Assembly: GCF_026210795.1 (NCBI RefSeq) | Contig: NC_089444.1 | Span: 1,292,501 to 1,356,500 of the forward strand | DNA: 64,000 bases | Direction: 5' to 3' | Source of the DNA: Rhizophagus irregularis | Taxonomy: Eukaryota; Glomeromycota; Glomeromycetes; Glomerales; Glomeraceae | Part shown: one piece after another, positions 1 to 64,000 of the stretch | How the letters are laid out: each line of letters starts with the position of its first letter | How positions within the stretch are numbered: the stretch's first letter is position 1 | The notes under the pieces: generated by a model | Database searches by the model: none | The model's input: the letters and a program-made list of their open reading frames with translations, nothing else | What the model was told of the DNA's origin: nothing | Made by a program: the position numbers and the translations under genes

Positions 1-214
1 TAAAATTAATAAAAAACTAATTACTAATTACATAATAGTAAAAATATCATTTTGTAAAAATTAATAAGAAAACTAGTGTGAAAACGTATTTGTTAAGAAA
101 AATAATAATAAAACGTCATATATAGCATTTTATTGTAATATACTATTGTAACCGCCCGCATATTTTTTTATTTTTATAATTAAAATCTTATAATAAAACA
201 CATGAAATCTATAA

Positions 215-1972
215 TCACAATTGCAATCTGCTGGCAATGTTCTTGCCGTTTCTTGACGGAACTGCTATATTTTTTGTCATTTTATCCAAAGCCTTCGTTG
301 CATCAACATCTCTAGAATTATAATTTACAACAAATGCCCTTTGAACAAACTTTTGTAAAGTCCGCAAAGAATGGTTAGCCTTTAACTCGGTCATGTTTGT
401 TGCGCTTAACCATCTTTGCAAAATATTTAACATTAAGTTTTCATTGATGAATAAATTTATCTCATGCCCCTCCAAATGACGGATGTTTTCATTTTCTCTG
501 TGAGTGAAAATAATTAATTGGTAAAAATCCGTAGATAAGCAACAGAAAATTCAAATAAAATGATGGTCTGCTTACCCAACTCTCTTTTTCTTAAATATAG
601 TGACTGCTTCCTCAATATTATCAAGAAATTTATTGCGAAAGTCACTGAAATTCCTACTGGCCGCACGCAAACACTCGATACCTTCCGCAGAGTTAAGATC
701 GTAGTTAAAAACTTGCCGGACTAATTCTTCAAAAGCGCTCTTTTCAGGACCTCAAGCGCGAAGAAATAGGCATTTCAATTCTTCTAAAAAGTCTCGATTG
801 GCTTTCGTCTGAATTATGCAAGTTATTAAACAATAGCAACAAGAACTAATGACAAAATAAATGATTGTTGTATTTACTCTGTCCTCTTGCCTTAACGCTT
901 GTGGTATACCGGTTGCTAATGTTGCTGAATTAACGTTTGGTGTAACCAAGTTGAATGAGGTTGCAACTGGTGTTTGCATCGACAAATAAAGATTATAAGC
1001 AAGTAGTAAGATGCTCGGGTTTGCACATAACCACGAACAGATCTGATAAATGTTTCCCATATCGCAAAATGATGCTGGAAGTGTGGATTCTGATGTTTGG
1101 AAGGTCGAACGAGCATCACTATGATCATTAGTAAAAAAAGGTGTATTCAAATGAAACACTTTTTGTGGATTCAGACGAAAAACATCATCATTAAACTCTC
1201 TAGGATGATTAGGACCAGGTGTAGTATTATAATGTAAACGAGAGCGAGGTTCATGTATTTCATTTGATCGATATGAGTCATTATTACGAATTCTATCAAC
1301 ATTTCCGGATTCATCCATCCCATCTAATAGTATATTGTTATAAATTCTATTACTATCATTTGTAATCGGCGTTAGAGGTTCACGTTCGATATCTGCACTA
1401 TTTTTATTAAACTGAACTTCATCTAAAGAATTGAAGAAGGTTAAAACAAAATTTTATGAAGGTTAAAACAAAATTTATGAGGTTATATCAAATTATGATA
1501 AAAAGAGACCTTCTGAAAGAACATCATCATCGCTTAATTCTAAAAGTTTATTTATCGGAGTTAGTTCAGCAATGGCGGTAGCAGCTGGTTCTCTAATGCC
1601 AACGTCTTCATTTAAAATTTCATTGATAGCAGCTGTTGTACGCCTGCGTTTCGTGGTAGTCTTGGAAGTTGATGCCACAGTTTTGGTATTTGGTGATACA
1701 GTTTGTCGATCGGCATCATTTGTAGATTTGTTATCGTTAACAGGATCCTTCCTTTTTCGACCTCGTCTTTTAGTTGAAGGTTTTTTATTTAGATCCGTTT
1801 CCGGTTCTTGATTTTCTTTTGGAACTAGAAAGAAAATTAAGAATATGGCATAGTTTTTTACAATAACAGTAAAAGACGAAAAGTTACTTGAAGGATCGCT
1901 GATTTCGTCTTCGTCAATAGGGATAACATTTTGTTTTTTCTTTTGACCTCGAGTAGTTTTTTTAGGAGGCAT
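215..1972 (-). CDS. Hypothetical multi-exon protein with basic N-terminus, in-frame TGA
   Basis: Predicted exons on the minus strand: 1972-1888, 1824-1510, 1422-878, 808-576 and 497-215, joined by GT..AG introns of 63, 87, 69 and 78 bp. All junctions keep the frame, about 486 codons in total. The N-terminus is Lys/Arg-rich (MPPKKTTRGQKKKQ, later KRRGRKRK and TTKRRRTT), as in nuclear or DNA-binding proteins; the rest is polar and Asn/Ser-rich and I recognise no domain. A TGA at 754-752 interrupts the open frame inside exon 4, yet coding-like sequence continues for about 58 codons to a good donor and into the last exon. The TGA could be a mutated CGA, readthrough, or a sign the gene is dying. 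The 69-bp intron (877-809) is also open in frame, so its removal is less certain. Function unknown. Confidence 0.6.
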
Positions 1973-3027
1973 GATAATGCTGAAACGACTTTAAACTTTG
2001 AGTTGTGCGTAAGAAAAAAATATTAAAAATTATAAAATTGTAAGAAAAAAAGGAGATTGTTTGTAAGGGAAAATTGTAAGAAAAAAGGAGATTGATTGTA
2101 ATACAATAAATAGAACAATTAAATTTTATAAATAGACTAAACTTTTATAGACTCCAATAGCATATGTAACAAACCAATTTCTAATAATAATTAGAATAAT
2201 CAGAATAAAACAATTATTCGAATTGTTCAATAATAATATTACGTTGTATTATTTTGATATTTTTTCTTAACACGTAATGATTAGCATAATAGTTTACTAT
2301 AAATAGCATAAATAGCGACAATAGATTTTAACGAATTGTTTTTGTGATATATGTATTACGTTATTATTAAAGAATCCCTTAAAAGAAATAGATGAAAAAT
2401 TCTAAAAATATTTTTGATAAATTGATAATGTTACCTTTGAAACAGAAAGGTTTTAATTTTTTTTTTTTAATTGAAAAAATATATTAATTCGAAATATATT
2501 ATTATTTTTTTTCTTTAATGAAAATATATATTTTTTTTTATTCGAATTTTTTTTAATCGAAAGTTAACTTTTATATTATAATGTAAATTTCAATTAAAAG
2601 TTAAATTTTGTAGTGTAAATTTTAAACAAAAAGTTTAATTTTAGTGTAAATTTAAACAGAAAGTTAAATTTTAACTACGTTTAGTAAAAAGAAAGTTTAA
2701 TTTTAAATTACGCGTTTAGTGTGAAATTTAAACAGAAGTTAAATTTTAAATTTTAAATTTAATAGATAGTTAAATTTTTTAAACTTTGAATTACTTTTTA
2801 GTCTTTCTAGTGATAACTTTATCAAAAGTTAAATTCTTTTCAAAAACTGATAATTTTTATCTTTTAACGTGGTTACGTTTCACTTTGAAAAAATGTTCCG
2901 AAGTTATTATGTTTCTAACATTAGTCAACGCAGTTATATTAGACAACGATATAGCGCATTCAATATAGCTTCGACGTTAAACAGAACAAATGGTAAATGT
3001 CGATATTTGTCGTTATGATATATACAC
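1973..3027. other. AT-rich intergenic stretch
   Basis: About 1 kb of very AT-rich sequence between the first gene and the transposase remnant. Apart from the degenerate tandem repeat at about 2560-2790, I see only homopolymer runs and no supported gene. A short open frame at 2786-2968 lacks coding character. Confidence 0.6.
2560..2790. repeat. Degenerate AT-rich tandem repeat
   Basis: A motif around AGTTAAATTTT followed by GTGTAAATTTAAAC recurs about five or six times with a spacing near 35-45 bp, with indels and base changes between copies. It looks like an old minisatellite just upstream of the transposase remnant. Confidence 0.5.
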
Positions 3028-6000
3028 TTGTTCCAACAATATTTGATTCTTCTAGATAACATAGCTACTGATAGTAATGATCATGATATTATAGATATTT
3101 ATGATGAAGACGAAGAAATGACGCCAACCATCGATACAAAAAGTGCAGAAAGTGAAAAAGTGAGCGAAGATGATATAGCGTTCGAAAGTGAATATGAAAG
3201 GATGATGGAGGAGTTTAATGAGGGCGACGAATATGAAGGTGATAGAGGAGGTAATGAAAATGAAAGTGATGAAGAAACAAGCGAAGAAGCATCAGATGAG
3301 GAAATCATTGATCAACCTCTCAATAATGAACAACTGCCACATTTCACACAGTCAAATGAATTCAATCCATATTTCAACAATATCACTGAATCCCTGTTTT
3401 TTTGTTGGATGCAAAAACATCGTATATGTAAGTTGTATCATTTCAAGCTTACAAACAAAAATACAATTATAACTTACAGCAATTCTTCACTAGCTACTCA
3501 AGCATATGACAAACTAGTTGATATTATCCGTCATCCACAGTTCAAAAAAGATGACGTTGTGCCAAATAGCCGACGATTTAGGAAATATAGACGGAGGTTA
3601 CCTTTACTCCCAATACGATCTCGGAAAATTAATATTTCTAACAAGAAAACGCCATTAACGTCTAAAGACACCGGAAAAGCGTATTACTTGTCTGTCACAG
3701 ATATCATTCATCATATTTGAACAATCCTTCAATATCAGATAATATGTACTTCGGACCGGGCCAGGAAGTCACCAAGAGTAAAGAATTTTGGCACGGTAAT
3801 ATTTGGAAGGAATCGCCAAAGTTTGGTCAAGCGTCTATCACAATCGCTCAAAATATTTATTACTCGGGAGATTTTGTAATATACAGAGAATCTAAGGAAG
3901 CAAAAGGACTTGGTCGTATATTAGCGATTATACAACAAGATGGCCAGTTAAAGATTAAAATCCAATGAATTTTAATATTCAAAGATTTACCAGGAAATCT
4001 ACAAAGCAATAATCGAAAACAAAGATCCCAAGAAGGCGAACTTTGGTTTATGGACCGAGAGATGGATGATGCAATCATGAACGTCGAATCACAAGCAATA
4101 GTCAATCAGTTAAACATTTCTATTCTTTATGATAATGTTGCAAATGATCCTCATTCGTATAAAATTAGGGAAATTCTCTACAAACATAACGGTCACTGGA
4201 AGATAAGGCATGTCAAGTATTCATATCAACATCCTTCAGAATTCGCGACATTGGAAGAACCAAGAACATCTCTTCCGATCTACAAGTTATTTATCGATTT
4301 GTACTATGACGACTTTGGGACATTCCGCAACGTCTATCATTCGTTAGGCGGTGTTTACATTCAAATAGGCAACATGCCGCTGTAAACGGTCGAATATCAA
4401 GCATGAAAAGATGATAAAATTCAACTACCAAATGTAATTGCCAAATGTTAAGAACGAACAAATTAATTATGAATTGGCGTAGATGGATAAATAATTAGCC
4501 AAAAAGGATAAACATTTAGGAAGAGTAATGATCTACATGATGTAATATTTATCAAATGATTGACAAAGAACCAATAGGATAAATAGAGTCGATCAATTGG
4601 GGCTTAGCAATCTTTAACAATAAGAACGATAAGAAAGAATAATTATAAGCCACAAAAGATAGATTATAAGTAAAACACATAAAGTGGATTGAAAGAACAT
4701 ATAAAATAATGTCAGAAAGATTAAAGAACATAAAATAATATAAAAGATAACATAAAAAGATAATACAAAGATATTATAAAAGATAATATATATATATATA
4801 AAAGATAGCATATTAAAAGATAGCGTATTTAAAATATAGATAGTATATTAGAAAGATAGTTCAAAGATAATATGTAAAAAGAATATAAAAGATAGTATAT
4901 AGATAGAATAGAAAGTAGTGTAAATTTGTATAAATAAAGAACGGGATTCAAAGTAATTCCACAGTTCTCATCCACAGAACTCAATAAAAATATAAGTTTT
5001 ATTTTTTTAATTATTTGTTAGTAAAGTTTAATGTTAGTTAAAGGTAATAGGTTCGCCCTAAACTTTAATTAATGTTTGCTTAATTAATTTTAATTGAATA
5101 AATGGAAATTTTAAGATGAATTAAATATACACTTTTGGAAAGTAATCATTCGTAGCGAGAGCTATCGAAGTTTGAAATTAAAGGTAAAAGTGGATATAAT
5201 TTGGGGAAAATTTAGAGAAGTTAAATTTTTATTTTATATCGTTCGACATTTTATATTACTAACGCTATTTATGTTGTGAACCAAGAATGTTGTTGTTATA
5301 TGTTGTTGTATATTGTTCATTGATTATGTTGTTTGTTAATTATGTTGTTGATTAATTGCTCGTTCGTTTAATTGTTCGTTCGTTCGTTCATTCGTTCGTT
5401 CGACCATGAGAATGCCTGTTCAATGTGGTAACTCTGTAAATTGATGACAGAGGGAATTGGGGGATCTCACCGCTTACCGAAAGACATCATCTCAAGAACC
5501 ATTTCGTGCTAAGATTCGTTCCTTTCGGTGGTTCCTTCGATGAATTTATCAAACCATTCATTACAGAAATGAAGGTGTTAGAGAAAGGAAAATTATGGAC
5601 ATTCGAGGAAATGAATGCATCGTTATTGCAAGTCTTGGTGTTACCACTGCCGATTTGCCACAAGGGAATGATATGGCCAGAGTCAAACGTCATGGCGCTA
5701 ATAAGGGATGTTGGACTTGTAATATGACCAAAGATTCTCTGACATCCAATAACTTTGATTTTCTGTTAGGTTCCCGTTATCATCACCAGTCTGATAAGCA
5801 ATTTGAGGAAATATATGCGGCACAAACTATTACAGAACGTAAAGCAATCGCGGCTGAATACGGATTACGGTTAAATCCATCAATACTCGATCAATTGAAG
5901 AGGGAAAGACATCTACAGTCTCCCCAAGACGCATACCATCTTACGGCTGGAAAAGTACTGAGATTTCTCAAGATTACAATCGAAGCACTTTCATCAGAAG

Positions 6001-7537
6001 GAAAATCAAAATTTATTACGGTTTGGAAGTCCTTTGAATATCCAAAGACTTGGCGAAAATTGCCAAACCTGATATCACATATTGACAGTTTCATGATGTC
6101 GGACTGTTTACAACTGACCATGATGTTTCCTTTTATTCTTAATAGATTTTTGAAAAATACACATTTTAAGAACTTGGAACTTGAGTTATTTCAACGTCGA
6201 ACGGGAGTTACTTGAAGTGATCATGCTATAAAACTATGGTTAAAATGTTGGATAGTAATGGCAAAAACGATGGCAATGGTGTTTAAAGATTCCTTTACAG
6301 CGGAAGAATATAGTGAATTGCGCGAATGCTTATGTAATAAACGAATTCTTTTATTACAGGTATTATTATTAATTCTAGTATAACGCGCTATTGTACAGTG
6401 TAATAAATGATAGCAAAATAGGAAAAGATAATTGGAGGAACCAACAAATCGAAATACAACGAAAAGAAAAAATTACTCATAATTCTATTCAATATAATTT
6501 ATTTATTACATTTATTGTCATATTGCGCAATTAATCCTAATTATTTCATTCGTTTACAAATAGGCATTCAAAGATTTTGAGAATTTACCGAATCTACACG
6601 CCAGCTTTCATCTGCTATTACACGCAAAAAATTATGCAACGTTATTAAACACAAGTGTCGGAACAAAAGAGATGGTTCACCGACTATTCAAGAACATTGT
6701 ACCCCAAACGAATCTAAAAAATGTGAGTTTGGATTTATTAAAGAATTACACCACATTGTTTGCAATACGGCATTTATTAGACGGTGGCATAGATTTGAGG
6801 TTATCTACACTGAACAGTGGATTTATGAATCTACCAAAACATCTGCGACGCTTGATGAGCAACTGGTTCATTATTACAAAAGATAATATCGATATTAATG
6901 ATGATGCGAGCGAAGGTATAGTATAATATTATCCTATAATTGTTAAAAATGAATATTTTATTAACTAGTAATGGTACTTAAAGTCTATTCACCAGACGAA
7001 CAAATTTCTAATATATTGTTAAAGAAGCGCATTTTCCGAAGAAACGTTGTGATATCGCCATTGTTGAATATTTATGCAGAACTGAAACTAGCTTATGAAG
7101 ACCTTGGAGACGATTCTGTGATACTTGACATCACACCATCATTCTTCGAATTTGCGAGTTTTATCTTTGAAAATGAAAGAGATAATACTATTCTGCGCCA
7201 TTTACATATCGGGGATGTTGTATCGATCAATTTCGGAAATGGAAACAATTTTGTGATTATAAGAGCGATATTTTGTCATCAAAAGAACGACCTTCGATTT
7301 GCATTTGTTATCGTTGATTGGTTTGAGGAATTAAATCGAACAAGGCTAGGTTGTCCAATGTATCAGTTACAAATGACACATACTAATCAGCGAAGAGTTT
7401 TTTCTATTAGTTTAGTAAATGCGATTAACATAGTGCATTTCGTTCATTGTTGCAAAGACGAAGAATGCATCGAAGGCGATCACAATTCAAGTAATGATTT
7501 GTATATGCGAAACTTGTATTTTTTCAAGGCCATTTAA
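3028..7537 (+). pseudogene. Broken tnp2-like transposase-derived gene
   Basis: Consecutive open blocks read as one ancestral protein: an acidic N-terminal part, 3028-3720; a block from 3717 to 4376; a block resuming at 5475; exon 6564-6915; and a last exon 6969-7537 (introns 6360-6563 and 6916-6968, GT..AG, frame kept). The blocks resemble a repeated family I associate with glomeromycotan genomes (motifs LPQGNDMA, GC.TC, ERHLQSPQDAYHLTAGK, HLLDGGIDLRLS), similar in layout to plant and fungal tnp2/CACTA transposases. Lesions: a one-base frameshift near 3710, TGA at 3966-3968, an insertion at 4381-5469, a frameshift near 5590, and TGA at 6213-6215. The 5' end and terminal repeats were not found. 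It is not functional as it stands. The tnp2 link is from memory of the family; the broken colinear blocks are seen directly. Confidence 0.75.
4381..5469 (+). mobile_element. Probable solo LTR inserted in the transposase gene
   Basis: The insert begins TGTAAACGG and ends GGGATCTCA, so it has TG..CA ends, and is flanked by CCGC on both sides (4377-4380 and 5470-5473). Removing it and one CCGC restores a continuous reading frame across the join, which is strong evidence for a single insertion. The 1,089 bp have no coding capacity but hold an AATAAA near 4983, A-rich degenerate repeats with AAAGATA motifs (4640-4930) and a GTTC microsatellite (about 5360-5402). Orientation is assumed from the AATAAA. 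It is not an intron, since there is no GT..AG pair that preserves the protein. Confidence 0.6.
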
Positions 7538-7674
7538 TGTTTATTATTTGTGGTCTGGTGATGTTATAATTATTGTTCATAGAACAATTTCATTTTATTC
7601 ATGATTTAGAACACGTACAATTGGATTTAGAATAGAACACTTTACGATTTATTTGCGACATCAAAAATAAAAAT

Positions 7675-7893
7675 TAATTTTATCTTTAATGTACATTTAA
7701 TGTAACTTTAATACATATTAAATACAATTTTATGATATGTTGAATATAACTTCTATATAAATTAAATGCAATATTACGATACGTTAAATATAACTTTTAT
7801 ATAAACTAAATGCAACTTCACGATATGTTAAATATAAATTAAATATAACTTTTATATACATTAAATACAATTTTATTATACATCAAATACAAC
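7675..7893. repeat. Degenerate tandem repeat
   Basis: A unit of about 50 bp built from ATTAAATGCAA, ACGATATGTTAAATATAA and CTTTTATATA recurs three to four times with changes. It directly abuts the foldback element at 7903. Confidence 0.5.
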
Positions 7894-7902
7894 TTTAATA
7901 TA

Positions 7903-8197
7903 GGACCCCGGATATCTCCAAAACAGGTCATAAGTCACACTTTCGGCAGATTGGCCCATTTTTCAGGGGCTCAAAAAATCGTTTTTTGTAAATATCTCGG
8001 CATCCAGTGGTCCAATTTTGATGAACTTTTTTTTAAATTGTAGAGCTAAATGAGGGCTACAAAATAAAAAAAGTTCATTAAAATTGAATTACTGGATGCT
8101 GAGATATTTACAAAAAACGATTTTTTGAGTTTCAGCAAAAAGGGGTGTTTTTGGCCAAAAGTCCATTATGACCTTTATATTAGATATCTGGGGTCCT
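7903..8197. mobile_element. Foldback MITE, 9-bp target duplication
   Basis: Nearly the whole element is one imperfect palindrome. The left end GGACCCCGGATATCTCC pairs with the right end AGATATCTGGGGTCC, and the inner arms pair over more than 100 bases, including CAAAAAATCGTTTTTTGTAA on one side and its complement on the other. The short loop is near 8040-8070. TTTAATATA lies immediately on both sides (7894-7902 and 8198-8206). It has no coding capacity. The 9-bp duplication would fit a Mutator-type (MULE) transposase. Confidence 0.75.
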
Positions 8198-8835
8198 TTT
8201 AATATATTTCTAATATACATTGAATATAACGTGGACTAAGCTCGATACGATTTTTGTACGACCTGGTTATATCAGGTGACGATCTCCTTAATATGCGTCA
8301 ACCTTATACATATGATCCGCGAAAACTTATAATCAAGATTTGGTCACGATATGGTATTAAATCTTTACGATAAGTTCTATGATAAAGTTTTGATATAGTT
8401 ACGATATGGTTTCGATTTTAAAAGTTTCTGCAAAGTATTAAACAATTAAAAGAATATACTGTAATAATAAATTTCATTATGTATTCCATATTTTTTTTTA
8501 TAAATAAAGCTTATTTAGATGATAATTTATAACCTTATGATATCATAGTAAATATCAATTCAACTTAATCATATAGCAGACTCATTTTAAGAAATAATGG
8601 AATGTTTATTAAATAATACATGATTTAGAATTTTAATTATTAAAAATTTAAAACTTTATTTAGTAACATTGCAACAAATAAAATGTAATTAATAAGTTAA
8701 AAATAATTTACATGCTGCACTTTATATATGCAAAGTACATAGATTATAAATTCAAATAAAACTGAAACTATTGAGTTTAATTTTTCTTATTGTAATTAAG
8801 ATTGGTTGCCATAAGTAATGATTATTATATATCAA

Positions 8836-9114
8836 ATTACAACCTTTCCTATAAAAAAGGAATGTTCAGAAAACATACATAAAATAAACATAAAATGTAC
8901 ATTATACATAAAATGTCTATAGAATGTCCATAGTTTCACATAGGATATATGCAAAGGGGACTCATATATTTTTTTGTACATTTTATATACAGTGAGCCCA
9001 TCTTGTATATTTTTTATATATTTTATGGACATTCTATAGACATTTTATGTATATTGTATATTTTATGTATATATTCTAAACATTCCTTTTTTATAGGGCT
9101 TTAGCAGTTGTAAT
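8836..9114. mobile_element. Inverted-repeat MITE (CCTATAAAAAAGG ends)
   Basis: The left arm has ATTACAAC then CCTATAAAAAAGGAATGTT and further ACATAAAATGTCTATAGAAT. The right arm is its complement ending in CCTTTTTTATAGG and GTTGTAAT. The arms are about 100 bp around an unpaired centre (about 8935-9000). I found no clean target duplication. It may be related to the two shorter elements with CCCTATAAAAAAA ends at 9863 and 47696. Confidence 0.6.
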
Positions 9115-9862
9115 ATTACTATAAATTTAGGCTGTAAATTGGCTAAAAGATGATAATTCAGTCTGATTTACAACCATTATATTTACTTAACTTTTGGACT
9201 TACAACTATTTACAGAGACCAACACTAATTGTAATATTGTCAAATATTAAAATAATTCAAAAGAAGGAATAAAGTTTGCACAGATGATCTTCAATTGATA
9301 GAAAAACACCCAATCATCATCATTTCAATTTAATTTATTTTAGTATAGTAAAAATAAGTTCTTGGCGAGATTTTTTTACTTTTAATGCAAGAAATTTTAA
9401 TTACCCTTTAACATTTACTCAAGCTTTCATTAAAATTTTTGTCAAACTTGCTCAAGCTTATAATTCTATTGATTTCGTTATTGTGATACTTGAGTAGTGA
9501 GTACAATGACATCACTATCTGATCAAACTAATATATAACAATACATACAGTAATTGATAAAATAAAATCCTTTAGTATTTTAACGCTAGATTACTTCATT
9601 GAGGACTTTACATAATACATAATAAAAATATTTAACATAAAATTTAATAATAAAATATATATTTATTGTATAATATATATGTAATTGTCCTTACTTATAT
9701 AATAATATAACTATACCCTATAATAATATAACTAATTATATAAAATATACAAAAAAAAAAATGTCATACTTATAATAAATATAATAAATATAAAATCTGA
9801 TAAGGAAAAATATAAAAAGATTTTAAAATTGTTAAATTATATGAAGTTTTATATTCGTGTCA

Positions 9863-9970
9863 CCCTATAAAAAAAATTCCGATAAATGATCATTTTTCTA
9901 GCTTTTTTTTATTCCAAACTCCAAAGAAACTCAGACACGTGATCATTTTTCTGAAAAATTTTTTACAGGG
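9863..9970. mobile_element. Short MITE-like repeat
   Basis: It begins CCCTATAAAAAAAATTCCG and ends AATTTTTTACAGGG, giving short terminal inverted repeats. Its core (TCCGATAAATGATCATTTTTC and ACTC..GATC) recurs at 47696-47814, so this is a dispersed family with at least two copies here. Confidence 0.5.
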
Positions 9971-10006
9971 CGCAATATTGCAAATTGGAAAACATATATA
10001 AGTTAA

Positions 10007-13000
10007 TTATTTTATCTGAATTAATTTTTTCAAATTAAATAAATCATTATTACAATTATTAACATTAATATCAAAGTGGTTTGTAGTAAAATTATTTTGA
10101 TTTACTGTCAATTGTGATGGTTGTTGTCGTGTTGGTTGTAAACTTCTAATAAAATCATTTTTTCTGTCATTACAATGATTTCTTAAGGCAATTTTACATA
10201 ATATATCACCCACAATCCATGGAAATGATATCATATTTTCATCCGACTGTTCAGAAGGATGATATGTTATATAATACCATGCAAAGGCTTTTTGTTCCAT
10301 TTGAATAGAAGCTTCCATTGTAATAATGGTACTACCATTAAAGTAATAGAATTCAGTATCAAATAATTTTCTGTAATGCTTTTTAATTGGGATCATCGCA
10401 TCCATTACACACTTTACCACATCTCGTGGTTTTTTCTTGTCAATTGGATGTGTGTTTATAATGTACCCACTGGTTACTTCAAATTCGGTCATTATTCCAA
10501 ATTGATTCATCAATGCTTTAACATCTCTATCATACGATTTTTTGAGCATTCGTGCTTCCTCTAAATATTTTACATATCCTTCAACATATAATCTTTTATC
10601 AAAATTCAAATCTACATATGGTTTATAATCTTCTTCTTTAATTGAGCGGTATAAAATACCAAGAACTTTCTTAGACTGATAAACAGCTTTATCAGGTTTT
10701 TCCATAAAATCTGGAAATTCTTTGACACGAAGGTTTAATGGGAAACTTGCAGGTATCCCCGTTTTTGGAAAATCCACAGCATCTGAATGTAAATGTGCAA
10801 GTTTAATACATGATTCATGTTTAGCACCTTCTGGATTTTTATCTGCCCTTGCTAAATGAGCATTGGCAATTCTACCAAGCTGATCAGAAAATACATAATT
10901 TACGAAAAATTTTTTTATATCAACCATAGTTACTTTTTCAACTTTTTTGGGTCTTTGAGCTTTGTAATCCATAGGTTCTTCTATTTGTTCTGGAATTAGA
11001 TTCTCATCATAAATTATCCTAATTAAAGTTTTCAGAAAAAAAAGGTATAAATGAATTATTTTTTTTTTTAATTAAAAAAACAATTATATTAGAAATTCAA
11101 ATACATACGTAAAATCATCACCATCAAGATCACCACCACTACATTGATTCGGTATATCACGTTCTCCAACTTGTGGAAATACCAATACATCCACCAGATC
11201 TTTTAAAGCATCACATTTTACAGCTTTTACAATTCTTACATCTCCGGGATGAAAACATGGATTACGGTATACAATACATGTTCCTGTAATCCATTTTCTG
11301 CTAGATGGATTACAAGGATCACTTGTACAACAATATACTTCATTTTCTTTTAATGATTTTGTTTCATCCAAAACTCCCAACAAAAATGCTCCTTTATTAA
11401 CACGAATTTTTGCTTTCTTTTTAATATCTCTTAACATTGTGATACGGAATAAAGAAATTAAATTTATTAAATAAGGATCATTTTTTTGTAAAAATCCTGC
11501 TTTCACATATTCTGCAAGAGACTTTGATGTTCCATATTCATCAATATTATGTTGTAAAACACTTATTGCCGTACTTTCATTTTCAAGAATTTTATTCAGT
11601 TGATCAACCTGCTCATCTTTCATACGAATAAATATATTATCAGGAATTCCTAATGATGACAATAATGTAATTGCTTGTCTATTAAGATAGGAAGGAATAT
11701 AAGCGGAACACCTAATCACTTCTAATTCATTATGAGTTGAATCAAATTTACGTTGACTATTACGTACTTTAACTTGATTTTCTTGTAAAGAACTATCTTG
11801 ACATAACATTCCTTTATACCCAGCCATTCTAAATTGAAAAGCACTAGGGATATACTTTAATTCTAGTTTAGATGCAATATTTCTTGCTAATAAATGAGAA
11901 ATTTTTCCAATACCATCAGAAAATACATAACCATTTCTTTCTATATCAGGTATTTCCTTAATATCATGAACAGGCAGACGCTGAATTGCACGAGTGCTTG
12001 AAAAGCATTGACCCATACGGGCAGCATACTTTGCAACTGTTTTATCCGTGAAATTTCCCATCCAATTTCTTATATCATCCGCAGTTAGATCTTTGGTTGA
12101 AGCAAAGAACCAACAAGAATGGTCCCTTAATTGACTTGATGAAAAGGCCAGAAATTCGTAATGTGTATCACCAATTTTGATACCATCATTTAAGGTATGA
12201 AATATTCTGTTATACAAAGCAAGACTATGTTTTTCATTTATGTCACCACTTGATGCACCAATTTTATTGGACGCCTCATCAGAAAAATGAACTCGCAAGA
12301 AATTATCTTTCTTATCTTTAAAATAACGAATAACCCGATTGGACGTCTCTATATTTGGTGGTAACATGTACATGGTAGTAGGAGTTACTATTATTTTGCG
12401 CATCATTGTACAATAATCTGGTATATGGTTTGGTTTAATTTTAACATCTTTGAGTCTTTTGAACTCTGAGCGTAAATATGATATTGGATTGTATATGCGT
12501 TTTTTGTTTTCATAAATCCTTTCTAATATATGAACTGCAGATTGTGGTGGTAGTTTGTGTAATAAAAAAAAGAATTCTTTGTTGAGATTATAATCATGCA
12601 AATAGTTAAATGAAATAATACATTCTACCATATATAGAACATCAAAATTTAACATTGAACGTTCTACATATTTATTTAATTCTACCCCATCAACTATTTC
12701 AAGTGGGTTATTGAAGTTTCCTGATGTTAAATTATATTCTTGGGCCTTTTTAAACATTTCTCCAAAACGATGATTTTTTTCGAAACGATAATTTTTATTT
12801 TTAGCTAAGTTAAATGTTATTCTATAAACAACCCACTTTCCAAGTTGTTCACTATAATCTGGCATATGAGGCTGAAGAGGACCTTCACTTTTTTGTGGTG
12901 GAATTCTTGTCATTCGATTTAAGATATGTTTTTTATTATCAAATAACGAATACTTTGCAGGAAATTTGCTGGCTATAGTAATTGATCGATAAGAATCTTG

Positions 13001-13303
13001 GCCTTCAATATAAATATCACCATCAATATTTTTGAATTCAATCTCTAATGAATAAGCAAAACTATGTTTATTATTTCCTGGTACTGAAAATTCAACTTTA
13101 ATTTTACGAGTACTATAGTTAATAACAAAATTGATAAGTTCAGTATATTTTTTTTCAGAGACAAATATGTGTGGTTGCAGATAAACACCCATCTCTAAGC
13201 TTTCAGCTTTAATAATATATCTTTCATATTGAGGTCGAGTACTATTATTGTTTCTATAATTACGAATATATTCCCGAGTTGCATATTCATTATTGGGTGG
13301 CAT
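10007..13303 (-). CDS. RNA-dependent RNA polymerase (QDE-1/RDR family)
   Basis: Exon 1 is 13303-11109 and exon 2 is 11018-10007, joined across a 90-bp GTATGT..TAG intron; the product is about 1,068 residues. Cellular RdRPs of this family copy RNA into double-stranded RNA for Dicer, feeding RNA interference. The catalytic aspartates are visible in SGGDLDGDDF (about residues 722-731), the family's DxDGD signature. Upstream blocks such as LRDHSCWFFA, GQCFSSTRA and VFSDGIGKIS fit the RdRP core. The intron falls two bases into the Thr codon just after the catalytic motif, and exon 2 carries the C-terminal part plus an Asn/Gln-rich tail. No stops or frameshifts were found, so it is probably functional. 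The start is the first Met of the open frame. Glomeromycotan fungi carry many RdRP paralogues, so an orthologue symbol would be unsafe. Confidence 0.93.
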
Positions 13304-13872
13304 GATGGATTTTTTTTTTTACAGGATTTTTTTTTTCTTTACGGAATTCAGGTGAAACTTGTAAGAAATTATATTATAATGATCGTATAAGGAATGTTTA
13401 TATAAGACGATATTGTTAAACAAATGCCTTTTTTAAAAAAAAGAATTCTAAATTCTTTTTTCTTATTTAACAATAAAAGACCTCGTCATTTAAACTATTT
13501 TTAATTATTTTATTTATTCGGTTAGATCATTATAATTATGTTATTATTAATTTTTCACATCGAAATATTAATAATTACATTAGATCCAAATGAAATCTGT
13601 CATCACCCGCGGATATACTAACTACTATATTAAAATATTATAAACATTTCATAAAGAATATTCTAAGATTCTCTGTTTATAATGTATTCCTATGTTGTTG
13701 ATTTGGTAACAATTACAAAACCCTTTTAAATATAGATTGTGTAAAACGATATCGGAAAAACCTTTTTTTTTTAAATAAAAACAACTTTGAAAAACTCATG
13801 AAGTCTTTTTGTGAAACATACTTTATATTTATTGTATGTTCAAATTGGTTTTATTATCGGTTAAACGATATT

Positions 13873-13980
13873 GAGTATCTCCGATATTGTATAGTATAGC
13901 TGACAAAAATCTATACAGTATAGCTTTTTATCTATACAGTATAGTTTCTTTACACTATACTATACAACATCGGCATACTC
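13873..13980. repeat. Nested palindrome element
   Basis: GAGTATCTCCGATATTGTATAGTATAG at the left pairs, with three mismatches or gaps, with the complement at 13953-13980. Two copies of the self-complementary CTATACAGTATAG lie between the arms (about 13911 and 13932). The whole can fold into one large hairpin or several small ones. It may be a tiny MITE; no target duplication was found. Confidence 0.5.
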
Positions 13981-14255
13981 CATAACTAATATTATTTATT
14001 ATTTTATTTTTTGCAGATCTTTATTATTTTCGGTGAACAAAGGTTTTTCATTTTAGATGTTTAAGTCACATTGACCAAATAACAACACCTATTACATCAT
14101 GACTTTTTATTGTCATTGACACTTTTTTTTATAAAGTGGCACAGTAAATTACATGCTTTTGTCATGGAAAACGAGAAAATGATCAACATGTATCAACCAC
14201 GTGACCACGTGGAATTGGTGTAATTAAATACCGAGTATATTAGATTAATTCGGAC

Positions 14256-14613
14256 CAATTACCGATGTGGTTGATTTTGTGCACATGTAATTTTTTACAT
14301 TCTGGTGGATGGTTGTCTTCTGTCCGGCACCCTAGTAATTTTGAGTTAGATATAGATAATTTTTCTTCTTCATGTAATTTTAAATTCAATTTTTTTAGTT
14401 CTTCATTTTCATTTGATAGTCCGTTTTAGACTCCAGGTTATGCTTGATTGTTCTATTGAATAATAGGCAAGACGACCCCTTCAGGCTTCTCCTGAGAGGT
14501 TGGGTAAAACACTAGCTTAGAATTTATTGATCTTTTAGACCATGTTTATTCCTATTTAGCGTTCGACCCCAGTCGAGTCTATATCATAAAAATAAAAATA
14601 AAAATAAAAAAAA
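14256..14613 (+). mobile_element. SINE-like retroposon with 12-bp target duplication
   Basis: The element is flanked by ATTAATTCGGAC on both sides (14244-14255 and 14614-14625). It ends in an A-rich (ATAAAA)n tail from about 14587. The 3' part is richer in GC than its surroundings and carries a B-box-like GTTCGACCCC near 14552. These are marks of LINE-mediated retroposition. The module AGACGACCCCTTCAGG to the tail seems familiar as a dispersed repeat in this fungal group, but that is memory, not a search. There is no coding capacity. Confidence 0.6.
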
Positions 14614-16682
14614 ATTAATTCGGACTTTTTAATTTTATTTTCTAATATTATAAAATACATTTATCCACACATGACAGTCATGACATGCCTTGAAATTGAA
14701 ACCATTAAAATTTCCGAAAACTCAAAAATTCGATTAATCATATATTATTAGTCTTCGTGCAATATTAAAAGATTAAAGAAATACATGTCATCTCGCTTTT
14801 TTGAAAATACTAAAGAAAAACTTTTTTCTTATTGAGAAGTATCTAAAAAAGCTAAAAAAGCTTGAATTATTATTATTATTATTTTAAGGTGTCATATGAA
14901 AAAGACATCTATTTGGAGCGTTCTCGCAAAATTTGGGATGAAAACAATGAGAGTTATGTACGTGTGGATTTGATTAGGAGCTACTATAAGTTATAACTAG
15001 CAGTGACCCGATGTTAGTTTTAATCAACATATATATAAATTACGTATTATATGAATAAGTAACTTGCACATTTATAAAAACAGTAATATCATATGACTTA
15101 TACTGTATCTTAATATATCATGTGATTATTTCTGTGTGGCAATATATTTATATATTTTTAAACTGTTATTTCAATTCGTTACTTTTTTGAACTTTATCGT
15201 TATATGTGCTTGCAAATGTATCTTTCCAGTGTCATTTTTGATTCTCTAATTCTTTCTTTGTTATATCCTTTTCAAAATTTTCCGTATTTATTTCTTTGAT
15301 CACTGCCTGTGTTTTGTCTATCATTTTTCGTGAAATCAAATTTTATTTCCATTTCTTCTTATTAAATAATTTTAATAAAAAGATATTTCTTAACGGTAGC
15401 CTGTATTTTTGTGTGAAAATGACTATATGTTTAGTTTGTTTACCTTTTTTATCATAGTTTTGTCAATTATTTCATCTTTTAACCATATTTTTTCTCTTTA
15501 AAAAAAATTCAGTCAATAGATTTTGAGTGAATTAAAAAACAAGAATGGGTAATTTGACTAAATATAAAAGATATATAAAAAGAGTGAAAAGAATAAATAA
15601 ATAAATACAATAAAAAATGAATAATAAACTAATATTTAATATTTACTTTTTTTTAAAAGAAAACATTGAAAATAAAATATTTAAAAAAAAAAATATTTTA
15701 AAATAAATAAGTTTATAAGAACCAAAAAAAAGTATCTAAATTTCCCGGTTTATAAAAATCAAAAAAAGGGTATTTGATAAATTTCCTGATTTATTAAGAA
15801 CTGAAAAAAAAAAAATTAAAAAATAACGATAAAAGTAAGCCTATTAGACTTTAGCAATCTGCTGTGGCCAATCACATGGTTCCAAGAAGACGACAAATTT
15901 TAAATTTTACAGATTGGCCATTGGCCATCAGAACGTAGCACATGCGCTATAAGCACAAAAAGTAGATTTTTAAGTTAAGCAGTAAATTTTTTTTAATTTC
16001 TAAATTAAGTAATAAAAATTTTAGATTTGACCAATATTGATTTTTATATATTCAAAATTTCAAATGATAATTCTTGTATATTCAGATAACAACTATTGTA
16101 TATTCAAATGATCACTTTTATACATACATTTTTGTATATTCAACTAATAACTTTTGTATATACATACTTTTTGTGTCTACTGCAGCCCATAATATTGATA
16201 TTTAATATACCGATATATATTAAAAATTCAACATAACGATAAAATTTTACTTTCTCAAGAACATACAGTATAAATATTATATCGTTATCACGCCACACAT
16301 CCCAAATGGAGACTATTCTAAACTTCAGACAAATTTTTTGTTATATAGTTTGTTAAAAAAAAAATCTCTCAAAACTTATAAGAATTTATTGTAAAAAAAA
16401 TTAACACATAAAATTCAATCGTTAAAAACAAATTAACTAAACAAAAAAATTCTTATTAAACAATAAATAAAGATTCCGTATGCTACTAAATTTTTTTCCG
16501 TTTAAAAAATAAAAACAAAGGTACTATTTATTGGAAACGATAAACAAAAAAAATTAAGATACAAAAAAAAAATGTTTCTTAAAAACTGCCAGTTATAAAA
16601 AAAGAAACGATTATTTCACGCAAATCGACCCCTTCCAGGGCCTTCCGAAAAATCCCGTGGAATAGCCAATAGGTCAGGCGTA

Positions 16683-16746
16683 GACGCAATACATTACATC
16701 ACTCAAAATTATTTGCTATAATAGGAAGGAGTGATGTTTACGCGTC
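16683..16746. repeat. Short inverted repeat
   Basis: GACGC..ATTACATCACTC pairs with GAGTGATGTTTACGCGTC around a 24-base spacer. It lies in a slightly GC-richer patch (about 16620-16760). Function unknown; it could be a hairpin or the core of an old MITE. Confidence 0.35.
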
Positions 16747-17563
16747 ACTGATCACGTGCAGCCACAAGTTTAAAAACACTAAGTATCTGAATTTTTAAAT
16801 TTTTTAGTGCCAAAAATTTATTTGTCACCGTTATTTGTCACCGTGATCGACACTAACCTGTCGCAGATTTTAGATGTGCATTATTTATACAGAGGGTAGT
16901 TTAAAGTTTCAAAAAGTTTATAAGAAATAAAGGTATCTGAATTTTAAATTCTGATATAAACATTCAAAATTTATGTTCCTGAATTTTTTTTTAAATTCTC
17001 TATAATGTTATTATTTAAAATTCTTATTATTAACAATATTAAAAAAAAATCCTCTATAGATTTCCCTTTAAAGAATACATTTCATAAATATTAATTCATT
17101 TATAAGTTTTTTTTGTTTATTAATTTATATTTGATAATCATATATTGATTTATTTATTTATTTTATTTTATGGATAGTCAGGAGAACTACATTGATAATT
17201 TAAAAAACTATTTTAAAAAAAAATATAAGAAAACACAATATAAAACTTCACTCAATAATAAATCGAGCCCTAACTAGAAATATAATGATAACTATCTATC
17301 TAGAAACCCGACCGAATCAAGATAGGAGAGAAAACGTTAAAGGGGAGCGGGAGTTATCTCTAGTAGTAGGTGAACTATACATAAAAAGTAACCGGTCTTT
17401 GATAATCATATATTGATATATAAGATTAATTTAGTAGTCTGTGATCTTTTGACAGTATCACATCAGTATCGTTCGATTCCGCCGATCATAGAAATTAAAA
17501 GAATTTTACCACGGACGCTACCACCAATAGCGTGAAAGGACTGAAAGGTGCAGGGATTAGAGT

Positions 17564-18098
17564 TGGGATGGCAAAAAACATGTTTTAAAACAATTTTGGC
17601 GTTTTAAAACATGTTTTAAACGTGTTTTAAAACATTAAGTAACCTTTACTACATAATACATATTTGCAATAAAAATTTAAGCGTTTTATTATATAATATA
17701 TATTTAGAGTATAGCCAGTCCGACCTTGTTGGGAATTTTATGAATTTTAGTGATGCTAGTGATCCTCTAGACCTCTACTATTCGTTAAAAAAAACGTGCG
17801 CTAACTCTTAAAAAAATAAAAATTATATAATATATTAATTTTAAATCTTCTAATCGATCAATTAAATCAATAACTACATACTTTTTTTAAAATTATTCTC
17901 GTGGAAGATCATCATCAGAAGACGTCCGTAAGCACACGAAAAACACCTGGTTTCTTAAAAATACAAAAAATGTCATTAAAAAATAATTACGCAATAATCC
18001 GATCAATGTTTTAAACCAAAAAAAAAACGTTTTAAAACAATAAAAAACTGATTTAAATTGTTTTAAAAAATCTTGTTTTAAATCACGTGCCATCCCTA
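17564..18098. mobile_element. Non-autonomous hAT-type element, 8-bp target duplication
   Basis: Terminal inverted repeats TGGGATGGCA (left) and TGCCATCCCTA (right) are flanked by an exact 8-bp duplication ATTAGAGT (17556-17563 and 18099-18106). Subterminal regions carry repeated GTTTTAAAAC palindromes on both sides, as expected for hAT transposase binding sites. An 8-bp duplication and GGGATGGCA-like ends are hallmarks of hAT transposons. The 535-bp interior has no credible transposase, so it would need one in trans. A 66-codon open frame at 17893-18093 is chance. Confidence 0.8.
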
Positions 18099-18423
18099 AT
18101 TAGAGTAGATGCAATCCTGTAGTAAAACCCAAAAAGTCACTTAGTGCTATATCCATTTTTACACAAAACAAGTATATAATGTTTAGTTTTAATTAAAATT
18201 ATGTGTAACGGTACTATAAGTTTTTATTGTACAAAAAATTTATTAGAATAGCAGTAAAGTTTTCTTTGTAGCATGCAAATTATGTCATTGCGAATATTAA
18301 AATAAAGTTAACCTGTAAATAATAATCTACATAATCTATAATTACAATTACCTTTTTACATTTGACTATAAAGTTTAGCTATTTAAATTATAACAATTGT
18401 GTTTCTTAACATATGACAATAAA

Positions 18424-21400
18424 TTATACTTCTTTAATATTTCTTGTTTTACGTTTGGTTTTATCAATCAAGCTAACAGACGGAACCAAATTTCTTGGCG
18501 CTTTAGGCGATATGGTCGGACGACGAGATAAGTTATTGTGACTATATTGATTAGAGGATCCATTTCGATTGGAATAAAAGTTATCAATGCGACACTGAAT
18601 GTGGTAAACAAAAGAAAGTACCAGGTAAGTGCGTGAAATCTTTGGTACCGTTTGACAACAACAAGAAAGGTTAACCTTAAAGAAAAAAGCTTCCATTATC
18701 AATCTTCGTACAAGATTGAACTCTGAAAGCTTCCGCGCAAGCTTTACTTCAGAAAGTTGAAAAAATCGGTATATTCCGTCATACTTAAGGTCCATCATGC
18801 AGAAGTAAATATGTCCTTCTATTTTTATATAAAAATGGTTAAAAAAATTGAAGTCATCAAAAGTGAGAAAAGTAAACTTACCGCAAATGTGACCTCCAAA
18901 AGACGCTCCCGTATCTCCTCCATATGAAGACATCATTTTATTTAAACCTCCTTGACAAAATATTGCTACTTTGTACATATTGTAACCGCCTATGTTGCTG
19001 TTTCTTGTGATAGAAAAGTGCTTGGCTTCGATGAAGCAAGACTCTTCACGTTCACCATTTTCTATGATTCGATATAAAACCATATCGGGTTTTTTGCCTT
19101 TATTGCGTCCGTAGGTTGCGCGGTGGTACTTCGAAGATAAACTTTCATCATTTGCCCTTATTAAAGAAAGAACAAGGTGAATATCAACAAAAATTTCAAA
19201 TCAAATAAATATATACCTACCAAATGGTATCGTAATTTGAATCTCGGAACGTTTCTTTAAAAGTGTCATGAATATATTCGTGCATAACTGTATCCTCGTT
19301 ATTAACTTTCTCCGAGTTGGACATATGCATTCTCTCGTAACTTTAAAATAGGTCAGATAGAAGTCAGTAGAGGAAATGGTAATAAGGTTGAAAAATAAAG
19401 AATAATTACAATGCACGAGTAACAGCTTGCGTTGTTTCGAATAGACGCCTTTCGCTATCTGAATATATTACTTGATCACAATATCTCCCCCACATTTCGT
19501 AATATTTTAACCGAAGTAAATCAATGTCATTAATTACCTATTTTTATTGTAAAAGATGTTAGTAAATTTTATATATCTGCAACATACAAGATGACGCAGT
19601 ACAATTACCATTTCATAGTCATCCATAACATCTCTGAAGAAACTTGAAATTTTTGGTTTAATTGGTTGACGAACTGCAGTACGCCAATTTCGTTCGTCCG
19701 TAAGTACATATAATGGTTTCTTCATATTGGTTAGATCAATTAACATTATATGATGTAGAGATCTGTAATATAGAAGTTCATTAGATCCTGATTTTAATTA
19801 CCAATATATGATCAAACAATATTTACAATATCTCTTCATAATTTGTTGAGAAACAGAAGGTTCCTCCATCTTCTAATATATCAATGTTGGCGACTTGATA
19901 TTCACGGAAATTATTTGAAATGTTACACTGTTCTATCCACCACTAAAGTGGGCAATGATTAGTATCTCCCGAAAACAAATGCAGTGAAAATCAGAACGGA
20001 GAACTTACATCTTTTTGCGAAGTACGATCGTAGATATCCTGTCTCGTTCTTGAATATGCATCCCGCATTGTTTTTTTGTTATAAACAATAACATCTTCAT
20101 CATTAAGCTGAGTAGTTATTCAAAGAATATTATAGTAAAATGAACAAGGCCTCAACTTTGAGGGAAAAAAAAGAAAATTTTTTTTTGAATTATAATCCTA
20201 ATACCTCAGGCGGATCGTCAGGAAATTCCAATATGGGATCTCTAGCACTTTCTTCAACGGAGGGAAGCTCGGAGGAGATTTTCTCACTTTCTTGATCGCG
20301 GATATATTTGGTAAGCTGTTTCCAGGAAAAGCATTAGAACAAGTAAATGGATATATCCAATTTTGACCACTACAAATAGTACGAACTTTGATAACTAAAA
20401 ACATTGCTACCATACCTCGCCCTCCTTGTCCTGAACAGCAGTTGCCTTGTTTGATACGAAAAACGGATTATCGACTACATCTGCAATTGTTTCTTGACTC
20501 GAATAAAGTGATGATGATAAGAGTTCGAATGACTGTTCTTGATCATTTGATTCCGTAAGCTTTGAAGAGTCACTCGATCTCGGCCTTTTTGATGCTTCAT
20601 CAACCTGCAAGTCATGACCACGCTTTTCGCTCTTGTTGATAAATATATTCTGAATTAGGTCCATCTGACGTGAAGCATTTTCAGTTGCCTGAACTTGTTG
20701 TTCCGTCTAATTAGAAGAAAATATCAATAAGCATCTCCCCAAATGAAACACCAATTTTTATAACAGAAATTCTGGTATAAACGACAGCTCATTGGGCCAA
20801 TAAATACCTCGGCTTGGTAAACTCTCTTTTCCAACATTTGTGAGCTAGTTTCGATTTTTTCAAGATCGACCTTATTCCAGAATAACTTTACATCCTCCCA
20901 TTGGGATTGCTGCCATATAATAGGAAGGAAATAAAGATTTTTTTTTGTGATTTAATAGCATCAAATATGACAAAATACAGGAAGAGAATATTATAAGAAA
21001 AAAAAATATTAAAAAGGAAAAGCAAGTCATCAATGAACGAGTCGCTCTTGGCACTAAGACGTGTTAAATATGACAAATACAGGAAGAGAATATTATAAGA
21101 AAAAAAAAATATTGAAAAAGGAAAAGCAAGTCATCAGGGGTTGTGAATGAACGAGTCGCTCTTGGCACTAAGACGTGTTGCCTTTGGCCTTCACACAAAC
21201 TTAAGATGGAGCCCACCGGAGATAGCCCCCATAACTAACCTGACGAGTTGCCAAGTCGCTTAGGTGGTTGTTTTGACAGCGCCCAACTCCTTCTCTATCC
21301 CCTCGCTACTTTTCCTTTCTCTTAAATTTAAAATATATTACCTTAGACACACTAAAATCAGAAGCGACATTCCTCCACTTTTCATCCATAGTTGCAACGT

Positions 21401-21554
21401 TTGAAATGAATTTTGAGATATTAGTATGTTCGACCGACTTGTTAAATGAGAAGTCTTCTTTTTTACGACGAAATTTCAGAATAGAGATAAGGTTGAAGTT
21501 TTTGGGTTCCAAAGCTGTTTCCCAGTCCTCGAAATTCGCGTTCTCGGTAAACAT
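18424..21554 (-). CDS. 12-exon protein with possible PD-(D/E)XK-like domain
   Basis: Twelve exons join in frame on the minus strand: 21554-21342, 20909-20808, 20706-20416, 20315-20205, 20107-20009, 19942-19827, 19762-19609, 19537-19410, 19331-19221, 19156-18882, 18818-18676 and 18594-18424, about 637 residues. All introns are GT..AG. The last intron (81 bp) is also open in frame, so it may be retained. The N-terminal part is helical and charged; exons 3-4 are Ser/Glu-rich and probably disordered. The C-terminal part has PDMVLYRI followed by ESCFIEAKHF, a spacing that fits the PD...(D/E)xK core of restriction-like nuclease folds, then a beta-rich stretch. That fold is inference. The start is the first in-frame ATG (21554); the frame extends upstream without one. 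Function unknown. Confidence 0.7.
20963..21179. repeat. Tandem duplication inside intron 1
   Basis: Two adjacent copies (20963-21065 and 21066-21179) share AAATATGACAAA, the AGGAAGAGAATATTATAAG run, AAGCAAGTCATCA and GAACGAGTCGCTCTTGGCAC. The second copy has an additional GGGGTTGTG-like insertion. Sequence after the second copy (to about 21290) is unusually GC-rich for this genome and may be a SINE on the minus strand. The array sits within the 432-bp first intron of the 12-exon gene. Confidence 0.7.
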
Positions 21555-23893
21555 GGAGAAAAAAATTTCTTCTTTTTTTATATCATACACGAACTTTATT
21601 GATTTGTATTACGTGATACGTATGATATATTACTAAGCAACATAAAGTAGTCATAAAGTATCTCTTTTGATTAATTTGATATGATGAAATTGATTGATTA
21701 TTATTTACGATCACATGATATCGGTTACACGGAAATGTGAATCTTTGATTTTTGACGCGAAAATTTTTTGAGGCGCGTGCGTCTACACTATATACACTAC
21801 TACACTATGTAACTTATAGTCAATTATGACGAAATAGGTAATTTTTTTATTTTTTTATTTATTTTTCACCTTTAAATAGTATATTACCCCTAAAAAGATT
21901 TTTTTTTTTAGCTTTCTTTATTAATTTACAAGCGCAAATAAGATTAGTTTTTTTGTATGTATAAAATGCCTATAACCAACCCATTCAATGAAAAAACCTA
22001 AACTAAAAAAATTACTATCTACTTTCTATTTTTATATAAAAATTTATCTTTCCCGATCACGGCAGCTTTCTTGTCCTCACGTAACTCGTTAACTATTTCT
22101 CCGTGTCTACGTAGTCATTGATATTTCTTCGAACAAGAGTCATCTTGTTCTTCTTCCGTTGGTGAATTCTCCATTTTCGTCATTAGATTCAATGGTGAGC
22201 TTGTCTGAGCTTTTTGCATTGGTTCCAAAGGAACAACCCTTTCCTGGTACTGTGATGCTTTTTCCTCCAGTATTAAATTTTTAAAATTCTCTTTTTCTGC
22301 GGAATTATCCAGACTCCTTCAACTCCTTCTTCCTTCAATGAATTCGGGATCGCTTGTTCCAAATGTTTCTCTTTTTATAAACGTACGCCACTTTATCTTT
22401 AATACTTTGGCATATAAGAATCACCTTTCTAAAAAAATTAGTTTAGGCAATTTTAAATTACATTTAATAAATTTAGACAAAATTTTTTTCTCAATTTTTA
22501 AAACCTGAAGGTTTACTAGGTAGTGCTTTTATTAATCTTAAATATTATATTTTGAGTAATTATCAAATGAGGTTCTAAAAACGTTTAGAATTACTATATG
22601 TAAGTTTAGAATTCTATTATTTACCGGGAATTTTTTATTTTACTTAATGCTTTTGCTAATTTTATATCATTATTTATATATAGATATGTCCGAAAATGGT
22701 ACTCAAAACTTAAGTCAAAAAAACCTCGCTTTGAATGTTATCAATGATCATATAAAGATTGGCTAATATTTGATAATTGAAGGCTTTAGATATATACAAT
22801 GAACTTGATATTTCTAGTTATTCAACAACTTCTCCAATATATAATATCTTGCTCTTACATACGTACATGATCATCCAAAGACTCTGCAAGTACTTGGGTT
22901 CCTCTTTTAGTTGGCCATACAGTAATAATTCGCCAAAATAAAAGATTCTTGTGACTTATGATTAACAAAAATGAAAATAATTAATTTCGGTGGAGTTCCA
23001 CCATTACTTTTATGAATAATGAGTACCACGGGCTGCAATAAACTTTATTATTTTCATTTTGACAGGATTTAACGAAATTAAATTTTATTTTATTTTAATT
23101 AGATACTGTAACTTAATAGATTAAAAAAAAAATTAAAAATTATAATTACTGTAAATATTATGTAAATTAACCATTTCTAAATAAGCTGCCTCAACATCGC
23201 CATTGTATATTAAAAGGTTTTTTGATTCTGCGTGTAATACTCTTTATTTATTTTTAAAGAATTATACTAACTCTTTTTTAACTTCCTGTTTAAAAAATAA
23301 TATATCCTTCTTTATAGATTAATGCAGCATGTCAATGCTTACAAAATCTAAATAGCCCATTCATTATATAATTTAAATCCCGTTTTGTGTTGGAATATAA
23401 GTGCTGCGGCAGAAACATTAAAAATTATAATGATAATTAAATAAATTTGACGGGTTATAAATTATGATTTCTATAGATTATTTAAATAGTTATGAATGAT
23501 TGACAATGAAGTTTACATAGGTAAAATAGGTAAACTAATTAAAGGTTTTGATTGATTTCTTATAGGAATAATACTATGATTGGTATGTTACCTAAAAAAA
23601 ATCATTTAATAGAGGTACTTTAATAAAAGTGGTTCCGCTTAAATATATGAGCAAGCTATATACAGTATTTGTTATTCCTTTAGTTGAAGTAGAAATGTCA
23701 TGAAATTCTTTTTCCTGTCATCTTCAAATGTTCATGATGATTCTCTGTATGTTGCACAAAGTTAACCATTTGGATGTCGTGTAATCTAAATATTTAGTTG
23801 TTTACCCGAACATTATTCATTTGAGATTTCTTTATATGTAATAGTATTTCTAAGTACAATGTAAATAATAAATGTTTGACCGTGTTTAAATAA
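21555..23893. other. Intergenic region with one gene remnant
   Basis: About 2.3 kb of AT-rich sequence between two genes transcribed away from each other. Only the minus-strand remnant at 22050-22370 shows coding character. Promoters of both flanking genes should lie here, but I cannot point to a specific motif. Confidence 0.5.
22050..22370 (-). pseudogene. Frameshifted protein-coding remnant
   Basis: On the minus strand one frame reads KEEGVEGVWIIPQKKR, and a second then continues as a Glu/Gln-rich stretch with NSPTEEEQDD and, after a TGA at 22117-22115, RRHGEIVNELREDKKA. Codon use and residue composition look coding, but a frameshift and the stop break it. No start, no splice partners and no recognisable domain were found. 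Confidence 0.45.
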
Positions 23894-25310
23894 TTGATCC
23901 AAATGATATCCAAATTAACACAAATTCTAAATTTTTCTTTAAAGAATCGCCGTTTGAATAATATGATTATTATATTTATTATATTTATAAGCTTAATTAT
24001 ACCCAATGTCTACGCTCAAGAATATAATCCTACTTCCGATGCCTACGATAATTTAATCAATGTATTACTACCATTACTTATCATTTCAGCATACAAAAGT
24101 AGATATAAATATTTAATTGGTATATTTGAATTTTGTCTTCTATGGATATATTTATTTATTTTCCCACCTATTTATAATTATTTTGTTTATAAGAGTACTT
24201 ATAAATATGATTTTGTATGCATGATTTCGTGTATAATTTTATCAACATGTTTTGTTTGTTTACTTGCATATGGAATTAAAAATAACGTAACGGTAATTAA
24301 AAGTATTGATAAACCTGCAAAAAAGCCCTCACGGCTAATATTTACACCAAAACAATATATTATCTCAGGATTATTACTTATATTGATTTGTTCGATAATG
24401 CCATCATTGTCATTTACTTATGCAATTTATTGGATTAGAAAAGATGTTATAATTGAAAAAATTACTTATGGATGGTATATATTCGTTTCAACAATATTTA
24501 TTTTAATAGTTTTTTTATTGATGTTATTTGGTCGTATACTTTTAGCTTTTTATTTTTATCTAGTAGTTTCAATCGGTTTATGTTTTTCTATAGCTTATTC
24601 AAGTAATTCATATTTTACAAAATTAGTTTTGGTATTTATGTCTTATTTTTTGGCACGAGTATTTGATAGTGAAGTTTTATTGGGTAGATTTGTTAAAAGT
24701 TATGATAAATCAGCGATTGTAAGAGATTTCTTTCATGCGATTCATAAATGTTTTGGTTATTTCGCTAAAGTTGATAACACTAGAATGCTTAGATTTTATA
24801 TTGGTAAGTTTAAAAGTATTTTACAATTTTAAATAGTATGAATAAACCATATTCCATATATCTTTTTTTTTTTATAGATGAAGCTGACAAAGCCATTGAT
24901 GATATGGATATAAAATTTATGGTTGCAGATGATTTCAGTTTTAAAGATGTATCTGAAATTACAATTCGGTATAATAGTAATGCTCCTCGAAGTGCTCATT
25001 ATATTAAGAATATGTAAGATTATTTATTAAAATTGCTTTTTGATTTGACGGCCTCAATAATGTTACTTTTATTTTTTTTGTCAATATAGACGATATTCTA
25101 CCAGTTTCTTAACTATCATGGTTAATGATGAAACCATGGTAAATATTTTTTTAGTATTAAATAATTTAAAGAATAAAATTTTTAAAGAATTCTTTTAATT
25201 AATAGGACTACCCTCTTCATGGAGTACAAAATAATATATTGTTTCAAACACCAAAACTTCTAAATGGAATCATTTTGACCATGACTTTTCTTGAAGAAGA
25301 AAATCAATAA
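23894..25310 (+). CDS. Multi-pass membrane protein, hypothetical
   Basis: Exons 23894-24803, 24878-25013, 25090-25138 and 25206-25310 join in frame through GT..AG introns of 74, 76 and 67 bp (about 399 residues). The first exon holds about seven or eight hydrophobic segments; a stretch MIIIFIIFISLIIPNVYA before QEY looks like a signal peptide, so the true start may be the Met at 23963 rather than 23894. The last three exons encode a soluble tail with DDMDIKFMVADDF and, later, DYPLHGVQNN. I do not recognise the family; the topology suggests a plasma-membrane or endomembrane protein with a cytoplasmic or lumenal tail. No lesions were seen. The gene is isolated, with no partner that suggests a pathway. 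Confidence 0.7.
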
Positions 25311-25896
25311 GACGAAATTTTATTCTAATTCTTATATAATTATCAAAACATCTAAACTGATCTAAATAATAAAAAATAATTCTTATATATCACATGATAA
25401 ATATATAGAAACGCAAGAATTCAGTTAACGTTATATTGAATTTTCAAAATAATTCAAGGAAGTTACTGAAAAAATATTACTTTTGATTAAACATTTAGAT
25501 GGTGCCGAAATTTTCAAGTTGGGCGTCTTTATTAAAATGTTAACCGGAAATGCAATTCCTATTATAAATTTTCACCAATACTTTTTGTGAGTACTAACAT
25601 TTGAATTTTACGAAATACTTAGTTACTATTTTAGTCATAAAGATAGAATCATAATATGTTGATAGTAAATATATAAATAGCCTAATAAAAATAAAGTCAA
25701 ACAAACGGAAATTATAAATATTAATTTAAGTGATATGATGGCAAAATATCAATAATACAATCGAATCTGCTGAATCATAACGTACTCTAAACGATAATAA
25801 AAAATTTAAAATACCCAATATAAACATATTTAACATAAATACACCCACCCAGTAAACACTTACTCTCTTTAATTTTTCCACTGAAATAATTTACAA

Positions 25897-26194
25897 ATGG
25901 ATAATAATCTCAATCTTACGGACAACGGGCTTAATCAATTACCACCTGTTTCTTCCAATACTCCTAATAAAAAAATATTAGAAAAACCAATCTTCCCTCG
26001 TTAGATCCCTCTCTGGCAAAACATGCAAGATGCACAGTGAAAAATAGATTTTGGACTAACCTTAGAAGCACTGTTCTCAATATTTCTTCATTGAAATATA
26101 CATTTCAAGGTCAAAAGTCCACTCCCCGAATAGCTTGTTGGGTATCAGAAAAAAAATATTATTTTCAGCAGATTAATTTTTTAATTTAATTAAC
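25897..26194 (+). pseudogene. Short gene remnant with one frameshift
   Basis: An ATG at 25897 opens a 35-codon frame (MDNNLNLTDNGLNQLPP..). A shift near 25990 links it to a second open frame with LPSLDPSLAKHARC and RFWTNLRSTVLNISS that runs to about 26194. Both halves look like ordinary coding sequence. I do not recognise the protein. It could also be one exon of a gene whose other exons are lost. Confidence 0.45.
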
Positions 26195-26321
26195 GAAAAA
26201 AAAGTGAATTTATTTATGGTGTATTTATTTAATTAACAAAAAAATTGTAAATAGTGTATTTATGAACAATAATGTATTATATTATTAACAACGAACATTT
26301 ATATTATTCGTATGTATTTTT

Positions 26322-26488
26322 TTTTTTTTTTTTTTTGATTTACGTATTTCTTTATTAGTAATTGTATTAGAAAAAAACATATTACATCGTAAATTTAGAA
26401 ATACATATGAAATTAAGAAAAACACTCTAAAAGAGCCCAACTTAATCTCTTCAAATCAAAAAACTTCGTATAACTAACGAAGTATACT
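26322..26488 (-). mobile_element. Processed retrocopy with poly(A) and 16-bp target duplication
   Basis: Read on the minus strand, about 150 bp of unique sequence ends with AATAAA, then 14 bases later a run of 20 A (26336-26317). The insert is flanked by ATTCGTATGTATTTTT at 26306-26321 and 26489-26504. This is the pattern of a polyadenylated transcript inserted by LINE machinery, truncated at its 5' end. The source gene is unknown. The 5' end has a small hairpin (ACTTCGT / ACGAAGT). Confidence 0.75.
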
Positions 26489-26869
26489 ATTCGTATGTAT
26501 TTTTGAAATGGTTTAAGGCGAGTTTATTATGTAATGATCTATGAAAAATACATTATCATTATTACCAGACTGAGCTGATTTATTCATTAAGATATAATAT
26601 AAATATGAAATTATTTATTTCGTTAGACTTCCAAACCGTCGCGTATATTCTGTTTGTGTATTCCATCGATTTTCTTGATGATCACGATTTTGACATATGA
26701 CGACTCATTTTCTTTATTAATCATGTGTTTACATGAGCTTATAACATTGATTTATTTAATAGACTTGCAACTGATTGTTTTCGCGTTTTTCGCGTTTTCG
26801 CATAAGTCATGAGTCATTACGATTTATTTATATAAAAGTTTGTATAACAAAAAATAAATATATATATCA

Positions 26870-27545
26870 TTTCTTTTTTTCTAGGTCTTTTATAGGACTC
26901 CACTCCAGTTTATCTTTTTTTAGGTCTTCTCTTTTTTTCGTTTTTTCGGTATTACTTTTTTCTTTCTTCCAAGTTTAGTCTTCTCTTTTTTAGTCTACTA
27001 TTTTCTCTTTTTTCTAGGTTTTTTTTTTGGTTTCTCTTTTTGTTTATGGCTCTGCTTTTTTTAGATATTTTTTTTCAGATTTCGTATTTTTTTTTCTTTC
27101 AAGCTTTTCAGAACCCATATTTTTCTTAGGAGCGGTATCTTAGGAGCGGTAAAGTTTATGTGCGGGTGAGACATTATTTTGTTAACTTTATCTTCTCTCT
27201 TTCCAAACTTCTCTTTTTTTCTAGGTCTCTTTCTTCGGTCTTCTCTTTTTTAGAACTTTGCTTCTTTTCTAGGTCTTTTTTTTGGTCTTCTCTTTTTTTC
27301 AGTCTCAAACTTCTCTTGGCTTTTTTCGGTCTTCTCTTTTTTTAGGATTCCACTTTTTTTTTTTTTAGGGTGTCTTTTTTTTAGGTATAATGAAATCATG
27401 TGATATTTATAATGATCAATTCATAATTTATTCTTGGAAAAATATATGTACAAATCATATTATTTATCTTTTTTAAAGTTTTCTCTTTTTTTAGGCCTCC
27501 GCTTTTTTTCTAGATTTTTTCTCTTTTTTCAGTCTTTCTTAGAAG
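26870..27545. repeat. Pyrimidine-rich imperfect tandem repeat
   Basis: The plus strand is dominated by C and T with a recurring unit close to TTTAGGTCTTCTCTTTTTT, about 18-25 bp with variable T runs. Two open frames here (26775-26978 and 27160-27345) are Ser/Phe-rich products of the repeat and not genes. Interrupted by about 80 bp of ordinary AT-rich DNA near 27385-27470. Confidence 0.65.
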
Positions 27546-27890
27546 TGGTATAAGTTCTATGCATGGGTGAGTAGGCCAAAGGTAAGTTTATTGGGTACTT
27601 ATGTTGGAGCAGCATGATGCTATGCATGGGTGGGAGCATAGCGTGCTTACCTTGTAAGCCTGTGAGTACCAACTTTGCTGCAGTCTCACAGTAGGGCTGG
27701 CTGGGAATTTTTTTGGAGCGGTATAGTACTATGCGAAAGGGTTGGAGCATAGGCGCTTGCTTTTAGTAAGCTCGTAGGTACCAGTTTTTGCTGCAGTCCT
27801 GCGGTAGGACCGGTTGGTTGTGGTACGGCATGGTGCTATGCGTAATTTCATGGGAGGAGCATAGTGCGCTTCTTAGGAAGTCCCTTGTGG
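27543..27890. repeat. GC-enriched, hairpin-rich tandem repeat (about 108 bp unit)
   Basis: The landmark CTATGC recurs at about 27557, 27620, 27729 and 27836, with spacings of 63, 109 and 107 bp. Each full unit has CTATGC paired with a nearby GCATAG, a GTAAGC/GCTTAC stem, and CTGCAGTCCTGCGGTAGGAC-like sequence. Much richer in GC than its surroundings. It may be a satellite, or relics of a structured RNA or SINE. Open frames on the minus strand here (27529-27972) simply follow the repeat. Confidence 0.6.
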
Positions 27891-28631
27891 CAGGGCCGTA
27901 ATACTTAATCATTAATTGTCTAATGAAAAAGTATAAGATTTTCAAATGCAATAAAATTAAAAAAAATTGCAAAATTAATTATTATATTTTCCTCTTTTTA
28001 GCAAATTCTTTTCACTTCTTTTTTTTTAATTAAGTTATTTTGCTTTATTAATTTGGATAAAATAAAATGTATATTATATTGTCTTGTATTAGTTTGACTT
28101 TTATTTATTAATATTATTTTTACCAAAATTATATGTTTGATTCATTGTTATTAATTTGTATTTTGCTGAATATTTCATATCAACGAATAAATAAGTTTGG
28201 TATACAAAAATTACTATAGTACCGAAGAAGTAAACAAAATAAAGAAGATTAATATAAAAGATTATTTATTAAAAATTTATTTCATCTTTTTTTACAGAAA
28301 TTTGAAGAATTGTTAAATGATTTACTAATTTTTAATAATTTTTTGCATAATTTTGTTATAAATAAATCAAATTACTTATGTGAAAAAAAATATTATTCAT
28401 GTACTGAAATAGTCATTATTACATCATTCATAATTGCAATTTGGCTGTGCCTCAAAAAATTTGTTTTCTTAATCAAAATAAGGGTCATATGATTTTATTT
28501 TGTTTATCGTACAATTCATACATTCGTAATTCGTAAAACATTAATTAATTAAATTTTATTTTTGATTTATACCCATTTTGAGTATCTTTAATGAATTCAA
28601 AATATTTATAAATAAGATTAAATTTATTATA

Positions 28632-31334
28632 ATGAATTTCTCAAAAATCAAAATTAACAAAAAAATGTGTTTAATTAAAATAATTAAAATATTATTTAGA
28701 TTTTTAACAAACAAATGTTTAGAATGTGGTAATATATATACACCTAATAAAAGGTATAGATGGTGTAAACCATGTCAAATAAATCATTTAAAAAATAATT
28801 TTAAAAAATTAATGATTATAGGGATATAATATTTGAATGGATACCTTATGATAAATTTGATAATATTAAAGAAATAGGTATTAATAGTACTAATAATAAT
28901 AAAAATGATTCATCAATTACTAAAACTTATTTCGCAACATTTAAAGATGGTCCATTATATTATAGAAATATTTTTTGGGGTTATTTAAGATATATAGATG
29001 CGGTGGTTGCTTTAAAATGTTTTAATATAAATTTACAAGATGAAGATGCTATTGATGAATTTTTAAATGAGGTACTGTACTGTACTACTGTACAGAGAAA
29101 TTATTAAAATTATTATATATTATCAAACAAAGGAGTTAATTCCTTTTTTTCTTTTCTTTAATAGATTTTAAGAAATTTTACGATAAAAAAAATTAGTAAT
29201 AATATTAAAATTTATGGAATATCTCAAAATCCAAATACAAAAGAATATATAATGGTAATTCATGAAGGTTATTTTGAAAGGTATTATAAAGAATATTGTA
29301 TAAAATGTGCTGAAATGTATACGAATACAAATTATAATTGGTGTAAACCATGTCTAATAAATTATATCAAGGAAGATTTTATATATTGGAATAGTGGTAA
29401 AAAAGAAATTGATATCTTCATTCAAGAAATGCAATTAAAAATTAATCATCACAGTGATATAGTATTTGAGTGGATACCATACAATCGATTTAACTCTATT
29501 AAAGAAATAGGAAAAGGTGACTTTACTACAATATATTCAGCGAAATGGAAGGATGGACCATTATCCTATAATCAGCATAAAAAGGTGTATACAAGAGATT
29601 CTGAAATGATTAATTTAAAATGTTTTGATAAATCAAAATATACAATTATTGAATTTTTGAATAAGGTAATGAATAAAATTTCTATGAATTCAAATTAAAT
29701 AAATTTTTTCTAACATAATGATAATATTCTAATACTGTGATATTTTAATACTGTAGATTGAAAATTATACAATCAAAAGGGATGTCGCTGAAGTGTATAA
29801 TAAATATAAAAGAAATGTCACTAAAGAGAATAATATTAAAATGTATGGAATATCCAAAGATCCGAAAACAAAAAATTATATCGTGGTACTTGAAAATCAA
29901 TATTTTGAAAAATATTGTGCTAAATGTGATAAAAATAATGGTTTGTGTGAACAATGTCAAACAAATGATTTAAGAAAAAATTTTGTAAACTGGAGCAGTG
30001 GGAATGAAAAAATTGATGGTTTAATTCAAGAAATGCAATTAAAAATAAATAGTCCAAGTAACATAATATTTGAATGGATACCTTATAATCAGTTTTATGG
30101 TATTAAAGAAATAGGTAAAGGTGGTTTTGCTATAGTATATTCAGCAATATGGAAAGATGGTCCATTAAAATATGATACAAATAGAAAGGAATATACAAGA
30201 ATATCGGGCAAGACAATTGCTTTAAAATGTTTAGATAATTCACAAAGCATCACTGATGAATTTAATAAATGAGGTAACGTTATGCGACTAATACTTTTAA
30301 GGGTATTACTAAAGTTTACCAATGGCTGGTGATAGTCACCATACCAGCATTTCGGCCAGAATTAAAAATCTAATACTGGCCGGCATTATACCACTGGTAA
30401 CCGCCGCCGCTGATGATATTTAGTTATACTCTACTTTTAAAAAAAACTCTTTTTTAACTTTTAATTTTCTCTTTAGGTTAAAGCATATTCAATTAATAAT
30501 TTTGATAATTCTGGTAAAGTACTTGAAATATATGGAATATCGCAAAATCCAGATACAAAAGATTATATTATGGTACTTCAATATGCAGAAGGTGGAAATT
30601 TTAATGATTGGATAAATAATAATCAAAAATATTTTAATTGGACAAATAAATTAAAAGTATTATGTAACATTATTAGTGGTCTTAAAGAAATTCATCAAAA
30701 AAAGATGGTTCATTGTGATTTTCATATAGGAAATATATTATTTAAAGATATTCATTGGATTTCTTCAAATTATATTTCAGATATGGGATTATGCGGAAAA
30801 GTTGGTAATGTAGATAAAACAAATCTTTATGGAGTTATGCCTTATGTATCACCTGAAGTATTAAGAAGAAAACCTTATACTCAAGCAGCAGACATATATA
30901 GTTTTGGTATGGTTATGTATTTTGTAGCAACTAAAAGACAACCTTTTGCAGATTATGCGCATGATGAGGTTTTAGCATTAGATATATGTAAAGGAATTAG
31001 ACCCGAAATAAATGAGGCGGAAGCACCTAAATGTTATATTGATTTAATGAAAAGATGTTGGGATTCAAATCCAGACAAAAGACCAAGTGCTATTGAAATA
31101 GAGGAATTGATTAGGTTATTTTATAATTCATATTGTTCAACTAATACAAGACGAGAAGGGATTGAAATTGAAAAACAATTCAAAGAAGCAGAAATGTTTC
31201 GAACAACAATTAAAAATAGTCAATTAATTATTCATACTCAAGCTGTTTATACATCTCGATTACTTAATTCTTTTACAAAAGATCTTGCAGAATATACCAA
31301 TGATAATACGGAATGTTTAGATTGTGAAATATAA
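28632..31334 (+). CDS. TKL-like kinase locus A: three N-lobe exons and a catalytic exon
   Basis: Exons: A1 28632-29071, A2 29165-29665, A3 29757-30273, A4 30477-31334. A1-A3 each carry a zinc-ribbon-like pair (CxxC ... CxxC), a glycine-loop region and an LKC lysine motif. A4 starts with the beta-4/beta-5 stretch (IYGISQNPDTKDYIMVL) and holds the C-lobe: HCDFHIGN (HRD position), ISDMGLC (DFG position), SPEVL (APE position). A canonical HRD arginine is absent and DFG reads DMG, as in many divergent fungal TKL kinases. Lesions: A1 has lost about 19 residues with a frameshift near 28805; A3 has one extra base near 30263 creating a TGA at 30270 just before the donor. A2 and A4 are intact. The locus may be a partial pseudogene or use only some exons. 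Substrate unknown. Confidence 0.65.
30315..30402. mobile_element. GC-rich hairpin MITE-like insert in intron 3 of locus A
   Basis: Within the intron between A3 and A4, TTTACCAATGG pairs with CCACTGGTAA, GCTGGT with ACCAGC, and GGCCAGAATTA with TAATACTGGCC. It is strikingly GC-rich compared with the intron. The core GGCCAGAATTA...GGCCGGCATTA also occurs in the MITE at 49282-49416, so both probably belong to one family. Confidence 0.5.
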
Positions 31335-31470
31335 TTAATTTACGAAGTGAATATGCCGGTTTTTTTCGTTAAATAATTTAAATGATTTTTTTTTTTCATC
31401 CAAAAATATTATTATCAATTTTAAAGAAATTATTCTAATTATTTTAATTATTTAATATTTATATAGTCAA

Positions 31471-31630
31471 CTATCGATATAACGAATCCTCCGGTTTTCA
31501 TCTCAAATTCGCTATAAGATTATAGCGAAGAATTTAAAGAATATTAGGGATATTTGGCGAAAATGATTGGTTAAATGTCACGTGTTGGAAAAATTTCGTT
31601 ATAAAGCGAGTTCTTTATATCGAAGGTTTA
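31471..31630. mobile_element. Candidate pogo-like MITE
   Basis: The left end CTATCGATATAACGAATCC and the complement of the right end TTCGATATAAAGAACTC match over most of 15 bases. Similar ends are seen in pogo/Tigger elements. Boundaries and target duplication are not clear. Confidence 0.35.
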
Positions 31631-31649
31631 CCTTATGCAATTACTTTAT

Positions 31650-31725
31650 GTTCAACACTGATTATAGAGTAGCATGTAAAATTTTTTTTTTTTTTTACAT
31701 AAATAAAATCAGTTTGTAATTGAAC
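31650..31725 (+). repeat. Conserved inverted-repeat element downstream of kinase A
   Basis: GTTCAACACTGATTATAGAGTA, T-rich spacer, then AAATCAG, TTTGTAATTGAAC. The ends pair (GTTCAA.. with ..TTGAAC, CTGATT with AATCAG). The same element lies downstream of kinase loci C (38814) and B (41349, minus). It could be a 3' UTR structure, a co-duplicated segment, or a tiny MITE. Confidence 0.6.
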
Positions 31726-31784
31726 ACTATCCATTAAATAGAGTTTTCACGATTTATTGTTATGTTTTATTGTGTGTATATTTT

Positions 31785-32225
31785 ATGACATTACTAAAAT
31801 GTTTTATTAGCATATTAGCAGGTGCAATTGTTTATTATTATTTGAAATTTATAAATTTATACTTGGCTCAACAGCGGATGTGAATTTTCATTGGGTGGAC
31901 GAAAATCACTACTTCATAAGATTTGTCTTACATCGCGTGATTTACGTTTACAGGTTTTTAAATTTTTAAAATTTATTTTGACAAAATATCTAATGAGCAG
32001 AAATTTATGATTGAGCAATTACTAAAATGTTTTTATTTTTTATTAGCAGGTGCAATTGTATATTATTATTTTAATTTTATACTTGGCTCATCGGTGGATG
32101 TGAATTTTCATTTGGTTGGGCGAAAATCACCAAATTTATTTGCATCACGTGATTTTACGTTTACAATTTTTTTAAATTTTTCGATAAAATGTATCAATTA
32201 AACCTATAAAGCAGAAATTTGTAAA
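31785..32225 (+). repeat. Tandem duplication of about 220 bp
   Basis: Two diverged copies share TTACTAAAATGTTTT, TTAGCAGGTGCAATTGT, ATACTTGGCTCA, GGATGTGAATTTTCATT and GCAGAAATTTAT. Copy 1 is about 31785-32005, copy 2 about 32012-32225. The copy-2 frame at 32007 is open for 64 codons, but copy 1 is broken, so coding is doubtful. Confidence 0.6.
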
Positions 32226-32330
32226 ATTCTTTTTCAAGGGTGTAAAATTACCTTGCAAAGTGCAATGTAAAACAATTCCGTACAAGGAGAATGTAATAAC
32301 TTACTAGATGAAACGTAAATAAAAAATAAT

Positions 32331-32441
32331 AAAAATCTCTCGTAAAGAATAAAAATCTCTCGTAAAGAACAAAATTCTATCGTAAAAGAACACAATTCTA
32401 TCGTAAAAGAATAAAATTCTATCGTAAAAGAATGAAATTTT
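32331..32441. repeat. Minisatellite, 18-21 bp unit
   Basis: About six tandem units near AAAATTCTATCGTAAAAGAA, with the first copies reading AAAATCTCTCGTAAAGAAT. Confidence 0.7.
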
Positions 32442-33539
32442 CTTACAAGAATTCAAGAAGAAGAAATATAAAATAATAAAAAGAAGTATAATTAAATAAA
32501 ATATAATGAAAATTAAATAAAAGAAGTGAACTACAGAAAGAAGTGTTAATGAAAAATTTTTATACGAAATGACAAAAAAGAAGTTCATATGAAACAATAG
32601 CGAAATGATTTTTTTTAAAAAAAAAAATATATAATGAAACTTGAATTGATGAATCCACAAGTTATCTGATATGAATTTTAAATTAATTTGCAATAATTTT
32701 CAAGTATTATTAATTACAATGATGATAGTTATCTCGCGTGCCTCAAAATGACAAAAGACGTTAACGTTGGATAAACGTTGGATAATAATAGTAATTAGTG
32801 TAGCACAAGTTGGCAATATTTTGATTTTATTAAAAAAAAATGACGATTTCTATTTGTACACACTAGTACGAGGTGTTTCAAACCCAGGTTACAGAAAAAA
32901 AAAGAAATTTCTTAAATAAGACAAAATTGATATTCAAAACCCAAACTTTGACGCTTTAAGTTAACTTGTTAGCTTGTAGAACGGACAAAAATATACATAA
33001 TGTATATTTCTTGTTATATTTATTAAAAATTAAAATTTTTTTTTTTTCACAAAATTTTTGTTATGAAGCCACGTGATGTGTATGATACACCTCAAAAAAA
33101 AAAATAAATTAAAAATAAAAAATATTAATTTGTTAATCGTTGACAAATATAAAAGCTTACATCAAATAATTTTCACTTTGCATACGTCAAAAGTATACAT
33201 GTATATTGAATTGGGTTCATAGACTTTTTCAGTTATCGCGTATTGTACGTAACGGGCCGCTATAATGAAAATTTAATTGGATTAAAAAGAAAACTTTTTA
33301 AGCTTTTTTTTAAAAAAAAAATGTATATATATATATATATATAGTAAGGCGTGACTTCCGTTACAAGATTTCAGGGGTAATATATGTGTATACTAAGATT
33401 AGTAATATACTATAATCTTATATGTCTAATATACGTCGCTATACATTTCAAGTACATACTGCACATGAAAGTACTCGGAACTATAGAAAATTTTTTCCGG
33501 TATTAAAACATATTTCAGCAGACGGAAAATTACTGTATA

Positions 33540-33605
33540 ATTATTATATTTTTATTTTTTATTTCGAAATATTTCGAGATATTTCGAGATATTTCGAGAT
33601 ATTTT
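33540..33605. repeat. ATTTCGAGAT short tandem array
   Basis: Four near-identical 10-bp units (ATTTCGAGAT) follow a first variant ATTTCGAAAT. Confidence 0.6.
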
Positions 33606-34560
33606 AGACATGAAATTATAAAACAAATTAAACCGAATTATATAACCGATAATTAAAAAAAATTTGTAGTTAAATTATAAAATGTCAAAATAATAAAAAT
33701 AAAAAAAACTTAAAATAAAAAAAAAACGAATAAAATTGAAGCAGTTTCATATTGTACCTTAATTGGTTTTATATTATGCACTCGAAAAAAAAAGAAAAAA
33801 AAGAAAAAAAAAAGATAAAATGTATCACCCCAAAAAACATACATAATATTTTATGTACGTACAGTGCTTAATGCCCCTTAAAATGATTCTTTCATCTTTT
33901 AGGGAAAGACTGTGAAAGTAAAGTATGATTACACACATTGTGTAAATTGTGTAATAAATAGTTTCTTTGTAAAATAAGAATGATCATTGTTTCTCGGAAA
34001 ATTTTTAAAAAAGTCACGTGAATAAACAATAATAATTTGAAATTTGATTTTCTTATTTTAAACAATCGTTTTTTTTTTGGGAAATTCATTCAAAAAATAA
34101 ATAAATAAATAAATAAAAAAGTTAATAAAAAAAAAGACAAAAGAATTTTTAATCACGCCCAATATTTTTGGTTATATTGAATGAATTATTAATTCATTTC
34201 TATGCTATGTAATGTTATGTACTGTAAATGACAGATGAAATTTTGTCGATCATTTATATTTATTATCTCCGTGACCCAAATATAAATACGCCTGAAATAA
34301 TCCTGCATCGAATTCGGCGTTTTTTTCTATAATACATTTGGCGTTTATATTGTTATTTTTTTTTTTAACAAATAAAAAAAACCCTTATTTAGTAATAAAA
34401 AAGAACCATTATTAGAAAATCCATTATATTTAATATTTTAATAAAAAAAAATTCATATATAATAACTATAATTCGAATTAAAAATTTTTTTTTTTTTAAA
34501 AAAAAAAAGAAAAAAAAGTTAATTTTTCCGATTTTCCGATTAATCACAAAATTAGAAAAG

Positions 34561-37500
34561 ATGCGAAGATCGATAAGAAAGTTAAAAAACAGATGTATAA
34601 AGTGCGGTGGAATGTATACATATGAACAATATAAATGGTGTAAAACATGTGAAATAGGTCTATTAAAAGAAAATTTTAAAAATTGGACCAGTAAAAATGA
34701 AAAGATTGATAATTTAATTCAAAAAGTTCAATTAAGAATTAATGATCCGAATGATATAATGTTTGAATGGGTACCATATGATCAATTTAAAATTAAGGAA
34801 GTGGGTAAAGATGGTCCCGCCACTGTATATTTAGCAAAATGGAAGGATGGTCCATTACGTTGGGATAAAAAGAAGTATATAAGAGATTCGGATAAAACCG
34901 TTGTCTTGAAATGTTTGAACGTCTCACATAATGTGAATTTAAGTGATGAGGTATTTATTTTTTTTAATTATAAGTTATATTGTATATTTGATATTGTTTC
35001 TTTTATTTATTATGATAATAATTTCTTCTTTTATTTATAGGATGTGGAATATTCAGTAAAATGGTATATTGATCTTAAGATATTTGGAATATCTCAAAAA
35101 CCTGATACGAAAGATTATCTTATGGTTCTTAGTAATAAATATTTTGAAGAATATTTCAAAGGATATTGTGTAAAATGTGGTGAAATGTATAAGAATACTC
35201 AACATAAATGGTGTAAAACTTGTTTAATAAAATATTTGAATGAAAATTTTAAAAATTGGACTAGTGGAAATGAAGATATTGATAAATTGATTCAAGAATT
35301 TCAATTAAAAATCAATGATTATAGAGATATAATAATTGAATGGATACCATATGATAGGTTCGATAATATTGAAGAAATAGAAATAGGATTTACTTCTGTA
35401 TGTTCAGCAGTATGGAAGGATGGTCAATTAAAGTATGATACAAATGCAAAGAAATATCAAAGGAATGGAAATGGTAGAGTTACTTTAAAATCCTCTCAAA
35501 ATACGTTGGACGAATTATTAAATGAGGTATGAAATTCTTTTTTTTTGAACTTCGAAAAATTTTATTCGAGATCTTCTAATAATTTTTTTTTCTTTTTTTT
35601 TTTTACAGGTCAAGGATTATTCTATAAACATTTACAGCAATGCTCTTAATATTTATGGAATATCTCAAAATCCTAATACTAAAGAATATATTATAGTTCT
35701 TCAAAATAAATATTTTGAAAAATATTGTGAAAGTTGTGGGAAAACATATTCAAGAATGCATAAATGGTGTAGAACATGTCAATTAGGTTATTTAAAAAGA
35801 TATTTTACATGTGGTGATGGTAAAATTGATGAATTAATTCAAGATATGCAATCAAGAATCAGTAATCCAAAAGATATAATATTTGAATTAATACCATACG
35901 ATCAATTTGATGATGTAGAAAGAGATCCCATAGGATACTCGGCAATATGGAAGGATGGTCCATTGGTCTATAATTCAGATACAAGAAGATATAGTAGACT
36001 TCCAAATGGAAAATTCGCTTTAAAATTATTAGATGGTTCAAAAGATATGATTAGTGAATTCATTATTAAGGTATGACATCTATTATATATTTATTATTCA
36101 TCTTTTTTTTTTCGATTATATTTAATTTTTTATGGTTTTTTTAATAGGTTAAAGAATATTCGATAAATATTAGCAGCAATATTCTTAAAATATATGGAAT
36201 ATCTATACATCCAGATACAGGAGATTATTTACTGGTTTTTCAAGATAAATATTATGAAAAATATTGTGTACTGTGTAGTAAAATGTATTCAAATATGTAT
36301 AAATGGTGTAAACCATGTCAAATTAATTATTTAAAGAATTGTGTTAGTGGCGTGGACGAAAAAATCGATAATTTCATTCAAGAAATGCAATTAAAAGTCA
36401 ATAATCCAAAAGATTTGTTATTTGAATGGGTATCACCTGATCAATTTTATGATCTTAAAGAGATAGGAAAAGGGGGTTTTGCTACAGTATATTCAGCGAA
36501 ATGGGAAGATGGTCCTTTATCTTATAATGCGGAAACAAAAAAATATGAACGGATACCTGATATGAGTTTTGCTTTAAAATGTATGGATAATTCACAAGAT
36601 ATGATTGACGTGTTTTTAAATAAGGTCAGTATTTTATTTGTTAAAATTTTAACGCTTTTTTTTTTTTTTTTCTTAAAAAATTAATAAAATTTTTTTTATT
36701 ATTATTATTTGATAGGTTAAAGATTATTCAATTGATTATTTAGATAATAAGATTAAAATATATGGAATATCTCAAAATCCGGATACAAATGATTATATGA
36801 TGGTTCTTGGAGATCATTATGGTGAAATGTATTGTATAAATTGTGAGAAACCGTATAAAAATGGGTATAAATGGTGTGAACCATGTCAAATGAAATATTT
36901 AAAAGGTGAATTTAAAAATTGGACCAGTGGAAATGAAAGAATCGATTATTTTATTCAAGAAATGCAATCAAAGATTGATTGTCCAACCGATAATGTATTT
37001 GAATGGATATCATTTAATCAATTTAGTAATATTAAAAAAATAGGAAAAGATGGGTATACAACAGTATATTCAGCAGTATGGAAAAGTGGACCACTATGTT
37101 ATAATTTACATGACAAAAGAGAATATGCGAGAGATTCAAATAAATCAGTTGCTCTAAAATATTTAAATGATTCTGAACAATTGGTTAATAACCTTTTTGA
37201 TAAGGTATGATATTCTTTTAATTGATTTTTATAATAATTTTTTATTTAATTTTTTTAATTTTTATAATAATTTTTTTTTTTGGTTAATAGGTTAAAAAAT
37301 ATTCAATAAAGATCGATGGTGATTGTATAATACATGGAATATCTCAGCATGTAACTACAAAAGAATATATTATTGTACTTGAAAATAAATATTGTGATAG
37401 ATATTGTAAAATATGTGGTAACGTATATATAGATATAGATTATGGATGGTGTAAAGAATGTAAAGTAATAAATTATACAAATTGGAATGGAAATGAAAAA

Positions 37501-38718
37501 GTTGATAATTTAATTCGAGACATAAGATCAGAAGCTGTTGAATATTTTGATGAAGTGAAAATATCTGAAGTATTTGAATGGATACCATATAATAATTTTG
37601 ATGATATAAGAGAAATAGGAAAAGGTGGATTTGCGTCAGTATATTCAGCGATATGGAAGGATGGTCCATTATTTCATAAAAGGAAGAAAGATAAATTATC
37701 AAGAGCACCAGATAAAAAAGTTGCATTAAAATGTTTATGTAATTCACAATTTCTCACTGATGAATTTTTAAACAAGGTATGGATTTATTTATTTATTTAT
37801 TTAAAAAAAAATAATAAACGGTATATCTTATTATTTGTATTTTAATAATGATTCATTTTTTATTAGGTTAAAAGATACGCAATTAATAGTGTTGATAATT
37901 CCGGTAAAATTCTTAAAGTTTATGGATTGACCCAAAATCCAAATACAAAAGAATATGTTTTAGTTCTTCAATATGCTGAAGGTAGAAATCTCAATTATTG
38001 GATAAATCATAATAGTAACCTTAAAAATTTTAATTGGTTAATAAAATTAAAAGTATTAGAAAATATTATTAGTGATCTTAAAGAAATTCATCAAAAACAA
38101 ATGATTCATTGTAATTTTCATACAGGAAATGTTTTGGTTAAGGGGGTTTATTGGGTTTTCTCAAATGATAATATAACTATATCAGATGTTGGATTATATG
38201 GTGATGCTGGTAATACGGATGAAACAAAAATTTATGGTGTCATGCCTTATGTAGCTCCTGAAGTATTAAGAGGAAAATCTCATATTCAACAATCAGATAT
38301 TTATAGTTTTGGTATGATTATGTATTTTATAGCAACTGGAAGACAACCTTTTGCCAATCGTGCTCATGATCATAACTTGGCGTTAGATATATGTAAAGGA
38401 GTTAGACCTGAATCAAATGAACCAGAAATACCAAAATGTTATATTGATTTAATGAAAAAATGTTGGATTTCAAATCCAATGAAAAGACCAAATGTTACCG
38501 AAATAGAAGAATTGATTAGATTATTTTATAATTCTTATAAAACAAAATCAGATGATGATGAAATTGATAATGAAATTGAAGATCAATTCACTGAAGCTGA
38601 AACTTATCGAAAATCGAATAAATTTATTCAATCAAATATTCATCATCAAGCTATTTATATGTCTAGATTATTAAATTCTCACGTAAAAGATCTCAATAAA
38701 CATTTAAATGATGAATAA
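34561..38718 (+). CDS. TKL-like kinase locus C: six N-lobe exons and a catalytic exon
   Basis: Exons: C1 34561-34950, C2 35041-35526, C3 35609-36070, C4 36148-36624, C5 36716-37204, C6 37291-37776, C7 37867-38718, all phase 0, no stops; full inclusion gives about 1,213 residues. C1 begins with Met and a CxxC ... WCxxC zinc-ribbon-like motif, a NWTS.NEKID linker, a Gly-loop region and LKCL lysine motif. C2-C6 repeat this module, each preceded by the kinase beta-4/beta-5 stretch (YGISQNPDTK..). C7 has the C-lobe: HCNFHTGN at the catalytic loop, ISDVGLYG at DFG, APEVL. The catalytic Asp position reads Asn, suggesting weak or no activity. C4 and C6 keep GKGGFA; C2 and C3 have damaged loops. Locus C is convergent with locus B. 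Whether transcripts include all N-lobe exons or choose one is open. Confidence 0.8.
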
Positions 38719-38813
38719 TTAAACTTGAAAGGTTTATATAGAATAGAGTAGAAAAATATTAATTCGTGAACTTTATATAGAATATATATATATGTGTATA
38801 TTTCTTTTTTTTT

Positions 38814-38891
38814 GTTCAACACTGATTATAGAGTAAAACATGTAAATTTTTTTTTTCTCATAAATAAAAAAAAATCAGTTTGTAATTGAAC
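38814..38891 (+). repeat. Conserved inverted-repeat element downstream of kinase C
   Basis: Begins GTTCAACACTGATTATAGAG and ends AATCAGTTTGTAATTGAAC, closely matching the element behind locus A. It lies 95 bp past the stop codon of C7. Confidence 0.65.
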
Positions 38892-39492
38892 GAAATACAA
38901 AAAAAAATTGTGAATTTGTTATTATTATTATTTTTTTAAATAAATTATGAATGTGCGAGTAACGTTCGTCATTGTCTTTTGATATTTTATTAAATTTTTT
39001 CGTCTTTCAATAATTTTATCTTATAATTTTGATACGATAGGATGATAAATATTGCATATTCACGAAGATTGTTAGGTTTCGTTAGTCGTGTAGCAAATGC
39101 ACGGAGCTTTTGCAAAAAATATGGTTCATATGGAAATAATTGTTAAAAGAACATTATCTGGATAATAATCGATACTTTTTTGCACACTCAGGTGTCGATT
39201 TGTGTCAGCAGATGACGGTTGACAACTGACATGCGTCGCCTGGCTACCATTTTTGCGGGCGACACTAGGGTTGTTGCATCAGAAGTAGATTTACATCTGA
39301 TGAGCGTCCACTTGAATTACAAAACTTTTTTTTTATTTAGTGAAATTATTATAAGAATACTTGTATATCACAATAAAATGCATCATATTATGAAAATATA
39401 AAACTTAATCGATTTATGTGAAATATTATATTGGATATTAGATTTTTTTTAATGTGATAAATAAATTATTTACCAATTGAATTTGTAAAATT

Positions 39493-39944
39493 TAATTCGC
39501 AATTCGTGAGAGATGGAAAGATTTCATTAATGATCGGCGGGCAATTTTATATATAAATTCAATTATTGCCCATAATCTGGAGCCGAAATGCAATTATTGG
39601 TATATTGGTACAGTTTTATTGTAATTTCATAAAAGTACCAAACAAATTCTTGACTTCCTCCTGACTGAGGATATCTTCAAAATTGCAAATTTTAAATGAG
39701 AGCTGAAACTTGCAAAATTAGACATTTTCGTTAAAATTTACTATTAAAATCGTCGGCTGAAGATTATGGGTAGTGCTGGCCAAATTAAATATTATGGCAA
39801 TTAAAATTATTATAATATGGGCTAGGGGCTGCTTTACTTAGTTACAAATAAAATATGTAATAAAAATTAATATGTAAAATGCCCCGCCGGTTATTAAGTA
39901 AAATTTGACGAAAATCCTTTCTATTTCTCGTGAATTGCGAATTA
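39493..39944. mobile_element. MITE with long terminal inverted repeats
   Basis: TAATTCGCAATTCGTGAGAG at the left pairs with the complement of CTCGTGAATTGCGAATTA at the right, and similarity continues inward for about 75 bp, including CGGCGGG near 39536 and CCCGCCGG near 39886. The 450-bp element is non-coding. The palindromic ends leave the target duplication (TA or TTA) ambiguous. Confidence 0.65.
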
Positions 39945-40560
39945 ATGCTTATTATAACAGAGCCCTTGAATACACTGATATAAACCTCGTGATAATTTAG
40001 TGTTGAAATTATGCGGTTCTTATTGTATGGATATGAAAAATTATCCGAAGTTTGGAGTACGAACCTTAACTAAAATTGTTTCCACAATCCACATACAAAT
40101 TTACATAAATTTTTTACATCCGCGTACAGATTTACTCCAGAATTAAGGGTTTGACGTACAAAACTCATCAATGTACTTTTTATTATTTAATCATAAGTTT
40201 AAATGCCGGCGAAAGTAATTTAAATTCATCCAAAGATGGAAGTTAGCATGACGAAATCAGAAATTTTTAAAGCTTGTACAGAGATTGAATTTCAAAAAGT
40301 TTGTTTACAGAAATGTAATTATTTATTAAAAAACAAAATGTTCAGTGTACGTAAACATCAGATCTGAAGTTTAACATACAGATTGATTTGTACGGAAGTG
40401 ACATTTGTCTGCGGAAGGCTCAATAATAAAACTATGGCGTATTCAGATGCCCCATTATAACTTAATTTTATGTGATAAGTGTGATAAGACGCGTTCACGT
40501 CAGCTGTCACCTGATGCAAATCGAAACCCGAAGACATTCCACAAAATAGGAAGAATAATA

Positions 40561-40823
40561 CCGTCTAGCACTTCATAAAGTATACCCTTTAAGCGTACTC
40601 CACTTTAAAAGACCCGGGTATTTTATTAGATACAAAAATTTTATCATTTGTTAATACACCCTCCCCTTAATTCTGGTAATTTAAGCTTAGTTCTGGTCAA
40701 AATTACAATGCGGAATCCCCTCATATAATACCCGGTATCTCACAAAGTACCCACGGGTATTATTCAATTTTTAAACCAGATAAATTGTAAAAGATCCGGG
40801 GTACTTTATGCAGTGCTGGACGG
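40561..40823. mobile_element. TA-flanked MITE (CCGTC ends)
   Basis: CCGTCTAGCACTTCATAAAG at the left matches the complement of CTTTATGCAGTGCTGGACGG at the right with two differences. TA lies on both sides (40559-40560, 40824-40825), as in Tc1/mariner-type elements. Internal sequence is non-coding and contains ACCCGGGTATT-like patches. Confidence 0.75.
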
Positions 40824-41290
40824 TATTTTAAATTACTTAATCAAACATTTATTTTGGTCATCATTGTTTAAGCATTGCGGCAAAAACCCTGGGAATTAAA
40901 ATTGACTTATAGAAAGAAACATGTGATATCAATTAAGCAGTTTCCCTAAGAAATGTCAAATAATGATGCGCCTTTAACACTGGAAAAATAGGTTAGATAG
41001 TGGGAAAATTGGTTAGACGCAAGATTCCATACACTACATGTTAATACGCTGATAGTGTGAAATCCTACGCAATTATTTACTTGGAATGAAAGTCAAAGCT
41101 GGCATTTAATTAGCTCATACTGTATTATGCTTACACAAGTGTTGAAAAATTTTTTAATTTATATAAAAATTTGATTACTTATCATTAGGATTAAAAGATT
41201 GTCTTTCCTAAATTCATATTTATTGATAAGACTCGTTCTACACTAATTTATTTACTAATATAATAAGTTAATTTTATATGTTAATGGTTT

Positions 41291-41349
41291 GTTCAATTAC
41301 AAACTGATTTTATTTAAAAAGCTTACATCACTTTTAATCAGTGTTGAAC
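41291..41349 (-). repeat. Conserved inverted-repeat element downstream of kinase B
   Basis: On the minus strand it begins GTTCAACACTGATTA and ends AATCAGTTTGTAATTGAAC, with a shorter spacer than the copies behind A and C. It lies about 170 bp beyond the predicted stop of locus B. Confidence 0.6.
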
Positions 41350-41516
41350 AAAAACTAAATAAACTGAGGAAAAAAAAAGAAATAGATATACATATAATTT
41401 CTATATACTAAATGTTCATTATTATTGTTTCCAACAGATATAATAGTTATTGAATTATTTTTACCTTTAGTTCAAAAATCGAACAAATTTTTATATTATA
41501 AAGGACCTTTATTTCG

Positions 41517-44500
41517 TCAATTCTCATCAATCTTGCATTTTTCTAAATATTAAACCAAATTTAATATTTTATATATAAAAAAAGCATAAAGAAATAATTA
41601 CCTAAACTTTCGCTCATATTATTATAATTATCATCATTATCTTCATTGTTATAAGTTGTGATTTTTGAACTCAATTCACTATCATCAATATATTTTGGAA
41701 GGTCTTTCGTAAAAGGGTTAAGTAACCGAGAAGTGTAAATAGCTTGGGAATGAGTAGCTGATAGGCTATTTTCAAAAGATAAAAGATTTTTTTTTCTATA
41801 TTCTTCTGCCTCTTTAAATTTTGTTTCAATTACATACTTATATGAATTAATCAATTTTTCCAACTCAATAGCATTTGGTCTATTATCTGGATTTGAATCC
41901 CAACATCTTTTCATTAAGCCAATATAACATTTTGGTGCTTCTGGCTCATTTATTTCAGGTCTAATTCCATTACATATATCTAATGCTAGTTGATGATCAT
42001 GCGCACAATTATCAAAAGGTTGTCTTCCAGTTGCTGTGAAATACATGATCATACCAAAGCTATATATATCTGCTGCTTGAGTATAAGGCTTTCCTCTTAA
42101 AACTTCAGGAGCTACATAAGGCATAACTCCATAAATTTTTGTTTCGTCTATGTTACCAATTTCTCCACATAATCCCATATCTGAAATATATGTTTTATTA
42201 CGTAATGTATTATATAATATATTTCCTGTATGGAAATCACAATGAACCATATGTTTCTGATGTATTTCTTTAAGACCTTTAATGATATCAGATAATGTTT
42301 GTATTTTATATTTCCATTTAAAAATTTTATAATTTTTTTTTATCCAATAATTATTAATATTTCCACCGGTTGCATATTCAAAGACCATAATATAATTGTT
42401 TGTACTTGGATCTTGAGTCATTCCATATACTCTAAGTATATTACTTGATTTACTTGTATCTCTTGAATAATACTGAACCTATTAAAGTATAACATTTTAA
42501 TGATTTATTAAAAAAAGTTCAATTAAATAAATCAAAGAAATTCCATACCTCTTTTAGACATTCATTAGTGATATTTTGGGAGTTATTTAAACTTTTTAAA
42601 GCAACTAATTTATCTGAATTTTCTTTTTTATTCTGATTATAGTATTTTGGACCATTCACCCATATTGCTGAATATACAGTAGAAAAACCGCCTTTATCTA
42701 TTTCATTTACTCTTTTAAACTGATTATATGGTATCCATTCAAATAATATGCTTTTGTGATTATTAATATTTAATTGCATTTCTTGGATTAAACTATCAAC
42801 ATTCATATTTCCACTCCAATTTGTAAATTTTTTTTTCAAATCATTTATTTCACATGACTTACACCATTTATACTCTTCGATATTTGGATATTTTTTATTA
42901 CATTTTACACAATAAAATTCAAAATATGTATGATCTAAAACCATAATATAATCTTTTGTAACCGAATTTTGTGATATTCCATATATTTTAAGTGTATTAT
43001 TTGATTTGTTTGTATGGCAATTTTCTTTTAAATAATTTCGAATCTATTAAAAAATATAACATTTAAAGTATTATTTTATAAAAAAAAGGTAAACTAACAA
43101 ATAATAAAGTAATTCAATACCTTTTTCAGGAATTCATCAGTAATATATTTCGAATTACTTAAACTAATTAAAGCAACTAATTTATTCAGATTTCTTTCAT
43201 TATTATTATAAAATATTGGGCCGTTCTCCCATACTGCTGAATATACAATAGCAAGATCACTTTTGCTTACTTCTTTAATGTTTTTAAAGTGATTATATGA
43301 TATCCATTCAAATAGTATACTTTTGTAATCACAATCTTTTAACTGCATTTCTTGAATAAAATCATCGATATTTTCATCTCCACTAGTCCAATTTGTAAAA
43401 CTTTTTTTCAAATCATTTATTTGGCATGATTTACACCATCTATACTCAGTATTAGTATATTTTTTATTACATTTCACGCAATAATATTCAAAATACGTAG
43501 AATCCAAAACCATCATATAATCTTCTGTAACTGAATTTTGAGATATTCCATATATTTGAAGTGTATTTGTATTGTAATTTTCTTTTGAACAATTTTTAAT
43601 CTATTAAAGCACATAAAATACAAATATCATTTATTAAAAAAAAGTAAATCAAATAAGTCAAAGAAATCTCATACCTCTTTTATTAGATATTCATCAGTAA
43701 TATTTTTTGAATTACTTAAACCTATCAAAGCAACTAATTTATTTAAATTTTTTCTTTCATTCTGATTATAAAGTATTGGACCATCCATCCATATTGCTGA
43801 ATACACAGTTGCAAAATCACCCTTGCCTGTTTCTTTGACATCTTTAAATTGATTATATGGTATCCATTCAAATAATGTGTCTTTATGGCTATAAACTTTT
43901 AACTGCATTTCTTGAATATAATTATCAATTCTTTCATTCCCACTAATCCAAATTGCAAAATTTTCTCTTAGATAATTTATTTGACATCTTCTACACCATT
44001 TATGCTGTATAAATGTATCTATTTTATCACATTTTAAACAACATTTTTCCAAATATTGCAAATATTTATTATTAAGAATCAATGTAAAGTCTTTTGTATA
44101 TGGATTTTGAGATATTCCGTACATTAATCTATCGTATGTTATTGGATATTTAATTGCCTATTAAATTATGGAAAAAATCACTCAAATTTGTTTTTAGAAA
44201 TGAGTATTTAAATCAATTTATTAAAGAATTCATACCTTATATACCTCATTTAAAAATTCAATAGTAATATTATTATAAGAGGTAGGCAAACATTTCAAAA
44301 CAATATTTTCATGCTGATGCCTTGCGTATTCATTTTTCCAACTAGCCCAATATAATGGTCCATTCTTCCAACTTGCTGAATATATTGTAGCGAAATCACA
44401 TTTGTCTATTTCTTTAATATCATAAAATTGATTATATGGTATCCATTCAAGTATTACATCCTCATAATTATTAATAATTAATTGCATTTCTTGAATGAAA

Positions 44501-46928
44501 TTATCAATTTTATCATTTTTACTGGTCCAGTTTGCAAAATTTTCTTTAAAGTTATTTATTTGACATTGTTTACACCACTTTCTATCTCTGTTTGTATATA
44601 ATTCATCACATTTCATACAGTAATGTTCTAAATAATCAATATCTATTAAAACTACGATGTAATCTTTAGTGTCTGGATTTTGAGAAATTCCATATGTTTT
44701 ATCTCCATATTTATATATATGTCTCTCCAAATGGTTATCCCCCTAATAAAATATGAAAAAGAAATCCACTTAAATTTTGGTTTTTAGATATACTAAGTAT
44801 TAAATCAACTCATGAAGAAATTTCATACCTTACTTATCTCCTTCAAAAACCCGTCAATATTATTATGTGAATTTCGTAGACATTTTAACCAAACTTTTTT
44901 ATAATTTGAATTCCTTGTATATGTTTTACCATGCCAATTTCCATACCAATTTAATGGACCATACTCCCATAATGCTGAATATACTATAGTAATCTCATTT
45001 CTTCCCACTTCATTAATATTATTAAAGTGATTGTATGGTACCCATTCAAATATTATGCTTTTGTAATCAATAATATTTAGTTGCATTTCTTGAATATATT
45101 TATCAATTATATCATTTCCACTGGTCCAGCATGCAAAATTTTCTTTAAAGTAATTTATTTGACATGGTTTACACCATTTTTCATAATGGTGTGAATATGA
45201 TCTGTAACATTTTTTACAACCATACCAATCATTTAAGACCATGATATACTCTTTTGTGTTTTGATTTTGGGATATTCCATATACATTTACCAAATATTTA
45301 CTTGACTATTAAATTATAAAAAGACTTAATTATTTTATTAAAAGAATAAGTAATCAAAACAAAATAATTTCATAGAGAATTTCTTACCTCATATATTTCA
45401 TTCATTTCATTTAAAAATCCATCAATAATATTATCATGTAAGTTATGTAAACATTGTAAAATAACCTTTTTATCTGGTGAATCTCTTATGTATTTCTTAT
45501 TATCTTCATTCCAGTATAATGGACCATTCTCCCATGATGCTAGATATACTGTAGTAATATCATATTTACTTACTTCTTCAATATTATAAAAATGATTGTA
45601 AGGTATCCATTCAAATATTACGTTATCGTAACAATCAATCTTTAATTGTCTTCTTTGAGTAAAATTATCAATTTTATCACTTTTACTGGTCCAGTTTGCA
45701 AAATTTTCTTTAAAGTTATTTATTTGACATTGTTTACACCACTTTCTATTTCTTTTTGTATATACTTTATCACATTTCATGCAGTAACATTCAAAATATT
45801 CAATATCTAAAACCATGATGTAATCTTTTGTATCTGGATTTTGAGATATTCCATATACTGAATATTCACTTAACTATTAAATTACAAAAAGACTTAATCG
45901 ATTATTTTATTAAAGAATAAGTAATCAAAACAAAGTAATTCATGGAGAATTTGTTACCTTATAATATATTTCATTTATTTCATTTAAAAATCCATCAATA
46001 ATATTATCATATAAGTTATGTAAAAATTTTAAAATAACCTTTTTATCTGGTGAAGTTCTTATGTATTTCTTATTATCTTCATCCCAGTATAATGGACCAT
46101 TTGCCCATAATGCGAAATATGCTGTAGAAAAATCATATTTACCTACTTCTTTAATATTACAAAAATGATTGTAAGGTATCCATTCAAATATTATATCATC
46201 GTAATAATCAATTTTTAATTGTCTTCCTTGAATAAAATTATCAATTTTATCATTTTTACTGGTCGAGTTTGCAAAATTTTCTTTAAAGTTATTTATTTGA
46301 CATTGTTTACACCATTTTCTATTTCTTTCTGTATATACTTTATCACATTTCATACAGTGGCGTTCAAAATATTCAATATCTAAAACCATGATGTAATCTT
46401 TTGTATCTGGATTTTGAGATATTCCACATACTGTATATTCACTTAACTGTTAAATTATAAAAAGACTTAATTATTTTATTAAAGAATAAGTAATCAAAGC
46501 AAAGTAATTCATGGAGAATTTGTTACCTTATAATATATTTCATTTATTTCATCATCAATAATATTATCATGTAAGTTATGTAAACATTTTAAAATAACTT
46601 TTTTATCTGGTGATTTTCTTATGTATTTCTTATTATCTTTATTCCAGTATAATGGACCATTCTTCCATGATACTAAATATACTGTAGAAGCATCATGTCT
46701 ACCTACTTCTTCAATATTATAAAAGTGATTGTAAGGTATCCATTCAAAAATTATATCACGGGGAATTCTTAATTGTCTTCCTTGAATAAATTTATCAATT
46801 TTTTCATTTCCACTGGTCCAGTTTATAAAGTTTTCTTTAAAAGATTTTATTTGACATCTTATACACCATGATCTCATATAAGAAAATAAATAATTATCAC
46901 ATTTTTCACATCGCTCATAGTTACTCAT
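41517..46928 (-). CDS. TKL-like kinase locus B: eight N-lobe exons and a catalytic exon
   Basis: Minus-strand exons: B1 46928-46527, B2 46446-45958, B3 45873-45388, B4 45305-44829, B5 44742-44236, B6 44157-43675, B7 43600-43121, B8 43043-42549, B9 42478-41602, B10 41542-41517. B1-B8 are each a multiple of three and phase 0; the total is about 1,573 residues with no stops. Each N-lobe exon has a CxxC ... WCxxC pair, a NWTS linker, FEWIPYN, a Gly-loop region and a beta-3 motif. The usual Lys is Gln in B3 and Ile in B6 and B7. B8, next to the catalytic exon, has DKGGFS and LKSL. B9 has HCDFHTGN, ISDMGLC, APEVLRG, so an Asp remains in the catalytic loop. B10 adds an eight-codon tail and its intron is less certain. 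Regulatory or decoy N-lobes, or exon choice, are both possible. Confidence 0.8.
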
Positions 46929-47644
46929 TATAAGTCAACGTTTAAAAAATGTTGAATACAATGCAAAGAATTAAAATGCAAATTCAAAATCAAAGAAAAA
47001 AATTATTTAGTTTTTCAAAAAGAGTGAAACAGTTTATAGTAAAAAGTATTTTTCAAGAAAAAAAAAAGTTCGGTAAATAAATACCCTGGGATCCCTGGGA
47101 TCAATGATTATGATTATCAGATTCCGATAAGTAAATTAATTTCTATTTTTGTCAATAAATCAATAATTTTGGTATAAATTAAATTGTCTATCTAATACAA
47201 TTTTAGTAATTTTAGTAAAATTTTCATTTATTATTTTTTTTTTTTCCCACGAATAAATAGTAAATATGTATAATCATTAGGTCATATGACGCAAGCGATC
47301 AATTTTTTAATAATTAAAAAAGGTAAAAATAAACAAATAAATAGTCTTTATGCATACTTTATATCTGTCTTGTGCCACATAAAAACATAAATTTCATGCG
47401 ATTTGACCTTTTTTGGCGCCAGCAACAAAGCAAAGTGTAACATTTAACTGCGACACAGAACGAAAATTTTAAAATTTTAGTAATCAGGTTATTAATATAA
47501 AGATAATTTGGTTTTCTAAAAATAACATTACATGAAAAATTTTATTATATCAAATAGAAATTCAAAATTCAATTTTATGAAAAATGGAAAATATATTTTT
47601 GGTTAGCGGATGAATATTGAATATTTAATATATTATACTTTTCA

Positions 47645-47891
47645 GCATGGTTAAAAATCCTAAAATCTATAAATAAACATAATAAATTAGCCAATCCCTA
47701 TAAAAAAATTTCTGGGTAAAAATTCCGATAAATGATCATAAGATCATTTTTCTAGTTTTCATTCCAAAAAAAACTCCGATATGCGATCAATTTTCAAAAA
47801 AAATTTTTATAAGGAATAGTAATTATGATATTTGTTTATAAAAAAAGAGCATAATTTCTATTGGCTAGTTATTTAGGATTTTTAACAATGC
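47645..47891. mobile_element. MULE-like MITE, 11-bp target duplication
   Basis: Ends GCATGGTTAAAAATCC and GGATTTTTAACAATGC are inverted repeats with one mismatch. TATACTTTTCA lies on both sides exactly (47634-47644, 47892-47902). The inner part at 47696-47814 matches the small repeat at 9863-9970 (CCCTATAAAAAA end, TCCGATAAATGATCAT core), so one element may be nested in the other. Non-coding. Confidence 0.75.
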
Positions 47892-49281
47892 TATACTTTT
47901 CACATCCTCAGATGCTAATTTTATAAGTAAACTTATGCACTATAACAGTATAACTATACCACATTTATAAATATATGAAATAAGTAAATAACTTTAATAC
48001 GATCTACATCTGACACAAATCATCACCAGAGGTACAAATTTATAAATAAGTCATAAATCGTTCCTTTGATTTTGACGTTACGCAATCTCAGCCCTGAAGC
48101 GACGTGTGCAAATCTATTCCAGTTGAGTAGAATGGCAATAAATAATTTCTTGAAATACCATACAGGGAAAAAATTATTACAAAAAAAATTTAGTCGATTT
48201 ATAAAAGATGATCGTACGGCAGGAAAAAAAATTTAACTATTATGATTGGAAAAATCGATATCACGTGATCAAAAAAAAATGACCCAGAAACTAACTATTT
48301 TATATTTAGCCTTACCGATATCCTTAAGAATTTTTTCTCTTTTATTTAATTTTGAAATGTCTTCAACTTTAATAATATAGTAATCAATGTGCAATACAAT
48401 TATAATCTATTAAAATTTAAATTATTCGATAAGAATTCTCATAGGTTTCCTCGGAAATTTTGAAGATATGGAAAAACTAGCTTCCCCAAGTTTCAGAATT
48501 GACCTGACGAATCTCAGAACTGATTTTTCATTAATTGTCAAGCACAGCAGTACATATATTTGTAATATTTATTGACTAAAATATGCCTAATTTTTATATT
48601 TAAAATATAAGAAAATTAATTTGTAGGTGACATAGTATTATATGATTAAGTTATATAATGAACGTTAATTTCTTTCTTCTCTCTCCTTCCTTGCAATCTC
48701 TTACAACAATTTTTAATATATTGAAATGTTTAAGAGCGTAAACCTGAATGTCGGAGCAAACGTAGATCATAAGCAAACACATGTACAGGGCGCGGAATTA
48801 TTAAACTATGTTTCACTGCAGTTCGGTTCTTGCACTCCATGCGCTTTACTGCAGTGCAAACAATGATTTTTAAGAGTTATCGTAATAGTAATATCTGATA
48901 TGCTACTTTAAAGGCTTATTATTATAAAAACGTTTCATTTTTCAAATACAAAGTATAAATGTTATACTTTCATTTGATTAGTTACGGAAAATGTACCTGA
49001 AAAATTTATTGTTAAGTTTTGTCATTGTATAGATGCAACCCTGTGTATAGTAGTATGAGTTTTCTGCTTCCGTTTGGATAATCCCTTTTTATAGCGCAAA
49101 TTGTTATATTATTAATAAATAATTTCGTAATAATTTATTAATGCATCAGAAATATCTAGGTTTCGATTACACCGCGTCTTGACTATTACACATTTATTTA
49201 TATATAAAAAATTGAAATTTCCATATACAAGCTTTATTATTTTTGAATTATATGTAATAATATAAAGAAAAAATCAATATA

Positions 49282-49416
49282 CCGTATTTTGCTGTTAGTA
49301 AGCATCTCCCCAAAGATAAGCACCCTGGTCAGAATTATGGCTATTTTGGCCAGAATTATGAGGATCTTGGCCGGCATTAAGTGCAAAAGGGGGGGCTTAT
49401 ATACCGCAAAATACGG
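49282..49416. mobile_element. TA-flanked MITE (CCGTATTTTGC ends)
   Basis: CCGTATTTTGC at the left and GCAAAATACGG at the right, with further AAGC/GCTT pairing inside, flanked by TA (49280-49281, 49417-49418). Contains GGCCAGAATTA and GGCCGGCATTA shared with the intron insert at 30315-30402. The plus-strand frame across it is not a gene. Confidence 0.7.
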
Positions 49417-49960
49417 TATGTTTTGTAGACGAGAAAGAATTTTTTTATGGATATTTTTAAAATGTAATCAAAGAACACTGGATCATGTAGTTTAAAGCAT
49501 TTGGTTTATTTATTTTATATTTAATGAAGTTTATATATTTTTGCATAGAATTGTTTTTGATAAATTAATCGGCAAAATTTAGAATAGTAGGAAATTTTTG
49601 CAACTAACTAACTATATATTTAATTATTCGTTTTTAAGAATGATTATCGTTATTACATAAGAATATCTGCTTAGAAAATGTTTGAATCGTACACCAGATA
49701 TGATAGACATTCATACATACGTGCTACTATAATGGCGCAATTGTTTATCGTACATAAAAAAATATTTACTTAATAGTCGCACGAGAGAGAAAATATAATT
49801 GAAATTTTACTACATTACAATGGTATTTTTTTTTTTTTTCATAAAATAATGGAGAATCCAACATAACCATGATTTTTAAATTTTGTATGTACACTTAAAG
49901 CTGAAATAGCTTATATGTTGATCTTTTTTTATATCATATAAATTTCCATACACGGTAATT

Positions 49961-50512
49961 TTATTTTAAATACACCGCTCTCCTTTTATAGTAACGATCA
50001 TGATGATTAACACCACCTTCGTAATAGCATTTTTCTTCAGCGGCTTTAAAATAATCTGGAATCATTGTTTCTTCTTTTACAGGAAATCTATTTATAAAAT
50101 TTAGGAATTTACTAGAATTTTGAGGATATATGTGAAAACTTTTTTCATTTTCAATTTCTTCAGTTTCTTCCGAAGTCATAATATTATTATCTTCTACGTT
50201 TTCTTCTAGTGATTTTAGACAAAAGAAATCAACATTTCTTCTTCGTTCTCTTTTCAAAAGTTTCTCATTTTCTATCTTTAATTTTTCATTTTCAATTTTT
50301 AATTCTTTTAATTGTTTTTCATATTCTTTTTCTTTTAATATCCAATTACTTTCAATCTGTTTTTGTAAATTTTTAATAAGTTTATTTTGTTCTCTTCGAT
50401 TATCCTTTAAATTTTCAACTTCTTCAAATAATTTTTCAATTATTTCATCTTTTTTAACAAGTTCAGATTTATAATATTCAATATTATGATTTATAGCGTT
50501 AGACATCATCAT
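49961..50512 (-). CDS. Coiled-coil protein, hypothetical
   Basis: A single-exon 183-residue protein. Residues about 10-95 are rich in Lys, Glu, Leu, Ile and Asn with heptad character (ELVKKDEIIEKLFEEVENL, later LKIENEKLKIENEKLL), a strong coiled-coil signature. The C-terminal half is polar with NFINRFPVKEETMIPDYF and a basic end. Two or three Met codons at the N-terminus make the exact start uncertain. No family assigned; structural or scaffold role is only a guess. It is isolated, with no clear neighbour relationship. Confidence 0.7.
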   Translation of the reverse strand: MMMSNAINHNIEYYKSELVKKDEIIEKLFEEVENLKDNRREQNKLIKNLQKQIESNWILKEKEYEKQLKELKIENEKLKIENEKLLKRERRRNVDFFCLKSLEENVEDNNIMTSEETEEIENEKSFHIYPQNSSKFLNFINRFPVKEETMIPDYFKAAEEKCYYEGGVNHHDRYYKRRAVYLK

Positions 50513-53500
50513 TGTTTTAATATTAAGAAAAAAAAATTAATTTTTTTTTTAGAGTAAGAAAAAAAGAAGATTAGAAGTGAGATTTATAGAAAAATTATTT
50601 TAACTTTTTTTATCCTTTTTATTAAGGAATGAGATTTCCTTATTAGAATAAAATTCCATCATATTACATTGGCTAATTGTATCAAAGTGGTACAATAGAT
50701 TTGTTGGATGATCGTCAGATCGTCCCGTTTTTTCTTTTGTTTAATATAAAAATTTCTCCCGTTTCAAACAGGACTTTGTAAACTCCGAGCTATACGTAAA
50801 TAGGTCAGGTGAGATCAACATGCATTTTCTACTAGCTTTATGTATCATTTCAGGACCTAGAACTCCGACTTTTGGAAATAAGAAAAGGAGAGATCTACAA
50901 TAATTATTATTCAACAATCAATGAATGCTAAATTATTTCATTATATATTGTATTAATACATCATATAATAAGTTTCGTTGTACTACCCTTAAATCCTTTT
51001 ATTTTATTGCGGAAAAAAAAAATTATTTTATAAATAATATAAATAACGAATTTTTTACTTTTTTTAGTTTTGTATGAAGGTAAAAGAAAATGAATTTATT
51101 TGACCGCGGCTATGTACGATTACGAAGTTTGTTTATGTTGATCAAGGTATTATCTCGAAAAATATAGAAATGAAAAAATGAATAGAAATCAAAGTTGGTA
51201 TCAAATTTCCGGACGAAGAAATATACAAATTGAAACAGAGGCTTAAAATAATTCATAAATGATGTAAACTTTCGCAGCAGATTGGAATCACAAAAATAGC
51301 TTTAAAAAAAATATTGGTGTAAATCACATGATTTTCAATTTGTCAATCACAGGATAAAAGAAAATGAGCTGATAAATAAATTAATCGTTTTGTCTACTCT
51401 CGCACGTATTTGATGTAATTTTTTGCATAATAATTGACATATTTAGGTTTTAGGTGCACAAAATATTATAAATTATATCATTTATAAGGTCTTTGATTAG
51501 CTTTCGAGTAGATATGAAACTGTGTAACCTGGTCAATGATAAGGGTTTCCCCGTCTCTCTAAAATGGGCAAAGAACAAAGTTGAAAATGAATTTTTCTTT
51601 TTTGATTGGCAACCAACAAGCTCAATTCGCTCGCATATTCAGGATTGGACAACAGATAAGCTGGCTTATTGATCTATTTGATAACCAATCATGATCGGTT
51701 ATTGATTGGTTTACAGTGATTCGAGGTTAAGCATTTATAGCGATCATGACAATTTAGATGGGTTTATCTAATGTTGGCCGGAATAATCTTAGCGCGGGCC
51801 AAATTTACTAAATTATATTGTAAAAGTTATGTACAAAGAATCGGAGTAGTTTAAACAATATTTGCAACGAATTTTAAACTGATTTATCACATCATAGAAT
51901 ATTTCACATGAATGAGATAACCATTTGGATTTTAACTTCGCATAAACTTTATTTTGACATATTATATTTTCAATACAAATACAAATCTGTTATTTCTGTT
52001 ATGGTCATTATATTAGCAGACCCATACTGTCTCTTTAAATAACCAAAACAATCATCGCTAATGTTTACTAATTAACAACTTTGAAAAGCAGTTTCATGAT
52101 AAATATCCAATTATTTTACTTGCAACATCATAAAGAATATTGAAAGAAATTTACGTAGTACATTGATTATGAAATTAATTTAAAGTTATAATTTTAAAAA
52201 ATAAGATTCCAATTGATTGAAATCTAATGTGTTATTAGTTACATATTGTGTATTGAGACGAAAATATTGTTTACATATAAAACTTTCACATTGTAATATG
52301 TCATAGGTTATTTATTGGCCAAATTGATGGAAAAAAATTATCCCGAAGTCTTTTTTTCGACCACTGTACAATCTGTACATAGAAAAGAGACATCTATGTA
52401 TGTAGCGTATGGTGATGTGCATTTTGCATGCTTATGTTCAATCAAATAATTGTATAACATGTCATGTATGCTGTTCTTTGTATGTATGTATAACACAAAA
52501 ATTTCACCCTGCGTGACTTGTGTGGGCAGTGTGGCACGATATTTTTAATTTATTGTTCGTTTACAACACTGAAAACTATTTCTTCCTCCTCTTTTCTTTC
52601 CCTTTTTCACGTTAAATCTATTAAACAATAAAAAAATCAATATTTTTGAAAAGCTTTAGCGTAGAATATTGTCATAAGTTGTAATCTTTACAAAAACCGC
52701 GTTTTTTTATAAATTTTATAATATTAATTTTAACACTAGTTAACAAAGCAAGACTAAGTAGAGATATTTAATAAGTATGGAAGCACTTATATATTAATTA
52801 ATACTAAATATTTGTGAAAAATATTTTAATTAACTTATTGTACCGTGTTTGTTTTCCAATTTTATAGCGTAATTTCAGTACTTTGGCCAAATAAAATAGG
52901 CTTAGGAAGCTCAAGTAATGATGTTCAGCAGGCGTTGAATTATTCAAAAATTAATTTTTTATCAAGCTAGCTTTGAATATTTTAATATTAAGTAATTTTA
53001 TTGTATTTTATAATAGTGTATTTTAAGTATTTGAAAAAATAAATTAATTCAAGAACAATAGTCAATAGTATGTTTATTAATTTAATAATAAAGTGTAAAA
53101 GAGTTATTTTTAACATGTGTCTATTATAAAAAGTAATAACTGATTTTATCTTATATAGTATTTTAAGAAAAAATATCTGTTTTTTTTTCTTTTTTCCTCC
53201 TCTCCAAGAAAAACGCTACATATTGGATTTCCGGTCACGTGATTTACATCGTTATCGTACCGTAGTACGTACATTTTTTATTGTAAAAAGTTATAGTATA
53301 ATAAATATGTACGTATAGCAAAAACAAGCAACCATACAAAAAAAATAGGTTGCCATACGTGACATACAGGGGCGTATACATGCGAGGCGTATACATGACA
53401 TGTTTTCTACATACTATGATTCAATTAGCTTTCTTTTGTCTATTTGACTATGGACAATTTTTTTTAATGTTCTACCGCATATCATATTTGTAGGTTCATT

Positions 53501-54454
53501 ATTTAAATAACGTATAGGATACTATTTCTTTAAGAGAATATCTGCATTTAACCGGGGAGAAAATTAACCGGTAGGAAGAATTATAGTCAAGCTTCAAAAC
53601 TGGATTGTACCAGAATTAACGTAATTCCTTATCCGCCGGTTAATTTTCCTTCCGGTTAAGATTAGTAACACTCTTTCTTTAATTATAAATAATAAATTGT
53701 AATTCATTAAGTCTTTATTTTAGAATTACGTAAATATCCAAATACGATATTTAAAGATTATTTTGTATATTCTGCCTCTTTATATTGTTTTAATTTCGTT
53801 TTTTAATTAAAATAATTTTTATACAATTTAATCATGTCATTTTCTATTAAATTAATTAAAATTCAATATATGATAACAACAAATCGTATTATGGTTCAGT
53901 TTATAATATATTTTAAACCCTTTAAATATATGTAGTGGCGAATCATATTTTCACTATGGATATAAGTTTTGACGATCATGCGGCATATTTACGGAATTAA
54001 TTTATCGATTCTGACTGGACAAAAATTTTACTGTTTAACTGAAATCCGGAAAAACTTGGAACATAATAATTTTTAAAAACAGCCTTTAAAATTATTTTAA
54101 AATTTTTTACTTGCATCTTGCATCGAAGATAGTATTTATGCCGTTTTGCTCGTGCTTAGTGACAACGGACAGACCGATATCGGGATATCTGTCACGGTCT
54201 ATGACTGGTTAATTCCCGTGACCGTTATCATCCCTATTTTCAAATATTAAAACAAAATAATTTACTATATATTAATTCATAAAAAATATCAAGTGATTGC
54301 TTAACTTTTATTATGCAAACAAAACTAATAATATAATTTCAATGAAAAGAAAACATAAATATATGCTCCAGTATTTCTAATTATAAAGAGATAAACTAAA
54401 AAGTAAATACAATAAAAAAAAAATCGATTATAACTTGAAGTTTAATTTGTAAAA
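50513..54454. other. AT-rich intergenic region
   Basis: About 3.9 kb between the coiled-coil gene and kinase D. Only the MITE at 53548-53660 and a local GGCGTATACATG repeat near 53374 stand out. There are short GC-richer patches near 51530-51720 and 54120-54240 without coding support. Nothing else recognised. Confidence 0.5.
53548..53660. mobile_element. Short MITE with TTAACCGG ends
   Basis: TTAACCGGGGAGAAAATTAA is matched by the complement of the right end (TTAACCGGAAGGAAAATTAA), and a second AACCGG block follows inside each arm. The 113-bp core is non-coding; exact boundaries and target duplication not determined. Confidence 0.6.
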
Positions 54455-55791
54455 TCAATAAATAATTTCACAGTCTAAACATTCAGAATTATCATATTCT
54501 TGAAGTTCTGCTGTATAAGGATTAAGTAATCGAGATGTATAAATAGCTTGTGGATGTTGTTTGTTTTTCTTAAGAGAATGGTATAATTTTCTGTAATTTT
54601 CTGCTTCTTTAATTTGATTTTTAATTTCAACCTCATTTGATCCACCCATTTTATATGAAATATAAAATTTACAAAATGACTTGATTAATTTGTGAATTTC
54701 AATAGCACTTGGTCTATTACTTGGATCAGAATCCCAGCATCTCCTCATTAAGTCAATATAACATTTTGGTGCTCCTGGCTCGTTGATTTCAGGTCTAATT
54801 CCATTGCATATATCTAATACTAAATTGTGATCATGTGCACGATTGACAAAAGGTTGTTTTCCAGTTGCTGTAAAATACATAATCATACCAAAACTATATA
54901 TATCGGCTGCTTGAGTGTAAGTTTTATTTCTTAACACTTCAGGAGCCATATAAGGAATAACTCCATAAATTTTTACCTCGCTTGTATTATTCACATCTTC
55001 ACATAATCCCATATCTGATATAAATAATGATTTCTTATTAAAAGAATTTAAATTTTTTGTCAAAAATAATATATTTCCTGGATGTAAATCATGATGAACC
55101 TTCTGCTTTTGATGAATTCCTTTGAGACCTTCAATGATACTAAGTAGTGTTTGTATTTTATTTTTCCAATCGAAATCTTTATAATTTTTATTCATCCAAT
55201 AATTATAACTTCCACCTTCTGCAAATTCAAGAACTATAATATAATTTTTTGTATTTGGATCTTCATATACGTTAAGAATATCATTCATTTTATTAATTGA
55301 ATATTCTTTAACCTGTTCAAAAAAAAAAATATATATATTCTTAATTTAAAATAACATTTGATTATCAACTTATGAAAGAATCTATCCCATACCTCATTTA
55401 AGAATTTATCAGTCATAATTTGTGAATCATTTATACTTTTTAAAGCAATTTTTTTGTTTGAAACTCTTGTATACATTTTTTTATCAATATTATATTTTAA
55501 TGGACCATCTTTCCATATTGCTAAATATACTGTGGCAAATCCACCTTTACCTATTTCCTTTACATAATTAAATTGATTGTATGGTATGGATTCAAATACT
55601 ATATTGAAACAAGAATTAATTTTTGATTGCATTTCTTGAATTAAATAATCAAGTTTTTCATTCTCACTGGTGCAATTTATGAAATATTCTTTTAAATATT
55701 TTAATTGACATTGTTTACACCACATATGAGTATATTTTTCACCATAATTTTTACAATATATATATTTTACCATATTCCATGCAATATTCAT
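54455..55791 (-). CDS. TKL-like kinase locus D: N-lobe exon and catalytic exon
   Basis: D1 runs 55791-55393 (from an internal Met) and D2 55312-54455; the 80-bp intron is GT..AG and phase 0. D1 has a WCKQC half-ribbon, FESIPYN, a well-kept glycine loop GKGGFATVY and ALKS. D2 starts at the beta-4 stretch and has HHDLHPGN at the catalytic loop, ISDMGLC at DFG and APEVLRN. The usual YGISQNP is shortened to YEDP. The sequence before 55791 shows an acceptor and a beta-4-like block with stops and shifts (near 55800-55862), so D1 once belonged to a longer array. Whether the present product starts at 55791 is uncertain. Otherwise D looks able to encode a kinase of about 418 residues. Confidence 0.7.
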
Positions 55792-55799
55792 TTTGAATA

Positions 55800-56170
55800 A
55801 CTAATATGTAATACTTTTTATCTCCCATATACTTTGAGTCCATTTATATTTATTTCTTTAACCTGTTAAATTATAGATATATTTTACTAATTAAAAGAAT
55901 ATTTAAATTTAAATTAAAAATTTTTCGTACCTTATTTAGAAGTCTTTGAGAGTCATTAAAACAACATATTAAAGCAACATCATATTCCCATTGCTGAATA
56001 TACTGTAAAATAATTGCCTTCACCTATTTTCCTAATTTTTTTTAAATTTATTATATGGTATAAAAATTGCGTTACTTTGTTCATTAGTTTCTAATCGATT
56101 CCACTTTTCCAACCCATAAAATTACATGGCCTACACCATTGAATAAATTAAAGAAACCTGATTTTTTAAC
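55800..56170 (-). pseudogene. Decayed N-lobe exon upstream of kinase D
   Basis: Minus-strand remains of one more unit: WCRPC near 56133, FTVYSA near 55995, and DSQR..NK before a GTACG donor near 55931, then an intron and an acceptor leading into the shifted start of D1. Stops and frameshifts run through it. This is a dead copy of the array module. Confidence 0.6.
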
Positions 56171-57163
56171 TTAATTAGTATACAGTTCGTGTTAAATAAT
56201 CTAAATAAAATTGATAGAATAATTAATACTATTGATAAATAATTAAAAAATATTCAAACTTTTTATTAATGAAAAATACAAAATTCACACATTTTTTACA
56301 TATCTCGACAATTTGAAATCCAAATACTATATCTTATTCCTAATTTACTCCAGATATTAAATTCCTTAGTTTTATGCCTTATAAGTTATAATGTTTTAGG
56401 TTTGTTAACAGAAATATGAAAATTAATTAATGAATTAGAATTTATTGTTGATACTGTATGTCCAAAAATAATTATGGTATTGGTAGTAATTTCGGTTAAT
56501 ATTTGTTTTATAAAACAACTATTGTAACTTTTTTTTAACGATTAATCCAACATTTTACAAAATTCTCATTTAAGTATGCTAGTACAACCTTAGATTTCAA
56601 AATAAAAGAATAAATAAAATATTTTTCGAATGATTTTTTTAAATGTTCAATTCATGTAATTTACATTTATACTGTATAAATTATTTTAAATTAAAATCGA
56701 ATTGAATTATGAAAACATTCACATTCAAACAAATTGATAAATTTTTGTAATGTCAAGAAAACTTTTGTTCCTGGAAACGGAATTTTACAAATAATAATTA
56801 TACAGTATATTGACTTTAAACATGCATAAGTTTATTAGTATATATGTATAAAAGATAGTGATTAACTTATTTATGGTAGCTAAGTTTTTAAGTCACTTAA
56901 TTTGGGAAGTTGAGCTTAAATAAACTAATTAATCATATGCAATAATAAATATCGGGATAATTAATATTTATTAATTATATATACTTATTTGGGTTTCAAT
57001 TATGTGAAATAAAAAGATCTAGCATAATAATATTTACAAAATATTAATATTAAAAATAAATAAAAATAAATGATATTATAATCCACATTAAGTTTTATCA
57101 TAAGCTTACAAGGAACTAAGCTACCAATTGTACTGTTATACTATAGCTTATAAATAAATAATA
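56171..57163. other. Spacer between kinase loci D and E
   Basis: 1 kb of AT-rich DNA with no gene, repeat or regulatory motif that I can support. Confidence 0.5.
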
Positions 57164-58686
57164 TTAATTCACTAAATCATCAACCTTATTTTCATCGTCA
57201 ATATCAATAGCACCTCTTAATTGTATTGAGTTAGACACTTCCAAGTCGATTAATTGAGAATCACAAACTATTGAAACAATAAAGTTAATAATTATTTAAG
57301 TAAGGATAAAATTTTTAAAAATAGAAAATACCTTCATTATTAACATATAAAGTACTAATAATGGATGAATTAACGGGTTTTGGTAATAAATTGTTAAATG
57401 TAAACGCTCTACTGGTATATACAGCATCAGAATTCTTTTCATACGAAGTTGAGATGTTTGGTATTTCTTTATCAGCTTCTTCAAATGCTGCTTTGATTTC
57501 GTTTCCTTTATAACCGTATTTTTCTTTATTATCTTCATTACCTTGAATAGAATTATACCAAAAACCAAATATATTTCTTAATTCTTCAGCTGCTGGTCTT
57601 TCATTTGGATTGACATTCATGCATTTATAAGCTAATTTCTTATAAAATTCAGGAGTTCCTTTTCCAAATTCTGGTCTGAGTCCATTACATATGGTTAATG
57701 CTAAACTTAAATCATGTTTTTTATTGTAAAAAGGTGGTTTTCCTGATGATAATTCAGCCATAATTACGCCTACACTATAAATATCGGATGATGATGTATA
57801 TGGTTCTCCGTTTAAAGCTTCTGGTGCAATATATGGCATTACTCCGTATACTATTTTATCATCTGATTTTTGTTCATTTGCTGGTCCAGATAATCCAAAG
57901 TCTGAAATACAAGTAGTATTAGTTTGTAAAATATTCCCACTATGAAAATCTTTATGTTTTAAGTCAACTAAAATATGTATTAAATAATTAATTTTACTTT
58001 CCCACATAATGGTGTTGAAGTTATTTGAAAGAATACTTCTCAAATTTCCTTCATCAGCAAATTGTATAATCATCATAAATTCTTTAGTTTCTAGGTCTTT
58101 AGTTAATCCATAAAATGTTAATCCAGCTCCATTAGAAATTTTCCAATGTATTTTAAGCTATATTTTAATAAATTTAAAATAAAATAATTAATACTATTAA
58201 ATACCCAAATGAAATAAATTAAATAAGATACAAAATAGTATAAAAACGTACTTCATTTAAATATTTATTTGACATATTCTGTGATCCATTTAACCTTTTC
58301 AAAGCGATTTTTATAGGATTAGGACGAACCTTTCCCCAACTTCCATCATCATTTTCATAGTACTCTAATTTACCATCAATCCAAGTTGCAGAATATACTT
58401 TGGCAAATCCACCTTCACCAATTTCTTTTATATCTGTAAATCTATCAAATGGTACCCATTCAAGAAATAGATAACTATATTTACGACTCCAATTTTTCGG
58501 CTTACACATTGTATCTTTTATAAATTTATCAATATCAGAATTTCCACTGGTCCATCCTTCCATTATTCTAAATGGGTCACATTCTTTACACCATAATCCT
58601 TTAGTAAAGGGTTTATTACAACATGAACAATTTTTGTGATTAAAATTTCCACCTGAGATATTTAATTTACTAAATTCGGTTCCCAT
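57164..58686 (-). CDS. TKL-like kinase locus E: simple two-module form
   Basis: Exons 58686-58252, 58157-57332 and 57267-57164 join through GT..AG introns of 94 and 64 bp; about 454 residues. Exon 1 has CSCC ... WCKEC, GWTSGNSDIDKFI, FLEWVPFD, the glycine loop GEGGFAKVYSA and ALKRL. Exon 2 has the beta-4 stretch, then HKDFHSGN (catalytic loop), ISDFGLSG (canonical DFG) and APEALNG. The stretch before HKDFHSGN is short: DLKHKDFH where siblings have about nine more residues (GLKEIHQKKMVHCDFH), an in-frame loss in helix E and the loop lead. The N-terminus MGTEFS fits the MGxxxS/T myristoylation pattern. This is the least duplicated kinase here and the likely ancestral layout. Substrate unknown. 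Confidence 0.82.
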
Positions 58687-60566
58687 TAGGTTATTTTCGT
58701 AATATTAGTATTCAAAAAAAAAGAAAAATAAATTTTTTTTTTTAAAACGAAAAAAAAAAATTATATTTATAATGAATTACTAAAAAGGATATTTTAAATC
58801 AAAAGCGGAAATTACTCCGATCATTGCACAAACCAGGTGATCATTTAATTTTTTTTTTCGGTGTATTTTTTCCGATTCATTGATCTGCATTACCGATCAA
58901 AATTCTTAGTTATACTGCAATTGAAGACAAATTTTGGGGTATTTCATAAATCCGCGATGATAGCGTATGTGTTATGATGAGTTTTTTAGTAGTTACCACA
59001 GTCACACAATTACATAGTTATTAAATAAGTTCAGAAGTCAGGGTTATATTTATTCTATTTTTCAAAAGAAATTGCGTAATATTGATAAAATATCTCTTTT
59101 TACTCATAATATATTAAAAATCCAGTGCAAGATTGACGAAATCCAAATAATTAAAACGCCATTAAGCGATTGAATAAACCAATTTGAATATAAATGGATA
59201 ACAGAGTAGAAGCTCAAGTGGCGCCAAAATCAATAGTATTCAAATCCCTAAAAATACTCACACTCTTCTTGAATTAGTGAAACCAGATGTTGAATATGGA
59301 TACCCTTCCTAATTAATAAATAATTAAATAAACAAGAGGTCTTGTTCAGAGGAGAGTTAACGCAGCACTGATTATCAAGCTGGAACTTGTAGTCAAACAT
59401 TTAATATTAAGAATAACGGTAATATAATAAACAAAGTTATTAAAAAAAAACAATATGAAATGATAACTAAAGATTTAATTTATAATAAAAATATTACCTC
59501 AAACATTTCATTAATTTCCGAATTAGATACATGGATTTTCAGTTTCGAATGTTTCGAATGCTTCATTCTTCCAAAATAAATGTTTTGTACATTCACAAAG
59601 CAATTCTTGGACTGTTACAATACATTATCTAATTCTGCTTTTAAATATGGATTATCTTTTGCCTTTTCACGTATATCTTCTAATGTCTTTAATTGATTAC
59701 TACTACCATCGCTACAGTTTATATTTTAGACTTTATTAACATTATGTAAGATTTAATTACAAACTCAAACTCAAAACGCCAATATTATTATTATAAATAA
59801 ATAATTATTCTTGTTCATGGAAAATAAATAATTTATATATATTATAACAAACTAAGATGACTGAAAACGGGAATACAACAGTTTAACGTGATCCAGTCGT
59901 GAAAAATGCATCTCAATTTTATAAATCAAACATTAAAAAAGTCTATAGTGAGAACAATAGACAATAGACAACACAAATCCCTTATATAGTTCGGTTGTAT
60001 ATTAACCCTAAATCTTTTTTTTTTGAAAAAAAGGTTTTTATTTGCTCCCATTTACTTATTTAGTATTAAATAACCACATGGTTCCAGCTTTTTCTTAATA
60101 ATTATGTATATATTCACATATGCGTATTAGATTAGATAACTTTTTAATGCAAAAAATATTATTCGAAACTTACGAAACGAAGGAATGGTGTGTATTTAAT
60201 TTTAATTTTTTTAAATACTTATTATTTTATTTTGATTAAGAAAGAATGTAAACTTTATTGATTTGCGAAGAATTGGAAATCTTTTTTTTTTTTAGAAAAA
60301 AAAACTTTAATACTTATATAATAATAAATTTTATTTCTTATAATCAAAAAATGTATAATCTATAATAAAAACTAAATGCATAATTAAGTGATAATAATAT
60401 GAATGAAAGAAATACATAATTGATAAAAACAAAGGAAAAATATGATTAATTGGATTGATTGTAATTAATGCGGTTTACAGGAGAATTTCTTTTAAAAATA
60501 TTTTATATTAGAAAAAAAAATTATCAAATAAAATATTAATAAATTCATATATTTTTTTTAAATATC
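58687..60566. other. Intergenic region with one remnant
   Basis: 1.9 kb; should carry the promoter of kinase E. Only the minus-strand remnant at 59500-59740 shows coding character. The rest is AT-rich. Confidence 0.5.
59500..59740 (-). pseudogene. Frameshifted gene remnant
   Basis: On the minus strand: NQLKTLEDIREKAKDNPYL, then a frame change into QELLCECTKHLFWKNEAF, then another into NSEINEMFE before a GTAATA donor-like site near 59500. Coding-like composition with two frameshifts and a stop. No domain recognised. Confidence 0.5.
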
Positions 60567-61025
60567 TTACTTGTCGTGTTTTGGTCGTATCGGAATTTTT
60601 CTTTTGGACCTTTTTCTTTTTTCCTTCTGATTGTTATCTTTATGATTTTTTGGTGTTGCGTGTTTATGATTAGTGCCATTATCTGCAATTCTAACAAAAT
60701 TTCCTTCTTTTTCCACATCTTTTCTTCGATTTCTTATTTCAATATCTTCTAGTAACTTGTCTATCTGACATATTGCTTTATTGATCCTCTCCTCAGTCGA
60801 AATATTTTCATTTCTATCTTTATTATCTTTATTATTTATTTTAATTTCAATTCGTCGAGGACTTATTTTTGTATTAATGTAAATGTGTGTACCAGTCCCT
60901 TTCTCGATGGGTTTTAGATTACGCCCTTTACGACCAATTAATTTACCAATTTCAACATGGTCAGAAATTTCAATAATGGTCAAAATAGTTGAGTATCTGA
61001 TGGAATTTAGCATTTGCATTTCCAT
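60567..61025 (-). CDS. KH-domain RNA-binding protein
   Basis: A single-exon 152-residue protein. Residues about 8-95 form one KH domain: VEIGKLIGRKGRNLKPI holds the GxxG loop (GRKG) that contacts RNA or single-stranded DNA, followed by THIYIN and RRIEIKI strands and a helix (RINKAICQIDKLLE). The C-terminus is very basic (KEKRKRSKRKIPIRPKHDK), which could add nucleic-acid binding or nuclear import. No lesions. KH proteins act in RNA processing, transport or translation; nothing here fixes which. The start Met at 61025 has a second Met two codons later. Confidence 0.8.
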   Translation of the reverse strand: MEMQMLNSIRYSTILTIIEISDHVEIGKLIGRKGRNLKPIEKGTGTHIYINTKISPRRIEIKINNKDNKDRNENISTEERINKAICQIDKLLEDIEIRNRRKDVEKEGNFVRIADNGTNHKHATPKNHKDNNQKEKRKRSKRKIPIRPKHDK

Positions 61026-64000
61026 TTTTATGAAGAATTTAAAGATGATATATTATTATATATATTTTAAAAAAAGGAGGAAGAGAAATATATTATTTTT
61101 TTTTTGAAGATTTTTTTTTAAAAAAAAATGAGAACTCAAAAAAAGGAGTGTATTTATAATTTAGCAATTATTACAAATTACAAACAAAAAAAAATACATC
61201 GCAAATTGCAACAAAAACATATTCCATTCAACAAAAGTTTTATGTAATTATTATTATTAACAAAACCATTTTTTTAATTAACAAAGACAATGGTTTTGAT
61301 GATGAATTATGAAAAACGATTTTTTCAATAACTATTTTTTAAACCATGTTTATCATGTTTTTATTATAAAAGGTAATTATTTCTTTTAAGCATGAAAAGA
61401 CATCATAAGGATTTTCGCGTGTTAATAATATAACTGATAGTCAAGACTATCACAAAAAAGTGATAGCTGGGTTATTTTTAGCTGTCTGCTGTCTTGTGCC
61501 ACAAATTGCGTCATCAATGACAATTAACAAATGCTTTTGTTCTCAGTCATCAAAAAATAAAAAGAAAATTCTCCCTATCAAACAAACGACCAACCAGAAC
61601 GGCGTTCCACTTAATAGGGTAACAATGATTGTAGTACAACTTGATTAATTGGCTAATCGGTCTTATCCGTAAAAAAACCAAGAGAATTTAGATTTAACAT
61701 ATATACCCGAAAGAGAAATGGTTAAATGACATGACACGCTTAATCATGATATTCTTACGAAAGAGTTTTAAAGATATGTAAATATGTCTATTGTTTCAAT
61801 AATTACACTAAAATAAAACCTTCCAATGAACTAGTATTTAACAAATCTCGTTATTGTGAATAAACAAACATTAGTTATTAATTGGAGCGGTATCAAAAAA
61901 AAAAGCACGTTTACTTGGCCTAATTACTGATTATGTTTAGATAAATGAACGATTAAAACCGAGGACATATGTCGCCTAATAGGACAGTAATCGGACACGA
62001 ACTTAAAAAAAAAATTTATTTCATTTTTTTATTCTATATTTGGAACTTTACGTAATAAATGACAACCCACTAATGCACAAAATAAAATACTCCTAGAAAG
62101 AAGAAATTTTAATCAGTGGAAATAGCTAAAATTTCTTAAAACTACACAAATTTTGTAATTGTGCAGCGCAATATTATATTTAGTTTAGGTGTATAAATTT
62201 TTAAAGTATTTGTATTTACTGCGGTCTGGGATGACCTTAAACTATCATAAATTGGGTTTATTAGGGGATTAAACATCCGTAATGATGTAAAACTATTCTT
62301 GTGTAATTATTTAATTTTATTTTATTATATTACTAGCATTACTAGCAGTTACTCGTTGCTTCGCACCGTGGACCAATGAGTTTGTTTAAATAGAAAATAT
62401 TAGAATTAAAGACGGTTACAGCAGTTTTTTGTTTATAATTAAGTATGTATTAAATTATAATTATAATATTAGAATGATATAAATTATATTGAGAATTGGT
62501 AAACTTCGCCTGGGTCTTCGATCACGCGGCAGATTTAATATTTTCGATTGGCCAGATTGGCGTCATGTTTTATCGAGGTTCGTTTCCTCAGTTCTTTCGG
62601 TCTCGAGGTATTTTTCTTTCTTTTCTTTTATTTTTATTTCTAACTTACATTGCTTCTTACTAACTCTATTTCATTATTTTTAGGTCTTTTATCCGATTCT
62701 GCAATTAAGGTTCAGTTGTTTTTCACTTTATATTTCGTTTCTTATTTTTTATTTTTTTTATTTTGTTTCCGTTTCATATTTCGTTTTTCACTAATTTTAT
62801 TTAGATTTTTTAGTTCTATCGGTTCTACAATTAATAAAGGCATGTTTTTATTTTTTATTTATCTTTTTATTTTGCTTCTATCTTATATTTCGTTTCTTAC
62901 TAACTTCATTTTTTTTACTTTATTATTTATTTTTACTTGGTTTCCCTATAAAAAATTTTATCCGTTATTTCTGTAAAAACTCCGTAAAAATGAGCCTTTC
63001 ACGGATCCATTCATGGAAAATGTAAATAATTCGATAAATTCCATGATATAAAGTTATTAATTCCAGAAATATGAGCCTTTTACGGAAAAAAGATGGAATA
63101 AAAAAAAATGGATTACCTTTTTTTACAGGGTTTCCTATCATTATCTTTTGCTACATGATGATCATTTTTTTATTTTTTTGTCTCTCATAATTTTTCACTT
63201 CCTATTACTTCTCATTATTCCATTCTTTTCGTCTCCCATTATTTTCTATTTCTATTACATCCATTATTTCTTTTTCTCTCCTGTTTACTTCCCATCATTT
63301 CTTTTTGTCTCTCATCATTCCTTTTCGTTTCTCATCACTCCTCTTTATCTTCCCATCACTCCTTTTCATCTCCCATCACTCCTCTTCATCTTATAATCAC
63401 TTCTTTTCATTCCCATTTCTCCTCTACTCCCTTTCATCTTCAATTACTTTCCATTATTCCATTGTTATTTCATTTTTTTATTAGCATCTTTCTTCTTAAT
63501 CATTGTAATTTACTTAAACGAAATTAGAACAAAGTGAAGACGAAAAAAGAGAACAAGAAACAAGAACCCATCTGAAATTTCAAAGCACTGAAGTTGCCAA
63601 AGAGCTGAGATCTAAGATGAAACAAAATTAGAATGAAGTTAAAAAACGAAAAATTCCTTTCATTTAAAAAGAAATAAAAAAAATTTTTCATTTTAATCCT
63701 CCATTATTTAAAAAATTTTTTACCTTTTATTTTTTTCCCTCATCGGCCATTTCTTTCGTTAATTTAATAATATATTTTAAACACTAACTGTTAACGTAGA
63801 TACCGTAGTTAACAGGTGAATCCTAGTTTTATATAAAAATGAATGATAATCATTTCATTAGTGCTTAATAATTACCTAAGACGAAATGATTAACCAGTTA
63901 GTGCGATTTTGTAATAATTGATATACATTCCAGTTGTGCAAAATTTGTTTATCATATATGCAATGATGCAATGTTTTGTACTTGTGATCAACACTTTTGT
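61026..64000. other. AT-rich and pyrimidine-rich end of the window
   Basis: About 3 kb without a supported gene. A 62-codon frame at 61460 has no ATG start. From 62600 onward the plus strand becomes T/C-rich. A short Glu/Lys-rich coding-like scrap lies near 63535-63630 (EQSEDEKREQETRTHLKF) but ends at a stop. The window ends inside intergenic sequence. Confidence 0.5.
63140..63480. repeat. Pyrimidine-rich imperfect tandem repeat
   Basis: A unit near CATCACTCCTCTTCATCTCC, about 17-22 bp, recurs many times with substitutions. The 82-codon frame here (63148-63396) is a product of the repeat. Confidence 0.65.

Follow-up and report, generated by a model that had tools for sequence, protein, structure and literature searches.

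Tandem kinase N-lobe exons preceding a single catalytic exon in Rhizophagus irregularis

N-lobe exon arrays and related kinase loci in the window

We identified two loci, C and B, in which a series of exons encoding kinase N-lobes precedes a single catalytic exon. Both lie in a 64,000-nucleotide stretch of Rhizophagus irregularis DNA (contig NC_089444.1, positions 1,292,501 to 1,356,500; hereafter the window), together with three related kinase loci, A, D and E (Table 1). With exon limits set by GT..AG and reading frame, locus C consists of six phase-0 N-lobe exons of 390, 486, 462, 477, 489 and 486 nt and a catalytic exon, with introns of 77–91 nt. Locus B consists of eight phase-0 N-lobe exons of 402, 489, 486, 477, 507, 483, 480 and 495 nt and a catalytic exon, with introns of 70–86 nt. 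All exon lengths in both loci are divisible by three. The six and eight tandem phase-0 exons of 390–507 nt described in a first-pass annotation of this DNA are thus borne out, and so is the CxxC...WCxxC motif, which is present in all 14 N-lobe exons.

Table 1. Kinase-related exons and units in the window (positions counted from the first nucleotide of the window)
Feature	Position	Strand	Description
C1	34561..34950	+	first exon; start codon, zinc ribbon, linker, beta-1 to alpha-C, GKDGP loop
C2	35041..35526	+	internal unit; beta-4/5, zinc ribbon, linker, pseudo N-lobe, Gly loop lost
C3	35609..36070	+	internal unit; Gly loop deleted
C4	36148..36624	+	internal unit; exception, GKGGF retained
C5	36716..37204	+	internal unit; GKDGY loop
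C6	37291..37776	+	last unit; canonical GKGGF loop, VALK
C7	37867..38718	+	catalytic exon; beta-4 to C-lobe, PF07714, HCN at HRD site
B1	46527..46928	-	first exon
B2	45958..46446	-	internal unit; GKYDF
B3	45388..45873	-	internal unit; SKYDI, VILQ (Lys lost)
B4	44829..45305	-	internal unit; GRNEI
B5	44236..44742	-	internal unit; DKCDF
B6	43675..44157	-	internal unit; GKGDF, VALI (Lys lost)
B7	43121..43600	-	internal unit; SKSDL, VALI (Lys lost)
B8	42549..43043	-	last unit; DKGGF loop, VALK
B9	41561..42478	-	catalytic exon; HCD and DMG, catalytic Asp residues retained
Locus A, first unit	28698..29071	+	in a pair of overlapping frames, through a frameshift or an unrecognised intron
Locus A, internal unit	29174..29665	+	GKGDF, INLK; matched stretch
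Locus A, last unit	29811..30263	+	GKGGF, IALK; matched stretch
Locus A, catalytic exon	30477..31334	+	open frame
Kinase D, N-lobe exon	55393..55761	-	two-exon kinase; GKGGF, IALK; matched stretch
Kinase D, catalytic exon	54638..55312	-	matched stretch
Locus E, N-lobe exon	58252..58644	-	single N-lobe exon, two-exon layout; GEGGF, IALK; matched stretch
Locus E, catalytic exon	57315..58157	-	open frame

Other details of the annotation need adjustment. The NWTSGNE linker is not universal (TCGDGKID in C3, VSGVDEKID in C4 and WISGNERID in B6). The Gly loop to beta-3 segment ascribed to every exon lacks its loop in C2 and C3 and its Lys in B3, B6 and B7. The exon boundary does fall between beta-3 and beta-4; more exactly, it comes where helix alpha-C ends. 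Internal exons begin, as described, with a beta-4/beta-5 stretch, which belongs to the N-lobe of the preceding exon. A separate gene for each unit was considered and rejected, since beta-4/5 comes first in the internal units and those of B and C have no stop before the next donor.

The catalytic exons score well above the PF07714 cut-off of 23.1 bits (93.7 for C7, 107.1 for B9, 79.5 for E2 and 106.6 for A4), while six N-lobe exons searched individually against Pfam gave no kinase match. Pfam-based counts may therefore register the catalytic exon only. C7 is predicted to be probably inactive, with HCN replacing HRD. The four-cysteine segment of the putative zinc ribbon is matched below cut-off by the Pfam families Zn_ribbon_NOB1 and HypA, and a PDB sequence search returned only two zinc-ribbon rows, both at chance level (E 0.23 and 0.34).

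The two-exon layout noted for locus E recurs among its relatives. All 12 loci fetched with E (E itself, L033, included), which are close relatives and not a random sample, have a single N-lobe part, with a canonical loop, and a single catalytic part. The two parts lie in separate frames in 11 of these loci and in one frame in L044. This 489-aa frame was considered as a case of intron loss. Its sequence suggests an intron that stays open by chance, and it was not counted.

Recurrence, residue loss and selection

We queried the genome with the single exons C5 and B7, both of the upstream type, and scored at most 150 candidates per query; the numbers of arrays and units are consequently lower bounds. 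Thirty-two regions were hand-picked from places with several matches to C5 and B7. In the window and these regions, 33 of the 38 chains with at least three unit hits terminate in a catalytic exon. The catalytic exon is absent within the fetched stretch for the other five (L010, L012, the first chains of L013 and L027, and L030), which were kept out of the set along with the single-unit chains D and E of the window. The survey total in this one genome is 33 arrays with 220 units, ranging from 3 to 12 units per array, and this recurrence is far beyond chance. Unit rows numbered 197 upstream and 33 last before split hits were merged, and 187 and 33 afterwards.

A clean GT-AG pair was found at 204 of 231 hit-to-hit junctions (not found by our script at the other 27), and 199 of the 204 are in phase 0, with a median intron of 73 nt. 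The beta-4/5 stretch is absent from 31 of 33 first units, and a Met precedes the zinc ribbon in 25. Since eight first units have no such Met and two bear beta-4/5, some array starts have been missed. Two arrays, L017 and L023, have all six units and the catalytic exon in identical order. Additionally, one of three long frames inspected (C23, 329 aa; L014, 265 aa; C14, 258 aa) contains a fusion: in L045, whose array end lies outside the fetched stretch, two upstream units occupy a single 329-aa frame with no intron, and the join resembles the start of a neighbouring exon. No two-unit fusion was seen on inspection of the L014 and C14 frames.

The last and upstream units differ mainly at ATP-site positions. 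The GxG Gly loop is found in 30 of 33 last units compared with 9 of the 183 upstream hits covering the loop (C4 among the nine; 14 of 197 hits do not cover it). For rows that have letters in the loop columns (33 last, 133 upstream), the Fisher p value is about 1e-21. When six loci with look-alike arrays are dropped the counts are 24/27 and 8/115 (p about 3e-17), with some similar arrays still among the 27. The Ala of VAxK is present in 32/33 last and 46/183 upstream units, and the alpha-C Glu in 31/32 and 72/126. The beta-3 Lys is retained in 164 of the 183 upstream rows having a letter there, so that upstream units may still make some contact with ATP. Linker, core and zinc-ribbon cysteines are similarly retained in both groups, with all four cysteines in 29/31 last and 172/178 upstream units. 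Of 35 catalytic exons, 34 have the HRD Asp and 34 the DFG Asp, B9 being among those with both.

Selection was estimated from 40 unit pairs (29 upstream, 6 last and 5 catalytic) in 8 of 14 array pairs. Omitted were the near-identical L011/L012, pairs with few common units, and reciprocal matches of doubtful orthology (L010/L011 u9-u6; L028/L030 u8-u8 and u10-u7). Omega is 0.51 for upstream units (bootstrap 0.45–0.59), compared with a neutral simulation mean of 0.82 (0.70–1.00), 0.48 for last units and 0.41 for catalytic exons. Judged by these ratios, the upstream units are under purifying selection. A stop or frameshift occurs in 6/187 upstream, 0/33 last and 1/33 catalytic units.

These values bear on the idea that upstream units are decaying tandem duplicates, functionless relics of unequal crossing-over, and that only the last unit and the catalytic exon matter. 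The lost Gly loops and the occasional frameshifts would fit such decay, as would a family that is greatly expanded and repeat-rich in this fungus (PMC8647823); strongly decayed units would moreover escape a profile search. However, omega falls under the neutral range, the four cysteines persist and 181 of the 187 upstream units have no stop or frameshift, and we regard decay as improbable.

Inclusion of all exons would not tolerate the broken upstream units, except where the gene is dead or the break conceals an intron. Such breaks would be tolerated by a constitutive long form whose upstream units are skipped whole in a regulated way. Skipping would tune the number of repeats and leave the last N-lobe and catalytic exon constant, consistent with the prevalence of phase-0 junctions and the range of array sizes. 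However, the fraction of split hits is not significantly higher upstream than in last units and catalytic exons (9/187 and 2/66, Fisher p 0.73), and introns this short offer scant regulatory space. We consider regulated skipping rather unlikely, if less so than decay.

In a tree computed with the ATP columns removed (214 of 230 rows), last units do not form one clade, with 23 label changes compared with 30.9 when labels are shuffled. The division into upstream and last units may therefore have arisen, or been maintained, repeatedly. For the N-lobe part alone there are 7 label changes compared with 31.2.

Joins to the catalytic exon and a model across one junction

The first-pass annotation had proposed that any N-lobe exon can be spliced straight to the catalytic exon, or that all can be included in one multi-N-lobe protein. 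The phase-0 junctions are compatible with the second option. They also allow the first, the choice of one N-lobe exon at a time to give alternative kinases, as with exon lengths that are multiples of three any combination stays in frame in B and C. Joined in silico to the catalytic exon, C4, C5 and B6 gain 13.8 to 15.6 bits against PF07714 (+15.2 for C4 and +15.6 for B6). However, in both genes the gain is largest for the last exon (+18.5 bits with C7 and +23.1 with B9), and C3 (+1.3), B2 (+0.8) and B3 (+0.6) give almost none. Interchangeability is not supported because every exon would need ATP-binding residues, and generally only the unit adjacent to the catalytic exon has them. Additionally, only first units resemble the start of a chain, given how few of them carry beta-4/5, and the L045 frame fuses two upstream units. 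Exon choice is accordingly the reading to which we give the least credence.

A structure model of B5, the intron and B6 gives a kinase N-lobe match (Z 10.3, rmsd 2.7, 90 aligned) over model residues 77–226, which correspond to beta-1 to alpha-C of B5 and beta-4/5 of B6. A single-exon model reaches only Z 4.5 over residues 78–163. The two-exon model, which is of low confidence (mean pLDDT 63, about 55–66 in the beta-4/5 blocks, with an intron-encoded insert), suggests that an N-lobe is completed across the exon junction.

Proposed architecture and relation to known systems

Based on the residue pattern, the junctions and the selection estimates, each array is likely one gene in which all exons are normally spliced to encode a long chain of ATP-dead N-lobe repeats followed by one real kinase. 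The chain would read [zinc ribbon - linker - pseudo N-lobe]n, then [zinc ribbon - linker - true N-lobe] and one C-lobe. An internal exon would first finish the preceding N-lobe with beta-4/beta-5 and then begin the next repeat with a zinc ribbon, a linker and beta-1 to alpha-C. Because it is split between two N-lobes, lobes would be completed across junctions and exon order would matter. First units without beta-4/5 and with a Met, taken with internal exons that open with beta-4/5, give the internal exons the appearance of chain links. We infer that all exons are present in the mRNA, with occasional skipping allowed by phase. Only the last N-lobe would bind ATP with the C-lobe. The upstream N-lobes would keep the fold without the Gly loop and form a repeated array tethered to the kinase, probably with a docking or regulatory role. 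The repeats resemble a permanent scaffold built into the protein, not exchangeable parts. The internal exon probably originated when neighbouring two-exon genes underwent an unequal crossing-over that joined the beginning of a catalytic exon onto a first exon; the product would then have been multiplied.

A single enzyme would sit behind many ATP-dead half-domains that are under purifying selection. Should the repeats prove to dock partners or the C-lobe, they would offer a plant symbiont an unusual way of regulating kinases and of changing recognition quickly. More speculatively, the arrays might constitute a new class of repeat protein, found in dozens of genes, with C-lobe-less N-lobes completed over exon borders and spaced by zinc ribbons. 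The upstream lobes would compete with, or dock allosterically on, the C-lobe of their own or a sister kinase, and repeat number and sequence would set activity and partners. Though we hold this to be doubtful, the arrays would then be a built-in, fast-evolving recognition device.

R. irregularis, an arbuscular mycorrhizal, root-symbiotic fungus, has 2,533 kinase genes according to PMC10234402, and the kinase is the most frequent motif among its inflated genes in PMC6123716. Kinases are listed as a high-copy class in PMC8647823, where expanded families occasionally occur as tandem arrays of duplicates. The arrays share genome and catalytic domain with this expanded PF07714 Ser/Thr/Tyr kinase family. 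However, the published expansion is described per gene or domain, whereas the arrays comprise serial N-lobe units and one C-lobe. The kinase expansion is already known; among the papers listed by our literature searches, which left most subscription papers outside, none described N-lobe repeat arrays with one C-lobe. The array form gives the expansion a testable architecture.

Several known systems resemble the arrays in part. Dscam has a mutually exclusive exon array of tandem homologous exons of one phase. The exons of B, C and their relatives are likewise homologous, tandem and of a common phase. However, they are not equivalent: generally the last alone carries the ATP-site residues, and an internal exon spans two N-lobes.

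In the tandem kinase-pseudokinase proteins of plants, both lobes are present in the inactive, kinase-like partner. Such proteins, Yr15 among them, combine active and inactive kinase-like parts in one chain (PMC6170490), as the arrays would. However, in the arrays N-lobes alone are repeated, with zinc ribbons between them and a single C-lobe. Tandem kinases have at least two two-lobed kinase domains per chain, while each of the 33 arrays has one terminal catalytic exon.

In the JAK kinases, as is proposed for the arrays, an inactive kinase fold precedes the active one, but it is one complete two-lobed pseudokinase, where the arrays have 2 to 11 upstream N-lobes. The JAK2 pseudokinase is among the structural matches of the B5-B6 model.

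Arrays of N-lobe exons and their distribution

Loci A, B and C each contain tandem exons encoding a kinase N-lobe, here called units, before one catalytic exon. The first-pass annotation had proposed this arrangement for B and C, and it is confirmed: there are six units in C and eight in B, the length of every exon is a multiple of three, every junction is in phase 0, and the introns are 70-91 nt. The unit runs through beta-4/beta-5 (YGISQNPDTKDYIMVL), CxxC...WCxxC, the NWTSGN linker, EWIPYNxF, the Gly loop, VALK and alpha-C. Its boundaries fall before beta-4/beta-5, where the alpha-C region of the preceding exon ends, and after its own alpha-C. The beta-4/5 part is missing from the first units, C1 and B1, and the same stretch also opens the catalytic exon, which matches PF07714. 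The residues named Gly loop, VAxK, alpha-C Glu, HRD and DFG are those we take to be so from general knowledge of kinases.

Coordinates of the features discussed (window positions unless a fetched region is named)
Feature	Position	Strand	Composition
Locus C	34561-38718	+	six N-lobe exons, then one catalytic exon
C7, catalytic exon of locus C	37867-38718	+	HCN
Locus B	46928-41561	-	eight N-lobe exons, then one catalytic exon
Locus A	28698-31334	+	third, shorter array: first unit in two frames, two more units, catalytic exon with HCD and DMG
Last unit of an array in fetched region L014	6102-6896	+	265-aa frame
RNA-dependent RNA polymerase	10010-13318	-	two neighbouring frames
KH domain match	60570-61052	-	

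The genome was searched with exons C5 and B7, each giving at least 150 scored matches; 32 regions with clustered matches were fetched and the profile matches were then chained. Thirty-three chains, loci A, B and C among them, have at least three unit matches and a terminal catalytic exon, and five others have no catalytic exon within the fetched stretch. Once split matches are merged, the 33 arrays comprise 220 units; individual arrays have between 3 and 12, with a median of 6. A GIS-like beta-4 motif lies near the start in 180 of the 197 non-first rows, while beta-4/5 is absent from 31 of 33 first units and a Met stands ahead of the zinc ribbon in 25. Between two fetched regions, L017 and L023, the order of six units and the catalytic exon is conserved. 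Two nearby duplicate arrays on contig C14 (L011 and L012, about 710-726 kb) share four units with identical protein sequences, suggesting that a segment was duplicated very recently. In one L014 array the last unit has a long stretch rich in Asp and Asn ahead of beta-4; similar acidic stretches are found in one L022 unit and in the other L014 array, within its first exon.

ATP-site and catalytic residues

Dscam-like choice among interchangeable N-lobe exons, as first annotated, would require ATP-binding residues in each exon. Both glycines of GxG are present in 30 of the 33 last units, which adjoin the catalytic exon, but in only 9 of the 183 upstream matches spanning the loop, and exon choice is thus not supported. 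The second glycine occurs in all 33 last units, and without six loci whose arrays are similar to others the GxG counts are 24/27 and 8/115. In a column-by-column comparison, middle and last units diverge mainly at the loop, the V following it, the Ala of VAxK (32/33 last, 46/183 upstream) and the alpha-C Glu (31/32 last, 72/126 upstream, where Lys is often found). Retention is about equal in the two groups for the four cysteines, for the W of NWTSG, for EWIPY and for the W and G that follow beta-2; the beta-3 Lys is also kept in 164/183 upstream units. GEGGF and (V/I)ALK occur in 12/12 loci fetched with the two-exon kinase locus E, itself included. The loss of ATP-site residues predicts that the upstream N-lobes are ATP-dead.

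The HRD Asp and the DFG Asp are each retained in 34/35 catalytic exons, the two exceptions being C7 and that of L006. As the ATP residues lie mainly in the last unit and these Asp residues are retained, the normal product is apparently an active kinase behind ATP-dead N-lobes. C7 has Asn in place of the catalytic Asp, and locus C is probably catalytically dead, to judge from its sequence, despite its canonical last unit, C6. Among in silico joins to the catalytic exon, the last unit gives the top PF07714 score in both loci (C6, 112.5 vs 94.0 for the exon alone; B8, 131.9 vs 108.8); upstream exons add 0.6 to 15.6 bits.

Coding constraint and continuity across junctions

Comparison of duplicated arrays gives an omega of 0.51 for upstream units (29 pairs, 4,059 codons, bootstrap 0.45-0.59; single pairs 0.15 to 1.32), 0.48 for last units (6 pairs) and 0.41 for catalytic exons (5 pairs). 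When the upstream set is simulated with an identical base-change spectrum, omega is 0.82 (0.70-1.00). Stops or frameshifts interrupt 6/187 upstream units, 0/33 last units and 1/33 catalytic exons, and a frameshift may instead be an unrecognised intron. Four more split matches are in frame without a stop.

L045 (contig C23), one fusion among three long frames inspected and fetched without its catalytic exon, has a single 329-aa frame with two upstream units and no intron between them; the joined sequence is similar to the beginning of a neighbouring exon, as it would be following clean intron loss. The model of C5 alone (16-sequence alignment) has a mean pLDDT of 68, with beta-1 to alpha-C better scored and beta-4/5 poor, and matches kinases over about residues 73-163 only (Z 4.5 or less). 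A low-confidence model of the B5-intron-B6 read-through, intron insert included (mean pLDDT 63), matches kinase N-lobes between residues 77 and 226, with Z reaching 10.3 (90 residues aligned at rmsd 2.7), so that beta-1 to alpha-C of B5 and beta-4/5 of B6 would form one N-lobe in native order. The model supports, but does not prove, completion of one N-lobe across the junction.

Proposed architecture and its relation to known kinases

In place of exon choice, we favour a fixed multi-pseudo-N-lobe kinase, its chain running as n repeats of zinc ribbon, linker and pseudo N-lobe, then a true kinase. At least 33 arrays in the R. irregularis genome share this architecture. Partner kinases and regulators commonly dock on the faces of N-lobes, and the tethered ATP-dead N-lobes would therefore most plausibly be a docking or regulatory array. 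The internal exon looks like a first exon to which the opening of a catalytic exon has been fused, and such a fusion could have come from unequal crossing-over between adjacent two-exon genes.

Kinase expansion in R. irregularis is already published, and the portions of these reports available describe occasional tandem arrays of duplicate genes in its expanded families (PMC10234402, PMC8647823, PMC6123716). A literature search on N-lobe repeat arrays found no description among the matches listed. In the portions of the literature available, the nearest idea is that of plant tandem kinase-pseudokinases. Those proteins repeat whole kinase-like domains, whereas the arrays described here repeat N-lobes.

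Elsewhere in the window, the two polymerase frames match consecutive parts of one RNA-dependent RNA polymerase (PF05183: positions 1-442 and 443-582) and together cover it from end to end; the reading frame changes near 11080, through either an intron or a frameshift. The KH domain match is weak (PF00013, 23.8 bits; cut-off 21.5).
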